Shown here piece by piece: positions 1-63,027 of a stretch of 63,027 bases of DNA. Under the pieces are notes generated by a model. It was given only the letters and a program-made list of their open reading frames with translations, had not been told where the DNA came from and did no database searches. Made by a program: the position numbers and the translations under genes. This DNA is from Sulfuritalea hydrogenivorans sk43H. Lineage in GTDB: Bacteria; Pseudomonadota; Gammaproteobacteria; Burkholderiales; Rhodocyclaceae. Positions within the stretch are counted from its first letter, which is position 1. Each line of letters starts with the position of its first letter. Where the stretch lies: assembly GCA_945870205.1 (NCBI GenBank), contig CAMBRI010000001.1, positions 1 through 63,027 on the forward strand. Reading direction: 5' to 3'.

Positions 1-67
1 AACGCACCAGCTTCGTCAATTCGGCATGCTCTTCGATGGTCAGCACGATCTCGGGGGCCACTCGCAT
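1..67 (-). CDS. IS630-family transposase, N-terminal fragment (runs off window)
   Basis: On the minus strand an ATG at 67 opens a frame reading MRVAPEIVLTIEEHAELTKL, which is the usual beginning of IS630-type DDE transposases (cut-and-paste transposition into TA). A good ribosome site, GGAG six bases before the ATG, supports this start. The rest of the gene lies left of the window. The transposon end must lie between the transposase start and the truncated ATPase gene that stops at 126. The exact inverted repeat could not be fixed. Identification rests on 22 residues, so it is probable rather than certain. Confidence 0.6.
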   Translation of the reverse strand, partial: MRVAPEIVLTIEEHAELTKLVR

Positions 68-125
68 TTACTTCTCCACTCTGCACGTATTGTGCATTGG
101 AGAAGCGGAATTGATATAAGTTCCG

Positions 126-863
126 TCAAGATAGCAACACTACACTAGCCGACATCTCCTTGGCGCTACTGGTCCGCTGAATCCACTGTGGCAACTCTGC
201 GACTACACCTTCGACCGGAAGGCACTTCTCTCGGACGCCCCAGAAGCCCACACCCTGCCTGCGCTTTCCGGCCACATCGTGAGACATTAGAATCGATTTG
301 CCTTGAGTTAGCTGGACGAAAGCGCCGGAATCATCCTGATATACGGTCGAGATGAAGATTGTCCTAAGCTTTGATACCACATAGGGTGCAAACTTTCCAA
401 TACCGTACGATCCAGTCGCTGCTTGGTGGCTTTTGCGAGACTGCCCCTTTGCTTTCATGAAGGCGAAAAAAGGCGTTCCATTTTCTGCAGGCCCCCTCAT
501 TCCTCGGGTTTGGTAGTCCGAGATTTCGAGCACAGAGATCTTGTTCTTGTTCAACTCGCCAAGAGCCGACTCGAAAAAGATCTCCGCTTTCTTGCTCTCT
601 GCGAGTGAAGCTTCATGGCAAGCGGCGAAGTTTGCCTTCAGTTCAGGCAGGTTTGGAATTTCTGCCACATTAACGTGATGGAGTCTAATTTTTACTTCGA
701 CAATTCCCTCATCGGCTGCATCCAGTGAGTTTTGATTTACTTCACGTGCTAGATGTTGAATAGGGCTCCCCGTGAAGTGCTCCATACCGGTGTCATTAAA
801 GCCATCCCATTGGTCTGCTTCGTCCACTGGATGTTGCCAGCCTATCTTTACCTTTGCGGTCAT
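126..863 (-). CDS. GHKL ATPase-like protein of a DNA-modification operon, C-terminally truncated
   Basis: The 245 residues carry the ATP-binding boxes of the GHKL superfamily: an N box near residue 40 (REVNQNSLDAAD), a G1-like box near 117 (DYQTRGM) and a glycine-rich lid near 151 (GSYGIGKFAP). It starts inside the end of the methyltransferase gene (4-base overlap, ATGA), so the two are translationally coupled. GHKL proteins beside C5-methyltransferases are usually several hundred residues longer. Here the frame stops just where the IS630-type element begins, so the C-terminal half was probably removed by IS insertion. In such operons the ATPase is thought to act with the methylase in restriction; that role is inferred. 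The truncated product may be inactive. Confidence 0.65.
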   Translation of the reverse strand: MTAKVKIGWQHPVDEADQWDGFNDTGMEHFTGSPIQHLAREVNQNSLDAADEGIVEVKIRLHHVNVAEIPNLPELKANFAACHEASLAESKKAEIFFESALGELNKNKISVLEISDYQTRGMRGPAENGTPFFAFMKAKGQSRKSHQAATGSYGIGKFAPYVVSKLRTIFISTVYQDDSGAFVQLTQGKSILMSHDVAGKRRQGVGFWGVREKCLPVEGVVAELPQWIQRTSSAKEMSASVVLLS

Positions 864-1894
864 AGCCGTTCCTTTTCGATTTTTTCTTTGACTGCTTTTG
901 CCAGCAATGCAGCCACTGGAACCGCAATGGAATTCCCCACCTGAATGTATCGTTTTGTTCGGTGCACCGTTTCAGGGAACGTATAGCCTGTTGGAAAGCC
1001 CTGTAGCCTCAGACATTCAAACTCCGTCAGCTTTCGTAACCCCTTGGCGTCATGAATAAATGGTACGTTGTGACCTCCGAGTCCCATATTTGCGGTCAGG
1101 GTCGGACACACACCAGGTTCTTTGACTCGAACGAGGAATTTTCTTAGCTGGTAGATGCAGGCCTTGTCCTCAACCTCATTGCTAATCATCTTGTGGTAAC
1201 GATTTTCTTCGGGCAAGTAATAGCTGTCGTCTTGTTGGCTTCCAGAGAAATCAATGTAGTTCGCTAGATTCTTTGGCGTCTCATCTCTTTGACTTGGAAA
1301 GCAAACTTTCCCGTTCTTAAAATGATCGATTGACAGTGCCACCATGAAAAGACGGCTTCGTTTCTGCGGCAGCGGAGTAAGTAAATAGGGATCAAGTTCT
1401 CCGCAGTTTGTATCTCTGAACCAATAGCCAGCTTTCTTGATTTCCTTGGCTAGTTCAATAAACCAACTCCCTCCCTCCCCGTAACGTATATGTGGCGAAT
1501 TTTCTAGCACGATGACGGACGGTTTTCGGTCTTTGAATTCTTCAACGATTCGGATGATTTCGTAAAAAAGTTGGCCGCGCGGATCACCGAACCCTTTCCT
1601 GTCTCCAGCCTGGGAGAAGCTCTGACAAGGAAATCCCGCATGCAGGATATCTACCGGCTCCAGGTCATCATTCTTGACGCTCACATCCTTGATGCTTGCT
1701 GGTTCACCACCGTGCTCAATTAACCGCACGCCATGGATATTGTGTGCATAGGTCATTGTCGCCAGTAAGTTATTCTCAACGGCCCACGCCGTTTTGATTC
1801 CTGACTGTTCGAACCCGAGACAAAAGCCGCCTATCCCTGAGAACAAAGCGCCGGCGACTAATGGTCTATCGCTCATCTGAGCTACGCTTGTCAT
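860..1894 (-). CDS. DNA (cytosine-5-)-methyltransferase
   Basis: A complete C5 DNA methyltransferase of 344 residues. It transfers a methyl group from SAM to cytosine in duplex DNA. Ordered motifs are visible: motif I FSGIGG (residues 18-23), motif IV GFPCQSFSQAG with the catalytic cysteine (about 88-98), a motif VI variant ENSPH (usually ENV), motif VIII QKRSRLF, the target-recognition region, RLQGFP before motif X, and QVGNS near the C-terminus. It sits between a small gene 6 bases upstream and the overlapping GHKL gene, so all three form one leftward operon. No classical endonuclease gene is recognisable nearby. It is either an orphan methylase or part of a GHKL-type restriction system disabled by the edge IS. 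Confidence 0.93.
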   Translation of the reverse strand: MTSVAQMSDRPLVAGALFSGIGGFCLGFEQSGIKTAWAVENNLLATMTYAHNIHGVRLIEHGGEPASIKDVSVKNDDLEPVDILHAGFPCQSFSQAGDRKGFGDPRGQLFYEIIRIVEEFKDRKPSVIVLENSPHIRYGEGGSWFIELAKEIKKAGYWFRDTNCGELDPYLLTPLPQKRSRLFMVALSIDHFKNGKVCFPSQRDETPKNLANYIDFSGSQQDDSYYLPEENRYHKMISNEVEDKACIYQLRKFLVRVKEPGVCPTLTANMGLGGHNVPFIHDAKGLRKLTEFECLRLQGFPTGYTFPETVHRTKRYIQVGNSIAVPVAALLAKAVKEKIEKERL

Positions 1895-1900
1895 TTTCGC

Positions 1901-2128
1901 CTATAGCTTAAAGTCATTGCGACCGCCTTCGTCGGTACTCTGAAAGCTGATTTTTATAGCATCAACCTCCTGCTGAAGGGCCTTAACAATTTTTTTTACT
2001 TGGTCTTCGGTGAATTCATAGTTCTGTCTGTTGGCTAGGTTGCTAATAAGTTGCATGTCTTTTAGCGCTCTGCTGACCCTTTTATTGGCCAGCTCAACAA
2101 ATTTGGTAGCCTTATCCCTAGTTGCCAT
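1901..2128 (-). CDS. Small protein of unknown function, first gene of the methyltransferase operon
   Basis: A 75-residue basic, helical protein beginning MATRDKATKFVELANKRVS. The frame can extend upstream to 2200, but AGGAG six bases before the ATG at 2128 decides the start. The sequence is mostly predicted helix with a regular Lys/Arg pattern, and similar small proteins precede C5-methyltransferase genes in other genomes. No catalytic motif is present. A role as a DNA-binding or control protein for the modification genes is possible but unproved. It ends 6 bases before the methylase start, consistent with one transcript. Confidence 0.6.
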   Translation of the reverse strand: MATRDKATKFVELANKRVSRALKDMQLISNLANRQNYEFTEDQVKKIVKALQQEVDAIKISFQSTDEGGRNDFKL

Positions 2129-2323
2129 AATCATCTCCTGTGCTGTTAATTGGTAAACAACAAGCGGTGCATAGTGAGAATAATATAACACATACAACAA
2201 ACAAATCTTAAAGATGTGCTAGAAAACGTATATATAGTTTCTGTAAGTAATTTACTCCTATCTGACGACTATGCTCTCAACGGCCCTATGTGGACAAAAT
2301 ACCATTGATTTTTATAGAAAAAC

Positions 2324-2352
2324 TTGACAATATTGGCGGAGTGTGATAAACT
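2324..2352 (+). promoter_or_regulatory. Sigma-70 promoter for the primase-helicase gene
   Basis: A perfect -35 box TTGACA (2324-2329) is followed after 17 bases by TAAACT (2347-2352). It lies about 125 bases upstream of the primase start in an AT-rich stretch (2140-2350) that contrasts with the GC-rich surroundings and separates it from the divergent methyltransferase operon. Confidence 0.6.
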
Positions 2353-2476
2353 ATAGGCATGGATTGGAGTTTGTCCCCGTCCTGAAGAAAAATGTCTACT
2401 AGACGTGGCCATTTTTTTGCCCAGCAGAAGTGCTGGCGATACAGAAATACCTTCATCAACGCGAGAAAGGCACCCA

Positions 2477-5164
2477 ATGACCAGCGAGAGCAAGGAACTG
2501 AACCGATTTAACCACGCACTAAACTTCGTAGCACGCGGCATCAGGATAATCCCCCTGCGCCCCAACACCAAAGAGCCATTGATCACCGATTGGAAGCGCA
2601 ATGCTTCTGCCGATCCTGATCAAATCCGCAAGTGGTTCGACCAATACCCAGGCTGTAACTTCGCTCTCCTGATGGGAGAAGGCATCGTCGTGCTCGACGT
2701 GGATACAAAAAATGGGAAACATGGTCTGGCTTCACTTAAACAGCTAATAGGCGCTAACCAGTTTTTCGACACACTGGTCGTGGCTACGCCCTCGGGCGGT
2801 GCTCACTACTTCCTTAGCACTGAGCAGGAACTGGCCAAACGACAAGGCTTCATGGACGGATTGGATTTTCAGGCCGTCGGTTCCTATGTTGTCGGGCCTG
2901 GGTCCGCAATCAATGGCAGGGAATACCGCATCGTTAGCGACTCAACCGAATTGGCACCGATACCAGACTGGCTCCTGACCGTGGTTGCCAGCGTGCCTGC
3001 GGCAGCCGCTACTTCTGTACCAGCAGCGCAGCGCGTGGTTGCTTTCAGACCAGTTACAGGCGCTTGCTCGGACACGGCCGAGATGATCACCGGCCACCTA
3101 GAGGGAATCGATCCAGACCTGCCTAGGGACGCATGGATTCAGACCTTGTTCGCAATCCAGAATGTTTTCGGTAGCGACGAAGAGGTTATCAAAATGCTGC
3201 GCTCTTGGTCTATAGAGGGAACAACCTACACCGACAAGGACTTTGACAAGGCCATTTCCAGTTGTGATCCCAATAGAGCATTGCAGGTGGGACTACCGCG
3301 CCTGCTGGAAGTTGCTCGGAAGCATCCTCGTCCTGATCGTTGGCTTCCACATCACGACGAAGCGATCGCCCTTGAATATCGTGTGACGAATACCGTCGTC
3401 GAGATGCTTGAGAGGCACGACAACAAGCCCAATTCAGAACATCTGCGCGGCATTGAGGCAATAGTTAAGGCGATGACCCACGGTCTCTTCGAGGACGAAC
3501 GCAAGTTCAGAAAAGCCTTTCCTCTTGAAACTGGCATGGGGAAAACGACCTGCGTGGTTGCTCTGGTCAAGGAGCTGCAGAACACAGATAAGTCACTGCT
3601 GATCTCAGCGGAACGTATAGAGCAACTTATCGAACTGCAGCAGCAGTTAGTCACGGAAGGTGTAGCCCCTGCCAAGCTTGGAATCTTTCACAGTTCCGAG
3701 TCGAAATATCCAGATTGTCCCTCGGTAAAGGAGGAGGAGCTGAATCAGGTGCAGTTTCTCCTGGTGGCGCACAATCGGATGAAGGTTGATTCGCAACGGT
3801 CTATCACGGAACGGCTGATGACCTACAAGGGTAAGAGGCGAGATATGGTGATCTGGGACGAATCGCTGCTCACGACCAGTTCGCATTCCTTGGATCGTGC
3901 AACTGTCCGCAAGGCGATTGGCAATTGGATTATCGACTACGAGGAGAAGCGTGCCGCTGGCAGAAAAAGTCTTTCCAATGACGATCTCTATCAGGAGTTC
4001 TACGAATTCTTGGAAGCCATCGGCAAGCAACTGACGTCGGACGAGAGCAACAGCGTGTTTAAAATGCCGCCGCTCCACTTTGACACCAAGGACTACGAGC
4101 TGCCGATAAATGCTTGGTCAAAAAAGGATGAAGCCTCGGCAGACTTGTTAAAAAGGCTCGTCGAATATTCAGAGAGGGGCGAGGTCCGAACGCTCAAGAC
4201 GCAAGATGGCCATGCGCTCGTTCAGTTCGTCCAGACGGTTGATGATGGTATCGACAAGATGATCATTCTGGACGCCAGCGCTAGCATCCGTGATCTCGTG
4301 AGGTATGACCGATCAATCGGCGTCTACCCACTCCCGATCTCGAAGGATTACGAGGCCGTGTCGCTGAAGTGGGCCGACATTGGCAGCAGCAAGGACGGTT
4401 TCAATCAGAATGCCGATCACCTAACAGCCTATCTTGGAGAGATGGACCACCTGCTGATGAATGAAATTCCCAAAGGCGAGCCGTTCCTTATTTTCTGCCA
4501 CATGCAGTTGAAGGAGCGAATTCGCAAGTGGGCTGACGATAGCCACCCGCTGCGGGAAATCCATGTACTCCACTGGGGCCAGCATCGCGCAAGCAATCGG
4601 TACAGCCACATTCAATACATGGCAACGGTCGGTGTTCTCTACCGCGACACGAAGGAGATTGCGGCCAGCATCGTTGGACAAACGCGGAACCTTCACTATC
4701 GACTGGTGGATGCTGATATTCGCCAGACCCAAAACAGCGAGCAGGCCGATCTGCTCTACCAAGGCATCAGCCGTGGCAACAGCCGCCGAACCATCAGCGG
4801 AAAAGCCGGCAAGCAGGTGATCTACCTATTCCATCCTGCAAGGGACTTTGAAAGCATTCTGCCTTTGCTAAAAGATGTGATGCCGGGACTGAATGTGCAG
4901 ACCTACAAACCGGCCGTGTTGAAAAGGCCAGTTCGACAAAACGCTCATGACTACACGAGCCTCGGAGAGAAGGTTGTCGATCATCTGATCCGAGTCCCAA
5001 CTGCTCAAAAGGCGGTATCTGTTCGTTCGGTGAAAAGTGCAGTAGCAGCAGGCTTCGATGCGAACAGCAGCCTATGGCGAAAGGGCAAGGCGCACGCCCT
5101 TAACCAACTTACCGGTTGGAGGCAGAAAGGGCAGTTGTTTGAAAGGTCTGGTGGCATTCAGTAA
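2477..5164 (+). CDS. Bifunctional primase-polymerase / helicase-like replication protein
   Basis: An 895-residue protein with an N-terminal archaeo-eukaryotic primase (Prim-Pol) domain. FALLMGEG, VVLDVDTKNG (about 70-80) and PSGGAHYF (about 103-110) give the acidic pair and the sGGxH nucleotide-binding motif typical of these primases. The second half carries a Walker A box, ETGMGKTT (about 350), and an acidic strand, VIWDES (about 459), as in superfamily helicases. Such fusions prime and unwind DNA for plasmids, satellites and integrative elements. The start at 2477 is chosen because GAAAGG precedes it and the sequence becomes primase-like there; an in-frame extension to 2405 is less likely. 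With the nearby SSB and XRE genes it suggests an autonomous replicon now carried in the chromosome. Confidence 0.8.
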   Translation: MTSESKELNRFNHALNFVARGIRIIPLRPNTKEPLITDWKRNASADPDQIRKWFDQYPGCNFALLMGEGIVVLDVDTKNGKHGLASLKQLIGANQFFDTLVVATPSGGAHYFLSTEQELAKRQGFMDGLDFQAVGSYVVGPGSAINGREYRIVSDSTELAPIPDWLLTVVASVPAAAATSVPAAQRVVAFRPVTGACSDTAEMITGHLEGIDPDLPRDAWIQTLFAIQNVFGSDEEVIKMLRSWSIEGTTYTDKDFDKAISSCDPNRALQVGLPRLLEVARKHPRPDRWLPHHDEAIALEYRVTNTVVEMLERHDNKPNSEHLRGIEAIVKAMTHGLFEDERKFRKAFPLETGMGKTTCVVALVKELQNTDKSLLISAERIEQLIELQQQLVTEGVAPAKLGIFHSSESKYPDCPSVKEEELNQVQFLLVAHNRMKVDSQRSITERLMTYKGKRRDMVIWDESLLTTSSHSLDRATVRKAIGNWIIDYEEKRAAGRKSLSNDDLYQEFYEFLEAIGKQLTSDESNSVFKMPPLHFDTKDYELPINAWSKKDEASADLLKRLVEYSERGEVRTLKTQDGHALVQFVQTVDDGIDKMIILDASASIRDLVRYDRSIGVYPLPISKDYEAVSLKWADIGSSKDGFNQNADHLTAYLGEMDHLLMNEIPKGEPFLIFCHMQLKERIRKWADDSHPLREIHVLHWGQHRASNRYSHIQYMATVGVLYRDTKEIAASIVGQTRNLHYRLVDADIRQTQNSEQADLLYQGISRGNSRRTISGKAGKQVIYLFHPARDFESILPLLKDVMPGLNVQTYKPAVLKRPVRQNAHDYTSLGEKVVDHLIRVPTAQKAVSVRSVKSAVAAGFDANSSLWRKGKAHALNQLTGWRQKGQLFERSGGIQ

Positions 5165-5332
5165 AGGATGCCGCAATGCGGGGCTGGGGCAACCTGGCTC
5201 CGTTTTCTCTGTCATGGTCTATCACCAGCAGGTCAACAAAATCATTTAGTTGCAGAACATCCGGCAGAGTGAATTGGGGCTGAACTTGAACCGTCGCAAC
5301 TACCATTCTTAGACGGGGGGGTTAATACAAAA

Positions 5333-5379
5333 AACCTGTATGTAATGCTTTTCTTTCTTTAGGAGAAAACATACAGGTT
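5333..5379. terminator. Perfect 11-bp inverted repeat between convergent genes
   Basis: AACCTGTATGT at 5333-5343 is matched exactly by ACATACAGGTT at 5369-5379, with a T-rich/A-rich 25-base spacer (TTTTCT and AGGAGAAAA) that can extend the pairing. It lies between the rightward primase gene and a leftward gene, as expected for a bidirectional terminator. It lacks a clean terminal T run, so a protein-binding site is also possible. The rest of the 250-base gap holds nothing else I can support. Confidence 0.5.
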
Positions 5380-5415
5380 GATGGTTTGCAGGATCGTTGC
5401 GGCCTAGAGTAGAAC

Positions 5416-6516
5416 CTACTCTTCGGGAATAACTATCCCCATATCGCCGAGCGTTCTCATTAGAGTCAATCGCCTAAAAGGTCGAAATTTGAGTTCTGAT
5501 TTTCTTACCGATTGCATATCAATGGGGTTCCTATATGCTCGCACTCTCACGAATTGTTCTATGAGCTCCATGTATTCAGGGGATTGCTGATTAGGTCCAT
5601 TGCTCATCTCATCCATTCTGATCAGTCGCATGATCATTTCTGTGTCTTCTATACTCCTTGACATAATTAGGTAGAGTAGGATGCTTTGCGCCACGACACA
5701 GCAGTTCAACAAATTGATCTCAGATGCACTAATTAGGTTGCGGGCAATTATCGGCTCGGAGCACCTAATCGCCAACTCATAGGCCCCAGACTTAGCGTCA
5801 TTAGATCCATTCCCCACTTGAATGTCCCAAGGAGAAATTGTCACAAGGTCAGATGCTACGATGTTTCGACCTTCAAACCTACAATGCCTATGTACCGCGT
5901 ATAGGGTACTTTTTAGAAAAAATCCAACATCTGATAATTTGTGGTCTTGTCTAGAGCGATAGACAAATTTCGCAATTAGTCCTTCATCAGAAATATTCGG
6001 CGTATCAGAAGCGCTAATCTTGTCGGGGTTAAGTAACGAGAGCAGTTTGATCAATCCTTCAGTGGAACGCGAGCAATAATCGCGAGCTCCCAGCTTAGAC
6101 GCTCTGACAAAACCTGAAATCATCTGCATCCCGCCCATAGCGTTGGTACCTATTCCACCCTCGCCATTGATTGCTAACCAGGTTTCACTACCTGGTATCC
6201 AATCAAGTTGCGCTTCAACTATCTTGTAGAACACCAATTCGGACGCCGCCCAATCTTTCGACTCTGATTTTTCAAGTGTGTCTTGCTGTACCGCGTTGAT
6301 TATTCCTGAAACGTAGCCCAGGTAACTGTGAAGAACTTCATTATTAAGGTTCCACGAAGGAACGCCTTGTTCTAGCAATTCTATAAAACATGGCCCAGCT
6401 GCATCTATAAACGGCGCAATCGCCGATGCGATCCTCTCGGCGTCAGCCTCCGCCCTAGCGAACTTACGCCGCTCAAAAAAGACTTCGACAAATCTAAGAG
6501 CTTTGAGAATGCTCAT
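5416..6516 (-). CDS. Hypothetical protein (366 aa)
   Basis: I do not recognise this protein. It is soluble-looking, rich in predicted helices, with no signal peptide, transmembrane segment or obvious catalytic motif. It begins MSILKALRFVEVFFERRKFARAEADAERI-like, a charged amphipathic N-terminus. It is the second gene of a leftward pair, 17 bases after the preceding 157-aa gene, and its base composition is more AT-rich than the main defence genes further right, in line with the foreign primase module around it. Its neighbours suggest a passenger gene of the mobile module. Confidence 0.6.
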   Translation of the reverse strand: MSILKALRFVEVFFERRKFARAEADAERIASAIAPFIDAAGPCFIELLEQGVPSWNLNNEVLHSYLGYVSGIINAVQQDTLEKSESKDWAASELVFYKIVEAQLDWIPGSETWLAINGEGGIGTNAMGGMQMISGFVRASKLGARDYCSRSTEGLIKLLSLLNPDKISASDTPNISDEGLIAKFVYRSRQDHKLSDVGFFLKSTLYAVHRHCRFEGRNIVASDLVTISPWDIQVGNGSNDAKSGAYELAIRCSEPIIARNLISASEINLLNCCVVAQSILLYLIMSRSIEDTEMIMRLIRMDEMSNGPNQQSPEYMELIEQFVRVRAYRNPIDMQSVRKSELKFRPFRRLTLMRTLGDMGIVIPEE

Positions 6517-6533
6517 TGGCGGCAGTCAATCAG

Positions 6534-7007
6534 TCACTCAAGGCCACTAGCGGGTGAGCAGCAATATCCATATACTTCAATGAATAGCTTTGCAATCAAC
6601 TCTGTTGATTCGTCGCTTTCACCCTTCAGTATGGCAAAAGCACAAGTGCTACCGGTCTCGCTTCCCATGTTGAACCACTCGGAGTGCAGAGGGGGATTTT
6701 GAACTGCCTCTGTAAAGAATGAGGCATCGGTCTTGAGCAACTCCTCGAGCACGATCAGCACCGCCTGATCGGACGATAGCTTTGTCTTTCCACCCATTGC
6801 TTGCACCAAAACATCACATAGACCGCAGACAAAACCAATCATCGGGTGCGATCTGTTGTCATGCGGGAAAAGGTCATGATTGAAGCCAGAGGACTTTACT
6901 GTTGCAGCAATCATGGGCACCACTAGTTCGGCGACACGAGTCCCATGCCTTATCTCGTCATTGGCTGCATGTTTTGAACTAAAGAGCCGTCTAAGGATGC
7001 CATGCAT
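6534..7007 (-). CDS. Hypothetical protein (157 aa)
   Basis: Unrecognised 157-residue protein, first gene of a leftward pair with the 366-aa gene. GAGGGA five bases before the ATG at 7007 supports the start. A divergent XRE regulator lies 85 bases away and a TATAAT promoter in between points into this gene, so the pair may be repressed by that regulator. The sequence has helical segments and several cysteines but no motif that suggests a function. Confidence 0.6.
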   Translation of the reverse strand: MHGILRRLFSSKHAANDEIRHGTRVAELVVPMIAATVKSSGFNHDLFPHDNRSHPMIGFVCGLCDVLVQAMGGKTKLSSDQAVLIVLEELLKTDASFFTEAVQNPPLHSEWFNMGSETGSTCAFAILKGESDESTELIAKLFIEVYGYCCSPASGLE

Positions 7008-7046
7008 TGCATTCCCTCTATCTTGGTGTGTGTGGTTCCTCTGTCG

Positions 7047-7074
7047 ATTATATTCCGTGGATTGATGGTCGCAA
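7047..7074 (-). promoter_or_regulatory. Sigma-70 promoter for the hypothetical gene pair
   Basis: On the minus strand TTGCGA (7074-7069) and a perfect TATAAT (7052-7047) are 16 bases apart and lead into the gene starting at 7007. The site overlaps the upstream region of the divergent XRE gene, a common arrangement for repressor control. Confidence 0.5.
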
Positions 7075-7092
7075 TCCCGTCAGCATGGACAG

Positions 7093-7314
7093 GTGGAATT
7101 CGATGACATTCAGCAATCCTTGGCAGAGCAAATTCGTTCCGAACGGAGCAGGGTCGGTCTATCGCAAGAGCAATTGGCACTTAACGCCGAAGTGGACCGC
7201 ACTTATGTCTCCCAACTGGAGAGGGGGATAGCCAATCCTTCCCTACAGATTCTGCATCGGATTGCAGGGGCGCTTAACTCCGACCTCGTGGTGAAGTTCA
7301 AGGGCCGGAAGTAG
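7093..7314 (+). CDS. XRE-family helix-turn-helix transcriptional regulator
   Basis: A 73-residue protein that is essentially one XRE/Cro-like DNA-binding domain: IRSERSRVGLSQEQLALNA, followed by the recognition helix DRTYVSQLERGIANPSL and the supporting helix LHRIAGAL. The frame begins at GTG 7093; there is no ATG in frame, so the start is less certain. It faces the 157/366-aa gene pair across a promoter and is probably its repressor. Its size suits an element-encoded regulator without a sensor domain. Confidence 0.8.
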   Translation: MEFDDIQQSLAEQIRSERSRVGLSQEQLALNAEVDRTYVSQLERGIANPSLQILHRIAGALNSDLVVKFKGRK

Positions 7315-7332
7315 CCGGAAGTAGCTATATCC

Positions 7333-7764
7333 TCAAAATGGAATGTCATCATCAACCCCATACGCACTCGGCGTGGTGGCAGTTGGATTTGATGTTGTCC
7401 TGGGTGCTACCTCTTCCTGGGAACCAGCGGGACGAGAGCCAAGCATCTTCATCTCAGTTGCTTCAATCTCTGTCGTGTAGCGTTCTTGCCCGTTCTGGTC
7501 CTGCCATTTACGAGTTTTCAACCGCCCCTCGATATAGACGGATGAACCCTTCTTGAGGTAACGACCAGCAATCTCCCCAAGCTTGCGATAAAGCACGATC
7601 CGATGCCACTCGGTGGCTTCCTTCTTCTCACCAGTAGCCTTGTCCTTCCAGGCGTCCGTGGTTGCCATTCGGACATTGCAGACCGTGTTGCCATCAGGCA
7701 TGGACCGAACCTCGGGATCAGCCCCGAGATTGCCAACGAGAATCACCAGATTTACGGAATTCAT
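7333..7764 (-). CDS. ssb: Single-stranded DNA-binding protein (mobile-module copy)
   Basis: A 143-residue SSB. The N-terminal OB fold is clear ([48 protein letters not shown]). A short low-complexity linker leads to the acidic tail DDDIPF, which recruits replication and repair partners. AGGAAG precedes the ATG at 7764. It protects single-stranded DNA during replication. Location beside the primase-helicase suggests it serves that module. A second SSB gene lies at 24270-24707 and is clearly homologous but divergent. Confidence 0.95.
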
Positions 7765-7953
7765 GTTTTTCTTCCTGTGAAAGGCAATCTCGGCATTCTC
7801 GGACGAGCAAGGCTCATCAGATGCGCCACTGATAATACCCCCCAGGCTCCAGAAAATTATCAGCGCCGTAGCAAGCAGGTTCTCTCTATAAACGAAACTG
7901 GCATCTTTCCCCCCCCCACCTCCTCCGTCTTCTTCGTCTTTGTTGGGTGGTTA

Positions 7954-7976
7954 CTGGTGGCCAGGGGCAGAATCGA
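7954..7976 (-). repeat. 23-nt inverted copy of the tRNA-Phe 3' end
   Basis: The plus strand here reads CTGGTGGCCAGGGGCAGAAT followed by CGA, the exact reverse complement of 8213-8235, covering the T-arm 3' side, acceptor stem, CCA and one base beyond. Identity stops abruptly at both sides, and no whole tRNA can be folded around it. This is the kind of tRNA fragment left as an attachment site, but its orientation is opposite to the tRNA. Confidence 0.75.
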
Positions 7977-8008
7977 TAGCACATCTCATGTGCGACAGCC
8001 CAACGGAG

Positions 8009-8038
8009 TTGGGCGCACTGACGACACTTTGCTATAAT
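8009..8038 (+). promoter_or_regulatory. Promoter upstream of tRNA-Phe
   Basis: A perfect -10 box TATAAT (8033-8038) lies 18 bases after TTGGGC (8009-8014), pointing toward the tRNA at 8159. The transcript would carry a leader of about 115 bases. No coding potential is seen between the inverted tRNA fragment and the tRNA. The stretch 7765-8158 holds this promoter, a run of nine or more Cs near 7908 and the tRNA fragment, and no gene. Confidence 0.5.
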
Positions 8039-8158
8039 GCAGGGCTGTTGCGGTCACGTGAAGAGCGGTAAATCTGCTCAACCAGTGCTCAACGGACCCC
8101 AAGGTTCTCAACAGAATATCGTTGAGCGAAGATCAAAATGTTGAGTTAAATCAATAGC

Positions 8159-8234
8159 GGCTAGGTAGCTCAGTTGGTAGAGCAACGGATTGAAAATCCG
8201 TGTGTCGGCAGTTCGATTCTGCCCCTGGCCACCA
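8159..8234 (+). tRNA. tRNA-Phe (GAA)
   Basis: A 76-base cloverleaf with encoded CCA. The acceptor stem GGCTAGG pairs with CCTGGCC (one G-U pair). The D arm reads GCTCAGTTGGTAGAGC, the anticodon arm ACGGA-TTGAAAA-TCCGT with anticodon GAA, and the T loop TTCGATT. It is intact. A tyrosine integrase gene begins about 470 bases downstream, so its 3' end is the likely insertion target of that element. Confidence 0.97.
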
Positions 8235-8242
8235 GACACGAT

Positions 8243-8309
8243 GCCCCGCGCAATCAGTAGCTTGCGCGGGGCGCCGAAAATAATGGGCCCGTCATTGGGC
8301 CCGTTTTTT
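8243..8309 (+). terminator. Tandem hairpins and intrinsic terminator after tRNA-Phe
   Basis: First a perfect 11-bp stem, GCCCCGCGCAA (8243-8253) with TTGCGCGGGGC (8262-8272). Then GGGCCC-GTCATT-GGGCCC (8285-8302) is followed by a run of six Ts, a classical Rho-independent terminator. Together they end the tRNA transcript. Confidence 0.8.
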
Positions 8310-8392
8310 CGGGTGTTCTGACACTTTTCTGCCAATCGAGGCAGAAAGGCGTTGCGGATCAATGCGTTCGACTGCGCTATTCGGCGGTTGAC

Positions 8393-8503
8393 CCCCGATT
8401 TTCGGGGCCCCTCGAGACTTGAAGCTATACGCTAATTCCTGATTGCCGGAGTTGGCGATGTCGTCTCGTTCGTGTTTGCTTGATCCGTACGCGGTCATCC
8501 CGC
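8393..8503 (+). repeat. Copy A of a divergent ~110-nt direct repeat before the integrase gene
   Basis: Begins with the hairpin CCCCGA-TTT-TCGGGG, then shares AGCTATAC and TGCCGGAGT-T-GGCGATGT with copy B at the same spacing. No protein reading explains both copies. Confidence 0.55.
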
Positions 8504-8535
8504 AGTTTTCTGCGCCCGTGCTCGATGACTGCCGG

Positions 8536-8646
8536 CCCCCGGTTTTGCGGGCCCTCCGAAAACGCAGCTATACATTGACTCTTGAACTGCCGGAGTCGGC
8601 GATGTTGCTCGTATTTATTCTGCCTAATCTGCCCACGGTCGCCCCG
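8536..8646 (+). repeat. Copy B of the ~110-nt direct repeat before the integrase gene
   Basis: Starts 143 bases after copy A with a corresponding C-rich/G-rich hairpin (CCCG-GTTTTG-CGGG), followed by AGCTATAC and TGCCGGAGT-C-GGCGATGT. It lies directly upstream of the integrase. Arm-type integrase binding sites or a structured leader are possible. No gene is visible in 8310-8701. Confidence 0.55.
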
Positions 8647-8701
8647 TCGGTTTGCTCCTCCGTGTCCGGTCCATTGCAGGATCCGTCGATGGGAGGCCAA
8701 C

Positions 8702-10033
8702 ATGGCTAAGCCCTATCAGGAAGGCGAGCTCTGGTCCTTCCGCCTGCGCATCAAGCGGCAAGACATCTACCGAACCGGCTTCGCCTCCGAGTCATTGGCC
8801 ACCAAGGCGCTCGATGCCCTGCGGCACTCGCTCGAAGCCGAGGGGAAGCCGGCACACGGCGGTCCGTGGCGGACCACGCTCGCCCAGGCACTCCAGACGT
8901 ATGCGGTGGAACGCTTGCCGATGCTGAAAGGAGCCGAAAAGGATGCCCACCGGATCAATCGTTACCTGCGTGCCGCAGGGCTCGATGTCATTCGCCTTCA
9001 GAGGCCCGACAACCCCGTCGCTGGAGAAGCACGTCAGGGCCCGGTCTATTGGATAGTGAGCCTTGTCCCGGCCCCCGCCAAACGCAAAATTCCTCAGGGG
9101 TTGTCCGGCCATCGGAACGCTCAGGCAACGCGCACGAGAGACTCCGACAAGCAACGCCGCACCTTGGCGCAAACCTCGGTTGCGGAAATCGAGCCTTACC
9201 AGATCCAGACGCTCATCGACGCCATGTGCCACGAGGGATCCCGCGCCGCGACGGTGGGTCTCGAGCGTGCACTGCTTCGGCGGCTTTTCAATTACGCCCG
9301 CCGGTCCTGGAATTGGCCGCAGCCGACTCGCAATCCTGCGACCCATCTGACCTTGCCGAAGATCGATAACGCGCGAGACAAGATCCTCACCAACGGCGAG
9401 TGGAAGAAAATCTGCGTGGCGCTCAAAGACTGCCTGAACCCGTGGGTAGCCCCGGCGTTGTCGCTGTTGCTGCAGACCGCGATGCGAAGTTCGGAAGCGC
9501 TGTTGCGAGCAACCTGGGCCGATTTTGATGTCGACAGGTGCATCCTGCATCTGCGGGACGCAAAAGCCGGTGCGCGCAATGTACCGCTCAACCCCGCCGG
9601 AATGGAAGTGATACAGCAACTTGCCCAGCGCGCAGGCTCGATGGATCCCGCAGCGCAAATCCTTCCAACAACGTATGAGGCCCTCAAGGCGGCGTGGAAC
9701 AGAGCCTGCGCCCGTGCCGGCGTGGAAGGCGTTCTCCTGCACGATCTGCGGCATACCTCCGCGACCCGCTTCTCGCTGGAGTTGAACGGCAACATGCCCG
9801 TCCTGAAAGTGATTACCGGGCACAAGACTGACTCGCAACTGCTCCGGTACATCAACATCAGCGCGGACGATGTCGTGCGGCTATTGCATGGACGTCCGCT
9901 GAGCGAGGACAGCGCGCCGGCGGGCTATGTGGTACCGGCAACGCCGCCGGACACCTTGCCCCCCGCGATCGCCACCGACCCAAGAGAACCACTACCCGCG
10001 AACGTCCTTCGCTTCGAGCGGAGGTTGGCATGA
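8702..10033 (+). CDS. Tyrosine recombinase / integrase
   Basis: A 443-residue site-specific integrase. The C-terminal catalytic domain shows the expected residues: R in TAMRSSEAL (about 260), HDLRHTSATRF (HxxR, about 346), H in ITGHKTDSQ (about 372) and the nucleophile Y in LRYINIS (about 383). The N-terminal part resembles the AP2-like and SAM-like arm-binding regions of tRNA-targeting integrases. The frame is open from 8582, but GGGAGG five bases before the ATG at 8702 and the sequence MAKPYQEGELWSF fix the start. Its position just after tRNA-Phe indicates that it inserts an element into that tRNA gene. No second, direct copy of the tRNA end was found in the window, so the far boundary is outside or lost. 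Confidence 0.93.
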   Translation: MAKPYQEGELWSFRLRIKRQDIYRTGFASESLATKALDALRHSLEAEGKPAHGGPWRTTLAQALQTYAVERLPMLKGAEKDAHRINRYLRAAGLDVIRLQRPDNPVAGEARQGPVYWIVSLVPAPAKRKIPQGLSGHRNAQATRTRDSDKQRRTLAQTSVAEIEPYQIQTLIDAMCHEGSRAATVGLERALLRRLFNYARRSWNWPQPTRNPATHLTLPKIDNARDKILTNGEWKKICVALKDCLNPWVAPALSLLLQTAMRSSEALLRATWADFDVDRCILHLRDAKAGARNVPLNPAGMEVIQQLAQRAGSMDPAAQILPTTYEALKAAWNRACARAGVEGVLLHDLRHTSATRFSLELNGNMPVLKVITGHKTDSQLLRYINISADDVVRLLHGRPLSEDSAPAGYVVPATPPDTLPPAIATDPREPLPANVLRFERRLA

Positions 10034-10179
10034 AGCTCCGCGGGCGGCAGCCTCAACGGGCGCAAGGCCCCTGAACCCCGGAGGGATCAGGATCCCTCAA
10101 CAAGCAACTCGACAGGTCATAACCGCACTCGGCAAAGAGGCTGGTGCAACGATTTGAACGCGCAAATGAGGAGACATCC

Positions 10180-10395
10180 GTGGCGCTGATCAACGAGGTA
10201 GACGATTTGGTGAAAGCACTGGCTGACATCGCAACCCGATTGACCTATTCCGGAGATTGCACATCATGCAAACCAACCGTTCCAACAAGAAAAACCCCAG
10301 CACTAGCCGCCCCCACGTCCATGGGGAAAAATATCCAGAGTTCATTTCCGTCGAAGCAACTGACAAGGCGAACTTTGCAAAATTCGGACACCTGA
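10180..10395 (+). CDS. Possible small ORF overlapping the serine recombinase start
   Basis: An open frame of 71 codons from GTG 10180, with AGGAG eight bases upstream, reads ALINEVDDLVKALADIATRL, a plausible amphipathic helix. It overlaps the first 130 bases of the recombinase gene in another frame. It could be a short leader peptide coupled to recombinase translation, or chance. No similarity is recognised. Confidence 0.3.
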   Translation: MALINEVDDLVKALADIATRLTYSGDCTSCKPTVPTRKTPALAAPTSMGKNIQSSFPSKQLTRRTLQNSDT

Positions 10396-12074
10396 GAGTC
10401 GCTGTCTATGCGCGCTATTCTACTGATGGACAAAAAGCTACATCGATCGATGACCAAATCCGAATGTGTCGCGAAACAGCGGCGCGTATGGGAATGACAG
10501 TCGATGATGCACTGATCTTTTTTGACGAAGCGATCAGTGGCAAGAAGCAGGCGACCGGCAAGCGCGAGAAGTACCATTTGATGCGCGAGGCCGTGCGAAA
10601 AGGTCAGGTGGATGTTCTATTGTGCGATCAGCAGTGTCGCTTGGCTCGACATGCGACCGAGGCACTGGGGTTCTTTGATGACATTAAGCTCCACCATGTC
10701 CAACTGCTGTGCGCTGATGGCTTCGATTCAGAGACATCCATGTCACAACTCTTGTTCGGCATGAAGGCAGTCTTTGCTGAATTTTTCCTGGAAGAAACAT
10801 GCCACCGCGTGCGCCGCGGAATGCAAGGCGAGTTCTTGCGCGGGGCTATGGTCACGAGCATACCCTATGGATATCAGGTCGATGTCTTGCTCAGCGCTGA
10901 ACTGAAGCAATGCCGATGGACAACTGACATCGACAAGGCGGCAGTGGTTAAGGAAATTTTTCACTGCCGCAAGAGCGGGATGAGTTTCAACCAGATTGCT
11001 GCAGTCCTGAATGGGCGCCAAGTCCCGACTCCGAAGCAAAAGGCGGGAGAGCCTTTGCTTCACTGGCGCGGATCGGGTATTTGGCCGCTTCTTCAGTGCG
11101 CAGTCTATAAGGGCGTATATCAGGTAGATTTCAAGAGTGAGGATCGGGACGTACATCTTCCGGAGCCACGTCTGATGCCGGAGCTCATTCTTGTCAGCGC
11201 GGCAGACTGGGACGCCTGCAATGCCCTTGGCAAAGGAAACGTGTCCTCGACTGGCGCATTGTCCGGGCAGTCCAAGACCCGTCGAATGCGCGGAGGCGGA
11301 AAGCACCCATTCTCCGGGCTGTTTCGCTGCGGCGTGTGCGACGGATTTCTAATTCACCACTCCGGGAAAATGGATGCGGGGTCCTTCCATTGCGTCGCAT
11401 GCGAACACGCTAACGCAGCGGGCGTGAATGGCCGGCAGGCGCACTATGTTTCGACCAAGGGACTGAAGGTCATGTTGCAGTCGCTTCTTGGAATGGTTAT
11501 GGCGGGCGAAGGTATCACCCGTTACAGGGAATGTTTGCGGGAGCGACTTGAAGGTGGGCGGGAGTCAGAGCTGATTGCGGCACGTAGTGCAATGACCAAA
11601 GCAGTGGGTGTGCGGCATCGCCTGCAGCGGCTCTTGCTTGAGATCGGCGGCGATGACCGCTCGCTCGAAAATGACTTCAAGATCGCGCGTGAAGACGCGC
11701 TGCACCTCGCAAACAACGTTCGCAAGCTGGAACAGGGGCTGCAAGAGCTGAACCAAGACATGATTCGGAAGCAACTCGACATCAACCTGCCGCTCGTGAT
11801 CGATGCCTTCCTGTCTGAAACCGAGAGCCCCGAGCGCACGCGCGCGCTGTTAAGCCGGATCTTTCCGCGAATCATTCTGGTTGGAAAAACCGATCGTTAC
11901 ACGGCCATATTCGAAGTTCATGTGAAGCCGGGTGCGATTCTAGCGGAAGCCTCGAATACGGTAGAACTGGGTAATAGTGTTGAAATCCTGTGGGTTCGGT
12001 TACAGGCATCAGGGTCAAAGTTCGCAGTGTGGACCGTGGAGTCAATCGACGCCCCGAGCCTAGAGGTGCTGTAA
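10266..12074 (+). CDS. Large serine recombinase (resolvase/invertase superfamily)
   Basis: A 602-residue large serine recombinase. The N-terminal resolvase domain opens with RVAVYARYSTDGQ, where the serine at about residue 52 is the expected nucleophile, and continues with the typical DQIRMCRETA and EAISGKK segments. A recombinase domain follows, then a zinc ribbon with two CxxC pairs (CGVCDG about 355, CVACEH about 375) and a coiled-coil region near 400-490. These enzymes catalyse integration and excision without a tRNA site. ATG 10266 is chosen because GGAG lies ten bases upstream; the frame could also start at TTG 10257. It sits directly after a tyrosine integrase, so two unrelated recombinases are adjacent, suggesting nested or composite elements. 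Confidence 0.92.
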   Translation: MQTNRSNKKNPSTSRPHVHGEKYPEFISVEATDKANFAKFGHLRVAVYARYSTDGQKATSIDDQIRMCRETAARMGMTVDDALIFFDEAISGKKQATGKREKYHLMREAVRKGQVDVLLCDQQCRLARHATEALGFFDDIKLHHVQLLCADGFDSETSMSQLLFGMKAVFAEFFLEETCHRVRRGMQGEFLRGAMVTSIPYGYQVDVLLSAELKQCRWTTDIDKAAVVKEIFHCRKSGMSFNQIAAVLNGRQVPTPKQKAGEPLLHWRGSGIWPLLQCAVYKGVYQVDFKSEDRDVHLPEPRLMPELILVSAADWDACNALGKGNVSSTGALSGQSKTRRMRGGGKHPFSGLFRCGVCDGFLIHHSGKMDAGSFHCVACEHANAAGVNGRQAHYVSTKGLKVMLQSLLGMVMAGEGITRYRECLRERLEGGRESELIAARSAMTKAVGVRHRLQRLLLEIGGDDRSLENDFKIAREDALHLANNVRKLEQGLQELNQDMIRKQLDINLPLVIDAFLSETESPERTRALLSRIFPRIILVGKTDRYTAIFEVHVKPGAILAEASNTVELGNSVEILWVRLQASGSKFAVWTVESIDAPSLEVL

Positions 12075-12120
12075 CTCATTGGCTATGTGCAATAACTTCA
12101 TTTCTGAGGGCGTTCGACTG

Positions 12121-12174
12121 TTCAACCCTAATTTGTCTGATCCGGATCGCCGGACGAGATAAATTGGGGTTGAA
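12121..12174. repeat. 14-bp inverted repeat downstream of the serine recombinase
   Basis: TTCAACCCTAATTT (12121-12134) pairs with AAATTGGGGTTGAA (12161-12174) with one wobble, enclosing CCGGATCGCCGG. It lies 47 bases after the recombinase stop. A terminator, or the recombinase's own crossover site, is possible. The remainder of the 350-base gap 12075-12423 shows no gene. Confidence 0.5.
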
Positions 12175-12387
12175 GTCTTCGGCCCCATGAGAGGGGATTG
12201 ATGACTGCGGCAATCTGCGCGAATGCCGACAGGGTGGCGTTAGCAGGGGTTCTTGTTTGGGTATATACGGAATCCGGCCCTGAATATTGACACTCTGGTG
12301 GTTCAATGAAATGCGGACGCGGACGATTGCTACACGGAGAAAATCAAATTGAGAAAGGCAAAAGTCAAAGTAGTGAGGTCGTAGCAA

Positions 12388-12414
12388 GGTCGGGCCCACA
12401 CTCGTGGCCCGACC
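12388..12414 (-). terminator. 9-bp GC-rich hairpin after the 164-aa gene
   Basis: GGTCGGGCC and GGCCCGACC enclose a 9-base loop directly downstream (leftward) of the gene ending at 12424. It is followed by only a weak T-rich stretch, so termination is probable but not textbook. Confidence 0.45.
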
Positions 12415-12423
12415 TCACGTGAC

Positions 12424-12918
12424 TCACCTGCGGCGCAGAATATATCTGAGATATTCCACGGCGATGTGCGCCGCTTTGTAGCTCTGACTGCTTTGAGAAC
12501 CCAAGGTGAATCGAGCGACGGAGTTAAAGTGTTTCAGATATGCTTCGAAGAAATCCAACGCCAACCGCCTAGAACGCTTGTCATAAGTAGGTAGGTCGGC
12601 AACCTTGTTGGCAACGCGACGCACGCAGCCGAGGTGAATTAGTGTCAATCCAAATTCCAGAAGAACTCGAATGGAATCGTCCAGAGTCTTAGACTGATGC
12701 CACACAATTGATACCGTATCCCAGTGCTTTTGGTTGTGTTCGCGAGCTCGCCAAAGGCTGTCAGCGCTTTCTCCGGCATAGTTGCGTCGTTTCCATTGGA
12801 GAACGTAGGCCGCCGGCAGCACAGGACAGTCGATCCTTTTCTGACGCTTCAATTGGGACCTGTTAAAGACGCTCCAATACCAATTCCCCATCGGAATTTC
12901 CACAATAGGCTCAAGCAT
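12424..12918 (-). CDS. Hypothetical protein (164 aa)
   Basis: An unrecognised basic protein. The frame is open further upstream to 13059, but GAGGAG six bases before the ATG at 12918 (protein MLEPIVEIPMGNWYWSVF) marks the real start. The C-terminal half is rich in Arg, His and hydrophobic residues (KRSRRLALDFFEAYLKHF) and is predicted to be helical, without membrane segments. It stands alone between the recombinases and the phosphatase fusion and may be an element passenger gene. Confidence 0.5.
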   Translation of the reverse strand: MLEPIVEIPMGNWYWSVFNRSQLKRQKRIDCPVLPAAYVLQWKRRNYAGESADSLWRAREHNQKHWDTVSIVWHQSKTLDDSIRVLLEFGLTLIHLGCVRRVANKVADLPTYDKRSRRLALDFFEAYLKHFNSVARFTLGSQSSQSYKAAHIAVEYLRYILRRR

Positions 12919-13059
12919 CGCTATCTCCTCAATGAGTACAAGTATGAATATGCCAAGCGTTTCTTCATAGCCTGTCGGTTGCCTGGCTATCAACCGCCCC
13001 ATACTAGTAGCACCTTGACATAACCATGGCAAGTTTTCATATAGCGTACAAGGCGGCAA

Positions 13060-13937
13060 AGGTAAAGTGGAGAGCGAATAGTGCCTCTATTCAACGCTTT
13101 GACGGATGGCGACCAAGCGTGTCGGCATCAGGTAAGTGATCCAGAGGGCAAGCAGCAACGCGAGTAGGTGAAGATAAATCGATTGCCTGCGCTATGAGCG
13201 TCCCTGGATCGAGTTCGCAAAGCAATGGCTCACTCAAGAATAGGCCGCGAGATTCATTGTTGTGTGCCCGCGCAGAGTTTCCGGACCCAGCCGAGAGGCA
13301 AGCGCCGCCGCCTTTAGACCTGTCGAGAAGTTCGACGAAGCGACCAGCATCCATGCGCGCCAGGCAGACAAATATGCGGAAAATCTTTGCTTGCACGGCG
13401 AAGCGGAGTGCCGCGGCCACCGTTAATTATGGAATGTATGAAACACGGGCGCACTTGGTGAGCCTATCGCCCGCGATAATGGAGCATATTGAGACAGAGC
13501 ATTCGCAACGACTTGAAGTGACGGCTCGGGACTGAAAACAAATCCAACATTCGACGAGCGCAGAGGGAATGCATCGCCATGGATTGCTGGTTGAGACTTT
13601 CACCGAGTCGCGCAGGTTTGATTGATCCGAGTGGCAACCTGTTGAAGCAGAGATGACGGTAATACCTCGGGGCAATTTCAGAAGTAGCAACTGCTTTCGA
13701 TGCAGGACCCTAGTGGCAGCGACAAGACGTGCTGGGCAGGGTTCGATACATTCGTCATTTTGGTCGAACCGATGGCGAGCGAACTCAAAGGCAGCACGGT
13801 GCCGCCAGTCCACCTGAATAAAGAGAGGTAGCAAATAAACAATGGCACCAAATGCAGGCAGCGTGTCGCCGACCGCTATGACGGCAAGACGGTTCTCGAT
13901 CCGGCATGCTCCTGCTGGACCGGCGCGTAACGGAACC
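13060..13937. other. Long stretch without an intact gene; decayed coding traces
   Basis: Several short open frames exist on both strands but none has a good ribosome site or recognisable family. At about 13864-13932 one frame reads ADRYDGKTVLDPACS before a stop, which resembles the SAM-binding motif of DNA amino-methyltransferases (DPxxGxG) with the key residues altered. This suggests a decayed methylase fragment. I see no RNA gene or clear repeat. Confidence 0.4.
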
Positions 13938-15584
13938 ATGCTGACCAAGAACAGCCGGAATTCACCGCTGCAAATCGCCGAGGTTCTCCTGGGTGCGGGA
14001 GAAGGGCGCCTCGGATTGACTCTCTGTCCAGGGAAAAAGGATGCTTCACGCAATTGGGACCGCGACCTGAAGGAGGACATGCGGGCCATCCGGGCGTGGG
14101 GCGCGTCGATTGTCGTGACGCTGATCGAGGACCACGAGTTTCAGCTCCTCGCTGTCGAGAACATGGAGCGGGAGGTACGCGCACTAGGAATGGAATGGTG
14201 GCATCTGCCGATTCGTGACGTGGATGTTCCGGACCAGCGGTTCGAAGATGCGTGGGTGCAGATTGGCGCCAAGTTGCACGACAAGCTGGATGCAGGGGCT
14301 CGCATCCTGATTCATTGCCGTGGAGGCTTGGGCCGGACGGGTCTGGTCACCGGCCGGATACTGGTCGAACGCGGATGCGATCCGGGTACCGCCGTGCGCA
14401 GGGTGCGTGCAGTGCGACCGTACGCCATCGAAACGGCCGCGCAGGAACGTTATGTTCGTACATCGAAGGCCAGGGCGGTCATGGAAGCTGATAATCCGGC
14501 GCCGGACTTGCGCTCACGTATTCGCGGCTGCCTGCTGGGCGGCGCCATCGGCGACGCATTGGGTGCGTCGGTTGAGTTCATGCGCCTGGCAGAGATCAAA
14601 GCGCGCTTCGGCCCGCAAGGGATCACTGAGTTCGCGCCAGCATATGGGCGGCTCGGGGCGATCACCGACGACACGCAAATGACCTTGTTCACCGCCGAAG
14701 GCTTGCTGCGCGCCTATGTACGAAGCGAGCTGAAGGGCATCTGCTCGGTACCCTCAGTGATCTGCCATGCCTACCTGCGCTGGCTGCTGACGCAGGGCAT
14801 CACGCCGAGCTTCAAGAATCTGGACATCGGCAAGGACGGGTGGCTCTGGAACGAGAAAATCTTGCACAGCCGCCGTGCTCCCGGCAATACCTGCATCTCG
14901 TCATTGAAAAGCATGACCGGTTTCACCGATGAACGGGCGAAGAACGACAGCAAGGGCGCGGGCGCCATCATGCGGGTCGCGCCGGTGGCCTGTGTTGCCG
15001 GTAGTGGTGACGAAAAGGCTGCCGGAGAAGTCTTCAAGCTCAGCAGGGAAGTCTCGTGGATCACCCATGGCCATCCCAGCGGCTATCTTTCGGCGGCCGC
15101 TTTTGCGGTCATCGTCCATGCGCTGCTATGGGAGCATTCCATGGAGACAGGCATCCAGCGTGCAAGGGTGTTACTCGCCAATGAAGACGATAGTGCCGAG
15201 ACCCTTGCGGCCATCGAAGTAGCTCTGGCATGCGTCGAGAAACGTATGGAGCCGGAATCGGCGATCCAGATGATCGGTGAAGCCTGGGTCGGCGAAGAAG
15301 CCCTGGGGGTCGCCATTTACTGCGCCCTGATGGCGGATGACTTTGCGTCGGGCGTGCGGGTGTCTGTGAATCACGACGGCGACTCGGACACGACCGGCTT
15401 GTTGGTCGGGCAACTGCTGGGGGCAATCTACGGCGAGGGAGCCATCCCGGCGCATTGGCTTCGTGATCTGGAAGCGCAGAAGGCCATTCGCCAAGTGTCG
15501 GATGATCTATGCGACTATTCCAAATGGAATCTTGAGGATCCGGCGCAGGCAGCCAGCGTATCTGAGCGTTACCCGGGATGGTAG
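13938..15584 (+). CDS. Dual-specificity phosphatase fused to ADP-ribosylglycohydrolase
   Basis: A 548-residue two-domain protein. Residues about 1-180 form a protein-tyrosine/dual-specificity phosphatase fold with the P-loop HCRGGLGRTG (Cx5R, about 125-134). Residues about 190-540 form a DraG-type ADP-ribosylglycohydrolase: GAIGDALGASVEF (about 200), the metal motif TDDTQM (about 242) and NHDGDSDTTG (about 476), all with the expected acidic residues. The family removes ADP-ribose from proteins or nucleic acids with Mg2+. The phosphatase half may act on phospho-ADP-ribose or phosphate ends. The frame is open from 13842, but the first 32 codons are not family-like, so ATG 13938 is preferred. 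This and the macro-domain gene at 50714 point to ADP-ribose chemistry in this region. Confidence 0.85.
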   Translation: MLTKNSRNSPLQIAEVLLGAGEGRLGLTLCPGKKDASRNWDRDLKEDMRAIRAWGASIVVTLIEDHEFQLLAVENMEREVRALGMEWWHLPIRDVDVPDQRFEDAWVQIGAKLHDKLDAGARILIHCRGGLGRTGLVTGRILVERGCDPGTAVRRVRAVRPYAIETAAQERYVRTSKARAVMEADNPAPDLRSRIRGCLLGGAIGDALGASVEFMRLAEIKARFGPQGITEFAPAYGRLGAITDDTQMTLFTAEGLLRAYVRSELKGICSVPSVICHAYLRWLLTQGITPSFKNLDIGKDGWLWNEKILHSRRAPGNTCISSLKSMTGFTDERAKNDSKGAGAIMRVAPVACVAGSGDEKAAGEVFKLSREVSWITHGHPSGYLSAAAFAVIVHALLWEHSMETGIQRARVLLANEDDSAETLAAIEVALACVEKRMEPESAIQMIGEAWVGEEALGVAIYCALMADDFASGVRVSVNHDGDSDTTGLLVGQLLGAIYGEGAIPAHWLRDLEAQKAIRQVSDDLCDYSKWNLEDPAQAASVSERYPGW

Positions 15585-15618
15585 AAGCCTTGAGGGGAAC
15601 CGCACAAGCTAAGAACAA

Positions 15619-15963
15619 TTGCCTGAGCTGGAGGGAGTTGATGGAAAACAAGATGCCGTCGCTCCCGATTCGGCAAACAAAGGGTTTGAGCTAAGCGGCA
15701 TGCGCTCGACTCGTGCAACCGCGGCCCTGGCCCGGCTGAATTCGCGCAGCGAAGGCCACCACTACACGATGGCGTTCACCGGTTCGGGCCTGTTTGTCTT
15801 GCGTGAAAGGATCGACGGGGCTGACAAGCCGCTTTCTGAAAACCTTTCTCTGGATGACTTTGTGCGTCTGGTGGACTCGATGGGGCCAAAGAAGATCCAG
15901 CGCATCACCAAGAGCGAAGCCGCCTTCATGAAGCAGCTGACCAAAAAGGACAGTGCGTCATGA
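15619..15963 (+). CDS. Small hypothetical protein (up to 114 aa)
   Basis: The frame starts at TTG 15619; an internal ATG at 15700 (MRSTRATAALARLNSRSEG) is a second candidate start and would leave 87 residues. The centre (HHYTMAFTGSGLFVLRERIDG) looks like a short beta-hairpin sheet protein and the C-terminus is basic. No family is recognised. It follows the phosphatase fusion by 34 bases on the same strand and may share its transcript. A separate 17-codon frame with a good GGAGGG site (from 15641) overlaps its start. Confidence 0.5.
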   Translation: MPELEGVDGKQDAVAPDSANKGFELSGMRSTRATAALARLNSRSEGHHYTMAFTGSGLFVLRERIDGADKPLSENLSLDDFVRLVDSMGPKKIQRITKSEAAFMKQLTKKDSAS

Positions 15964-16109
15964 GCTTTCCGTAGGCTCTCACGTTGGACGAACCGAAGTC
16001 GCGTCGTCACGGCCAACTGACGCCGCCACTGCAATCATGCCAATCGGAAGGTCATCTCCGCTTGGCCCCCTGACCACCTGCTACCAATCACAGAGACTCC
16101 TCATACTCC

Positions 16110-17267
16110 ATGCGATTCATCCATACCGCCGACTGGCACCTTGGCCGCGTCTACCACTCCCTCTCGCTGCTCGACGATCAGGCACACATGCTCGATCAGT
16201 TCGTCGCTCTGGTCAGCGATGTCCGGCCCGACGCGGTACTAATCGCCGGTGACGTCTATGACCGGTCGGTTCCGCCCGCTGATGCGGTTCGCCTGCTTGA
16301 CGATACACTGACCCGCATTGTCGTCGGCGCCGGCGTTCCCGTTGTGCTGGTCGCCGGAAACCACGACGGTCCCGATCGGCTCGGCTTTGGTTCGCGCCTC
16401 CTGTCAAGCGCGGGCCTCACGGTGCGCGGCGTACCCACGGGTGTGTCCCTGCCCGTCATCTTCAAGGACGCCGATGGCGAAGTCGCGGTCTATCCCCTAC
16501 CCTACGCTGATCCTGCCCAGAGTCGTCAGGCATTCGAGGATGAGTCCTTGCAGGATCACCACATGGCGCTGGCGCTGCAGATGAATCGCCTGCGCGCCGC
16601 CCATGATCCCGCGCGGCGTTCGGTGGTGGTGGCGCATGCGTTCGTGCAGGGTGGTTCCGTGACCGAGTCGGAGCGCCCGCTTTCGGTGGGCGGCACCGGC
16701 AGCGTGGGCAACGACGTCTTCGCGGGCATCGATTACGTGGCCCTCGGGCACCTGCATCGCCCGCAAGTCATTGGCGCCGATGATCGCATTCACTACGCCG
16801 GATCGCTGCTCAAGTATTCGTTTGCCGAGGCGGACCACAGCAAGAGTGTTTCGGTCGTGGAACTCAACGGCCGCGGCGACGTTACCATCGAACGCATCAA
16901 TCTCGCCCCGCGCCATGACCTTCGAATCCTGGAAGGAACGCTGCAGTCGCTGATCGAGGCCGCCGCGCAGGATACCCATCGTGAAGACTACGTTCTGGCA
17001 CGTCTTACCGACAGCGGCGCCTTGCTCGACGCGATGACCAAATTGCGGACGGCCTACCCGAATGCCTTGTCGATCGAGCGACCACAGTTCGCGGGGAAGC
17101 TGGCGGGATTGGAAGGCGGCCGCGATCACCGGCGTGTCGGCATGCAGGAACTGTTCTCCGGCTTTTACGAAGAGATGACCGGCACACCCCTGGCCCCGGA
17201 CGCCGTGACGCTTTTGCAAGGCGAACTCGAACGGCAGGCCCAGCTGGCGCGGGAGGTGCCGGCATGA
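16110..17267 (+). CDS. sbcD: Nuclease SbcCD subunit D (Mre11-type)
   Basis: A 385-residue calcineurin-like phosphoesterase. The five metal-binding motifs are in order: DWHLGR (8-13), GDVYDRS (about 48), GNHDGPDR (about 85), a His in VVVAHAFVQ, and GHLHRP (about 212). SbcD is the Mn-dependent nuclease of the SbcCD complex, which cuts hairpins and protein-blocked DNA ends and limits palindromic phage or plasmid DNA. Its stop overlaps the sbcC start (ATGA), so the subunits are coupled. Length and order are standard for the family. Confidence 0.96.
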   Translation: MRFIHTADWHLGRVYHSLSLLDDQAHMLDQFVALVSDVRPDAVLIAGDVYDRSVPPADAVRLLDDTLTRIVVGAGVPVVLVAGNHDGPDRLGFGSRLLSSAGLTVRGVPTGVSLPVIFKDADGEVAVYPLPYADPAQSRQAFEDESLQDHHMALALQMNRLRAAHDPARRSVVVAHAFVQGGSVTESERPLSVGGTGSVGNDVFAGIDYVALGHLHRPQVIGADDRIHYAGSLLKYSFAEADHSKSVSVVELNGRGDVTIERINLAPRHDLRILEGTLQSLIEAAAQDTHREDYVLARLTDSGALLDAMTKLRTAYPNALSIERPQFAGKLAGLEGGRDHRRVGMQELFSGFYEEMTGTPLAPDAVTLLQGELERQAQLAREVPA

Positions 17268-20200
17268 AGCCGCGCACCCTTTCCATGCAAGCCTTCGGCC
17301 CCTTTGCGAATCGCGAAACCGTCGACTTCACCCAATTGCCGGAAGACAGCCTGTTCCTGATCCACGGCCCCACCGGCGCCGGAAAATCCACCCTGTTCGA
17401 CGGGATCTGCTTCGCGCTGTATGGCGATACGTCCGGCGGCGAGCGTCAGGCAAGAGAGATGCGCAGCCATCACGCCGCAGACACGGTGCAGACCGAAGTG
17501 GAACTGGAGTTCGATCTGGGCAGCCGGCGTTTCCGGGTCAAGCGCATCCCGGAACAGGAGCGTGCTGCCCTGCGTGGCAAGGATGGATTGGTGAAGGTAC
17601 CGGCGAAGGCTGAACTGCACGAATGGGACGAAACGGACTGGACGCTGCTGGCTTCCCGCAGCGGCGAAGTCAATTCGAAAGTCGAAGAATTGCTCGGCTT
17701 CGAGGCGGCTCAGTTCCGGCAGGTCGTCATGCTGCCGCAAAATCAGTTCCGCGAACTTCTGGCCGCAGACTCCAAGGAGCGCGAAAAAATCCTTGAAGCC
17801 CTGTTCAGTACGCTGCAATGCAAGCAGCTGCAGGAACAGCTTCAGTCGGCCGCCCGCGCGATGGAGGCACAGGCGACCGAGGCCAGGCAGCGTCGTGCGA
17901 CCTTGCACCAGCAGGCGCAGATCACCGCCGACGAGGAACTGGCACAGAAGATCGCGCAACTCGATGCCACACTGGTCGTGCTCACGGCCGATGAAGCAAG
18001 CCAGCGGCTTGCCGCGAACGTTGCCTCAGCCGCAGTATCGGCGGGCGAGGCCCTGGCCGCCAAGTTTCAGGAACAGCAGAGTGCCGTCATGGTGCTCGGC
18101 AAGCTGCGGGAAGCCGAGGCCGCAATGGCCAGCCGGCGCACGAGCTTGGCCGCTGCACGTCGCGCCCAGTTGGCGCTTCCCGCCCGGAGTCAGCTCGCTT
18201 CTGCGACCGAACAGCATCAGCAGCAGGTCGCGCACGTGGCGAAGGCTACCGCCGAAGCCACGCATGCCAAGGCGGCTCTGACAACTGCCGCCGCTTCGTT
18301 TGCGCTTGAAGAGGCACGGGCACCAGAACGCTCGGAAGCCACTGCGGAGCTCAATCGTCTGGAAGGATTGCGTGCGGCCACTGCCAGATTGCTTGAGTCC
18401 GAGTCCGCCCGGGTCGCCGCCGTCAAGGCCCGCGACAGTGCAAGGAGGCTGTTCGATACGCTCGACCTGGATGCCCGTACTCAAGCGGAGAAGCGAAAGG
18501 CGCTTGCCGAGAGTCTGGAGAAGATCGCCCCGCTCGCGGCAAAGGCGGAGATGCTCAAGCGCGATATTGCCGCCCAGGAGGACAGACTTAATAGCCTGAA
18601 GAAACTCGTCGAAGCCGAGAAGCTCGGTGAAGTGGCAAAGAAAGCGCTCGCCAGCGCGGACCAGGTCATGACGAAAGCCGGAGACGGACTTGATGTGGCA
18701 AGAAAGCATCGCGATGCGCTGGATCTTGCCTGGCGCGCGGGGCAGGCGGCCGTATTGGTACGGCATCTGGTCGACGGTGGCCCCTGCCCGGTCTGCGGCA
18801 GCGAGGAACACCCGCATCTGGCCGAAGACACTGACGCGATACCGGCGGATACGGAGATAGAAGCCGCACAGATCGCCTTCACCAGCGCCGAGGCCGCCGT
18901 TGAGCGCAGTCGCACCGCAAGAACGCTGGCAGCGACAAACGTCACCACGCACACAGCTACCTTCGACGCACTTCGTTCTGCGCTCGACCTGGTTGATGGC
19001 GTCCCGCTTCCGGCAATCAAGCAGGCAACGGAGGCGATTGCCTCATTGCGCGAGCAGGAAAAGTTGGCGACGGCCGCACAGAAGGAGCTGGACGCACAAA
19101 AGGGTCAGTGCGCGACAATCGATGCAGCCATTTCGGAAATTGCCACCAAGCTCGCCGCTGCACGCGAGTCCCTGGACCGGGCGTCGGAGGAAGCATCCAA
19201 AGCCGAGGGGCTTGCCAACGCTCATGCCCAGGCCGTGCCGGAGTCCCTGCGCGGCAGTGATGCACTCGAGTCGGCGCTGTCAGCCATGCGGTCAAGGATC
19301 GAATCTCTCCAACGGGCACTGGATACCGCTCGCACTGCTCATCAAAAGGCCCAGGCGGATGTTGCAGCGTGCGAAGCGACCCGGACTGCCCAGAACGCAA
19401 CACTTGCGGAATGCGTCGCACGCTTGGCAGCCGCCCGGACCAGTTTCGCCTCCGCATTGGCCGACGCCGGTTTTGCAGACGAAGCCGCATTTGATGCGTC
19501 GCTCATCCTGCCGGCAGAAATGGCGGTACTGGAACAACAGATCAAGACACACGACGATGAACTCGCTGCAGCCAAAGAACGCCTTGGTCGCGCCGACGCC
19601 GCGGTTGCCGGAGTGGCCGCGCCGGAACTGGATGCGCTGCGCAACGCGCTTGTTGCCGCCCAACAGGCACTGGAGGCGTTGTTGGCGCTGCAGATTACTG
19701 CCAGGGAGCAACTCGCAAGCGCACGGCGAACCGCCGGCATGCTCGACGAGATTCGCGTTGAGCTTGGCGATCTGGACGAGCGCTACCGCGTAATGGGTGA
19801 TCTGGCCGCAGTCGCCAACGGGCGTAATGGCGCCAATCTGACCTTCCAGCGCTATGTGCTGGCTGCCCTGCTCGACGATGTCCTGCTGCAGGCATCGCTG
19901 CGCCTGCGCGTCATGAGCCGCAACCGCTACACCCTGCAACGCAGCCAGGCGGTGGCCGATGGTCGTCGCGCGGCCGGACTGGATCTTGAGGTACTCGACG
20001 ACTACACCGGGCGCGTCCGCCCGGCCAGCACCCTGTCAGGCGGAGAAGGGTTCCTCGCCTCGCTTGCCCTCGCCCTGGGTCTCTCGGATGTGGTTCAGGG
20101 CTATGCCGGCGGTATCCAGCTCGACACCCTCTTCATCGATGAAGGCTTCGGCACCCTCGACCCCGAGTCGCTCGACCTGGCCATGAAAACCCTCATCGAC

Positions 20201-20326
20201 CTGCGGCAACAAGGTCGCCGGGTCGGCATCATCAGCCACGTCGATGAACTCAAGCGCGAGATCGCCTGCGGCATCGAGGTAAGAGCCTCCCCGAGCGGCA
20301 GCAGCGTGCATATCACTCAGGCATGA
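17264..20326 (+). CDS. sbcC: Nuclease SbcCD subunit C (Rad50-type SMC ATPase)
   Basis: A 1020-residue SMC-like ATPase. The N-terminal Walker A is GPTGAGKST (about 35-43). Two long Ala/Glu-rich coiled coils flank a zinc-hook CPVCG (about 507-511), which dimerises two molecules. The C-terminal half has the signature LSGGEGF (about 923) and Walker B LFIDEGFGTLD (about 955). With SbcD it forms the ATP-driven DNA-end nuclease. The repeated helical sequence produces many long, meaningless open frames on the opposite strand. The gene is complete. Confidence 0.97.
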   Translation: MKPRTLSMQAFGPFANRETVDFTQLPEDSLFLIHGPTGAGKSTLFDGICFALYGDTSGGERQAREMRSHHAADTVQTEVELEFDLGSRRFRVKRIPEQERAALRGKDGLVKVPAKAELHEWDETDWTLLASRSGEVNSKVEELLGFEAAQFRQVVMLPQNQFRELLAADSKEREKILEALFSTLQCKQLQEQLQSAARAMEAQATEARQRRATLHQQAQITADEELAQKIAQLDATLVVLTADEASQRLAANVASAAVSAGEALAAKFQEQQSAVMVLGKLREAEAAMASRRTSLAAARRAQLALPARSQLASATEQHQQQVAHVAKATAEATHAKAALTTAAASFALEEARAPERSEATAELNRLEGLRAATARLLESESARVAAVKARDSARRLFDTLDLDARTQAEKRKALAESLEKIAPLAAKAEMLKRDIAAQEDRLNSLKKLVEAEKLGEVAKKALASADQVMTKAGDGLDVARKHRDALDLAWRAGQAAVLVRHLVDGGPCPVCGSEEHPHLAEDTDAIPADTEIEAAQIAFTSAEAAVERSRTARTLAATNVTTHTATFDALRSALDLVDGVPLPAIKQATEAIASLREQEKLATAAQKELDAQKGQCATIDAAISEIATKLAAARESLDRASEEASKAEGLANAHAQAVPESLRGSDALESALSAMRSRIESLQRALDTARTAHQKAQADVAACEATRTAQNATLAECVARLAAARTSFASALADAGFADEAAFDASLILPAEMAVLEQQIKTHDDELAAAKERLGRADAAVAGVAAPELDALRNALVAAQQALEALLALQITAREQLASARRTAGMLDEIRVELGDLDERYRVMGDLAAVANGRNGANLTFQRYVLAALLDDVLLQASLRLRVMSRNRYTLQRSQAVADGRRAAGLDLEVLDDYTGRVRPASTLSGGEGFLASLALALGLSDVVQGYAGGIQLDTLFIDEGFGTLDPESLDLAMKTLIDLRQQGRRVGIISHVDELKREIACGIEVRASPSGSSVHITQA

Positions 20327-20419
20327 GGCCGGGTGCGTGACACAGTGACCCCGGAAATATCCATAGTCCGGGTAACGTGACCGCCGAAGGACTCGGTTTT
20401 CGAAGGATTGTTTGTCATC

Positions 20420-20448
20420 TTGCGCAGGCAACGCAGATTGCGTATAGT
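20420..20448 (+). promoter_or_regulatory. Promoter and possible operator of the HigBA-like module
   Basis: TTGCGC (20420-20425) and TATAGT (20443-20448) are 17 bases apart, six bases before the toxin ATG at 20455. The -10 box lies inside the short palindrome CGTA-TAG-TACG (20441-20451), a plausible autorepression site for the antitoxin. Confidence 0.45.
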
Positions 20449-20454
20449 ACGTCC

Positions 20455-20793
20455 ATGAAAGCGCTGTTCGTCGAATTGCCTGCCTTCATCCGGCACCGGT
20501 CGGATTACCTTGACGATGAAGGGCTTCGTGTCTTTCAGAACGCCTTGATGGACAACCCCGAGGCGGGTGATGTGATCGAGGGAGCAGGCGGACTGCGGAA
20601 GGTGCGGCACGCAGATCCAAGACGCGGGAAAGGAAAGCGCGGCGGATTGCGGGTGATCTATTACTGGTGGAATGGCAGGCGGCAATTCTGGCTTTTCACC
20701 CTGTACGACAAGGACGAGATGGATGATCTGAGTGCGAAGGAACGGAAGGCGCTCAAGGATATGCTGAAGCGCGAAATGGAGGCTCGACAATGA
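20455..20793 (+). CDS. RelE/HigB-type toxin
   Basis: A 112-residue small basic protein of the RelE/ParE superfamily, HigB-like branch: LPAFIRHRSDYLDDEGLRVF, then GGLRKVRHADPRRGKGKRGGLRVIYYW with the conserved basic strand, and the terminal FTLYDKDEMDDLS segment. Members cut mRNA on the ribosome. The longer open frame from 20377 is rejected because the promoter lies there. The gene order is toxin first, antitoxin second with a 4-base overlap, as in higBA systems. Confidence 0.85.
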   Translation: MKALFVELPAFIRHRSDYLDDEGLRVFQNALMDNPEAGDVIEGAGGLRKVRHADPRRGKGKRGGLRVIYYWWNGRRQFWLFTLYDKDEMDDLSAKERKALKDMLKREMEARQ

Positions 20794-21104
20794 GGAAGCG
20801 AAACCTGTTTGCAGAGATTTCGGAAGGCTTTGAGGCGCTGGCCGATGAACGCACCGGGAAGACGACGCTGCGCACTTACGAGGTTGAGTCGAAGCCGGTG
20901 CCAGAGGTTAGTGCAGGCGAACTGGTAGCCCTGCGAGAGCGTCTGAACCTGTCGCGTCCTGTCTTCGCCAGCTATTTGCGCACCAATCCCAGAACACTGG
21001 AAAACTGGGAGCAGGGACGGGCGCGACCAAACGCTCAAGCCGCCTTATTGATTCGACTGGTCGAGCGCTTCCCGGATACGGTGGAACGTTTAGCGGCAGT
21101 GTGA
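20790..21104 (+). CDS. HTH antitoxin, HigA/XRE type
   Basis: A 104-residue DNA-binding antitoxin. The C-terminal half is an XRE/MqsA-like helix-turn-helix: LVALRERLNLSRPVFASYLR, then TNPRTLENWEQGRARPN. The N-terminal 40 residues (FAEISEGFEALADERTGKTT) probably bind the toxin. It overlaps the toxin stop by 4 bases. It should neutralise the RelE-like toxin and repress the operon at the upstream palindrome. Confidence 0.85.
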   Translation: MRKRNLFAEISEGFEALADERTGKTTLRTYEVESKPVPEVSAGELVALRERLNLSRPVFASYLRTNPRTLENWEQGRARPNAQAALLIRLVERFPDTVERLAAV

Positions 21105-21168
21105 TGCCATGCTCGGGGGCGTCGTTCCACAGCGTGTTTTGTGCCCCAGCTTGAACATTGAACGTCAG

Positions 21169-21720
21169 CTACTCAGATGTACTGGTGTCATCGAGCAGTG
21201 CGCCCTGTCCCCGCGTCAGGGAAAGCCAGACATTCGTGAGCAGTTCCGCATCCCGCAGCGCCCCGTGTAGCTGCCGGCCCGAGTTGTCGATGCCGAATTC
21301 GACGCAAAGCGCATCGAGATTGTTCTTGCGACCCGGCCGCAGGCTTCGCGCCATCTGAAGGGTATCGATTACGCGCGGGCAAAGCTCGCCAAGTCTGATG
21401 CCGCCGATCTGGCCAAGTTCATGGTCGAGGAATCCGAAATCAAAGGGAGCGTTGTGAATCACCAGTTCGGCACCCTGCACGAACTCGATGAACTCTGCGG
21501 CAATCATGGCGAAGCGTGGCTTGTCGGCCAGAAACCCGGTGCTCAGGCCGTGGATCGCCGCTGCAGCTGCGCCGACTTCCCGTTCGGGGTTCAGATACGT
21601 ATGGAAATGCCGGCCGGTGCGTCGGCGACCATACATTTCGATGCAGCCGATTTCGACGACACGGTCGCCGCTGCGGAAATCGAGGCCGGTGGTTTCAGTG
21701 TCGAGGACGATGCGGCGCAT
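21169..21720 (-). CDS. DnaQ-family 3'-5' exonuclease (DNA pol III epsilon-like)
   Basis: A 183-residue DEDDh exonuclease with ExoI DTETTGLDF (7-15), ExoII HNAPFDFGFLDHEL (about 91) and ExoIII HGALRDAELL (about 152), so all catalytic acids and the His are present. It lacks the C-terminal extension of full epsilon subunits, so it is best called epsilon-like. It is the last gene of the leftward run that begins with the kinase at 28557. Proofreading-type trimming of DNA or RNA ends is likely. Confidence 0.92.
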   Translation of the reverse strand: MRRIVLDTETTGLDFRSGDRVVEIGCIEMYGRRRTGRHFHTYLNPEREVGAAAAAIHGLSTGFLADKPRFAMIAAEFIEFVQGAELVIHNAPFDFGFLDHELGQIGGIRLGELCPRVIDTLQMARSLRPGRKNNLDALCVEFGIDNSGRQLHGALRDAELLTNVWLSLTRGQGALLDDTSTSE

Positions 21721-21735
21721 GAATGTGGGTGAGTG

Positions 21736-22242
21736 TCAGAGAGAGGATGGACTGTCGATGCACACGTTCGCGAGCCGGCCTTCATACCGATGGGCGTCGA
21801 CTTCAAGGGGCGCGTCGCGGTAGCCGTGTTCTACGATCTGCGCCAGATAGAGATCGAGAAACCGGCTCAGGTCGCCGGACTGTTCAAACTGTGCGACGTG
21901 CCGAAGCTCGTGTCGAAGAACCCTCCTGTCGCCCAGCGCGCTATGGCAAATAAGAACGGCGTAGCCCAGCGCCATGCCGGCTGACCCGCCCAGATCGAGG
22001 CCGGACTGCGTTGCCATGCTGCGGAAGTGCGGGCAATCCGGTTGCGATAGCTTCGGCACGCGCAGGATGCGCACCGCGTCGGGCCTGAGTACGCCGACCT
22101 CAAGAGCATCCGCCGCCTGACACAAGGACAATGGCTTGCCCTGCGCCAGAGCGGCCGCGTTCACACTCATGGCCCACGCCAACGTGGCCGACATGGCGTA
22201 CGGGGAAGCGACCGGCGTTCGGGTCTTGGGGGCGGGATTCAT
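21736..22242 (-). CDS. Putative metallopeptidase-like protein
   Basis: A 168-residue protein with RVLRHELRHVAQFEQ near residue 110: a HExxH-like zinc motif in the variant HELRH followed by an aromatic/Glu-rich helix, as in DUF4157-like peptidases. A downstream EVDAH segment could supply the third ligand. The N-terminus has an apolar stretch, AMSATLAWAMSVNAAALAQ, which may be a weak signal or just a helix. It lies 9 bases after the PcfJ-like gene and 15 before the exonuclease, so it is in the same operon. Proteolytic activity is inferred from the motif only. Confidence 0.6.
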   Translation of the reverse strand: MNPAPKTRTPVASPYAMSATLAWAMSVNAAALAQGKPLSLCQAADALEVGVLRPDAVRILRVPKLSQPDCPHFRSMATQSGLDLGGSAGMALGYAVLICHSALGDRRVLRHELRHVAQFEQSGDLSRFLDLYLAQIVEHGYRDAPLEVDAHRYEGRLANVCIDSPSSL

Positions 22243-22251
22243 GGATGACCT

Positions 22252-24039
22252 CTATTTCAGTTCGTTTGTCGGCAGGCGCGGGCCGGATGCGCCGCCCATC
22301 TCGAGGAGCCGCTGCCATGACCACTTGCCGGAGAGCGTTCTTTCAAGTGCGGTGACAATGGGCAGCATCAGTGCATGGCGCTGCCGGACCTCCAGCGGTT
22401 TCCTGGAAATCGTTGTTTTCCAATCCAGGTACGCCTGCATCAGTCGCGGCGACTCGCAAAAGTACGCCACATGAGTGCGCACCGCCTGCCAAGCCATGGC
22501 AGCAGGCGCACCGTTGCGGACACCCTTGTGTTGTTGCACGTCAAGGACCTTGCGCCCGTTCGGATGCGTCCGAATCCGGGTCTCCAGCGTCGACAGGTGT
22601 ATCTCGCCCCGTGTCTCGTTCCGCAGGCGCACCGACCAGATCTGTGACGTGCCTTTCATGCAGTGCTCGACGTAGCTCGCGACGCAGTTGCTCATGCGTG
22701 CGCCTTCGTCTTTCAGGTCGGCGGGGGTGAGCAGCGGGCGGATGACAATCTCGACGTACTCGCGCACGCCGTCTCCTTCGCCCAGTGCGGGCCAGCGCAC
22801 CCCGCGCCAGAGCTCCGCCTGCTCGGCGAACTCGGTGACGGACTGTCGATAGGCATCCCCAAAGCGCCTCACAATCGTACTGAGCTTGTCCAGCCCCACG
22901 TTCGCCTTCAGCGTTACCGCGATCTCGAGCGGACGCTTTGCGGGTAGGTCAGGACTCAGGGTCTTCGGATCGGGCAGCGCCCAGTACAGAGCCCGTCGCA
23001 AGGTATCCATGAACTCATCGATGTCCTGACCCAGGCGTGCAAGATCCTCCGGGGTGTTTTCCGAAATCTGATAGCCGGTTTGCGCTGAGCGCCGGAGCCA
23101 GAGCTGGTTTGTCGCCGTCGTGATGGGATGCCGGGAAACGCGCGCGATCGCATGGGCGGCGCCAGCAAACTGGCGCCAGGTGGCCGGGTCGCGAGGCCAC
23201 CAGCTCGGCGGAATCTCGTGCAGCAGTCTTACTAGGGTGCCGAGTTGTCCGATCCGGTGATCAAGGTCTTCCGGCGTCACGCCACACAGCACCCGGATCA
23301 TCGCTTTGGATGCCCGGTAGTGCGTAGCCAGAACATCGATCAGGGAACGGCCTTCGTCGATATCCTTGCGCACGGCATCCAGCTGCGGTGTCATCAACAC
23401 GGGCCGCAGCAGCGGGAACACCGCCATGGCCTGGGCGCGGTTGCGCCGGATCACAGCATTGACCGTGTTCAGGTAACTGTAAGAGGAAGGCCGCAAGCCG
23501 TCGATTGACCGCGCCTGCGCAACGGCCTCGGCGTCAAGGTGGGAAATGAATTCCGACCGGGTCGCCAGCCATTCCGCCGTCAGTCGTTCCGTGACCGCGG
23601 TCCGCAGTGCGGAGAGCGGTACGGTCCCAGATCCGGGCTTGCCAGCCTGTATGGCGGCTTGAGCAATGGCACGGGGGATCGCTGCCGTGAGCTTGAGCGG
23701 ATCGTCCTGATCCAGGTCGACATCGAGCAGGTCGAAAGTGATGCCATAACGGGTCTCGAATTCGCCACAGATGCGCTCACGCGAGGCGAATTCGAAGGGG
23801 CGTTCGTCAATCAGTCGGGCCAGGTCGGCCGCCAGTGCCACATCCGGCAAGGTCCGCAGCGCGACGGTGGCAATCGCCAATCGGCGCCCGGCTGTCTCGA
23901 CCAGAAGGCGAAAGATTTGCGGCGAGGCGACGGGTCCGTGTCCTCCCACACTCCGTGGAAAGCACGCCCATTGGCGCAGGGCCTTGGCCTCTGCTTCAGG
24001 GTCCGAACACTCGATTGCCGGCAGAACCGCTGCGTTCAT
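22252..24039 (-). CDS. PcfJ-like protein
   Basis: A 595-residue protein whose C-terminal third matches the PcfJ-like family: EGARMSNCVASYVEHC (about 440), then IWSVRLRNETRGEIHLSTLE and the LDVQQHKGVRNG segment. PcfJ was named from a conjugative plasmid, and the family also occurs in phages and defence islands; its biochemical role is not established. The N-terminal 400 residues are helical and unassigned. It overlaps the small upstream gene by 4 bases (ATGA) and belongs to the leftward kinase operon or its distal part. Confidence 0.75.
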   Translation of the reverse strand: MNAAVLPAIECSDPEAEAKALRQWACFPRSVGGHGPVASPQIFRLLVETAGRRLAIATVALRTLPDVALAADLARLIDERPFEFASRERICGEFETRYGITFDLLDVDLDQDDPLKLTAAIPRAIAQAAIQAGKPGSGTVPLSALRTAVTERLTAEWLATRSEFISHLDAEAVAQARSIDGLRPSSYSYLNTVNAVIRRNRAQAMAVFPLLRPVLMTPQLDAVRKDIDEGRSLIDVLATHYRASKAMIRVLCGVTPEDLDHRIGQLGTLVRLLHEIPPSWWPRDPATWRQFAGAAHAIARVSRHPITTATNQLWLRRSAQTGYQISENTPEDLARLGQDIDEFMDTLRRALYWALPDPKTLSPDLPAKRPLEIAVTLKANVGLDKLSTIVRRFGDAYRQSVTEFAEQAELWRGVRWPALGEGDGVREYVEIVIRPLLTPADLKDEGARMSNCVASYVEHCMKGTSQIWSVRLRNETRGEIHLSTLETRIRTHPNGRKVLDVQQHKGVRNGAPAAMAWQAVRTHVAYFCESPRLMQAYLDWKTTISRKPLEVRQRHALMLPIVTALERTLSGKWSWQRLLEMGGASGPRLPTNELK

Positions 24040-24233
24040 GTGTCGCCTGAAGTCCGCCGGGACTTGGCCGCTGCGTCACGCCGGTAGCGGTGCAGGGTTT
24101 GCCGGACCGGATCGACAATCCGAATGCGTGCCCGATCCACTGAGGGGCGAATCAACGCTCCGGCGACGGTCCCGGCGGTCACGCCAACGGAAATGGCGAG
24201 GGCGAGGCCGCCCAGGGTAGTGGTGATGAACAT
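24036..24233 (-). CDS. Small membrane protein (65 aa)
   Basis: A 65-residue protein with one N-terminal membrane segment (about residues 4-27, TLGGLALAISVGVTAGTVAG) and a strongly basic tail (RIRIVDPVRQTLHRYRRD). It lies between ssb and the PcfJ-like gene and overlaps the latter by 4 bases. No family is recognised. A single-pass inner-membrane protein with the tail in the cytoplasm is the simplest reading. Confidence 0.55.
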   Translation of the reverse strand: MFITTTLGGLALAISVGVTAGTVAGALIRPSVDRARIRIVDPVRQTLHRYRRDAAAKSRRTSGDT

Positions 24234-24269
24234 GTGGATGTTCCTATCGTCGAAAAGGTTTTGAGCAGA

Positions 24270-24707
24270 TCAGAAGGGGTAGTCGTAGTCATCATCCGGC
24301 GGGGGCGGGGCGGTGCCGGCGGATGCGGGGGTTGGCCGGGAGTAGGGTGCGGGGTGCGACTCCGTACCGGAGGGCTTGCCTCCGAGCATCTTGAGCTCGT
24401 TGCCCTCGATCTCGGTGGTGAAGCGCTCCTTTCCTTCCTTGTCCTGCCACTTGCGCGTGCGCAGGCGCCCCTCGATATAGACCGCCGAGCCTTTTCTCAG
24501 GTACTCCCCGGCGATCTCGGCGAGCCGCCGATAGAGGACCACCCGGTGCCACTCCGTGGTTTCGCGCGCTTCGCCCGTCGCCTTGTCCTTCCACTTCTCG
24601 GTGGTGGCCAGGCGCAGGTTGCAGATGGATTCGCCCGAAGCGGTGGCACGCATTTCGGGATCGGCACCGAGGTTGCCGATCAGAATTACTTTGTTGACGG
24701 AGGCCAT
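24270..24707 (-). CDS. ssb: Single-stranded DNA-binding protein (second copy)
   Basis: A 145-residue SSB with the same OB-fold landmarks as the copy at 7333 ([48 protein letters not shown]) and an acidic tail, DDDYDYPF. The linker is Pro/Ala-rich. It is preceded by a 137-base gap and may have its own promoter, but lies in line with the kinase/VWA/PP2C genes. It binds single-stranded DNA and recruits partners such as the nearby exonuclease; that partnership is inferred. Confidence 0.95.
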
Positions 24708-24844
24708 GAGGATCTTTCGAGAGAGTTGTGGAAGTTAGTATCAGGGGGCGGGGGCTCGCAGGATGAGCCAGTGCCATCGGGCCGCCACGACATCATTGCC
24801 GCGCGTTTGCGACAGTCGGTTCCGGGCAGGGTTCGATTGCGTCA

Positions 24845-25834
24845 TCATCGACGCCCCCTCCACTTACGGAACGCATCACCGGCACGGTGCAGTCCATTGA
24901 CCGCCGTCACAGCGCCAGCGGTGGCCGCCTCCGCCACCGCATCCACCACCTGGCGCCCGGTGCTCATCTGCGGCGGGCCGCCCTGCACGATCTCGACCGG
25001 CGCGCGCTTGCCGGAGTGTCCCGCCGCATTGGCGCCTTCGGCCAGGCCGCTGGCGGCCATGATGGTCTGATGGCCTTCCATCGGCATCTCCACGGGCAGG
25101 CCGTGCAGCGCCGCCGGCTGAATCAGCGCATCCACCAACAGGTGATAGGCCAGCCCGGCGCTGGTGCCGATCGCCAGGCTTTCCGTCAGGGGCCGGCCGA
25201 TCCGTGCCAGCCCGTCCCATATCGGGTCATGCCCGTGCGGCAACTTGCCATGCACCTCCGCCGCAAGATCGGCCAAGGCCAGCAGCAGGCCCTCGGCGAC
25301 GATGCCGGCGATGATCGTGTGCGTCAGCGGCGAACGGTGGGCGCCGATGCCTGCCAGAAGATCCAGGTCGGGAATGCCGCCGTTGCCGTCCAGTCCGCCC
25401 GATCCCGCCGAAAATCCGAGCAAGCCACCCAGCACCGCCGGCGCCGTGGCCTTCGGGTCGCGCACCAATGCGCGGGCCACCCCGGCCACCAGGCGCGTGC
25501 CGTCGCGGCCGAGCGAGACCGTGCCGTCGATGGCGGCGGCGGCACGGTCGCCGACGTGGGCCGAAAGTCGGCGCTGGCGGGACGCCGATAGCACGCCCAT
25601 CAGTTCGCCAAACCCGGCCCGGCCCAGCACGGTGGCCAGTTTCGCCAGACCACCGACGCGACGCCCCGCCAGCATCAGCAGTCGCCCGGCGGAACGTCCG
25701 CCCCAGCCGGTCAGCGCATCGCGTTCGAGGCGCGATAACGCGAACCCCAGCTCGGAATACAGGAGCGCGGCGCGGGATGCGGAAAAGCGCTCGGAGAATT
25801 CCTGCGTCAGCAGGCGGGCAGCGGATGGGTTCAT
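24845..25834 (-). CDS. Putative membrane-associated metal-dependent hydrolase-like protein (YdjM/DUF457-like centre)
   Basis: A 329-residue protein. Its centre reads IPDLDLLAGIGAHRSPLTH followed by apolar helices and AYHLLVDALIQP, which matches the PDxD...HRxxTHS...HxxxD pattern of the YdjM/DUF457 membrane hydrolase-like family. Around it are Ala/Leu/Gly-rich segments that may be membrane helices (near residues 130-150 and 180-200). GAGG precedes the ATG at 25834, 12 bases after the PP2C gene. The fourth gene of the kinase operon, it could be a membrane effector or sensor for the phosphorylation module. Function is not known. Confidence 0.5.
   Translation of the reverse strand: MNPSAARLLTQEFSERFSASRAALLYSELGFALSRLERDALTGWGGRSAGRLLMLAGRRVGGLAKLATVLGRAGFGELMGVLSASRQRRLSAHVGDRAAAAIDGTVSLGRDGTRLVAGVARALVRDPKATAPAVLGGLLGFSAGSGGLDGNGGIPDLDLLAGIGAHRSPLTHTIIAGIVAEGLLLALADLAAEVHGKLPHGHDPIWDGLARIGRPLTESLAIGTSAGLAYHLLVDALIQPAALHGLPVEMPMEGHQTIMAASGLAEGANAAGHSGKRAPVEIVQGGPPQMSTGRQVVDAVAEAATAGAVTAVNGLHRAGDAFRKWRGRR
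25562..25584 (+). repeat. Dispersed 23-nt repeat, copy 1 (inside a coding region)
   Basis: Contains GTCGGCGCTGGCGGGACG and is identical over 23 bases to the copy at 54426-54448. It lies within the YdjM-like gene, on its non-coding strand, where it encodes the SRQRRLS segment. Confidence 0.6.
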
Positions 25835-25846
25835 GGCGAGCCTCGA

Positions 25847-26812
25847 TTAGAAAGCCGGTGCAACAGTATTGCCGCGCAAGGTCGTGATCGAGCCGGTGCG
25901 CGCGGCAAGCACGATCGAGCGGTCATCAAGGCTCGTGCGCTCCCACATCGCCGGTTCATGGAAGGCAACGGCCAATTTGTCGGGGGACAGCGCTGCAGCC
26001 GCAGCAGATTCCAGCCATTCGCCGATGCGTGGTGCGATGCGGCTGCCATCAGTGGCAACGAGCCGTTCCGCACCGCCGTCGCTCATCAGGGCGAGGCCGG
26101 ATATCTCTGCCGATGGCAGCAGTCCGGATTGCACGTCGGCAATTACGGCCGTGTCCACGAAGCAGGTCTGGTTGGCGAATTCGCCTTTGGATTTCGCGGT
26201 GTCGCCTAGCGCACGCAGGCCATCGACCCCGCGCACCGCGATGCTGCCGTCGCCGACCTGCCACCAGAATGAGCGGGCTTTGCCGATCACGACCAGCAGC
26301 AGGGTGGCGCGCAAATCGCGCACACTGCGCCGCTCCGCTGCCGCCAAGTCGCCCAGCAAGCCCTGCGCGTGCCGCAGCAGCCGCGCGCTCCATTGGCTGG
26401 CTTGGTCAGGTGCTACGGGAGTGGGTTGATCCAGCCAAAGCGCCACGGCATCGTCGAGCGACTCCAGGAAACGGCACATTCCAGCCACCAGTGCCGTCGC
26501 ACCGCGCTCGCTGACGGCCGCCGATCCGGCGCCGTCGGAAAGAGCGAGGATGGGGCGAGGACTCTGGCGCCAGGCTACGGCATCCTGACAGGGCAGACCC
26601 TTGCGCCAGTGCGCCAGCCCGGTTACCGCCGCGCCGCAGGTCAGCCAGTCCGCCAGCGGCACTTCGGTCACCGCGGGTGGCGAAGTGCCGGCCAACGGCG
26701 ATGCATTGATCTGAACGCCGATGGAGCTTGACGCCGCCGCGGTGCGCTTTTGGAAAACTGGGCGGCTCGCGCGCTTGGCGGGCAGGCGCGAAACCTTTCG
26801 CGGCCGGGGCAT
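25847..26812 (-). CDS. PP2C-type protein phosphatase
   Basis: A 321-residue PPM/PP2C-like phosphatase. AVTGLAHWRKGLPCQDAV is the usual N-terminal motif (the D binds metal), followed by LALSDGAGSAAVSERGA (DGxG, about 90-105) and later ISGLALMSDGGAERLV and LDDRSIVLAAR, giving the further acidic ligands. The start ATG at 26812 shares a base with the VWA stop (TGATG), which fixes translational coupling. The extra upstream codons to 26905 are rejected for that reason. It would reverse phosphorylation by the kinase encoded two genes upstream. Confidence 0.88.
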   Translation of the reverse strand: MPRPRKVSRLPAKRASRPVFQKRTAAASSSIGVQINASPLAGTSPPAVTEVPLADWLTCGAAVTGLAHWRKGLPCQDAVAWRQSPRPILALSDGAGSAAVSERGATALVAGMCRFLESLDDAVALWLDQPTPVAPDQASQWSARLLRHAQGLLGDLAAAERRSVRDLRATLLLVVIGKARSFWWQVGDGSIAVRGVDGLRALGDTAKSKGEFANQTCFVDTAVIADVQSGLLPSAEISGLALMSDGGAERLVATDGSRIAPRIGEWLESAAAAALSPDKLAVAFHEPAMWERTSLDDRSIVLAARTGSITTLRGNTVAPAF

Positions 26813-27468
26813 CAGATGCTCCCCCAACTGTCGATGCCCGGCAGCTGCACCTCCGTATCGGAGGACGTGCTGGCTGAGACGCGGGCCATGGATGCCGAGA
26901 GCCACTGGAACAGCTCGCGGAACTTGAGGCCGTCAAGCGCCACTGCCGGCTTGCTGGAGAACTGGGACAGCATCGTCAGGTCGGCGCCGGCGACCCCGAT
27001 GGGCAGGCTGACCAGCTTGCGCCGGGCCGATTGCTCGGAGGCGCGTCGGGCCGCGTCCTGCCAGGCATCGGTCGGCCCGCCGTCGCTGATCAGCACCAGC
27101 CAGGGCTGGTAGTACGGCACTCCGGTGCTGCGGTAGGTACGCTTGCGGGCCTCGAGGTCGTCGAGCGCCATGCCGGCGGCGGTGCCCAAGGGTGTCGTAC
27201 CGCTGGCGGCGAGCGGGGCAAAGCCGCTGATCTGCTCGGCGCCGACGAAGTCCTGGATGCGCTGGGCTTTGCCGCCGGCCGAATACACCGCCAGATCCAC
27301 TGACCAGCGGGCGAGATCGTCGCGCTTGATCTCGTCGATGAAGATCCGGATACCGGCGTTGAGCGCGTCGATGGGCTGGCCGGCCATGGAGCCGGAGGTA
27401 TCCAGCACCAGCGCAACCGGGCAGCGCGGGGAAGGGTTGTCGATGAGGTCGATGCGGGATTGGGACAT
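26812..27468 (-). CDS. VWA-domain protein, TerY-like
   Basis: A 218-residue von Willebrand A domain with the MIDAS motif DTSGSMAG (about 22-29), a conserved Thr in GTTPLGTA and a third Asp in VLISDGGPTD. It matches the compact TerY-type VWA proteins that occur with a PP2C phosphatase and a kinase. AGGAG seven bases before the ATG at 27468 fixes the start; the frame is open to 27534. VWA domains bind a divalent metal and a partner protein, so it may scaffold the kinase and phosphatase or be their substrate. Confidence 0.9.
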   Translation of the reverse strand: MSQSRIDLIDNPSPRCPVALVLDTSGSMAGQPIDALNAGIRIFIDEIKRDDLARWSVDLAVYSAGGKAQRIQDFVGAEQISGFAPLAASGTTPLGTAAGMALDDLEARKRTYRSTGVPYYQPWLVLISDGGPTDAWQDAARRASEQSARRKLVSLPIGVAGADLTMLSQFSSKPAVALDGLKFRELFQWLSASMARVSASTSSDTEVQLPGIDSWGSI

Positions 27469-27549
27469 GGAGTTCTCCTGGGAAATGGAAATGCGGGGAA
27501 TGGAAACGGGGAAAAGCGAGGTAAGCAGGGACATGATGTTCTCCAGTGG

Positions 27550-28557
27550 TTAGGCGATGATCGGTTGGGAAATGGGTTGCGAGCCGAGGTAGTCCTTCGG
27601 TTTTGGATTGGCGGGCTTGATCACGGTGTCGTGATATTTCTTGCTCATCTCGCGTTTGTAGAGCTTGAGCAGCTTGATCCACTCCGCGATCGAGGTTCGG
27701 TCGGCCGGGTTGGCGCTCCCCTCCCGGAAAGTTCGTACAAGCTGCTCCTTGAGCTTGAAGGGCAGGTGGCTCCAGATGTTGAACCACGGCCCCTTGGGAA
27801 TGCCACCACCGCCCATGCCGTAGGGAAAATGGCCGTTGCGGATGTTCTCCACGGGACTGGCCCCGCCGACAACGTCGAAAGGATGGCGACCGAGCATCAG
27901 CAACTTGAAGAGTAGGATCGCCAGCGAGAAATGCTCGCTTTCCAGAGCCCTGTCGACGCCGCCCAATTGCTTGCCCTGCAGTTCCGGCGCCAGCATGTCG
28001 GGCGCCGCCACCGGGCAGCGGAAGCGCTTGCCGCCAGCGTCGACCTGCCAGCTGTCGCAGTCGATCAGCGCGACGGTGCCGCTACCGGGATCGCACAGGA
28101 AGTTGGCCGGGTTGTAGTCCCCGACCAGCACATTGGCGGTGTGCAGTTCCTGAACGGTAGTCAGCAGGCTCAGCAGGTAGGCGACTAAGGCCGGGCGATC
28201 GAGCGACGGAAAATGCTCGCGGTAGGCCATGGCGTGGGCGAGCACCGTCATGCGCACGCCTTCGGCGCGCCGCATCGCGTAGCCGCGCCATTGCTGGCGT
28301 TCGTCGAAGACGGAAAAGCGCGGCCAGGCCAGGCCGGGATGCTGCTTGAATGCGGCGAGCTTCGGGTCGGCGGTCATGGCGTCGATCTTGGTGCGCATCT
28401 CGGCGGAACGCTTTTGCAGCACATCGGGGTGGTAAAGCTTGACCACCACGCCGGGGAAGGCCGGCACGGCGTGGACGGCAGCCTCGCCGCCGCGGGCAAA
28501 GGGCATGTCAGCCAGTTGAACGGATTCGCCAGCGGCGTTGCGGATGATGAAGGTCAT
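27550..28557 (-). CDS. Protein kinase-like protein (TerY-associated type)
   Basis: A 335-residue eukaryote-like kinase fold. A Gly-rich N-lobe segment (ARGGEAAVHAV) and VVVKLY supply the ATP Lys; VGDYNPANFL (about 145) replaces the HRD loop and LIDCDSWQ (about 163) replaces DFG, a variant seen in the kinase of TerY/PP2C triads. The C-terminal 70 residues are basic. ATG 28557 with AGGAG nine bases upstream is the start; the open frame to 28614 is rejected because it runs through the sigma-54 promoter. It is the first gene of the leftward operon. Confidence 0.85.
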   Translation of the reverse strand: MTFIIRNAAGESVQLADMPFARGGEAAVHAVPAFPGVVVKLYHPDVLQKRSAEMRTKIDAMTADPKLAAFKQHPGLAWPRFSVFDERQQWRGYAMRRAEGVRMTVLAHAMAYREHFPSLDRPALVAYLLSLLTTVQELHTANVLVGDYNPANFLCDPGSGTVALIDCDSWQVDAGGKRFRCPVAAPDMLAPELQGKQLGGVDRALESEHFSLAILLFKLLMLGRHPFDVVGGASPVENIRNGHFPYGMGGGGIPKGPWFNIWSHLPFKLKEQLVRTFREGSANPADRTSIAEWIKLLKLYKREMSKKYHDTVIKPANPKPKDYLGSQPISQPIIA

Positions 28558-28597
28558 GATCGGAATCTCCTGTGGTGTGTGGTGGTGTCTAGTAGAT

Positions 28598-28613
28598 AGC
28601 GATAGTCGTGCCA
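28598..28613 (-). promoter_or_regulatory. Sigma-54 (-24/-12) promoter of the kinase operon
   Basis: The minus strand reads TGGCACG-ACTA-TCGCT, against the consensus TGGCACG-N4-TTGCW: one mismatch, with exact GG-to-GC spacing. Transcription would start near 28587, giving a 5' leader of about 30 bases that contains the AGGAG site of the kinase gene. A sigma-54 activator gene is divergently adjacent, the expected arrangement. Confidence 0.85.
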
Positions 28614-28765
28614 TATATTGTTCGTTCTACGACAAACTGCCATCAAACACCGCATCAAGCCAAGTGGAGCCTCTTCAAAGTCAAAAAAAAACAGTAACAA
28701 CAATTAGTTAATAGATTTTATGTTCACGGACCGGGAAGTGCTAAAAGCGCAAGACCAAACCCGGC

Positions 28766-28791
28766 TTGAGATAAATTAGTGATTGAGATAA
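28766..28791 (+). promoter_or_regulatory. Direct repeat TTGAGATAA upstream of the RtcR-like gene
   Basis: TTGAGATAA occurs at 28766-28774 and 28783-28791, 17 bases apart, in an AT-rich 210-base divergent intergenic region. The first could be a -35 box (TTGAGA with TAACAT 17 bases later). The pair could also be the binding site of the activator for the kinase promoter about 160 bases away. Confidence 0.4.
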
Positions 28792-28825
28792 CATTAAAGT
28801 ATTGTAAAAAAGTTATAAAAATTCC

Positions 28826-30325
28826 ATGAATGTTCTATATGCCTGGCTCGGCAAGACAGACTTGAGGGCGATCGATGGCACCGGGAAGCTCGGGCCGGTG
28901 GCCGACACCCTGCTGCACCTGCCCGTTGAGTCGCTCGACCGTGTCGTCCTCCTCTACGACCATGCCCCGGGCAAGACCCAAGAGGGTGAGCACTACGCCA
29001 GTTGGCTGAACGCGCAGTTGGCCAGTGCGAACAGGCCGGCTGCAGTCACGCTGAAATGCTTGCCAAAAACCGGCCCCGGTCAGGATCCGACCAACTACAA
29101 CTGGGTTTTCGACGCCATGCGCCGCGTCCTGGCGGAGGATTCAGCGGGTTCGCCCATCGGTCGTCGGCTTTACCTGATCGGCGGCGGTACGCCGACGATG
29201 GTTGCCTGCACGATCATCGTTTCGCGCATGGCGGCTTGCGAAGGCGAACTGTGGCAGGCGGACGAGCATGACGTGCAGCGCTGCCGCCGCCTGGAACTGC
29301 CGTTCGGCTTGCGCCTCGATGATGCGCCGGATCCGCAAAGCGGCGAGGCCGAGCGCTGGCAGAAGGCCCGCGAGCAAAGGGACGACGCGCCCGTGGTCGC
29401 CTCGCCGGCGACGCAGCGCGCCTGGCGCCTAGCCGAGCGCGCCGCCGCGAGCCGCTGGCCGGTCTTGATCACGGGCAGCACTGGGAGCGGCAAGGAAGTG
29501 CTCGCGCAACACATTTACGCCAGCAGCGGGCTGGCCGGCCCCTTTCGCGCTATCAACTGCGGCGCCATTCCGGAAAACCTGATCGAGGCCGAGCTTTTCG
29601 GTTACCGGAAAGGTGCGTTTACCGGTGCCACCCGTGACCACCCCGGCATTTTCGAAGCCGCCGGTGGCGGCATGGTGTTTCTCGATGAAGTGGGCGAACT
29701 GCCGCTGACGGCGCAGGTCAAGTTCCTGCGCGTGCTCCAGGAGGCCAAGGTCACCCGGCTCGGAGAGCGTGAAGAACGCCCCATCGACTGCCGCATCCTC
29801 GCCGCCACGCACCGCAACCTCTGGCGCTCAGTGAGCGACGGCCGCTTCCGCGAAGATCTCTATTACCGACTGGCCGGCATTCTCATCGAACTGCCGGATC
29901 TTGTCGCGCGGCCGGAGGATCTTTCCATCATGATCGATCGCTTCTGGCAGGAGATTGTCGAGGCCAACCCTGGTTTCCCAGGGCGGCGGCTGCACGACGA
30001 CGCGCGCTGCCGCCTTCTGGCCCATGCGTGGCCGGGTAACGTGCGCGAATTGCGCGCCACGCTCGCGCGCACCGCCTTTCTCGCCGAGGGGCCGGAAATC
30101 CACTCGCGCGACATCGACGCCGCCCTCGCTGGCGGCGCTGCCGCCGAAGAACCGCCGGCCGCGGCGGCGCCCGAGCCCCTGCTTGGTAGCCTCAAGGAGG
30201 CCGTGGAGGACTACAAGCGCCGGCTCGTCAGTCAGGCGCTTGCTGAGGCGCAGGGCAACCAGGCGCGCGCCGCACGCACCCTGGGCGTCTCGGCGCAACA
30301 CCTCGGTCGCCTGCTCAAGCGCTGA
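28826..30325 (+). CDS. RtcR-type sigma-54-dependent activator with CARF-like sensor domain
   Basis: A 499-residue enhancer-binding protein. Residues 1-165 form a CARF-like Rossmann domain: VLYAWLGKTDLRAI at the N-terminus and LYLIGGGTPTMVA (about 114-126), the position of the CARF ligand motif. The AAA+ domain has Walker A GSTGSGKE (about 215), the sigma-54 contact loop GAFTGA (about 263) and Walker B FLDEVGE (about 285). A Fis-like helix-turn-helix closes the protein (ARAARTLGVSAQHLGRLL). RtcR normally senses RNA-damage products and activates rtcBA, but no rtc genes are in this window. Its divergent neighbour has a sigma-54 promoter, so the kinase operon is the likely target. The start has a poor ribosome site. 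Confidence 0.88.
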   Translation: MNVLYAWLGKTDLRAIDGTGKLGPVADTLLHLPVESLDRVVLLYDHAPGKTQEGEHYASWLNAQLASANRPAAVTLKCLPKTGPGQDPTNYNWVFDAMRRVLAEDSAGSPIGRRLYLIGGGTPTMVACTIIVSRMAACEGELWQADEHDVQRCRRLELPFGLRLDDAPDPQSGEAERWQKAREQRDDAPVVASPATQRAWRLAERAAASRWPVLITGSTGSGKEVLAQHIYASSGLAGPFRAINCGAIPENLIEAELFGYRKGAFTGATRDHPGIFEAAGGGMVFLDEVGELPLTAQVKFLRVLQEAKVTRLGEREERPIDCRILAATHRNLWRSVSDGRFREDLYYRLAGILIELPDLVARPEDLSIMIDRFWQEIVEANPGFPGRRLHDDARCRLLAHAWPGNVRELRATLARTAFLAEGPEIHSRDIDAALAGGAAAEEPPAAAAPEPLLGSLKEAVEDYKRRLVSQALAEAQGNQARAARTLGVSAQHLGRLLKR

Positions 30326-30593
30326 ACACCCAATCCTCCTGCGGCAGGCCACCCGCTTGGCCGATGGTGACCACCTCGCCGGGATCGGATAGGGCAGCCA
30401 GCGCCACGCTGCCGCTCGCGCAGGTGAGCGCCGCTAGCTCGCAGAGCAGGCGGGAGTACCGCGGGACGTCGAGCACGCAGACGAACACCCTGCGTTGCAG
30501 CCGCCGGCCGTAGCGCGCGACGCAGCGCTCCACGCGCGCCCGCTCTCGGTCGTTGCTCAGATCGTAGGCGACCCAGTATTGCCGAATGCTCAT
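30315..30593 (-). CDS. cas2: CRISPR-associated protein Cas2
   Basis: A 92-residue Cas2. The first strand reads WVAYDLSNDRERARV with the conserved Asp, then RYGRRLQRRVFVCVLD. GGAG precedes the ATG at 30593, so the longer frame (30686) is rejected. With Cas1 it forms the spacer-integration complex. It lies downstream of the array and overlaps the 3' end of the rtcR-like gene by 11 bases in convergent orientation. Unusually, the array lies between cas1 and cas2. Confidence 0.9.
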   Translation of the reverse strand: MSIRQYWVAYDLSNDRERARVERCVARYGRRLQRRVFVCVLDVPRYSRLLCELAALTCASGSVALAALSDPGEVVTIGQAGGLPQEDWVFSA

Positions 30594-30637
30594 TGGCGTA
30601 CTCCGGAAGAAACTGCTGCGCGCCGGCCGCGACCCGC

Positions 30638-30660
30638 AAGTTGGCGCTGGCGGGACGGCA
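30638..30660 (+). repeat. Dispersed 23-nt repeat, copy 2 (next to the CRISPR trailer)
   Basis: AAGTTGGCGCTGGCGGGACG followed by GCA differs from the consensus at one inner base. It lies between the cas2 start and the last, degenerate CRISPR repeat, 19 bases from the array. Confidence 0.5.
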
Positions 30661-30678
30661 CCAGCGCTGCCGATCAAC

Positions 30679-31179
30679 GCCTGCAACCCAAGTCACTGGG
30701 ATAAGGGCCGAAACAGGTGTAATGACCCACGATGGCAAGTGGTTGTTTCAAGCCCAGCTCACTGGGATACAGGCGGAAACTGCTCTCATCGACCTCACGC
30801 TGCGCATGTTGTTTCAAGCCCAGTTCACTGGGATAGAGGCGGAAACGCGTATGAAGGACGAAGAGAATGCTGTTGCGTTTCAAGCCCAGATCACTGGGAT
30901 AGAGGCGGAAACCTCAGTGGATCGCGCAGACAACAACGAGGTGTTTCAAGCCCACTTCACTGGGATACAGGTGAAAACCCCTGTGCTGCTCAATTATTTC
31001 GGCGCTAAGTTTCAAGCCCAGTTCACTGGGATACAGGTGAAAACACGGCTGGTGGCTCGTCGGCTACCGCAAGGCGTTTCAAGCCCAGTTCACTGGGATA
31101 CAGGTGGAAACGACGACCTCTGTCACCGCTATCAATGGTGCGGGTTTCAAGCCCAGTTCACTGGGATACAGGTGGAAAC
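30679..31179 (-). CRISPR. CRISPR array, 8 repeats of 36 nt, 7 spacers of 30-32 nt
   Basis: Repeats start at 30679, 30745, 30811, 30877, 30943, 31009, 31076 and 31144. On the minus strand the repeat begins GTTTCCACCTGTATCCCAGT and ends GAACTGGGCTTGAAAC. The stem CCCAGT/ACTGGG is followed by exactly eight bases, CTTGAAAC, the size and type of a Cas6-generated 5' handle. Repeats decay steadily leftward: 31144 and 31076 are identical, those from 30943 to 30745 each differ by a few bases, and 30679 is strongly degenerate. The leader is therefore on the right and transcription is leftward, with cas1 upstream and cas2 downstream. Spacers are short for a type III array. Confidence 0.97.
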
Positions 31180-31306
31180 TCCACCCTTTGCAACTCGATG
31201 TTCATCAAGGACAAAATCAGATTGCCATTCGGAACCTCGCGACTGCGAGAGGAATATTAGCACCAAGCACGTGCGGTTCCGAATCGGGTAGGTGACGGTT
31301 GGACTG
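31180..31306 (-). promoter_or_regulatory. CRISPR leader with nested inverted repeats
   Basis: Between cas1 and the newest repeat. ATTCGGAACC (31227-31236) and GGTTCCGAAT (31275-31284) form a perfect 10-bp inverted repeat enclosing a CTCGC/GCGAG hairpin (31236-31249) and the palindrome GCACGTGC (31267-31274). TTGACA occurs on the minus strand near 31308. A TAATAT-like -10 box lies inside the repeat. These could be promoter, IHF or Cas1-Cas2 docking sites. Confidence 0.55.
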
Positions 31307-32311
31307 TCAAGGTATCGCATCGCTCTCTTCTCCGTCAAAAACCTCAGGGCTGCGACCATCACCGTCCGCAACGAAGTCATCCGCGCTTTCCGGCCTTGCG
31401 GAAAGGAGGTTTGGGGTCCAGTCCGCCAGCGCAGACTCTTGCGTGGCATCGCGGTAGCTTTCGACCGAGCGCCGCAGGTGGGCGTGAAGCGCGAGCCCGC
31501 CGTGCCGCGGGGTGGCGTCGAGCATGCGGGTGAACGACTGCACGATGCGCATCCGCGCGTCGGTGGCGATCAGCAGCGCGCCGTCTTCCTCGACAAAGCT
31601 CTTCGCCTGCAGCACATTGAGGCTGATGAGGCGCAACACCAGCCGGTCGATGCTGGGCCGGTAGGGTTCCATCAGGTCGCTCACCAGCGCATCATGCCGG
31701 CCGTTGGCTTCATGCAGGATTCCCAGGTAGGGGTCGAGCCCGGCCAGGCGCACCACGGTGCCGACGCGGTGGCGCAGCAGTGCGTAGCCGTAGTTGAGGG
31801 CGAGATTGACCGGATCCTGGGTCTGGCCGCGGTGCTGCCGTCGCTCGAAGGCGCCGATCCGGGCGGTGCGGCCGAGCGCGGCGCGGGCGCGCTGAATCTG
31901 GGCCATGAGGTGGTGGTCGCTGGCGCTGTAGCGCTGGCGCACCAGCAAGGCGCAGGCGGCAAGCTTGGCATCGATGAGCCGGGCGGCGATGCGGGCGCGC
32001 CGGGCTTCGTCCAACCCGGTCCAGGCGCCGTGGTGCGCGGCAAGGGCGCGGTGGCGCCGGGCCTCCGCCTGCTGCCCGATGATGAACAGCGGGGCCTGTC
32101 CCGGGGTGGCCAGCAGCACGGGAATGCCTTCGCGGGCGCAGGCGTCAAGCAATGGCGTGCTGACCTGGCAGGCGGCGTGCAGCTCGATGCTGGAGATGCG
32201 CATCAGCGGCAGGCGGGCGGCGGGCGCGGCATCGTCGGCGCTGACGACGAGGTTGGCGTTGGCGAGGCTGAGCCGGGCGCCCCGCAACGCGGCGTCGAGG
32301 ACGAAAGGGCG
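31307..32311 (-). CDS. cas1: CRISPR-associated integrase Cas1 (in a different frame from the preceding cas6)
   Basis: Cas1 homology begins at RRPFVLDAALRGARL (codons from 32311) and runs to the stop at 31307. LNYGYALLRHRVG, GLDPYLGILHE (catalytic His) and ALVSDLMEPYRP (catalytic Asp) are visible. No ATG or GTG lies near the domain start; TTG 32287 is the only candidate and would clip the first strand. The upstream part of this open frame (to 32548) is antisense-like noise over cas6. The cas6 frame runs without stop into the Cas1 region, one base out of frame. The natural reading is a Cas6-Cas1 fusion split by a frameshift, or two overlapping genes with a TTG start. A long acidic C-terminal tail is present. 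Confidence 0.85.
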   Translation of the reverse strand, partial: RPFVLDAALRGARLSLANANLVVSADDAAPAARLPLMRISSIELHAACQVSTPLLDACAREGIPVLLATPGQAPLFIIGQQAEARRHRALAAHHGAWTGLDEARRARIAARLIDAKLAACALLVRQRYSASDHHLMAQIQRARAALGRTARIGAFERRQHRGQTQDPVNLALNYGYALLRHRVGTVVRLAGLDPYLGILHEANGRHDALVSDLMEPYRPSIDRLVLRLISLNVLQAKSFVEEDGALLIATDARMRIVQSFTRMLDATPRHGGLALHAHLRRSVESYRDATQESALADWTPNLLSARPESADDFVADGDGRSPEVFDGEESDAIP

Positions 32312-33114
32312 GCGTAGCCGCCGGGTGCGATGCCGGGTTCCACGGACTCGGGCGCGGCGGCCTCTTCGCGCAGGAGCAGCCGTCCCTGGGCAAAGGAGAG
32401 CCGCTCGCCCAGACCCACCGCGGAGAACAGGCCGAGCCAGGGCCGCCAGGGCGGCAGCTCGGGCCCGGAAAGGCACAGGGGGCCGACACAGCCGTTGAGG
32501 AACATTGGGTGCCCGCCTTGGGAACGCGAGCGGTGCTCGGTGCGCCAATAGCGCCAGGCCGAAACGTCGAGCTCAGGTGGTGGCGGCAGCTGCCCTTCGC
32601 GACCGAAAAGCTTGCGCAGCCGGGTCTGGCACAGGCGCTGGAAACCGGCGCCGTCGAGTGCCGTGTTCGGCGCCCCGGGCTGGTGCGGCAGGGGCACCGG
32701 GGTGAGAAAGTCAAGGCTCAGCGCCGTCCCGGCCGGGGCGTCAGGCGACCGGGCGATGCGCCAGGGGCCGACCTCGGCAAGGCTGAAGTTCGGTCCGCGG
32801 GCGGGCGCGAAACGGGCGTGGAGTTGATCCAGCCAGGTTGGGATCTGCTCGGCGCTCAGGCCGAAGAGCTGGATGGTCAGGGGAATGCGGGTGCCGGCCT
32901 GCCAGTGCAGCGCATCGACGCCGGCGCCCGGCCAGTGCCACAGCTGCTTGACCAATCGGGGGTCGAGCCGTGCGGCCTCGAAAACCCCCTTGAACAGGGC
33001 TTCCAGCACCACCAGCGGATGGGCGCGGCGCGGCGGCGCCTGGGCGACGAGCGCGAGATCGATCTCCAGCCAGGTGAGCCGCTGCAGGTCGGCGGCATCA
33101 AGCAGGGTAATCAC
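32203..33114 (-). CDS. cas6: CRISPR RNA endonuclease Cas6
   Basis: A RAMP-fold Cas6 of about 300 residues: ITLLDAADLQRLTWLEIDL at the start; FNGCVGPLCLSG-like strand (LNGCVGPLCLSGPELPP); and SAVGLGERLSFAQGRLL, the glycine-containing loop at the end. It processes the crRNA precursor at the base of the repeat hairpin. GTG 33114, 12 bases after the upstream stop, is the likely start; the frame to 33249 overlaps the previous gene. Its last 35 codons (32203-32311) overlap the Cas1 domain in another frame and no longer look Cas6-like. Confidence 0.82.
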   Translation of the reverse strand: MITLLDAADLQRLTWLEIDLALVAQAPPRRAHPLVVLEALFKGVFEAARLDPRLVKQLWHWPGAGVDALHWQAGTRIPLTIQLFGLSAEQIPTWLDQLHARFAPARGPNFSLAEVGPWRIARSPDAPAGTALSLDFLTPVPLPHQPGAPNTALDGAGFQRLCQTRLRKLFGREGQLPPPPELDVSAWRYWRTEHRSRSQGGHPMFLNGCVGPLCLSGPELPPWRPWLGLFSAVGLGERLSFAQGRLLLREEAAAPESVEPGIAPGGYAALSSSTPRCGAPGSASPTPTSSSAPTMPRPPPACR

Positions 33115-33125
33115 GTGGTGGCCAG

Positions 33126-34706
33126 CTAGGGGGCGACGAGGCGCGCTTCGAGTTCCGCCAACAGGGCCTGGTAGAGCGCCAGTGGGTCGGGGGCCGGCCC
33201 GAGCAGACTCTGGATGACATCGGCCACCAGCGGCTGAGCGAGGAAACATGTGCCGGGACGGCCGGCAGAATTACCGATGCCCTGCGACCAGAGACCGGCG
33301 TCCTTGAAGCGAAGCATGGCGTCGTCGATTTCCTGCTGTGTCATGACGCCGTGGGTGTTGTAGTTTCGGTAGTCGGAAAGCCGGAAGCGCGCGCCGGCCA
33401 GAATCTTTGGCAAATGGATGGTGTCGCGCAGCCGATGGATCGCCGCGTTGTTCAGCACCTGGTCCCAGGCATTGAGCGCTTTTTCACCGACCGTATTGGC
33501 CTGGAAGGCCAGAGGACCTGCATTCTTGCCCAACCATGGCTTGATGGCGTCACTCTGGACCAACACCGTCGGCGGTGGCGTCTTGAACAGCATGTAGCGT
33601 TTCCTCGGCTCGTGCTTGGTCAGGGCGGTCTTGGCCCAAGCGTTGATGCCGTCGTGAAAGGCGGCTTCAAGGAAGGTGAGACTTCCATTAATCGCCTCGA
33701 GCCAGTGCCCGGTCAGCAGCGCCGTTTCGACCCGTATCGCCACTAGCAGGCAGGCGGCCGTCGCCGCGTGGCCGAGCACGGACTGCAGCGCCGGCAGTTC
33801 GGCACGAGCGCCCACTGGGTTGCCGTTGATGAGGGCGGCGGCCTGCTGCAGGGGAACCACCCATGGGCGGGCATCGCGGTCGTCGTGGTACGGCGCCGCC
33901 ATGGCGAAGGTGTCGAGTAAGGCCCCGCGGCGCACCTGCTCGAGACATTGGCGGCGTACGCGCAGGGCGTCGATCGGCGTGGGCGGCAGCAGCCCAACGG
34001 CACCGTGCTCGGTCTTGAACAGGCTTTGCGCTTGGTCACCGGCCAGCAGCACCGCGATCTCGGCAAGCAGCGGCTTGATCGCAGGCAAGCCACCCATGGT
34101 GCCTATGAGCAGGTCGGGACGGCCGGCGCCGTCGTAGAAGTCGCGCACGGCGCGCTCGATCCGCTCGGCGATGGCTGGGGCGATGGGGCTGTCCAGGCGT
34201 TCCAGTCTTTCCCCGGGGAGCAGGAATATCTCTTCGCGGATGCCCGTTTCCGGCACTCCGCGGCCGATAAGCCAGTCTTTGAGGAAGGTGTAGGTGGCGA
34301 CCGGTTCCTGCTCGTCAGTGCCGCGATCGGTGCTGAGCACGAGTACCCCATTTAGGGAACCGGAATGCCGGCCCATCCAGTCGTCCAGCGCCGGGCCTAT
34401 CTTGGGCAGCACGAGTTGCAGGCGGTTGTCGGCACTACGCTCGGGCTGTGCTTTGAGACTTTTGTCGTGCGGCAACAAGCAAAAATTGTCATCCTTGACG
34501 TCCGTAAACGTGGCTTCCGCGTCGCGCGTCTGCACGTCATGAGGCAATTCGACGATTTTCGCCTCGTCGCCGTTCGCGAGTAACCATTCATGAAACATCC
34601 GCACGATGCTCTTTTCGGGGGTAGCACGCCAGCGGCGGCCCTGCTCGTCGCGGAGGATGATCTGCAGGTCGGTGGTGCCGTGGGTGATGACGAGTTGGGC
34701 GTTCAT
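33126..34706 (-). CDS. Putative CARF-HEPN ribonuclease (Csm6/Csx1-like)
   Basis: A 526-residue protein inside the cas operon. The N-terminal half looks like a CARF sensor: alternating strands and helices, with PDLLIGTMGGLPAIKPLL (about 197-214) at the position of the ligand-binding G-rich motif. The C-terminal half is helical and contains RNYNTH (about 446-451), an Rx4H motif as in HEPN ribonucleases. Csm6/Csx1 proteins are activated by cyclic oligoadenylate from Cas10 and degrade RNA. Overlap of 4 bases with the next upstream gene indicates co-translation. The assignment is from motifs and position only; the sequence is divergent. Confidence 0.55.
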   Translation of the reverse strand: MNAQLVITHGTTDLQIILRDEQGRRWRATPEKSIVRMFHEWLLANGDEAKIVELPHDVQTRDAEATFTDVKDDNFCLLPHDKSLKAQPERSADNRLQLVLPKIGPALDDWMGRHSGSLNGVLVLSTDRGTDEQEPVATYTFLKDWLIGRGVPETGIREEIFLLPGERLERLDSPIAPAIAERIERAVRDFYDGAGRPDLLIGTMGGLPAIKPLLAEIAVLLAGDQAQSLFKTEHGAVGLLPPTPIDALRVRRQCLEQVRRGALLDTFAMAAPYHDDRDARPWVVPLQQAAALINGNPVGARAELPALQSVLGHAATAACLLVAIRVETALLTGHWLEAINGSLTFLEAAFHDGINAWAKTALTKHEPRKRYMLFKTPPPTVLVQSDAIKPWLGKNAGPLAFQANTVGEKALNAWDQVLNNAAIHRLRDTIHLPKILAGARFRLSDYRNYNTHGVMTQQEIDDAMLRFKDAGLWSQGIGNSAGRPGTCFLAQPLVADVIQSLLGPAPDPLALYQALLAELEARLVAP

Positions 34707-36730
34707 GGCTTGCTTGGGTCTCCAGATTTCAGCAGTGCGGCGAGTTCGGTAAAGTTGCCTTCACCGCCACGGCGCACCTTGGCATGGGCGCGACGCAGAT
34801 CGGTGTGGTAGTTGTGGATCTTGTCCGGTGCCCCGGGGTAACTGGCCCGTCCGCTATCAGACCAGCGATGGGCGGCACACCATATTTCGAGGTGCTGTCG
34901 GGCCGCTTCGCCCATGTGCATTTCCAGACGGGCCTTGAAGGCATCGAGGCTGCTGCCGACCAGCGCATTCCATCCGGGTTCGTCGCGGCGGGCCTGCTGC
35001 CACCGCCAGCTGTCGTTTTCGTGCCAGCGCACGGCATCGAGCATGAGCCTCACGCTGCCCAGCCCCAGCGGCTTTCCGTAGCCGAGCTTGTGGGCGTAGC
35101 CCTGTGCGTGGGGATTCATGCCGTACAGAGGCTCAATCAGCGCCGGATCGATGGCCGCCAGAAGCGCGCCGAACTCCCACGGACGCAGGCTGTCGAAACG
35201 CAAGGTGCAGAGGAAGCGGCTGCCCGGGGACGACAGATAGCGTACAACTGTCCCACGCTCTTCAGCATTTTTTTCGGAATCACTTGGGACGTAGAGCCTG
35301 CGGTCTGTCTTTGCGTCAGGCTGGTGGCGGTAAAACTTCCGCCCGGCCAAATCGCCGCCCGGTTCCGAGGGCAGATCGCCGTAGGTAATGAGAGCCTTCG
35401 GTAGTGCGGTCTGCTTGAGATAGAACTCCACGGCGCTGGGGCGTGGCATGCCGAGAATCTTCAGTTGGACTTCCCGTCCGCCATCGACGAAGCGCTGCGC
35501 GTCCGTCTTGCCGGCGATGTCTTCGGTGGCGGTATTGAAGGCGAGGCGCCCGGCCAAGCGCTTGAAGCTGCCGTCGGCCAAGGATGTCTCGCTGCCCTCA
35601 AGAGCATAGCCAAACAAGAGCCGGTTGGCTGCGAGTCGTTCCGGTTGGCCAGCATCGTCTTTGCGTTCAACCGAGAGCCAATCGACTTCGCGCCTCGTCC
35701 TGCCGGCCTTCTTGACCGTATTGGAGGTATAGGCCCAGCGGTATTGATAATGGTGGCCAAAGCTGGTGACCTGTTTGGTAGTTGGGTCGTACTCGACATA
35801 GATCAATTGAAGAGGTTTCAGCGGTGCATGTTGTTTTATGGCGTCCTGAACCGCTTGCTTGTCAATCTTCTTGGCATCAGGGTGGCCGGGGGCAAGGTGG
35901 CCAATCTTGTTGTCGGCTAAAAGCCGCTGCGTCATTTCGTAATGTCGAACAACCGATGCTGGAATAGTGATTGGGCTGCGGCGGAATTTCTCAAGATTTT
36001 CGGTAGACAAAAGCACGTACTGATACGTTCTCATGTCCTCAGAAAACGCTTTGGCAAGAAGCCCTTGACCATCGATGCCGCCGGCATATGCAAGCACGAT
36101 GTGATTGAGTTCGACACGAGCGTGTCGATCCTGCTTCTTTTCTCCGCTTTCATCGCAGGTATAAGCCGGGACGAGGCTGCTTCGAAATTTTGATTTATTG
36201 TCTTCGGCATACTTTAAGCCAAGATAGGCTTTTGCTAGGGTGATACCAACTGCGGGTTCCTTCAACGCCCTCCATACCGCTGAGTTCATGAATACCACGT
36301 CACTGGTTCGTTCCAGCAGCGCAACCTTGATTCCTCCTTTTGCGTCTAGGGTGTCGAGGACAACTGCCGGACGAACCTCCCTTCGCTTGCCTGACGCGCC
36401 AAGGTTCGGTCGGTAGCTGTAATGGTGCTCGGCAACCTGCGACATCGGCGCTTGCAGCAGACCGGAAAGTGCGCCGCGCAGCATGCCCTTGAGGGATGTC
36501 GCGCCGATCAGCACGCGGCCGTCATCGAGCATTTGCGGAACCAGCGCGCTGTGCTTATCGTCGACCTTATGCTGGTGATTGCCGACGATCAGCGGGGTGA
36601 GGGCTTCCAGTGTGAGAAGGAGTTCGCCGCTGAGGCGTGGCTTGCTGCTGCTGCCGTCGCGCCACAGGGGGGCGTCATGCACGGCCTGTTCGGGCGTGAC
36701 TGGTAGGAATCCGTAGGGAATGGGTGTCAT
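34703..36730 (-). CDS. Type III RAMP protein, Cas7 with insertion (TIGR03986-like)
   Basis: A 675-residue RAMP. Near the N-terminus LLLTLEALTPLIVGNHQ and VLIGATSLKGMLRGAL are the first strand and the conserved SLKG helix of Cas7. The glycine-rich loop GYAHKLGYGKPLGLGSVRL is near residue 555. The roughly 450 residues between are a large insertion. This matches the Cas7-insertion subunit of III-Dv complexes and the TIGR03986 RAMP family of type III-D loci. It forms part of the crRNA backbone and may provide a target-RNA cleavage site. The gene overlaps its neighbours by 4 bases on both sides. Confidence 0.75.
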   Translation of the reverse strand: MTPIPYGFLPVTPEQAVHDAPLWRDGSSSKPRLSGELLLTLEALTPLIVGNHQHKVDDKHSALVPQMLDDGRVLIGATSLKGMLRGALSGLLQAPMSQVAEHHYSYRPNLGASGKRREVRPAVVLDTLDAKGGIKVALLERTSDVVFMNSAVWRALKEPAVGITLAKAYLGLKYAEDNKSKFRSSLVPAYTCDESGEKKQDRHARVELNHIVLAYAGGIDGQGLLAKAFSEDMRTYQYVLLSTENLEKFRRSPITIPASVVRHYEMTQRLLADNKIGHLAPGHPDAKKIDKQAVQDAIKQHAPLKPLQLIYVEYDPTTKQVTSFGHHYQYRWAYTSNTVKKAGRTRREVDWLSVERKDDAGQPERLAANRLLFGYALEGSETSLADGSFKRLAGRLAFNTATEDIAGKTDAQRFVDGGREVQLKILGMPRPSAVEFYLKQTALPKALITYGDLPSEPGGDLAGRKFYRHQPDAKTDRRLYVPSDSEKNAEERGTVVRYLSSPGSRFLCTLRFDSLRPWEFGALLAAIDPALIEPLYGMNPHAQGYAHKLGYGKPLGLGSVRLMLDAVRWHENDSWRWQQARRDEPGWNALVGSSLDAFKARLEMHMGEAARQHLEIWCAAHRWSDSGRASYPGAPDKIHNYHTDLRRAHAKVRRGGEGNFTELAALLKSGDPSKP

Positions 36731-37242
36731 GTGCCCGCCTCCATTGAGGGCTCTGAAAGAAGGCGCCAGGCAATCAGCCTGCCGCCCTGCAGGTAGCGTT
36801 CGACGGCCAGTTTTTCCGGAAGCTCCGGATCGGGGGCCAGGCCGAAGCGCTCGCGGTCGCGCCAGCTCAGGACCTCCTGCCGCTGACTGGCAAGCCCTTC
36901 GACACCGTCGGCACCGTCAAAAGCATCCAAGCTCCAGGTGACCACGCGCCCCGGGGTTTTGCTAAGGGGGTGGGCGTCATGGAAATGCTGCCACTGACGC
37001 CCCCAATGAATGCTCGCTTCTAGCAGAGGCAGGTCATCGAGAGCGTCAGGCAGCCGGCGCGCCAAGGGGGCGAGGCCCGGCAGGCGTCCGGTGAGCGGCC
37101 GGCCGTCGCGTTCCAGTAGCCAGGCGCGCGGTTCGAGTGAAATCCAGAGGGGCTGCAGCGACGGCCAGCGGTCGCGCAGCGTGCCGATCGTTAGCGGTTC
37201 GGTGAGAACTTGTTGGTTCACGTGCAAGGACATGTGGGTCAT
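36727..37242 (-). CDS. csx19: Csx19-like type III-D subunit
   Basis: A 171-residue acidic protein. RDRWPSLQPLWISLEPRAWL and the C-terminal DRERFGLAPDPELPEKLAVERYLQGG resemble the Csx19/TIGR03984 family, which is found only in type III-D loci. It overlaps the start of the Cas7-insertion gene and the stop of the double Cas7 gene by 4 bases each. In the cyanobacterial III-Dv complex Csx19 sits on the effector surface. Assignment relies on position, size and partial resemblance. Confidence 0.65.
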   Translation of the reverse strand: MTHMSLHVNQQVLTEPLTIGTLRDRWPSLQPLWISLEPRAWLLERDGRPLTGRLPGLAPLARRLPDALDDLPLLEASIHWGRQWQHFHDAHPLSKTPGRVVTWSLDAFDGADGVEGLASQRQEVLSWRDRERFGLAPDPELPEKLAVERYLQGGRLIAWRLLSEPSMEAGT

Positions 37243-38642
37243 GCGTTCTCTCCTTCGTGGCCAGCGCCGAGGGCGCGCACGCGCAGTCCGTCAAGTTGCC
37301 AGCGTATATGGCCGTGTCCGCGCCAGATACCGCCCCCTAGCGGCAGATGGCCATCGCCCAGCTCGTGCAAGAGTTTTAGCAGGGGTTCTGCGAGACGCTG
37401 GGCGTGACTGTCGTCGTTCGCCTCCAGGCGTGCTCGCCAGACAAAACGGGCCTTGGCGATGCAAAGACGGTCGAACTTGGCGGATCCATAGGCGCCACCG
37501 GTGAGTTCGTCGATAGCGACGTGCTGTTGTAAGAGCATCCGCCAGTTGTCGTCGGCCGGCACGGCATCGGCCACGCTGAGACAACCCGCCTTATCGGTCG
37601 ACCCGAACAGTTCGTCGACCAGCGCGGCATCCCCGCCATTGGCTCTGAAGTGGCGTTGCAGCGCGGCACGCCATACGCCGCGAATGCTGGCGCCCGGCAC
37701 GTATGGGGTGAGCCGGCCATCCGCATCAGGCATGGCGGTGATGGCGAAATCCGGATCGAAGTCTTCTGGTCGGAAAGGAACGTCCCGAGGCGGGATAACG
37801 CGGCTGAAAAACTCCTGAGCCTGTAGTTGCATACGCGCATGGCCGCCGACAGAGAGGGTGTCGAGCCCGTAACCGCGGCCGAACTCATCCTGACGTTCGC
37901 CGACGTGCAGGCTGCCGCCAAGTTCAGCTACACAGCGGCGCGCCGGCGTCAGCGCCATGCCGGTCTGGCGGCGGAACTGATCCAGATTGAAGATGCAGGC
38001 ACCTTGAGCCTGCAAGGCATCCTTCCATTCCCCGGCACTGCGCTCGGGAACCAAGGCATCCGGCCAATGTGCCGCCTGACGCTTATCAAGACGGACGATG
38101 ACGATGTCTTCGAGATGGCACCAGCCATAGCCGTGCCGCGAGCCGCGCCCGAGCCGCGCGCCACCGGGGAGCTGCCATTCGGCGAGGACGGCTGCGGCCA
38201 GAGCTTCCAAGTCGGTAAATTCGATGCCTGGCGCCGGGACGATCTCCAGCTCGAAATTCCAGCGTGTGCCGACCGGCAAGGCTTCGAGCGAGAACAAGTG
38301 GTCGTCCTTTGCGGCCTGGGTACGCGGGTCGATGCTCACGTGCTGGAAGAATGCGGTTACCGGCTCGCCGGCAAGCGGATGGGAATGGGCGAAGCGCCAG
38401 GATGAGGGGGTGAGCCCTTCTTTGTCATCGTTGTCAATGGTGATGGCGCGCGGCAGTTGACCCGCGATGCGACGTGCCGTGGCGATGAAGCTGCCTGCCA
38501 GGGTGCTGCCGCGCAGCACGGGGCGGTGGCTTCCGTCACGGGCCAGCGGCGTGTCGACCAACCCATGCGGTTGGTTGCCACCGACCGCCAGTGCGCTTTC
38601 CTGGACAATTTCGGCGAAGATGAGGGTGCGATAGGGTTTCAT
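37239..38642 (-). CDS. Double Cas7 RAMP protein (Cas7-2x)
   Basis: A 467-residue protein with two Cas7-like RAMP modules. Module 1: LIFAEIVQESALAVGG, RPVLRGSTLAGSF (about 41) and the Gly-rich loop GGARLGRGSRHGYG (about 168). Module 2: FAITAMPDADGRLTPYVPG followed by SIRGVWRAALQ (about 326) and GGGIWRGHGHIRW (about 441). Each module has the strand-G-loop layout of crRNA-binding backbone subunits. Duplication in one chain is the hallmark of the Cas7-2x subunit of III-Dv effectors. It overlaps both neighbours by 4 bases. Confidence 0.8.
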   Translation of the reverse strand: MKPYRTLIFAEIVQESALAVGGNQPHGLVDTPLARDGSHRPVLRGSTLAGSFIATARRIAGQLPRAITIDNDDKEGLTPSSWRFAHSHPLAGEPVTAFFQHVSIDPRTQAAKDDHLFSLEALPVGTRWNFELEIVPAPGIEFTDLEALAAAVLAEWQLPGGARLGRGSRHGYGWCHLEDIVIVRLDKRQAAHWPDALVPERSAGEWKDALQAQGACIFNLDQFRRQTGMALTPARRCVAELGGSLHVGERQDEFGRGYGLDTLSVGGHARMQLQAQEFFSRVIPPRDVPFRPEDFDPDFAITAMPDADGRLTPYVPGASIRGVWRAALQRHFRANGGDAALVDELFGSTDKAGCLSVADAVPADDNWRMLLQQHVAIDELTGGAYGSAKFDRLCIAKARFVWRARLEANDDSHAQRLAEPLLKLLHELGDGHLPLGGGIWRGHGHIRWQLDGLRVRALGAGHEGENA

Positions 38643-40669
38643 TTTGCAGCCTCCTGCGGGCCCTTGTCGGGGGATTGAGCGCGCACCCAGCGCACGAAGT
38701 AGTCAAGCAGACGCTGGGTGTCGGCCAAGGGCATGCCGCGTAGTTCATCGTGAAATTCGGCGCCGGATTCGACGAAGGACTTCCACGCTTTTCCGCCGTG
38801 CTTCTGGGACGCATCCTTGATGAGTTTGAACACATTGTCGATGTCTGCCGATGTGCGCGCGGCCAGAACTCGACCCCAGAAGTCACCCCATTGACTGGCA
38901 CTTGGCGTGCTTACCGCCTTGCCGAGTCGCCGCACCCAGTCGCGGGCCTGCTGGCACAGGACTTCGTCGTGACCCGGCGACACCATCGGGGCATCCGGCG
39001 GGGCATCGGGCTTGGCCGGAATAGGGAGGCCGTCGATGCGGAAGCGGCCGAAACCTTCGTCGGGGCACTCGCCCAGAGCGAGGCGGGTAGCCAGTGCCGC
39101 ACGCACTCTTGCGGCGTCCGGGCCGCCGATGCGAATCACCGACCCGGCCTTGATGGCGCGCTGGGCCATCCGAGGCAAACCGGTGGCCGCATTGAAGCCA
39201 AACAACGCAACGCCCTCGCTGAGACTCTGCTCATCGACAAGCTCGGCATGGTCGATGCCGGCCAGCGTGGCAACGGTCGCGGCGTCGATACGGTCGTGAA
39301 AGTTGCCGTAGCCATCGCGCGCGATGAGGTCGCTTTCGAGCAGCAGGGTGAAGCCTGAACCGACGGGGGTAACTGGCGTCGGCATGGGCAGCCAGCGGGC
39401 ATGTTCGATGACCAGCGGGCGGCCGCCCCGCCCGCTGCGCAGCCATTGTCCATCCAGTGCCTGAAGCACATTGCCGAGGGTTTGTGCCTGTGCGGCGTTG
39501 GTGACGATCAGGTCGGCAAGGAAGGAGGTGTTTTCGGCAATTTCTTCAGTGCTGAACAGGGCCTGTTTGCTGCCGTTTTCTGTGCTGGGTACTTGCGTGT
39601 GCAAGCGTTCAAGAATTTGTGGTCGGTAGCGTTGCCAGCTCTTGCCGGGTGCGGGCTGGAAGAGAAATTCATCAAAATTCGGGCGCTTCAATTTTTCAGC
39701 GGGGCGCTCGCCAACACCCAAAGTGATCTGGTCGACTTCGCGGCGTGCGCCCAGGCTGGCGTCGTTGCCGCCGTGGCGCGCCCACCAGGGAATTCGGCCA
39801 GCCGGTGCCATGGCCTTGGGGGTGCCGATCGACAAGGGGATCGGCAGTACCTCAAGGGAGGTTAGTTCATCGTCACAATAGGCTTCTGCTTTAGGAGGCA
39901 AGGGCAGCCCGTCTCCCCAAGCGAGGCTGGGGTCGAGCAGGCCGCGCGCCCAGTCGGCGCGGTCCAGGGCGAGGCAGGCCGCAGTGGCCGCCCCGCGCAA
40001 GCTGCGCCCTCGGATGAAGGCATCGGTGGCAATGGTGTTGCCGGGGTGACCGGTACGCGCGAGGCAAAGGGGGTCGCAGTTGCGCAGGACCAGGCGTAGT
40101 CGCGCCGGGTAGGACACCGGCAGCGCTTGGGCGGGCGATGTGTCGTTTGCGCATTCTTCAAGCCGCCAACGAACTCGGCCATGGCCGCGGTTACGCCCGC
40201 CACCCAACTGGCGGCAGCGTCCGATGATGGCGCGCAGCAACGCCACGTCATCGCCTGTGCTGCCCTGTGCCAGCGCCGCCTGCATTTCAAAGCATGCCCC
40301 GGCGGGAATGTATTCGACGAAACGCAGGGTGTCTTCCTGCGCACTGCCGGTCGATGGATCAATACGGGTGCTGCCCCACAGAAGCGGATCAAGAGACTGG
40401 TTCAGGTACCCACTGGTGAGCTGCAGGCTGCCCTGCCCCGTACCATGGCGGCCAAAAAGGTGCTCAATGCGCTCCCGTGGCATGACTTCCGAATCCAGGC
40501 GTCCCCATTCAGCAGCCGTCTCGCGCAATACGCCCTTGAGGTGACTCGCTGGCAACACAGGCCAGCCGCGCCGGTCGCGCACCTGAACGGCGTCGATATC
40601 GCCGCGGCCGGTGCCGGTGCCGATGTGCAGGTCTTCAAGAACTTCAATAGTCAGCTTCCAACGTTTCAT
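38639..40669 (-). CDS. Cas7-Cas5-Cas11 type fused effector subunit
   Basis: A 676-residue fusion. Residues 1-175 are Cas7/Csm3-like: LTIEVLEDLHIGTGTGRGD, LPASHLKGVLRETA, and the loop GGGRNRGHGRVRW (about 158). From about 190, ARLRLVLRNCDPLCLAR, IRGRSLRGAATAAC and the C-terminal CPDEGFGRFRI loop (about 550) match a Cas5/Csx10-like RAMP. The last 110 residues are helical (VLCQQARDWVRRLGKAVS to VRWVRAQ) and may be the small Cas11 subunit. The same three-part chain is known from III-Dv complexes, where it caps and lines the crRNA. It overlaps cas10 by 4 bases. Confidence 0.75.
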   Translation of the reverse strand: MKRWKLTIEVLEDLHIGTGTGRGDIDAVQVRDRRGWPVLPASHLKGVLRETAAEWGRLDSEVMPRERIEHLFGRHGTGQGSLQLTSGYLNQSLDPLLWGSTRIDPSTGSAQEDTLRFVEYIPAGACFEMQAALAQGSTGDDVALLRAIIGRCRQLGGGRNRGHGRVRWRLEECANDTSPAQALPVSYPARLRLVLRNCDPLCLARTGHPGNTIATDAFIRGRSLRGAATAACLALDRADWARGLLDPSLAWGDGLPLPPKAEAYCDDELTSLEVLPIPLSIGTPKAMAPAGRIPWWARHGGNDASLGARREVDQITLGVGERPAEKLKRPNFDEFLFQPAPGKSWQRYRPQILERLHTQVPSTENGSKQALFSTEEIAENTSFLADLIVTNAAQAQTLGNVLQALDGQWLRSGRGGRPLVIEHARWLPMPTPVTPVGSGFTLLLESDLIARDGYGNFHDRIDAATVATLAGIDHAELVDEQSLSEGVALFGFNAATGLPRMAQRAIKAGSVIRIGGPDAARVRAALATRLALGECPDEGFGRFRIDGLPIPAKPDAPPDAPMVSPGHDEVLCQQARDWVRRLGKAVSTPSASQWGDFWGRVLAARTSADIDNVFKLIKDASQKHGGKAWKSFVESGAEFHDELRGMPLADTQRLLDYFVRWVRAQSPDKGPQEAAK

Positions 40670-42219
40670 GATGCAGTCTCCCGTTCATCCTTGCGCTGGC
40701 CCAGCTTCTCGATTTCAAGTTGCTCCACCAGATCAGGCAGAGTGCTCATCCGGAGGCCGTTTTCAGTCGAGGTAAAGGGGGCATGGATCCCCGTTGCATT
40801 AAATGCTTCTTTCATCCCCTTCGGGAGTTCACACCAAGCCAGTTCGGCGAGGTTGGGACCCAGGCGCAAAATTTCGACGAAACGGCGCAACTGTGAGCGC
40901 GCTACATCGCTCCGCTTGCCGAGATCTCTCGACTGTTCGAGGAGCGTCTGGAGGCTCCCAGTGCCCAGCACGGGATAGGGCTTGCCGCTCAGGACAGCAC
41001 CTGCCGCCAAACTCTCGGCTCGGCGCTCTGCAATCGGGTCGTCGACCCAGGCGTTGGTGGTGATGTGCCAGTCGGCCACCGAGCCAATCGCAGGTTCCCC
41101 ACGGGAACGCTGCTTGGCGCTATCGGCCAGGGCTTCCGCCATGGCGTGCAGGCGGTTGAACGGAAACTGGGCCTTGGCGATGGCGACGCCCGCGCCGATA
41201 TCCAGCGGCTTCCCGTCGCACAGCGGATGCGCGCGCAGCGCCTCGGCATAGGCGCAGACGAAGGGTAGCGCGTGTTCGGCAGAACAGACCAGCAGCAGAT
41301 CGTCCCCGCCCAACATGAGCAACTGGTAGTGTTTCGGGAATAACTTGAATACTTGATCGAGTGCTTGCACCAGGGCGCGTCGCACTGCGACCCGCATGCT
41401 GTGGTAGAAGTGTTCGCCGTGCGCTTCGCCACCCAGATCGCAGGGGGAGCCGCCTGTCCTTTTTCCCTTCCATTGCTGGTAGCGCTGACCGACACCGTTG
41501 CCGTCGGCATGGATGACGGCGAGGTAGCCGGCGCTAGTGACATTATTAAGGTCATCTGGCGGCTCGTCGCTACGAGGAATGTCGCCAGCCTGCTCGAGGA
41601 TACCGATCAAATCGGTGGGGTGGTCGCGGAAGCGCCGGCCGCGCTCTTCCATCTGTTGCTCTTCCACCCCCATAAACTGCTGCTCTTTCGCTCCGGCAAT
41701 TCTTCTCCGGTTGGCGGCTGGTGTATTACCCAGCGCGTGGCTGACCTGAAACGCTGGGTGCTGGAACAGGCACTCGCCCCGGTCGGGTTGCGCGGGTTTG
41801 TCGCCATCAAGGCGCGCCTCGACGAGGATTCCTGGAAGGCGTTCGGTGATGTGCTCGGTGGCCTGCCGCAGGAAACGCTCGGCGTCTTCTGGTTTGACGA
41901 AGGTGGCAATGAAGTGACCGCCGTCTCGCACCAGTACGCCATGGCTGCGGTATATGCTTGCAGGGTCGTCGATTAGCACGGCCTGCTTTGGATTGCCATT
42001 GGCTGCTAAGGCCCGAGCTAACGGATCTTCCGGCACAGATGCTGGCATATGCTTCAGCAGCGTGGAATCAGGCACTGCGCCGCAGTCATGTGCGATCTCG
42101 GTGAGTTCGACGCGAAGAGTTTGGCCGATGGCGGAATTTGCGCCGAGCATGGCACGCAGCCTGGGCGATGCAAACAGGAAAGTCTGGATGCGCTTGAATT
42201 CGAGTTCGACTTTGTGCAT
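40666..42219 (-). CDS. cas10: Cas10, HD-less, with intact GGDD palm
   Basis: A 517-residue Cas10, first gene of the interference operon. The chain opens directly with KVELEFKRIQTFLFASPRL, the start of the palm-type domain, so the N-terminal HD nuclease of longer Cas10 proteins is missing. The second palm domain reads GYLAVIHADGNGVGQ and LLMLGGDDLLLVC (about 300-312), so the GGDD cyclase site is intact. The protein should make cyclic oligoadenylate from ATP when crRNA-guided target RNA binds, but should not cut DNA itself. No typical zinc-finger Cys cluster is obvious. A 134-base gap separates it from the RecD-like gene and holds no clear promoter or gene. Confidence 0.88.
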   Translation of the reverse strand: MHKVELEFKRIQTFLFASPRLRAMLGANSAIGQTLRVELTEIAHDCGAVPDSTLLKHMPASVPEDPLARALAANGNPKQAVLIDDPASIYRSHGVLVRDGGHFIATFVKPEDAERFLRQATEHITERLPGILVEARLDGDKPAQPDRGECLFQHPAFQVSHALGNTPAANRRRIAGAKEQQFMGVEEQQMEERGRRFRDHPTDLIGILEQAGDIPRSDEPPDDLNNVTSAGYLAVIHADGNGVGQRYQQWKGKRTGGSPCDLGGEAHGEHFYHSMRVAVRRALVQALDQVFKLFPKHYQLLMLGGDDLLLVCSAEHALPFVCAYAEALRAHPLCDGKPLDIGAGVAIAKAQFPFNRLHAMAEALADSAKQRSRGEPAIGSVADWHITTNAWVDDPIAERRAESLAAGAVLSGKPYPVLGTGSLQTLLEQSRDLGKRSDVARSQLRRFVEILRLGPNLAELAWCELPKGMKEAFNATGIHAPFTSTENGLRMSTLPDLVEQLEIEKLGQRKDERETAS

Positions 42220-42353
42220 GAAGATTGATTTCCAGTTTGCGGTTCAAAGGAGGGAGCGCGGGATGTTGGAGTGTGCCGGCGGCCCAAACCATCCGGCTAT
42301 GGCGAAGTTTGTTCGGGCATTTCTCTAGACAAGGCGATTTCCGCTGGCGCATG

Positions 42354-44432
42354 TCATGGCGCCGTGCCTATCGCTTTCTGCACCAGTTCATAGATGCCCC
42401 GACTGCTGCCGACCCCGCCCACTTCTGTGGCGCGCGTCCAGCGCTTCTTGCCGTCGTAGTAAAAGTCGATGCGCGCTTCATGCCCTTCACCGGCGAAGCT
42501 GAGCCGTAGCAGGTACTGGAGGGCCTCGGCCCCGACAAGCCGGACCCCAGTGCCGGCGAGCGCTGCCTCGACCTTGTTTCTGAAATCCTCCAGAAAGGGA
42601 TCGAGGGTGGCGGTCGATTCGTTAGCCGTGGAGACCAAGACCTCGCGCATGAGGGAAACGCACTCTTCCACCATCACCAGATCACCCTGCGTTCCCGGGG
42701 CGGCGCCGATGGTCGATACCTTCAGGCTCCCCTTGTACTGATACTGAACCGTCGCTACTTTGTCGCCTTGGCTGAGATGGTAGCGTTCGCAATACTGCAG
42801 GTGATCCAACCGGTCGATGGCGATCCCCACGGATGCCCATACGTTGCGCAGGGCCAGGTGGTACTTGAACAAACCTTCCTTCCCGGGGCTGAACGAGAGT
42901 CGCTGCCAGTCATCGTCCGACGCTACCACTTGCGCCGCTGATTCATTCCCGATGACAGTCGGCGCTGGCGTGACGGCGCCCCATCGGATCCCGGTCGTCG
43001 CGTTGAACTTCGGCGCATTGATCGTCAATAACTGATTTTTGGCACGGGTGATGGCGGTGTAGGCCCAGCGAAAGAAATCCTCGTTGTCCTCGCCGCGCGT
43101 GCTGGAGAAGCTAACCACGGCCGTTTCCCATTCCCCTCCCTGGGCCTTGTGGCAAGTCAGGGCGTAGCCGAATTTCACCTGCAAGGCGTTGAACCAGGGA
43201 TCGTGGCGGATTGCCATCCGGAACTCGGCCGTTCTCGTTTTGAGTTTCGGGTTCCGCTGCCGGAAGTCGACCAGGAGCGCGCGCTGCTCGACCGGCGTCA
43301 ATTCGCGCTCGGGGGAATCGAGCAGATTCTCGAGAACGAGGGATTCCACCCGGGCCGTGTGTCCGTTTGCTTCGCGATATGCGAGCACAACCTTCCGGAA
43401 CATCAATTCGACCGGATGCTCCACCCCTTTGATCGGGACTCGGCGCACTTCGGCAGACGGAGCGACTTCTACAATCTTGACCAGATCACCGTTTAGAAGG
43501 CCCGTCGTCGGCGAGTTCTTGTTGACCAGCAACAGATCGTCTGTTCGCAAGGCCGCCTTGTCGTCGTTCCAGAGCCTGCCGCGCACGGCACGGTTAAATT
43601 CAAGAGCTTGCGCGTTGGTATGGGTGATCAAGACCGAACTTGATGTGCTTCGGTAGGCGTCGACCACATGGCTCACCGCCTCCGGAATCGTGACAGCAAA
43701 GATCTGATCATTTGCCGGGGGTATGCTGAAAGACGTGAATTCGCGCTTGCCGATCGCATCCCTCAATGACGTTGCGCATTCCAGTACGGCACTGCCGCTG
43801 GCCTGCCGCATGATCTCTTTCAACTCGAACTCTTCGCAATCGAGGCCGAAGGTCTCTTTCAGGTAGGGGGCAGAAAGCGCCGGCGACAGGCCCTCTCCCA
43901 CCGGTGGCAACTGCGCCGGATCACCGATAAAAACGATTCTTGCGCCTTGCCCTGCCGATCGGCCAGGGCGCCCCAATCGCGCATAGTGGATTAGGTCAGC
44001 CAACAGGCGGCCGGAGCCGAATTGGAGCACATCGCCCTTGCTCTCCCGATCCCCGACCAGCGAGGCTTCGTCAATGACGAAAACGGTCTCGCCAGGATCA
44101 TCCTGCTTGAGGGGGAATATCAGACGAAGGCCCGAATCATTGGAGGATTCCGCGTCTTCAAAGACTTCGACATCGCCCAGCGAATAAATCTGGCGATGTA
44201 CCGTGCTGGCGGCGGACTTTGTTTTCGCTCCCAGAATCCGGGCTGCACGACCGGTCGGCGCCAACGTGGCAAAGGGTCTGTTGGCTTGCACCAGACGCGT
44301 GATCAGGGTCGAAACCAAGGTGGTCTTGCCGGTACCCGCGCTTCCGCGCAGGATGAAGACTTGCCTGTCTGTCCCGAGAAAGGCGGTAAAGAGGTCAGCC
44401 CCAAGTCCTTGGGATGGCGTCAACGAATGCAT
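42354..44432 (-). CDS. RecD-like SF1 DNA helicase
   Basis: A 692-residue ATP-dependent DNA helicase. Walker A RGSAGTGKTT (about 29-38), motif Ia APTGRAARI, motif II VIDEASLVGD (about 119), motif III IVFIGDPAQLPPVG, and in the C-terminal half FGYALTCHKAQGGEW (UvrD_C_2-like) and WAYTAITRAKNQL (motif VI). Such stand-alone RecD-type helicases occur in defence islands and integrative elements. It is encoded just upstream of cas10 in the same direction but with its own divergent intergenic region shared with the WYL regulator. A link with the CRISPR system is not shown. Confidence 0.9.
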   Translation of the reverse strand: MHSLTPSQGLGADLFTAFLGTDRQVFILRGSAGTGKTTLVSTLITRLVQANRPFATLAPTGRAARILGAKTKSAASTVHRQIYSLGDVEVFEDAESSNDSGLRLIFPLKQDDPGETVFVIDEASLVGDRESKGDVLQFGSGRLLADLIHYARLGRPGRSAGQGARIVFIGDPAQLPPVGEGLSPALSAPYLKETFGLDCEEFELKEIMRQASGSAVLECATSLRDAIGKREFTSFSIPPANDQIFAVTIPEAVSHVVDAYRSTSSSVLITHTNAQALEFNRAVRGRLWNDDKAALRTDDLLLVNKNSPTTGLLNGDLVKIVEVAPSAEVRRVPIKGVEHPVELMFRKVVLAYREANGHTARVESLVLENLLDSPERELTPVEQRALLVDFRQRNPKLKTRTAEFRMAIRHDPWFNALQVKFGYALTCHKAQGGEWETAVVSFSSTRGEDNEDFFRWAYTAITRAKNQLLTINAPKFNATTGIRWGAVTPAPTVIGNESAAQVVASDDDWQRLSFSPGKEGLFKYHLALRNVWASVGIAIDRLDHLQYCERYHLSQGDKVATVQYQYKGSLKVSTIGAAPGTQGDLVMVEECVSLMREVLVSTANESTATLDPFLEDFRNKVEAALAGTGVRLVGAEALQYLLRLSFAGEGHEARIDFYYDGKKRWTRATEVGGVGSSRGIYELVQKAIGTAP
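42957..42978 (+). repeat. Dispersed repeat, copy 3 (inside the RecD-like gene)
   Basis: AGTCGGCGCTGGCGTGACGG followed by CG differs from the consensus at one base. It is on the non-coding strand of the helicase gene. Confidence 0.45.
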
Positions 44433-44731
44433 CCGTGCCCTTTCTCAATCCAAACAGCGAAACCGCCGCCTATCCATATGCCGTCGCTCATAACCTGCTT
44501 GGATATGTCACGGTTATTGGGCACCAAGCTATCGATTGTATGCCGTTCCGCTCGGCTACCTACGCAACTGCTTTTGGTGGGACTTTCTCCTTTGCACAAA
44601 GTGGCAGTTCAGGTTTCGGTTGATAGACATATGATCTTGGTCTTTCTTCTCCCTCGTTTCCATGTCATCATTCGCTTCTCGGGGCTCAAAGTCTAAGCCC
44701 GAAATTCTTGGCGATTTCGACGGAGGTAGTC

Positions 44732-45712
44732 ATGAGCAACACGGAGCGCATCTACCAGATCGATCAGATGCTGGCCGACCGCAAGTTTGTTCCCCGTCAA
44801 GAGCTTCAGGAGCGGCTGGGGGTCTCATGGGCGACGCTGAAGCGCGACCTGAACTATCTCAAGGATCGCCTCAACGCACCGATCATCTTCGACCGGGACC
44901 TGGGCGGTTATCGATTCGAGACTGAGGGGAAACGCGTCGGCCGCCAGTATGAGTTGCCCGGCCTTTGGTTCTCCGCTGAGGAAATTCATGCCCTGCTGAC
45001 CATGCAGCACCTGCTGTCGAATCTCGATACCGGCGGCTTGCTCGGGCCGCAGATCAAGCCCCTGCTTGCGCGCCTGACAGGTTTGTTGGGCACGGCCGAC
45101 AACCCGGCGGAGGAAGTGCAGCGGCGGATTCGCATTCGCACGGTCGGCGCACGAGAGTTCCACCTCCAGCATTTCCAGGCCGTCGGGTCTGCGCTGCTCA
45201 GGCGCAAGCGGCTGGTCATCCGCTATCACGCCCGAGGCACCAACGAGTCCACCGAGCGGGAAATCTCCCCCCAGCGCCTGGTCCACTACCGCGACAACTG
45301 GTATCTCGATGCCTGGTGCCATCTGCGCGATGGACTGCGGGCCTTTTCGGTCGATGCCATCGAGCACGCCGAGATTCTCGACCGCCGTGCCAAGGACGTC
45401 GCGGAAAAGCGCCTCGACGAAGTGCTCGGTTCAGGTTACGGCATCTTTTCCGGTGACGATCTGTCCTGGGCGACCCTGCGCTTCACACCAGAACGCGCCC
45501 GATGGGTGGCGTCCGAGCGTTGGCATCCGAAGCAGGAGGGGCGACTGCTGAAGGATGGCAGCTACGAACTCAAAGTTCCCTATGCCGACGACAGAGAACT
45601 CATCATGGACATCATGAAATACGGCGCGGATTGCAAGGTCATCAGTCCGCAGGCGCTGGTGAAACGGGTGGCGGCCGAGTTCGAGCGCGCACGAAGCCAC
45701 TATTCGGGATAG
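44732..45712 (+). CDS. WYL-domain transcriptional regulator
   Basis: A 326-residue regulator. Residues 1-60 are a winged helix (IYQIDQMLADRKFVPRQELQ, RLGVSWATLKRDLNYLKDRL). The WYL domain lies around residues 155-230 (LVIRYHARG, ISPQRLVHYRDNWYLDAWCH), and a C-terminal WCX-like sheet follows (YELKVPYADDRELIMDIMKYG). GGAGGT before ATG 44732 sets the start. WYL proteins bind nucleic acids or nucleotides and often repress phage-defence operons. It heads a rightward run of five genes and is divergent from the RecD-like gene; the 299-base intergenic region between them contains no other gene. Confidence 0.9.
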   Translation: MSNTERIYQIDQMLADRKFVPRQELQERLGVSWATLKRDLNYLKDRLNAPIIFDRDLGGYRFETEGKRVGRQYELPGLWFSAEEIHALLTMQHLLSNLDTGGLLGPQIKPLLARLTGLLGTADNPAEEVQRRIRIRTVGAREFHLQHFQAVGSALLRRKRLVIRYHARGTNESTEREISPQRLVHYRDNWYLDAWCHLRDGLRAFSVDAIEHAEILDRRAKDVAEKRLDEVLGSGYGIFSGDDLSWATLRFTPERARWVASERWHPKQEGRLLKDGSYELKVPYADDRELIMDIMKYGADCKVISPQALVKRVAAEFERARSHYSG

Positions 45713-45742
45713 TTGGGCGCGTCTGGTGAGCCCGGATACCCG

Positions 45743-45778
45743 CAGCATTGATGCTGCCGACGTCATGGCTGATGTCGG
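45743..45778 (+). promoter_or_regulatory. Two tandem hairpins between WYL gene and operon
   Basis: CAGCAT-TG-ATGCTG (45743-45756) is followed directly by CCGACGTCA-TGGC-TGATGTCGG (45757-45778, one wobble pair). No T run follows. It may be an attenuator, RNA-binding site or operator of the upstream WYL regulator. Confidence 0.45.
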
Positions 45779-45857
45779 GAACAGCCAGACCTCCCGGATC
45801 GTGGCTGCCTGAAATTGCGCCATTTCCCAGATACACCCTCTTGAAGGAGCGAACCCA

Positions 45858-47069
45858 GTGACATATCGAGACCTTTTGCAACTGCTGAACGACCCCGAAA
45901 CGCTGAACCGCATTCGCCAGGAGCTTCAACGTCGCCAGGCTGTCCTGATCGAAATGGCCCTGACCGGGAGGGTCGCCGATGCGACTGACCGCGCCAACAT
46001 TCTTCTGTACTTTCGTGATGGTCAATTGCCCGGTCGCCCAACGGCGATCGAAGGTGTCTTGAAGAACTTTGCTTCCAGTGCCCTCTCCTACGCGCCGATT
46101 CGGCGCTCTTTGGCCTCACGAATCGGATCCAATCCGACTGCGACAAGCATTGCCCGCGCACTGGCGGCCGAGTTTTCCAATACTCGGTTCCTCAGTGACG
46201 CGTCCTGGGCTCCGGCCGAAATGAAATCACTGTCGATGCTGGTAGCAACCGATCATGGCCTGACTGCGGACATGCTTGGAGGGAAGACTCTCCATTCGAG
46301 AATATTGGGGGTTCTTCACGATGGGGCGCGGAAGCTCGAAAATTTTGGCAACTCGGGATTGGGTAGATTCTATGAAGATGTCGAGAAGCACCTGGCGAAT
46401 CCCGAAGTGGCCTGGCAGTACCTTGAAAATTTCGCTGACGGCGTGCGCCAGGTTGGCCCGGCACTGACGGCTGATTTCATGAAGAACATTGGGTTCCACA
46501 TGTTTGTGAAACCCGATTTTCACTTTCTTCGGCAGTTTCCAAGACTGGCTGAAGTGGATACCGCCTATTCTCCTCGGGACTCATTCATCCTGGGTTGGGA
46601 GCTCGCATCATTGCTGCGGATACCGGCGTTCGTTCTGGATCACACGCTCTATCAATGGGGACGCCATGGTGACAAAGGCACCGGGACCACGACGCCCAAA
46701 GGCCGGCAAGATTCCATTGCAACAAAGCCACAGCCGGCACCGGCGGCACAGCCAGTCGCAGTTGCGCCGGCGGGGGTAACTATCTCGTCTCAGGTGCTCG
46801 ACTCCTTGCTGCGAATTCCGAAGTGGCGAGAGGAATGTACCAAGATAACGGTTCATCGCCAGGAACAGCTCACGAAGATTCTCGCGAAGTATGACCATCG
46901 ATCCCTACCCATTTCCCATTTTACGAAGCAGCACCTGAGTGACTCCAAACTGCGCAATGCAGATGCCTACCCCGCAGTGTGCGCATTGCTCTGCGGAATA
47001 CTGGAGCGATCCGGCGAGTCCCTTCGTCTGAAGCCGGGAATCGTGCTGGGCGAGCGACTGCTTCCCTGA
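45858..47069 (+). CDS. Hypothetical protein (403 aa), possible HhH-glycosylase-like segment
   Basis: No family is certain. Residues about 180-260 (GVRQVGPALTADFMKNIGF, then KPDFHFLRQFPRL) resemble the helix-hairpin-helix and KPDxHxxR pattern of HhH-GPD DNA glycosylases, but the catalytic Lys/Asp are not clear. A Pro/Ala-rich linker (about 275-305) leads to a C-terminal helical domain. It is the first gene after the WYL regulator and is followed by the NERD helicase. A nucleic-acid recognition role is plausible but unproved. Confidence 0.6.
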   Translation: MTYRDLLQLLNDPETLNRIRQELQRRQAVLIEMALTGRVADATDRANILLYFRDGQLPGRPTAIEGVLKNFASSALSYAPIRRSLASRIGSNPTATSIARALAAEFSNTRFLSDASWAPAEMKSLSMLVATDHGLTADMLGGKTLHSRILGVLHDGARKLENFGNSGLGRFYEDVEKHLANPEVAWQYLENFADGVRQVGPALTADFMKNIGFHMFVKPDFHFLRQFPRLAEVDTAYSPRDSFILGWELASLLRIPAFVLDHTLYQWGRHGDKGTGTTTPKGRQDSIATKPQPAPAAQPVAVAPAGVTISSQVLDSLLRIPKWREECTKITVHRQEQLTKILAKYDHRSLPISHFTKQHLSDSKLRNADAYPAVCALLCGILERSGESLRLKPGIVLGERLLP

Positions 47070-47173
47070 TACCGCGACCAGGACGGACTGCACGCGTCAA
47101 GCCTTTCCACAAAGTACCCCATCAGCTTGGCGGATGGTACAGTCGGCACCCCACCACGATATTCCGATGACGT

Positions 47174-48805
47174 ATGGCCCTTCTGACTCCCAGTAATCGT
47201 CCATCGCTGCGCAACGACGCCGGCCTGTTCCGCGAGCTCGATGTCCTCGACCGGCTTCAGCAGTCCTTGCCGGACACCTACGAGATTTTTCACAGCATCG
47301 AGTGGCACAGCATCCACGACGGGGATGACCGCCACGGGGAAATCGACCTGGTCATCCTCGGTCCCACCGGCAGCATCCTGCTCATGGAGGTCAAGGCCGG
47401 TAAAGTCGTCCTGAGGGACGGCAGCATGTTCAAGCTGTACTCGGCCGAAGAGAAGGATGTCGGCCGGCAATGTCGCGTCCAGTATTCGGCCATGGTCAAT
47501 CGCCTCAAGGAAGCCAGGCTGCGTACGCGGCTGACCAACTGTCTGGTGCTACCGGACTACACACTTGGTGATGCTCACATCGTGGCCATACCGCGCGAAC
47601 GCATTATCGACGCCAGTGATTACGACAATCTCGGCACGCGAGTCCAGGACATTCTGGCTGGCGAACACGGCAACGCCGATCGCGATGCCCTGCGGCATTT
47701 CCTGAAAAGCGAGTTCAGGGTCTCGACCAATCTCTCGGTACTTCGCGATCAGATCAAAGGCGCTACCCATCAGCTGGCAGATGGGCTGGCGATATGGGTG
47801 CCCAGAATCAATGCGCCGTCTGGGACCATCCGTATCCAGGCCACCGCCGGTTCAGGCAAGACTCAGCTGGCAGTGCGCCTGATGGAGGATGCCGTCGCGC
47901 AGTCGCAGTCGGCCCTTTATGTCTGCTACAACCGAACGCTGGCCGACCACATGATCGCCATTGCCCCGACGCGGGCCATCGTGTCGAGCTTTCATGAGCT
48001 CTGCGTCGACCATTACCGCCGCCGTTATGAGGAGCCGGATTTCACGACCTCTGCCATCTTCCCCAAGATGACCGACGCCTACATTGCCGATAGCGGGACG
48101 TTTGCTCCCCGATTCGATCTGCTGGTCGTCGACGAGGCGCAGGACATCGATCCGGGCTGGATGGGCAGTCTGCTGCCGCAACTCAAACCGGATGGCCGGC
48201 TGTATGTCATGGAGGACGATGACCAGCGTCTGTATGACCGCGACGCCTTCGATCTGTCCGATGCCGTGACGATCACGTGTCGCGACAACTATCGCAGCCC
48301 GCAATCGATCTGCCAGGTGATCAACGCCTTTGCGCTCGCCGAGATTTCAGTCGTCAGCCGGAATCCGTATCGGGGTGAATTGCCCGGATTTCATGTCTAT
48401 GCCCCGGACAAGGGCGCGATCGACAAGACCGCAGAGGTGGTTGCGGGACTACTCGCGCGCGGGTTCGGGATCGCCGATATCGTGGTGCTGACCGGGCACG
48501 GCCGCAGCAAATCGGCGCTGCTGAATGCAGAGCATATCGGGCCCCACAAGACACGCCGCTTCACCGGCGCCTTTTCGAAGAACTCCGATCCGATCTGGAC
48601 CGAAGGCGAACTGCTCGTGGAGTCAGTGTTCCGCTTCAAGGGGCAAAGCGCCTCGGCGGTTGTCTTGAGTGAAGTGGACTTTGTCGAATTGTCCCCGACG
48701 GAGCGGCGCAAACTTTTTGTGGGGCTGACCCGCGCTCAAATGGCGGTGGAGATCGTTGTCTCCCCGAGCGCCGAAGCCGTATTTGCGGCACTGCTTGCTG
48801 GTTGA
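47174..48805 (+). CDS. NERD-domain / UvrD-like SF1 helicase
   Basis: A 543-residue fusion. Residues 1-180 are a NERD nuclease-related domain: GEIDLVILGPTGSILLMEVKAGK (D at about 57, ExK at about 72-74), matching the PD-(D/E)xK nuclease core. The helicase starts at about 215: ATAGSGKTQLA (Walker A, about 223), LLVVDEAQDI (Walker B, about 319), DDDQRLYD, and FVGLTRAQMAVEI (motif VI). Such proteins are predicted to cut and unwind foreign or damaged nucleic acid and occur in several defence operons. It has both enzymatic motifs intact. The ATG at 47174 lacks a strong ribosome site. Confidence 0.88.
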   Translation: MALLTPSNRPSLRNDAGLFRELDVLDRLQQSLPDTYEIFHSIEWHSIHDGDDRHGEIDLVILGPTGSILLMEVKAGKVVLRDGSMFKLYSAEEKDVGRQCRVQYSAMVNRLKEARLRTRLTNCLVLPDYTLGDAHIVAIPRERIIDASDYDNLGTRVQDILAGEHGNADRDALRHFLKSEFRVSTNLSVLRDQIKGATHQLADGLAIWVPRINAPSGTIRIQATAGSGKTQLAVRLMEDAVAQSQSALYVCYNRTLADHMIAIAPTRAIVSSFHELCVDHYRRRYEEPDFTTSAIFPKMTDAYIADSGTFAPRFDLLVVDEAQDIDPGWMGSLLPQLKPDGRLYVMEDDDQRLYDRDAFDLSDAVTITCRDNYRSPQSICQVINAFALAEISVVSRNPYRGELPGFHVYAPDKGAIDKTAEVVAGLLARGFGIADIVVLTGHGRSKSALLNAEHIGPHKTRRFTGAFSKNSDPIWTEGELLVESVFRFKGQSASAVVLSEVDFVELSPTERRKLFVGLTRAQMAVEIVVSPSAEAVFAALLAG

Positions 48806-48879
48806 TGGCACTCCATTCGGTCTTGCGCCAGCCTTGTCGCCCTATGAAGCTTTTGCCAGGGAAATGAGTTTCTTCGTCC

Positions 48880-50721
48880 ATGGAGATTGATAACCACCCG
48901 ATTCCCGACACCATCGTCGATGCATTCTGCCGATTGGTGGACAAGCTCGACTCTGGGCTGGTAGTGGCGATGTCCGCAGAAAATCAGAAACTGTTTCAAG
49001 GACATCGAATCATCCTGAAGAATGTCCCGGTGGCGCGTCAGCGCATCAAGTTGCTGCTCAAAAACGAGCGCCAGCTTGACAGCGCGGCAGCCATACTTCT
49101 TCGCAGCGTCGGCCTTTTCAGAGCCGTTGTGACTGTTCTTTCCGAATCGGCATTGGAGGCCGGCTTTTCAAGCTTGGCGACCTATTTTGGCGAAGCGGAT
49201 TTTCTGGCGGCGGCACTTCTCGACGAACGCGAGTCGACACGCAAACTAGCCCACGAGTTCATTTCCGGATGGGACGGTCAGCTCTCGGACGAAGCCCGGC
49301 GCAAGCTTGCAGCGGAAGACCTCCGCACGGAATTCACGGTGTTTCTCTCCAGCATGAAGGAGTTGCTTGGCGACGTATTGCCCGCTGTCGTCCCCACTGT
49401 CCAACGTGAGGGCCGGGACGAGAAAGGGAAATTCGACGCCGCGCTCGAGGCAGCCAAAGCCGATTTGGCGCGTCAGTCTCAGCGGCATGCCCGGGATCAA
49501 AAGGATCTCCAGAACAAGATCGAACTGGAGCAACAGGAGATCAAGCGACTGCGGACGCAGTTGGCTGATGCCGGCGCTGAAACCAAAGTCCTCAAGGCCG
49601 GGTTATCGGAGGTTCAGCAGCAATTCGGGAACCTGCAAACGTCTGTGCAGCAGCGCATTGATGACGGCGTCAGCACGGCTTTGTCCGGCCGGCTGCGCCA
49701 ATGGCTGATGCCTGTAGTCAAGGTCGAAGATGCGCTGGCACAGTCCAGGCAGAGCGATCTGTTGGCCCGGGCAGTTGAGGCGCTGACGAAGCAGCGCGTG
49801 GTCGACCGCCATTCTGGAAACCTTGCGGAGCTGACCCGAGCCATCGAGGAAAGACGGCAGATGCTCGCTGAGATAGAGCGCGCGCGGATCGAGGCACTGA
49901 AGCCGATACCCGAGCTTGCGAGCATCGCGGCCGCTCTTGAGCGCGAAATCGGCCACCTTGGGCGCCAGCTCGGGCTGCCGGGTGACCAGGCAAGCACGAC
50001 AGGATCGGCCCTGCTGGCAAGAATCAATGCCGCGGTTTCTCTCGATGAACTGTCGACGGTGCGCCAGTTCATCCAACAGGCCGCCACTTACGCGCTGCTG
50101 CGCCGGGATGAACTTCACCGGTTGTATCGTGCGACCAATGACAAGGCGGGCCTGCTCTACGACACGATTCAGCTACCGGGTGAGGATCGTTCCGGGCTGC
50201 CAGCGACGAAGTATTTCCACCCGCTTCATGCGGCAGCGCAGGGACAGCCCTTTACGCTGTTTATCGATGGCCACAATGTTCTCTTCCTGCTTGAGGGTCG
50301 CTTCGGCCACTGGTTCGAGAAAGGCATTCCCGGGCGCAAGGCACGCGTGGAATTTGCAAACAGCCTGCTGCCCATTTTTGACAAACCGGGCGCCGATGTG
50401 ATGCTGTTTTTCGATGGGAATGACGCCACAGAGCAGTCCCTTTCGGATTACGTGCGCGTCTTCTATTCCGGCGGTACGGGCGACCATCGGGCCGACAACG
50501 CTATCCTCGAACATATTTCCTTCTGCCTGCAGGCGGCGGTGTCGACGCCGATCTGCCTGGTCACCAAAGATGGCGATTTTGCCCGCCAGGCGGGCGCCAT
50601 GGGCGTCACCATCATGGATCCGGAAGAATTTGCGACATTACTCGAGATCGCGGCAGACGGACCTTCAGTGATGGCCACGCCGCCAACATCAGCGACCGGA
50701 AAAGGATTGATGCGTGATTGA
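48880..50721 (+). CDS. Coiled-coil protein with C-terminal NYN (PIN-like) ribonuclease domain
   Basis: A 613-residue protein. The N-terminal 150 residues are helical. A long coiled coil follows (about 180-360: DQKDLQNKIELEQQEIKRL and further heptads). The C-terminal 160 residues form a NYN domain with the expected acidic residues: FIDGHNVLF (about 461), MLFFDGNDA, DHRADNAI (about 535) and TKDGDFAR (about 561). NYN enzymes are metal-dependent RNases. Its stop overlaps the macro-HD gene by 8 bases, so they are translated together. Likely an RNA-cleaving effector or RNA-quality enzyme of this operon. Confidence 0.85.
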   Translation: MEIDNHPIPDTIVDAFCRLVDKLDSGLVVAMSAENQKLFQGHRIILKNVPVARQRIKLLLKNERQLDSAAAILLRSVGLFRAVVTVLSESALEAGFSSLATYFGEADFLAAALLDERESTRKLAHEFISGWDGQLSDEARRKLAAEDLRTEFTVFLSSMKELLGDVLPAVVPTVQREGRDEKGKFDAALEAAKADLARQSQRHARDQKDLQNKIELEQQEIKRLRTQLADAGAETKVLKAGLSEVQQQFGNLQTSVQQRIDDGVSTALSGRLRQWLMPVVKVEDALAQSRQSDLLARAVEALTKQRVVDRHSGNLAELTRAIEERRQMLAEIERARIEALKPIPELASIAAALEREIGHLGRQLGLPGDQASTTGSALLARINAAVSLDELSTVRQFIQQAATYALLRRDELHRLYRATNDKAGLLYDTIQLPGEDRSGLPATKYFHPLHAAAQGQPFTLFIDGHNVLFLLEGRFGHWFEKGIPGRKARVEFANSLLPIFDKPGADVMLFFDGNDATEQSLSDYVRVFYSGGTGDHRADNAILEHISFCLQAAVSTPICLVTKDGDFARQAGAMGVTIMDPEEFATLLEIAADGPSVMATPPTSATGKGLMRD

Positions 50722-51772
50722 ACCCGGAAAGGAGCGGGCGCCAGTCAAGATTGGCGTGCGCCTTGGCGATATCGTCAAGCAGGTGGATTGCGATGCAATC
50801 GTCAATTCCGCCAACCAGAATCTGCGCGCGGGCTCGGGTGTCTGCGGCGCGATCCATGCCGCGGCGGGCCCGGAACTGGAAACCTTCAGCCATGCGCTGG
50901 CGCCGCTCGGTCTCGCAGAAGCAGTTGCGACGCCGGGCTTTCGCTTGCCCAATCGGGTCGTGATTCATGTACGCGGTCCCAAGTATCACTTTGACCCCGA
51001 ACCCGCGCGACACCTGGCCACGGCGATGAAGAATGTGCTGCTCCTCGCGAATCAGAACAAGGTCGTACGCGTGGCTGTTCCCGGAATCTCCATGGGGGTC
51101 TATGCCTATCCGCCGGCGGAGGCAGTGCCCATTCTGGTTCGAGCTGCTTATGAGACCGGCGACGATCTTCACCACCTGCAGGAGATCCGTTTCGTGGTGG
51201 TGGATAAAGCTATCAAGACCTTGTTCGAGGAGCAAATCGCTCAATGGGAGTTGGGCACTCGCCAGGACACCGAGGCGGAGGTCTTGCGCGAGGCAAGCGG
51301 CAAAGCCATCTCGCCGCGCCTGATCGAGGCCGTCCGGGCAAAGTATCGCCTCGCGTGGTCAGGAATCCACGGCGTGAGCCATTGGGCAAGGGTGAGAAAA
51401 GTCGGACTGCAGATCGCCGGGGCGACAGGCGCGCGACCTGACGTGGTGGAACTGTTTGCCTTTCTGCACGACAGTTGTCGTCACGGAGACGGTCGTGATC
51501 CTGATCATGGCCGACGAGCGGTCGAGTTCGCGCGGCAACTGCGCGGCGAGTGCTTTTCACTCGACGACGAGGGTTTCGCGCTCCTTTGCGAAGCCATGGA
51601 GTTGCACAGCAAGGGATTGATGGACGCGGACGTCACCGTTCAGACCTGCTGGGATGCGGACCGACTGGACCTGGGGCGGGTTGATATTCAGCCCGAGGCA
51701 GAAAGGCTTTGCACCGACGCAGCGCGGCAGATGCTGAAGTCGGGGCTCTTCGGCCTGAAGGCAGCCGAGTAA
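50714..51772 (+). CDS. Macro domain fused to HD-like domain
   Basis: A 352-residue fusion. The macro domain (1-175) has CDAIVNSANQNL (about 25-36), a GSGVCGAIHAAAG loop and VAVPGISMGVYAYP (about 121), the ADP-ribose-binding features. The second part (190-350) looks like an HD phosphohydrolase: GIHGVSHWARV (first His), FAFLHDSCRHGDG (HD, about 250) and CWDADRLDLGRV (terminal Asp, about 309). The macro part probably hydrolyses or reads ADP-ribose; the HD part may remove phosphates from nucleotides. It overlaps the NYN gene. Together with the phosphatase-DraG fusion at 13938 it hints at an ADP-ribose pathway. Confidence 0.87.
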   Translation: MIEPGKERAPVKIGVRLGDIVKQVDCDAIVNSANQNLRAGSGVCGAIHAAAGPELETFSHALAPLGLAEAVATPGFRLPNRVVIHVRGPKYHFDPEPARHLATAMKNVLLLANQNKVVRVAVPGISMGVYAYPPAEAVPILVRAAYETGDDLHHLQEIRFVVVDKAIKTLFEEQIAQWELGTRQDTEAEVLREASGKAISPRLIEAVRAKYRLAWSGIHGVSHWARVRKVGLQIAGATGARPDVVELFAFLHDSCRHGDGRDPDHGRRAVEFARQLRGECFSLDDEGFALLCEAMELHSKGLMDADVTVQTCWDADRLDLGRVDIQPEAERLCTDAARQMLKSGLFGLKAAE

Positions 51773-51777
51773 CGACA

Positions 51778-52092
51778 ATGAAACTTCTCTTCCTGGATTT
51801 CGACGGCGTTCTTCATCCAAATTTCTGCCAGGAAGAGCACTGCTTCAGTCGCACCGGGTTCCTGATGGAGGCGCTTGACGGGTTCGCGGACGACGTGGAG
51901 GTCATCGTTTCCTCCAGTTGGCGGCTCCACAGGCCGGCCAGTTTTCTACTGCAGAAGCTGCCGGTGTCTCTTGCGCCGCTGGTGGTCGGTTTCACGCCCG
52001 AAGTTGAGCCCGGGCGACATCAGCGTTATCGGGAAGTTCACGCTTACCTGAAGACTCGAGATGACCAGGTGATTCAGGAAACTGTACAATAA
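51778..52092 (+). CDS. HAD hydrolase-like protein, C-terminally truncated
   Basis: A 104-residue HAD-like protein of the type found in Swiss-army-knife RNA-repair enzymes: LFLDFDGVLHPNF (nucleophile motif, residues 3-15), IVSSSWRLHR (motif II, about 42), and an RYREVHAYL helix. Family members continue for about 50 residues to a W-ALDD motif that binds Mg2+, which is absent here. The stop TAA lies inside the promoter of the Phd/ParE module, so the end was probably replaced when that module arrived. It starts 5 bases after the macro-HD gene. Confidence 0.7.
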   Translation: MKLLFLDFDGVLHPNFCQEEHCFSRTGFLMEALDGFADDVEVIVSSSWRLHRPASFLLQKLPVSLAPLVVGFTPEVEPGRHQRYREVHAYLKTRDDQVIQETVQ

Positions 52093-52111
52093 ACGTTAAT
52101 GCTTTCATTAA
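52085..52111 (+). promoter_or_regulatory. Promoter and operator of the Phd/ParE-like module
   Basis: TACAAT (52085-52090), with ATGACC 18 bases upstream, is followed by the palindrome TTAATG-CTTT-CATTAA (52096-52111), then AGGGAGT and the antitoxin ATG at 52122. The palindrome is a good candidate for antitoxin autorepression. Confidence 0.55.
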
Positions 52112-52121
52112 GGGAGTCATC

Positions 52122-52403
52122 ATGGCCTTGCGAACAAGTGACGTCGTGCCGATCAGCGAAGCACGTGCCCGACTGACCGAACTGGCGGAGGAAGTTGTCG
52201 GTGAAGGCGCGGAAAAAGTCTTGACCAAGAACGGGTCAAGCTTTGTGGCCATTGTCGATGCACGCAAACTGGACTACTACCACGCGCTTGAGGAAGAGCA
52301 TGCAAGCCTGGTTTTGCTGGACGAAGCCGAAACCGGTTTACGCGAGCTGTTGGCCGGGAAGCGGGTATCGACCGATGCATTGATGTCGGCACTGGCGGAC
52401 TAA
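52122..52403 (+). CDS. Phd/YefM-family antitoxin
   Basis: A 93-residue antitoxin: VVPISEARARLTELAEEV is the conserved DNA-binding N-terminal region, followed by KVLTKNGSSFVAIVDARKLD and an acidic C-terminal toxin-binding tail (EEEHASLVLLDEAETGLREL). It shares one base with the toxin start (TAATG), typical of coupled toxin-antitoxin genes. GGAG precedes the ATG. Confidence 0.9.
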   Translation: MALRTSDVVPISEARARLTELAEEVVGEGAEKVLTKNGSSFVAIVDARKLDYYHALEEEHASLVLLDEAETGLRELLAGKRVSTDALMSALAD

Positions 52404-52786
52404 TGACGCTAAAGGTGACTGCGAGGACTGAAGCCGCCCCGAATTTCCTTCGCAACCTGGAAGCGGCGCGCCTATTTTTCGTCGAACAGGATGCCGATTC
52501 TGCGACCTCGCGCTTTCGCAAGCTCAAGGAAGAGTTGCGTGAAATGATCGCCGTGGTGAGCTGGTCGCCCGCCAGTGGCCGTCCAGCACGTTTTCTTGGC
52601 GGGCGTTCAGCTCAAGCGCGGTTGCGGGTCGAGTCGGTACAAGCGCTTGCGACAGAGGCGGGCCTGCCAAATTTGCGTGAGTACGTGTTAAACCGGCACA
52701 TTGTCTTGTACGCCCATTCCGACGTTCAGGTGGTGTTTCTTGCGCTGAAGCATCAACGGCAACTCATGTATTCCGCCGAGGGCTAA
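52403..52786 (+). CDS. RelE/ParE-family toxin
   Basis: A 127-residue protein of the RelE/ParE superfamily: EAAPNFLRNLEAARLFFVEQ (first helices), FRKLKEELREMI, then LPNLREYVLNRHIVLYAHSD and VVFLALKHQRQLMYS, the usual C-terminal strands. It is slightly longer than most members. It follows its antitoxin with a TAATG junction. The target (mRNA at the ribosome or gyrase) cannot be told from sequence. Confidence 0.85.
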   Translation: MTLKVTARTEAAPNFLRNLEAARLFFVEQDADSATSRFRKLKEELREMIAVVSWSPASGRPARFLGGRSAQARLRVESVQALATEAGLPNLREYVLNRHIVLYAHSDVQVVFLALKHQRQLMYSAEG

Positions 52787-52890
52787 TGGGCCTTGCCCAG
52801 CCCGCTGTCATCGGGCGCATTCTGTGAGCCCCTGACCCCGTATCTTGTCTCCCATGCCCCGGCAATGACGCCGGACGAAAAGGAGACACG

Positions 52891-54246
52891 ATGCCGAACA
52901 ACAACTCCCCGCAGGTTCTGATCACGCCGCTTAAGCCGGCGCTGATCCTGGGCATGGCCCAGAAACTCCCCGTACTGGTGCGGGTTCAGACGCCCGATGC
53001 GCCGCCGTTGGACATGCCGGTGCGCAAGCCCTACCACTTGGCGCTGGTAATCGACCGCTCGGGGTCCATGTCCGGCGCGCCGATCCGGGAAGCGGTGCGC
53101 TGCGCCCGCCACATGGTCGACCGCCTAGCACCCTCGGATCAGGCATCGCTCATCGTGTTCGACGACCGCGTCAAGACGCTGGTCGGCGCGCAACCCGTGC
53201 GTGACCGCAAGGTCATGCACATGGCATTGAGCGGAATCCACGAAGGCGGCTCCACCAATCTTCATGGCGGCTGGAAAGCCGGCGCCGATTGCCTGCTGTC
53301 GGGAGCCGCGGATTCCGCGCTCGCCCGCGTCATCCTGCTCTCGGACGGCAACGCCAATGTCGGCGAGATCACTGAAGCCGAACCCATTGCCGCCCTGTGC
53401 CAGGAAGCCGCGATGAAAGGCGTCACCACCTCGACCTATGGCCTGGGCCGCGACTTCAATGAGGACCTGATGGTCGGCATGGCCAAGAGCGGACAGGGCA
53501 ACCACTATTACGGTGACACCGCCGCCGACCTGTTCGAGCCCTTCGGCGAAGAGTTCGACCTCATCTCAAACCTGCATTCGCGCCACGTCAAGCTGGCCCT
53601 CGGCGCGCCGGAAGGCGTAAAGATGACTCTGCTGAACGACTACCCGGTGGAAGAACGAGAGGGTTTCCCATTGATTCGCCTGCCCGACATTCCCTACGGC
53701 GCCGAAGCGTGGGCCATCATCGAACTGGAAATCCCGGCCGGGCTCGCACTGGAGTCGGGCAACCAGCTCCTGCAGGTCGGTGTCACCGCCTCCACCCCGG
53801 AGGGCGAGCCCATCGCTTTCCCCGAGGCCAGCCTGACACTCAAGGCGTTGTCACCCGCCGCGTGGGACGCCGTGCTGCCCGATCCTTTGGTGGCCGGGCG
53901 CCTCGCCGAGCTTGCCGTGGCACAACTGCTGGTGCAGGCACGCATGGCGGCGGATGCCGGCGACTGGGAGGCCATCGACCGCATGCTGGCCGACGCCCGG
54001 CAGCGCTATGCGCAATTCCCCTGGGTGATCGAGGTGCTGGAGAGCGCCGAGGAGATCGCCCAGATGCGCGACATGGCCCGGTTTTCCAAGGAGTCGCTGT
54101 ACTCCTCGCGGAAGATGCATAGCCGGCTGTCGGCCAAGGATGAGGGCATGGCAATGTCGGAAGAGAGTGCCAAGGCGTCCTATCTGCGCCGCAAGAAGGC
54201 CCAGGGCAAGGCGCAGTTCGATCAGCCGGATGACCGGCAAGCGTAA
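52891..54246 (+). CDS. VWA-domain protein (YfbK/CoxE-unlike, stand-alone)
   Basis: A 451-residue protein. The VWA domain (about 48-230) has the MIDAS motif LVIDRSGSMSG (about 53-63), a Thr in GGSTNLHGG and an Asp in ILLSDGNANVG. A beta-sandwich-like middle part and a helical C-terminus (about 330-410) follow, then a basic end rich in Lys/Gln. It resembles secreted or stress-linked VWA proteins, but no signal peptide is seen, so it is probably cytoplasmic. ATG 52891 has AAAGGAG upstream. It is encoded alone after the toxin-antitoxin pair. Its partner is unknown. Confidence 0.85.
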   Translation: MPNNNSPQVLITPLKPALILGMAQKLPVLVRVQTPDAPPLDMPVRKPYHLALVIDRSGSMSGAPIREAVRCARHMVDRLAPSDQASLIVFDDRVKTLVGAQPVRDRKVMHMALSGIHEGGSTNLHGGWKAGADCLLSGAADSALARVILLSDGNANVGEITEAEPIAALCQEAAMKGVTTSTYGLGRDFNEDLMVGMAKSGQGNHYYGDTAADLFEPFGEEFDLISNLHSRHVKLALGAPEGVKMTLLNDYPVEEREGFPLIRLPDIPYGAEAWAIIELEIPAGLALESGNQLLQVGVTASTPEGEPIAFPEASLTLKALSPAAWDAVLPDPLVAGRLAELAVAQLLVQARMAADAGDWEAIDRMLADARQRYAQFPWVIEVLESAEEIAQMRDMARFSKESLYSSRKMHSRLSAKDEGMAMSEESAKASYLRRKKAQGKAQFDQPDDRQA

Positions 54247-54426
54247 CTTGGGGGCCCCACAGAGCGGCTACCGAGCATGTCATACTCGCAAGGTTGCAGC
54301 GTGGGATTGGCTCGTTAGGCCAACGACGCCATGGGTCGATACATAAATTCAAGGCCCTTGATGGAGGCAGCTGGCTTCACTGGCAAGCCCAGGGGAATTC
54401 TGTGCATCAATTGTTCGCGGCCACAC

Positions 54427-54451
54427 GAAAGTCGGCGCTGGCGGGACGGCG
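54427..54451 (+). repeat. Dispersed repeat, copy 4 (left flank of the helicase fusion)
   Basis: Contains GTCGGCGCTGGCGGGACGGC. With the inverted copy at 58374-58398 (2 mismatches in 25) it brackets the 1285-aa gene. The rest of the gap 54247-54505 shows no gene. Confidence 0.65.
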
Positions 54452-54505
54452 GGAGGGGCGGTATCCATGACTGATGTTGGCCAAGAGAAGCGAACCAAGT
54501 AGTCG

Positions 54506-57500
54506 ATGACGAATAGCCTCGACTACTACGACCAGCATGCAGCGGAATTCTTTGCCGCCACAGTGTTGGTGGATATGGGCGAGCTGCACAAGCGGTTTCT
54601 CGCCCATGTTCCGGCTGGCGGACTCATCCTGGACGCTGGATGTGGCTCAGGCCGAGACGCCAGAGTATTCCTTGAGAAGGGGTTTCGCGTCGTCGCTTTC
54701 GACGCTTCTGCTAGCTTGGCCGCCTTGGCTGGTAGGCATATCGGGCAGGAAGTCCAGGTTCGAGGTTTTGCGGATGTTGCGGAACGTGCGTGTTATGACG
54801 GAATCTGGGCGTGCGCAAGCCTGCTACATCTGCCAACTGCCGAAATTCCTGCTGCGATTCTGAGCTTGTGGAACGCACTAAAACCCGGCGGCGCTTTCTA
54901 TTTCAGTCTCAAGCAAGGGTGCGGTGAGCGCGAGCAATGCGGCCGCAAATTCACTGACGCCGATTCAGGGTCCGTCCAAAACTGGCTACGCACGTTGCCC
55001 GACGTTGCTGGTAATGATTGCTGGATCACCGACGACCAGCGACCCGAGCGAAGCGAACAATGGGTCAACGTACTGGCTTTTCGCAAGCACGTCCCGTCGG
55101 ACAAACTGGTCACTGGTGGCGAAAATCCATTCCTGCCGCATCTTTGTTCGGCGATTCGCCAAGCTGCTGAAATCGACATCGCCGTTGCGTTCACCAAAGT
55201 GACTGGCTTGCGGCTCTTGCTACCTGATCTTCACGACGCGCTGGGCAATGCGGCGGAGGGAACGCGGCCGCCGGCTCGCATCCGATTCTTGACCAGCGAC
55301 TATCTCGATGTCACGGATCCCGAGGCTTTGCACCTGCTTATGCTGCTCCAGGAGCAGGGTGCACAGGTCCGAATGTTTGAAGCAGCAAAGCGAAGTTTTC
55401 ATCTGAAAGCCTATCTCTTCGCCCGTTTCGATGGCCCTGAAATGATAAGCGGAACAGCCTTCATAGGCTCCAGCAACATCAGTCGCCAGGCGCTGCAAGA
55501 CGGACTCGAATGGAATTATCGTGTCAGTTTCCCAGGCGACAACGGCTTCCTCGAAACGCGTGATCGCTTCGAGCAGTTGTTCGTTCACGCCAATACGACG
55601 CCCTTGACCGATACGTGGATAGCGAAGTACGAGTCGCGCCGGGTGCCACCACCACGCGCCATCGCGCCAGGCAGTCAAGAACTGGAAGAGCCGCCCACAC
55701 CGACGTCGGTGCAGGTCGCAGCGCTGGAGGCGCTGCTGAAAACCAGGCGCGACGGCTTTCGTCGCGGCCTGGTGGTTCTTGCCACCGGTCTTGGCAAGAC
55801 CTGGTTGGCCGCTTTCGATGCCGAGAAGGTAGGTGCTGGTCGGGTGCTGTTCATCGCCCACCGTGAAGAAATTCTGAATCAGGCAGCGGAGACCTTTCTC
55901 CGCATTCGGCCGAAGGCGCGGACCGGGTTCTACATGGGGCAATTACGGGATGTCGAAGTTGATGTGCTCTGCGCTTCGGTGCAGACCCTGAGCCGCGCTG
56001 TGCATCTCGAACGCTTTGCGCCGCGGCACTTTGATTACATCGTAATTGACGAGTTTCATCACGCAGCGGCGGCAACTTATCGGCGCGTGATCAACTATTT
56101 CACGCCACGTTTCATGCTTGGTCTCACCGCGACCCCGGACCGGACGGACCAGTCCGACATCCTGTCCTTGTGCGACGATAACCTGGTCTTCTCGCAGGAT
56201 CTGGTAGCCGGAATTGACGCCGAACTGCTCGCCCCGTTTCATTACTTCGGCATCTACGACAGGGAAGTTGACTTCAAATCCATACCATGGCGCAACGGCA
56301 GGTTTGATCCGGACGCTCTCTCCAACAAATTGGCGACTCTCGGGCGGTTCCGTCACGCCTTCGCTGAATGGCAAGAGCATGCCCAGCAGCGCACCCTGGC
56401 GTTCTGTGCATCAGTGCGCCATGCGGAATTCATGGCTGGGCAATTCGTCAAGGCGGGAGTTTCGTCTGCCGCTGTCTATGCCGGTTCGACATTGAGCCGG
56501 GGCGAGGCGTTGACACAGCTGCGTGATCGCCAATTGTCTGTCCTGTTTTCGGTTGATCTGTTCAACGAGGGGGTCGACTTGCCAGAGATCGACACGGTCA
56601 TGATGTTGCGGCCGACTGAATCGAAGATACTCTTTCTTCAGCAACTCGGACGCGGTCTGCGCAAGTCCGATGGCAAGGACCGGTTGGTGGTGATCGACTT
56701 CGTTGGCAATCACCAAAGCTTTCTTCATAAACCGCAGGCGCTCTTCGGCATACCGGCCAATTTCCGGGAATTGGCTCGATTTGCCCGTGAGGTGGAACAG
56801 GGCCGGTTCCAACTGCCGAAGGGCTGCTACGTAAATTACGACCTTGAGATTATCGACTTTCTGAAGTCGCTCGACGGTGCAGGTGCAGCCAAGGATTACG
56901 AGGCGTTGAAGCAGACCTTGGGACGCCGGCCGACGCTTACGGAATTTCATCGGGCCGGCGCCAGTATTACTGCAATGCGGCGGCAATTCGACGGCTGGTT
57001 TGGTTTGGTGAAGGAGATGAGTGATCTTGTCGCTGGAGAGGCTGCGGTCTTAGCTGCGCATCAGGACTTCTTACGGGAAGTGGAAACGACGAAGATGACC
57101 CGCAGCTACAAGATGGTGCTGCTTGAAGCGCTGTTTGAGTCAGGCACATGGGGAACGCCGGTACCGCTTTCTGTTGTTGCCGAACGCTCGTGGCAAATAC
57201 TGCAACGGCGGCGACCATTGCTGGCGGACTTGCCAGATGCCCTGCGTAAATTGAACAGCGGCAGCGAATCTGCCTGGCTCGCCTACTGGCGTGAGAACCC
57301 AATCAATGCTTGGACTGGGGGTAACCGCGAAGCTGGTACGCGAGTTTACTTTGCCGTCACCGAAGACTACCTGGCGCCCACATTTGGTGTTTCCGAGGAA
57401 GACTCGGCGAATTTTGAGTCCATGGTTCAGGAACTGCTGGACTACCGCCTGGCTGCCTACGAAGCGCGTCGCGTCAGTGCGGGTGCACCTGATAACGTAA

Positions 57501-58363
57501 TTCCATTTCCTCGTTCGACGCGGTCACGAATGGAGATTCCGTATTTTCCAAATCTCAAGATTGCTTGCGGACATTTCAAGACCGGAAGGGCCGATGCCGA
57601 GGAGTATCGGAGTCTGGGCATGAACTACGGCAACCTCGATCCGCAGCGGCATTTTATTGCTCGCGCATCGGGGAATTCGATGGATGGTGGCAAGAACGCC
57701 ATCCGCGATGGCGACTACCTGCTACTTGAACTGATTTCGCCAAGCCGTGCCGGTTCGATTACCGGCAGCATCATCGCAATCGAACGCCAGGATGAATCGG
57801 GCGATAACCAATATCTGTTGCGAGTGGTCGCGAAGAAGCCGGACGGGAGTTATCTTCTAAAGGCCAATAACCCAGCCTACGCAGATTTGCCAGCCAACGA
57901 GTCAATGCGCACGTTGGCACGCTTCAAGGCGATCGTTGATCCCCTAAAATTTTCTACAGGGCAATTCTTTGCCCGCGAAGAGATTCCGCAGCTCTTCGGC
58001 CAGGAATTTAATCCGGGCAACTGGAATGCTGGGCATGTCGTTATCAACGAAGGCAAAGTACATGTCCTGCTTGTTACCATCAACAAACAAGGCCGGGCTG
58101 CAGATCACCGCTATGTCGATCACTGGATCGACGAGCGAACGTTTCACTGGCAAAGCCAGAATCGGACTGAGCCAAACGGCGGCAGCGGGCGCAGCCTGAT
58201 CGAGCACGAGGCGCAGGGCATCGCGATCCACCTGTTCGTGCGAGAAACCAAGCTCGTCAACGGTAAGGCAGCGCCGTTTCTATATTGCGGTCCGGTGCGC
58301 TACGTCAGTCATACCGGCAGTAAGCCGATGAACGTCATTTTTGATGTGCCGGAGATGGGGTAG
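54506..58363 (+). CDS. Multidomain defence-type protein: methyltransferase, PLD nuclease, SF2 helicase, S24-like, DUF3427
   Basis: A 1285-residue fusion. (1) Residues 1-190: class I SAM methyltransferase, LILDAGCGSGRDARVF (about 38), TehB-like. (2) 200-380: phospholipase D-type nuclease, HLKAYLF (about 299) and GSSNIS (about 321). (3) 400-780: SF2 helicase, ATGLGKTW (about 426), VIDEFHHAA (about 512), GLTATPDR, and LQQLGRGLRKS (motif VI). (4) 1030-1150: LexA/S24-like fold with ASGNSMDGG (about 1053) and RDGDYLL. (5) The end, HWQSQNRTEPN to VRYVSHTGSKPM, matches DUF3427. PLD-helicase-DUF3427 proteins are known from defence islands; the N-terminal methyltransferase and inserted S24-like fold are unusual additions. 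All key residues look intact. Confidence 0.87.
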   Translation: MTNSLDYYDQHAAEFFAATVLVDMGELHKRFLAHVPAGGLILDAGCGSGRDARVFLEKGFRVVAFDASASLAALAGRHIGQEVQVRGFADVAERACYDGIWACASLLHLPTAEIPAAILSLWNALKPGGAFYFSLKQGCGEREQCGRKFTDADSGSVQNWLRTLPDVAGNDCWITDDQRPERSEQWVNVLAFRKHVPSDKLVTGGENPFLPHLCSAIRQAAEIDIAVAFTKVTGLRLLLPDLHDALGNAAEGTRPPARIRFLTSDYLDVTDPEALHLLMLLQEQGAQVRMFEAAKRSFHLKAYLFARFDGPEMISGTAFIGSSNISRQALQDGLEWNYRVSFPGDNGFLETRDRFEQLFVHANTTPLTDTWIAKYESRRVPPPRAIAPGSQELEEPPTPTSVQVAALEALLKTRRDGFRRGLVVLATGLGKTWLAAFDAEKVGAGRVLFIAHREEILNQAAETFLRIRPKARTGFYMGQLRDVEVDVLCASVQTLSRAVHLERFAPRHFDYIVIDEFHHAAAATYRRVINYFTPRFMLGLTATPDRTDQSDILSLCDDNLVFSQDLVAGIDAELLAPFHYFGIYDREVDFKSIPWRNGRFDPDALSNKLATLGRFRHAFAEWQEHAQQRTLAFCASVRHAEFMAGQFVKAGVSSAAVYAGSTLSRGEALTQLRDRQLSVLFSVDLFNEGVDLPEIDTVMMLRPTESKILFLQQLGRGLRKSDGKDRLVVIDFVGNHQSFLHKPQALFGIPANFRELARFAREVEQGRFQLPKGCYVNYDLEIIDFLKSLDGAGAAKDYEALKQTLGRRPTLTEFHRAGASITAMRRQFDGWFGLVKEMSDLVAGEAAVLAAHQDFLREVETTKMTRSYKMVLLEALFESGTWGTPVPLSVVAERSWQILQRRRPLLADLPDALRKLNSGSESAWLAYWRENPINAWTGGNREAGTRVYFAVTEDYLAPTFGVSEEDSANFESMVQELLDYRLAAYEARRVSAGAPDNVIPFPRSTRSRMEIPYFPNLKIACGHFKTGRADAEEYRSLGMNYGNLDPQRHFIARASGNSMDGGKNAIRDGDYLLLELISPSRAGSITGSIIAIERQDESGDNQYLLRVVAKKPDGSYLLKANNPAYADLPANESMRTLARFKAIVDPLKFSTGQFFAREEIPQLFGQEFNPGNWNAGHVVINEGKVHVLLVTINKQGRAADHRYVDHWIDERTFHWQSQNRTEPNGGSGRSLIEHEAQGIAIHLFVRETKLVNGKAAPFLYCGPVRYVSHTGSKPMNVIFDVPEMG

Positions 58364-58373
58364 CGGCATCCTT

Positions 58374-58398
58374 CGCCGTCTCGCCAGCGCCGACTTTT
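58374..58398 (-). repeat. Dispersed repeat, copy 5 (inverted, right flank of the helicase fusion)
   Basis: The reverse complement reads AAAAGTCGGCGCTGGCGAGA then CGGCG, 23 of 25 bases identical to the left copy. It starts 11 bases after the stop of the 1285-aa gene. Confidence 0.65.
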
Positions 58399-58437
58399 GC
58401 TGCGAGACCAACACCAGTATCGGGCTGTGCATGGGGC

Positions 58438-58813
58438 TTATGGTGTGCGCCTGTCGTGCGCACAGTCGGCATAAATTCGCGCCACCGCCGTCGCGACCCA
58501 TCCCTGTGGCGCCCCGCCGAACAGGTCGCCGGCACGTTCCTCAGCCTGGGCGAGCGCCGCGGAAGGACGTTCCCCACCTGCGCGCCATCGAGGAATCGAT
58601 CCGGGCTTGAAAACGGGCCATGATCCAGGGGTGCTCCATACCCAACTCTGCGACCGAAGTACCGGGCGGGACGCCTTTGGCCATGAACTCGACAGTAGCC
58701 GCATCCAGCACGCCGACATGCCAGCCGAACTGCCATTGGGGCGCATCACCCAGGAAGTCGACCGATACCAGGCGACCGCTCAGGGGGGCCATGGTGCTGT
58801 CCCAGGCACGCAT
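58438..58813 (-). pseudogene. Decayed gene of unknown function
   Basis: From 58813 leftward one frame reads MAPLSGRLVSVDFLGDAPQW and continues sensibly to RRWGTSF near 58560. The sequence then continues best in another frame (LAQAEERAGDLFGGAPQGWV to the stop at 58438), so a one-base frameshift is likely. Coding-like sequence (SLQPGDIVRIRGCFLGLV) also precedes 58813 but is cut off by a stop and has no start codon. The family is not recognised. The rest of 58399-59136 contains no intact gene. Confidence 0.45.
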
Positions 58814-59136
58814 GACGAGCCCGAGGAAGCAACCCCGGATGCGAACGATGTCGCCGGGCTGGAGGGATCAGCCATGTTCGCGCTCCCCGGCCCGGATACG
58901 GCCGCAGTTCAGGTGGCCCCATCGCGCCATTTCCGGCAGCGGCGGCAATGATTCGACAAGTCGTGCCGTGATCAAGGCGTTGCTCGTCACGGTCGGGTCT
59001 ATCGGGTACCCAACAGCCGATCGCCCGGATCGCCGTCTCTTTGATGCTGATGGTTGCGGTGTTTCTGGATTTCGATGCGTCAGTGGGCGACTTGGTTGGT
59101 GACACATACACTGGTCGGTACGGTTCCTAACTTCGG

Positions 59137-62100
59137 TCAAGCCACCCGCACAAGCCACTCCCCGGGGCGCAATCCGAGTGCAAGAACCTCCCCAACCGGG
59201 GGCTCGGCTTTCTCCAGCGAGTCGCGCACCCAGGTTACGTCGCGAGATCGTCCATCCCCTGCGACGAGCCACAGGCGCCAAGCTGCGCCGACAGCCAATG
59301 CTTGCCTTCGCTCATTTTCGGAAAGGAAGAAGGCTGCATTATCTAAATTCTCTACCCGTTTCACCTCTACCTTCAAGAACCGACCTATGGTGCGGTCGGG
59401 TACTAGCAGGTCGTACCCAGCATCGCCCACGAGTCCAGCGGCATGCAGCGCAGGCTTAAGCTTGCCCGACGAGATAGCAGCCTCGACCGCCTCTTTGACG
59501 CGTACCTCTTTGTAGGTTTCGTCCCACGCGGCCCTCAGGGCTGCTGCAAACGAGTCCGGTTCGTCATTGAACCAAGCGTCGGCGCTCTCCAGCGCTTTCA
59601 CCAGAACCGCATCCTCTGCGCGGGCTCCGCCGGTCGCCTGCCGACGTGCCTTTTGCAACCACTCGTCATCGTGAAGCGGTGCCAAGCCAATCGTCGCCGC
59701 TCCGGAGGCCCACGGCAAAAGAGTTCCCGTGGTGGACTCCGAGTCAGGAAGAGAGGCCAGCGGAATCTGGCCGTGGGCGAAGGCAAGTGCCGCAACACTT
59801 GGGGCTGGTAAGCCTAAGGTGAGGCCGAAGCGAGTCCGCCACAGCGCATGCACGTCGCAGCCAAGCACCTGGAAAGCAGGCTCCTCCGGTAGGGGCTCGG
59901 AATGGTCGGCCTTAGCGCGCAGCGTGTCGTAAAGAGCTTCTGTCCAGCCCAGCTTGGTCTGGATCTCCGCTGCTTGGGCCATATACGGAGCGGGGTTTAC
60001 AGACTGAAACGCCCGCTTGTTGGCCGGCGAAAAATAAACCTGTGGTGGTGGAATCAAGTCCTTGAGCAACGATTCGACCTTTTCCTCATTGACTTCGGTA
60101 TCTGCGATACTCACCCAGGATGCAGGCGTAATTGGCCGATCGACGTCAATCCGGGACGGATCGACCGATCCAAACTGCCCGAGCCGCTTCGACACTTCGT
60201 CACGCCAGGCAGCGCGTTGGGCAGGGTCCATGCGCGTCGCAGCCAGACGTTCGCGCCAACCGGCGACCTCTGCATCGGCGAGTCCGTGTTCCCGCCGAAA
60301 TCGCCGTACAGCCGGGGGATCTGCCTGATCCGTGGCTGACGACCAAGCCGAAAGCCCACTAGTGAATACATGCACGTATGCGCGGCTATTCGCGCAAAGA
60401 AGCTCCGAGAGCGCTCCCGCGGCCGCGGAAAGCTGGAACCTGTCGCCGTCGAACACTAACCACGGCGAAGTCTCTTCATCGCCGGGTATCAGGAAGACAT
60501 CGTCGCTGTCATCCTTGCCGAGGGTTCCCTTCCTACCCGCAAAGTCGTACTCAAGCCAAACCCGACCTGCGTGCCGTGCACGAAGCAACGCGGCGGCGAG
60601 CAGGGCAGACTCCCCATCGAACTTCGGCTGAATGGTGGCGTGTGCAGCCGCAGCAAAGAGATCGGGCAATGCTCGCCAAATCGCGGCGAGGAATGCATCT
60701 CGCAGGGCTGGATTCTCCTCCCCCTCCGTTTGACAGGCAGGCACCCCGGGCTCAAACCCCTGAAGTCCGATGGCCGCGGCAAGCCGGGCCGCGTCGCGAC
60801 GAACCACCCACAGCGCGTAGCCGCCGAACGCGGCAAGCGCGTGGCTCGACTTCCCGTTGTCGAACCAAACCTCCTCCCCGTCCATTCGCCAGGCCATTTC
60901 CCGTGCTCGTCCATCTTTCGCGATTCTGCGAACGAGCACGGGAATGTGAGGCCCCCCCTGCTCATCCGGAAGTTCCCTCGCAAGCGCTGTATAGACCAAT
61001 TCGACCTCTCCAAGCCTTGAGACCAGCAGTTCGGGTCGCGCACGAAGTGCCTGCAACGCGCCGATCGTTCGGCGTGGACTGCCCGCGCCAACCTGGGAAA
61101 TGCCGAGGTCCGCCATCCAAGGCGCGGCGCACTGCTGACGCTCGATCACGGGGAGCAATTTCGTCCGAAATCCCCTTCGCGGGTCCTGCCACCAGAGATC
61201 CGCTGGCCGAATTGGGAATGCACCCAATTCACCCAGAACAAGGTTACCGTTGAGGGCTTCTGGGGAAATCTGCTCGTCGATCCATGGTGTATCCGCTAAC
61301 AGAGCACGAAGATCTGGAAAGTCATTTAGTAGCGCGCCCAGCGCCCACTCCCACCGATGCAACAGCGCCTGACCGCCGCCCGTGATCGGGATCGACAGCG
61401 ATGGCGCTCCGTCAGGTCCGAGTGGTACCGGGCCGATGCCGAAGAGCGCTGCTGCGGTCGTAAGCTCAAAGGGCAGATCCGTCATCCACGCTGCTGTGGC
61501 AATCTTGGCAAACCGCTCGGCATCTAGAACGGGAGCATCGGGCCATTTCGAATCGAGAACCACGGTGCACGCAGTCGCCCACGATCCACCTACTACGGGG
61601 ACTTTCAGGCGAGCAAGAGCGCGTGCTGCGCTGGACATTGGGCCCACGTTTGCCAGAAAGCGCCAGTACGGTTTGGGGTTGTCCAGTCCGGGACCTCGAC
61701 TGACGAGCGAGCCTACGCCACCCAAATTTGGTTGCTCGGTAGCAAGCCGGCACACCGCGGCCAGCAGATCTGCGTGCTCCCCATCATCCAACCCCGGCTC
61801 CACGTGAGCGAGCACTTCGGGACGTTCGAACTCAAGCAGCCCAACTTCCTTCAAGTCGCGGCCAGGCATGGGAGCGAACGTGGTGACTTGTGTCCCTTGG
61901 TTGCGGAGGGCAAGCGGCAGCGCGAAGCCTTCGGTTTTACGAAGATAGATGCGACGACCGCCCTTTCCAGGTAGGGCCTCGGCGTGGGCTACAATTCGGT
62001 CGACATCTTCGCCAGGCTGCTCGACGATTGGCACGACGGGCGCCAAACTTGCTCGGGTCTCTTCCAATAAGTGGTTTCGCCAATCCAGCTGGCGCTGTCT

Positions 62101-62865
62101 GGCAATGCTGTGCAGCGCGATACCATCGGGACGGTGGTAATGGTTGTAGGCGAACGTTGACCATGCCTCGACGGCGTTAAAGAAATCGCGGTATCGGCGC
62201 ACTGTCCACCCCCTCGCGGGTGGTTGCGCGAACGCCTCCGACACCAGTTGGCGGAAGCGCCCTGGTGTCGATAGGAGGCGAACTGCCACGTCGAGGCGCA
62301 GATGCTCACAGCTTGCGGCATTAGGTGCCGCAAGGCGCCAAAAATCCTCGCGGGCAAGTACCGAGGGATCGCTCCACAACTGTTCAACGATGAGACCGGC
62401 CGCCACCCGGAGAAGCCAGCCGTTCCACTCGTTCGGACCAGCCGGTACCGCGTCGCCTTCGATGTGCACGAAGGCCACATCGCGTCGGCTGGATTGCAGG
62501 TAGAAGTCAGCGTGGACATGGACCCCGTGACCAGAAGGGCGCTCGGTTGGCAGATAGGACCAGTAGACCTCGTCGCCATCCCGACCGGGTGGTGGCAGAA
62601 GTACGCGAACCTCCGCAAGGGCTAGGTCAAGCCCCGTTCGCATTTTCACTGCATCTGGGACAGGAATGCCGACCCGCTCGGCGTATGCGTGTCCGGCCTG
62701 AAGCGAAACCGGATGTTCCACGGCAGTGGTTCCATCGTCTAGGAGAACATGGAGGCGGCCATCGCGAAACCTCGCGCGGCGTTCGAGGAAGGCCAGCGGG
62801 CGGCTCTTGAGTTCCTGAATCGCCTTCATGATGCGAGTGGCATTGGTCAGCGAAACGTTCGGCAA
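59137..62865 (-). CDS. Sacsin-like / DUF3883-type giant protein, 5' end lost at IS junction
   Basis: A 1242-residue frame. Near the start YWSYLPTERPSGHGVHVHAD (about 100) resembles the segment that follows the GHKL ATPase in sacsin-like bacterial proteins. The C-terminus GYDLLVPDRTIGRFLKVEVK (about 1165) is a DUF3883 or nuclease-like DxnExK end. The middle is unassigned. The apparent start is a TTG; the reading frame continues upstream as WNELLVTLVRLPNVS without a start, until a stop next to the IS630-type transposase end at 62912. The N-terminal ATPase domain is therefore probably missing. Related proteins occur in restriction-like defence operons. It is likely non-functional here. Confidence 0.65.
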   Translation of the reverse strand: MPNVSLTNATRIMKAIQELKSRPLAFLERRARFRDGRLHVLLDDGTTAVEHPVSLQAGHAYAERVGIPVPDAVKMRTGLDLALAEVRVLLPPPGRDGDEVYWSYLPTERPSGHGVHVHADFYLQSSRRDVAFVHIEGDAVPAGPNEWNGWLLRVAAGLIVEQLWSDPSVLAREDFWRLAAPNAASCEHLRLDVAVRLLSTPGRFRQLVSEAFAQPPARGWTVRRYRDFFNAVEAWSTFAYNHYHRPDGIALHSIARQRQLDWRNHLLEETRASLAPVVPIVEQPGEDVDRIVAHAEALPGKGGRRIYLRKTEGFALPLALRNQGTQVTTFAPMPGRDLKEVGLLEFERPEVLAHVEPGLDDGEHADLLAAVCRLATEQPNLGGVGSLVSRGPGLDNPKPYWRFLANVGPMSSAARALARLKVPVVGGSWATACTVVLDSKWPDAPVLDAERFAKIATAAWMTDLPFELTTAAALFGIGPVPLGPDGAPSLSIPITGGGQALLHRWEWALGALLNDFPDLRALLADTPWIDEQISPEALNGNLVLGELGAFPIRPADLWWQDPRRGFRTKLLPVIERQQCAAPWMADLGISQVGAGSPRRTIGALQALRARPELLVSRLGEVELVYTALARELPDEQGGPHIPVLVRRIAKDGRAREMAWRMDGEEVWFDNGKSSHALAAFGGYALWVVRRDAARLAAAIGLQGFEPGVPACQTEGEENPALRDAFLAAIWRALPDLFAAAAHATIQPKFDGESALLAAALLRARHAGRVWLEYDFAGRKGTLGKDDSDDVFLIPGDEETSPWLVFDGDRFQLSAAAGALSELLCANSRAYVHVFTSGLSAWSSATDQADPPAVRRFRREHGLADAEVAGWRERLAATRMDPAQRAAWRDEVSKRLGQFGSVDPSRIDVDRPITPASWVSIADTEVNEEKVESLLKDLIPPPQVYFSPANKRAFQSVNPAPYMAQAAEIQTKLGWTEALYDTLRAKADHSEPLPEEPAFQVLGCDVHALWRTRFGLTLGLPAPSVAALAFAHGQIPLASLPDSESTTGTLLPWASGAATIGLAPLHDDEWLQKARRQATGGARAEDAVLVKALESADAWFNDEPDSFAAALRAAWDETYKEVRVKEAVEAAISSGKLKPALHAAGLVGDAGYDLLVPDRTIGRFLKVEVKRVENLDNAAFFLSENERRQALAVGAAWRLWLVAGDGRSRDVTWVRDSLEKAEPPVGEVLALGLRPGEWLVRVA

Positions 62866-62911
62866 CCGGACTAGGGTAACTAGTAGTTCGTTCCATTAAA
62901 ACAAATACACA

Positions 62912-63027
62912 TTACGCGATTCCGATGTCGAACTTATTCCATCGAAACACAACGGGAAGCTGGTTCATTTCGTCAATGCCCTTGAGGATGCGCGCCTTTA
63001 GTTCGTCAAGCGAGGCGACGCGAATAT
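62912..63027 (-). CDS. IS630-type transposase, C-terminal fragment (runs off window)
   Basis: The minus strand reads IRVASLDELKARILKGIDEM then NQLPVVFRWNKFDIGIA and a stop at 62912-62914. This matches the C-terminus of IS630-family DDE transposases (PVVFRW-type ending). The rest lies right of the window. It has the same orientation as the N-terminal fragment at the left edge, but the sequence seen does not show whether they are copies of one IS. Confidence 0.55.
   Translation of the reverse strand, partial: IRVASLDELKARILKGIDEMNQLPVVFRWNKFDIGIA

Follow-up and report, generated by a model that had tools for sequence, protein, structure and literature searches.

A predicted sigma-54 promoter before a kinase-VWA-PP2C operon and its likely control by a divergent CARF activator beside a type III-D CRISPR locus

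In a stretch of 63,027 nucleotides from Sulfuritalea hydrogenivorans sk43H (the whole of it is referred to here as the window), a protein kinase-like gene and a gene for a predicted CARF-domain sigma-54 activator face away from each other across a gap of 268 bp, next to a type III-D CRISPR locus. This arrangement raises the question of what turns the kinase operon on, and in response to which signal. The initial annotation had proposed that a sigma-54 promoter drives the operon, with no mention of the CARF sensor or of the CRISPR setting. We argue that the kinase-VWA-PP2C operon has a -24/-12 promoter at this site, opened by the divergent CARF-AAA+-HTH activator upon a signal, and we give this reading a probability of about 0.78.

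The site reads TGGCACG-ACTA-TCGCT on the minus strand, from 28613 to 28598, the strand having been left unspecified before; the sole mismatch with TGGCACGNNNNTTGCW, which has 12 fixed positions, is a C for T at -14. Both cores are whole (GG at -25/-24, GC at -13/-12) and their spacing is correct, in agreement with the original description of a near-consensus site, one base off, with exact spacing. The distance to the kinase start, put earlier at about 40 bases, is 40 nt from the end of the site to the ATG at 28557, and the AGGAG for which room had been noted lies in between (Table 1). By the usual sigma-54 spacing, the transcript would be expected to start near 28587. CACAGGAG precedes the kinase start in the relatives L051 and L052 as well. 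The ATG at 28557 is favoured over an in-frame ATG that overlaps the site, because a 75% identical kinase from another genome of the same family shares the first residue and has an AGGAG ahead of its start.

At one mismatch or fewer, the site is alone in the 63-kb window. Its being the only one of its kind in the gaps read had been counted in its favour, and this uniqueness extends to the whole window, but it is uninformative, since dinucleotide shuffles of the window (n = 30) contain 1.03 such sites on average and at least one in 19 of 30 cases. A consensus scan of the window for -24/-12 sites returns this single site at that stringency; at three mismatches or fewer 97 matches are observed against 123 expected. 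Genome-wide, the exact pattern TGGCACGNNNNTCGCT occurs twice, compared with three occurrences of a backward control, and the TCGC variant (C at -14) is rare, found in 2 of 71 family sites. When only the gap of the site is shuffled, one mismatch or fewer is reached on either strand in 5 of 2000 trials. The match to the consensus and the uniqueness among the gaps read, on which the first argument relied, are thus insufficient by themselves, and the reading is supported on other grounds: as judged from sequence comparison, the site is more than chance through its position, its orientation and the comparative evidence given below. Apart from the site, the gap contains one direct repeat (TTGAGATAA at 28766 and 28783), a candidate activator-binding site only; a search of the gap for inverted repeats of at least 8 nt found none. 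Two IHF-like matches with one mismatch each lie in this AT-rich gap and were given no weight.

Table 1. Positions in the window of the predicted promoter, the kinase operon, the divergent activator and the CRISPR neighbour
Feature	Position	Strand	Basis or remark
-24/-12 sigma-54 promoter TGGCACGACTATCGCT	28598..28613	-	sequence match, predicted
AGGAG ribosome-binding site	28567..28571	-	9 nt before kinase ATG; read from sequence
Sigma-70-like promoter match for activator gene, TTGAGA-17-TAACAT	28766..28794	+	overlaps direct repeat TTGAGATAA
Protein kinase-like gene, 335 aa, first of proposed operon	27550..28557	-	Pfam Pkinase E 1.4e-5, under curated cut-off
VWA domain protein, 218 aa	26812..27468	-	Pfam VWA E 5.4e-8; DTSGS motif; 81 nt after kinase
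PP2C phosphatase, 321 aa	25847..26812	-	Pfam PP2C_2 E 5.1e-35; 1-nt overlap with VWA gene
329-aa protein	24845..25834	-	no match in Pfam, PADLOC, NCBIfam
Single-strand DNA-binding protein (SSB), possible operon member	24270..24707	-	Pfam SSB E 3e-38; 137 nt after previous gene
PcfJ-like protein, 595 aa	22252..24039	-	Pfam PcfJ E 4.7e-7
168-aa protein, possible distal operon gene	21736..22242	-	sub-threshold eCIS_core match
DEDDh exonuclease, possible last operon gene	21169..21720	-	Pfam RNase_T E 2.1e-33; PADLOC DEDDh
CARF-AAA+-HTH sigma-54 activator, 499 aa, divergent from kinase operon	28826..30325	+	PADLOC RtcR_PspF2 E 1.2e-122, residues 1-498
Cas2	30315..30593	-	Pfam CRISPR_Cas2 E 2.2e-8
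CRISPR array, 7 repeats of ~36 nt	30745..31179	+	degenerate copy just before, 30687
Type III-D cas genes	31307..42219	-	Cas1, weak Cas6, CARF_m10 effector, Cas7_IIId, Csx19, Cas7_IIId, Csx10/Cas5_IIId, Cas10
CARF_m10 effector	33126-34706	-	
Cas10 with GGDD	40666-42219	-	

The kinase-like gene, whose product contains the motifs VVVK, DYNPAN and DCD, heads a row of genes on one strand that continues with those for the VWA protein, the PP2C phosphatase, the 329-aa protein, SSB, the PcfJ-like protein, the 168-aa protein and the DEDDh exonuclease. The operon comprises the kinase, VWA and PP2C genes and probably those for SSB, the PcfJ-like protein and the exonuclease; because of the gap before the SSB gene, a transcript shared by it and the distal genes is only possible. 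As in the TerY-P triad, VWA, PP2C and kinase components all occur in the window with their core motifs, the kinase below the Pfam cut-off. The window differs from the triad in that the kinase comes first and in that Pfam gives no domain beyond the kinase domain, the zinc ribbon or OB fold described in the available part of PMC11090510 having been sought at its C-terminus. Homologs of the PcfJ-like gene also occur close to CARF activators, on the same strand in L091 and L103 and on the opposite strand in L127. The region from 13842 to 21104, read by eye, has the look of a defence island, with a phosphatase-ADP-ribosylglycohydrolase-like fusion, SbcD- and SbcC-like genes and a toxin-antitoxin-like pair.

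The divergent gene encodes a protein with intact Walker A (residue 217) and GAFTGA (residue 263) motifs, a Pfam Sigma54_activat match (E 6.5e-61) and a Fis-type HTH, and the same genome has one match to rpoN (E 2.2e-65). A model of its first 175 residues alone (pLDDT 85.5) has the CARF fold, and its best PDB match is Csm6 in complex with an analogue of cyclic hexa-adenylate (E 5.9e-6); the 50 PDB entries listed for this model are all, by their names, what we take to be CARF proteins. When viral contigs were searched with the CARF domain, nothing matched. The layout is like that of RtcR and rtcBA in E. coli, where the genes for a CARF-AAA+-HTH activator and a sigma-54 operon diverge and the gap between them contains a TGGCACG-N4-TTGC site. 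Used as a positive control, the same scan of the E. coli rtcR//rtcBA gap gives a perfect divergent site (0 mismatches), in agreement with the sigma-54 control of rtcBA stated in the accessible part of PMC9650030. In contrast to E. coli, the activator of the window is flanked by the kinase gene and Cas2 and not by rtcA or rtcB. An assignment as RtcR proper was rejected: the NCBIfam RtcR score is 276 bits against a cut-off of 650, Pfam RtcR is unmatched, PADLOC scores RtcR_PspF2 far above RtcR, and rtcBA is missing from the neighbourhood.

The comparative evidence comes from relatives of this activator. Genome searches matched in 4 of 399 genomes of the order and 7 of 369 of the class, the own genome being in both, and 6 loci were used from them, plus one plasmid; of 204 relatives found by a scan of an 84,980-species collection, 80 were kept. 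Weak CARF matches in G633, G714 and G732 (E ~0.005) were dropped, having no match to the activator. Counts were made on the 70 nonredundant, complete and flanked loci among the 87 collected (7 + 80); the rule was suggested by the first 7 loci, and 63 of the 70 counted are fresh. The 17 loci left out are L089, a duplicate of L045, and 16 that are truncated, short or without flanks (L057, L058, L059, L062, L065, L072, L074, L077, L080, L085, L093, L108, L113, L118, L122 and L136); six of them (L057, L074, L077, L093, L108 and L122) have a site with two mismatches or fewer in the expected place.

In 57 of the 70 loci, a -24/-12 site with at most two mismatches either follows the activator gene directly or stands before it in the divergent direction; 14 of these have both. 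Right after the activator stop and on the same strand, 31 loci have a site at one mismatch or fewer (permuted-pattern mean 0.00, maximum 0) and 50 at two or fewer (permuted mean 0.45). The divergent position, as in the window, is occupied in 13 loci at one mismatch or fewer (permuted mean 0.07, maximum 1) and in 21 at two or fewer (permuted mean 1.90). On the wrong strands, after the stop and before the start respectively, the counts are 0/70 and 0/70 at the stricter threshold and 0/70 and 4/70 at the looser one, and inside the activator gene they are 0 and 0, then 5/70 and 1/70 (control means 0.47 and 1.77). After collapsing of the loci at 70% identity, a site is present in 32 of 41 clusters at two mismatches or fewer and in 23 of 41 at one or fewer. 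Together with the divergent activator and rpoN, this recurrence lends in silico support to the original proposal that the site drives the kinase operon. On a Rhodoferax plasmid, VWA-PP2C-kinase genes follow an activator of the same family, and a 1-mismatch site lies ahead of these genes.

The tested intervals are without a site in 13 of the 70 loci (L047, L079, L086, L095, L096, L097, L099, L114, L125, L127, L128, L131 and L135); in L079 and L114 a 1-mismatch site lies just outside the interval. L047 (G320:C11:221949-225555) has its activator last in an apparent operon with thymidylate-kinase-like and GreA/GreB-like genes, and a perfect sigma-54 site ahead of that operon. A sister pairing of the window activator with that of L047 (99/91) was set aside as a suspected meeting of long branches: when either is dropped, the other becomes basal without support.

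The genes behind the family sites are varied. Type I restriction genes (HsdR/HsdM homologs, found with probes from L049 that carry HSDR_N, HsdM_N and Methylase_S domains) start within 700 nt downstream in 35 of the 70 loci. VWA-PP2C-kinase homologs follow in L044, L050 and L129, at a distance of 3.9 kb in the last, and PcfJ-like genes in L091 and L103; among divergent cases, the first genes as read by eye are ATPases (L069, L071, L075 and L079) and an SSB (L061).

In 36 of the 70 loci (L045, L083, L084, L091 and others) the site begins no more than 5 nt past the stop codon of the activator, so that an upstream binding site would have to fall within or before the activator gene. The palindrome ACAAGA-N2-TCTTGT occurs before the activator start in 23 of 70 loci at two mismatches or fewer (permuted palindromes mean 1.15, maximum 7), against 2, 0 and 0 of 70 in control intervals, and all 26 of 26 matches in the 210-nt interval fall between -48 and -25. 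It was seen at about -25 and/or -45 in L048, L069, L071, L075, L078, L110, L112, L120, L126 and others. In clusters outside its discovery set its support, judged by such matches, is moderate: 6 of 33 at two mismatches or fewer (permuted mean 1.10, maximum 6; 1 of 29 permutations as high), 3 of 33 at one or fewer (mean 0.10, none as high) and 13 of 33 at three or fewer (mean 6.45, 1 of 29 as high). The palindrome is possibly the binding site of the CARF activators themselves. It was rejected as the binding site of the window, where it is absent (the best match has 4 mismatches) and where the HTH recognition helix of the activator differs from that of the family.

From the site, the layout, the activator domains, rpoN and the recurrence of the layout among relatives, all of them read from sequence, we infer activation, the direction of control, a binding site and a ligand as follows. 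Sigma-54 RNA polymerase would be held closed at the promoter; the divergent CARF-AAA+-HTH protein would bind its signal and assemble on the DNA of the shared gap, and its GAFTGA loop would open the promoter. The defence operon would be off by default and come on in response to a nucleotide or RNA that is linked to infection and recognised by the CARF domain. As a promoter of the kinase operon, the site is the best reading and well supported in silico; the product of the divergent gene is likely to be its activator, and it probably switches the operon on during infection, which we propose because a switch of this kind is often found next to other defence genes in relatives of the activator.

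Relatives show the same placement and orientation beside a sigma-54 activator, and shuffling of the gap gives such a match on either strand in 5 of 2000 trials; both make it unlikely that the match is accidental, with another promoter, of the sigma-70 type or not, serving the kinase operon and the activator acting elsewhere, even though the shuffle counts for the window and the backward control for the genome speak for such an accident. So do a weak sigma-70-like match on the minus strand inside the gap (28744-28715, 9/12) and the kinase triad relatives L051, L052 and L053, with no site at one mismatch or fewer in the 148, 400 and 400 nt scanned upstream; the best one in L051, the nearest kinase relative, has 2 mismatches and lies within an apparent upstream coding region. 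A slightly smaller chance is given to a real promoter that answers to another cellular activator, or to a divergent activator that mainly controls itself or the CRISPR genes. Cells usually hold several sigma-54 activators, and no activator-binding site is proven in the window, but the adjacency of site and activator gene in 57 of 70 relatives argues for a pairing of the two. The related activator of G320 may control itself, since it ends an apparent operon behind a perfect site. Control of the CRISPR genes is opposed by the lack of any other site at one mismatch or fewer in the window, and hence of any before the cas genes.

As to the signal, the neighbouring CRISPR locus was typed: Cas10d, Csx10, Cas7_IIId and Csx19 genes were all found, and a type III-B label was rejected in favour of III-D. 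A gene for a WYL-domain regulator lies near these cas genes, at 44708-45712 (+). Close Cas10 relatives occur in four other genomes, G466 and G517 among the 369 of the class and G320 and G303 among the 399 of the order, with weak matches in G718 and G261. The CARF type of the window activator was found near the III-D locus in three of these four (G320, G303 and G466), in one of the three as a sigma-54 activator: that of G320 lies ~8 kb from a CARF_m10 gene and 20 kb from Cas10, while G303 and G466 have CARF proteins with a degenerate AAA part and an HTH less than 3 kb from Cas10. G517 has no CARF match and, ~11 kb from Cas10, a match to the AAA domain of the activator only. In the order sample, this CARF type occurs in 3 of 149 other genomes at E <= 1e-10 and in 9 of 149 at E <= 0.01; Fisher's p for 3/4 is 1.3e-4 and 1.4e-3, respectively, in a post hoc comparison conceived after G320 had been seen. 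With a profile of activator CARF domains, these III-D CARF proteins score higher (46.1 and 43.6 bits) than RtcR of E. coli (33.7 bits). In 42 kb at the III-D locus of a Thiodictyon plasmid nothing matched the window activator; a 1-mismatch site lies there at 373275, about as many as chance would give.

Two III-D loci related to that of the window contain genes for single-subunit RNA polymerases of 1022-1025 aa (L152:13279-16347 (+) and L144:7869-10946 (-)), with Pfam RNA_pol matches of E 3.4e-61 and 4.1e-60; mitochondrial and T7 enzymes are among the PDB matches of the L144 protein. Both genes adjoin a gene for a CARF protein with a degenerate AAA part and an HTH, and the CARF_m10-Cas10 genes. 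It would be striking for a type III CRISPR locus to have a polymerase of its own, and among the papers listed by one literature search none concerned such an enzyme by its title.

A different ligand is quite conceivable: at somewhat below even odds, the activator senses tRNA halves and not a CRISPR messenger. RtcR binds tRNA halves with cyclic phosphate ends through its CARF domain, according to the available text of PMC7790460. In the flanks of the 87 activator loci (up to ~8 kb on each side in most) there is no match to the cas genes of the window, and a Cas1 probe found nothing in them, though it matched weakly in G320, G303 and G466 and on the Thiodictyon plasmid; type III RAMP genes are present in only 16 of the 50 genomes examined, a raw count that stands without a background rate. 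The motif after strand 4 of the window activator is GGGTPTM, without the K/R that a CARF survey, in its accessible part, ties to nucleotide binding (PMC4012209). Weighing against the tRNA ligand is the above excess of this CARF type near III-D loci (3/4 vs 3/149), itself post hoc and with two of the three proteins not sigma-54 activators. Judged by fold and neighbourhood, the signal that sets off sigma-54 transcription may be a CRISPR messenger. In the full form of this idea, which we hold only tentatively and regard as doubtful, the III-D complex would make cyclic oligoadenylate on recognising its target. Once this is bound by the CARF activator, the kinase-VWA-PP2C-SSB-PcfJ-exonuclease operon would be transcribed through sigma-54, giving immunity a second wave at the level of transcription. 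On a wider view, activators of this CARF sigma-54 kind would form a portable sensor-plus-promoter cassette before many different defence operons.

Csa3 is a CARF-wHTH protein and no sigma-54 activator. It is a transcription factor that binds cyclic tetra-adenylate, as stated in the available part of PMC8844856, and the window activator would resemble it as a transcription factor that responds to the messenger of type III systems. For RtcR-like CARF proteins in the vicinity of restriction systems, control through sigma-54 was predicted earlier (PMC4012209), and such proteins were associated with CoCoNuTs carrying TerY-P (PMC11090510), as the accessible portions of these papers state. The window activator resembles those proteins in its domain make-up and in the association with TerY-P and defence operons; it differs in being divergent in sequence, in lying beside a III-D CRISPR locus and in facing a kinase-first row with SSB and PcfJ-like genes. 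The available portions of both papers do not describe target promoter sites for RtcR-like CARF activators. Among the papers listed by literature searches, none had a title or beginning of abstract on a sigma-54 promoter that responds to the messenger of a type III system; these searches largely covered neither preprints nor subscription papers, which makes them weak evidence of absence.

The recurrence of the site beside the activator in most of the counted loci makes the predicted control of defence genes testable by a reporter, and the ligand can be tested in the same way. Should the ligand prove to be the CRISPR messenger, sigma-54 would provide type III immunity with a transcriptional arm. 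The setting of the window connects CRISPR signalling with sigma-54 in a way that can be tested and that may be surprising.
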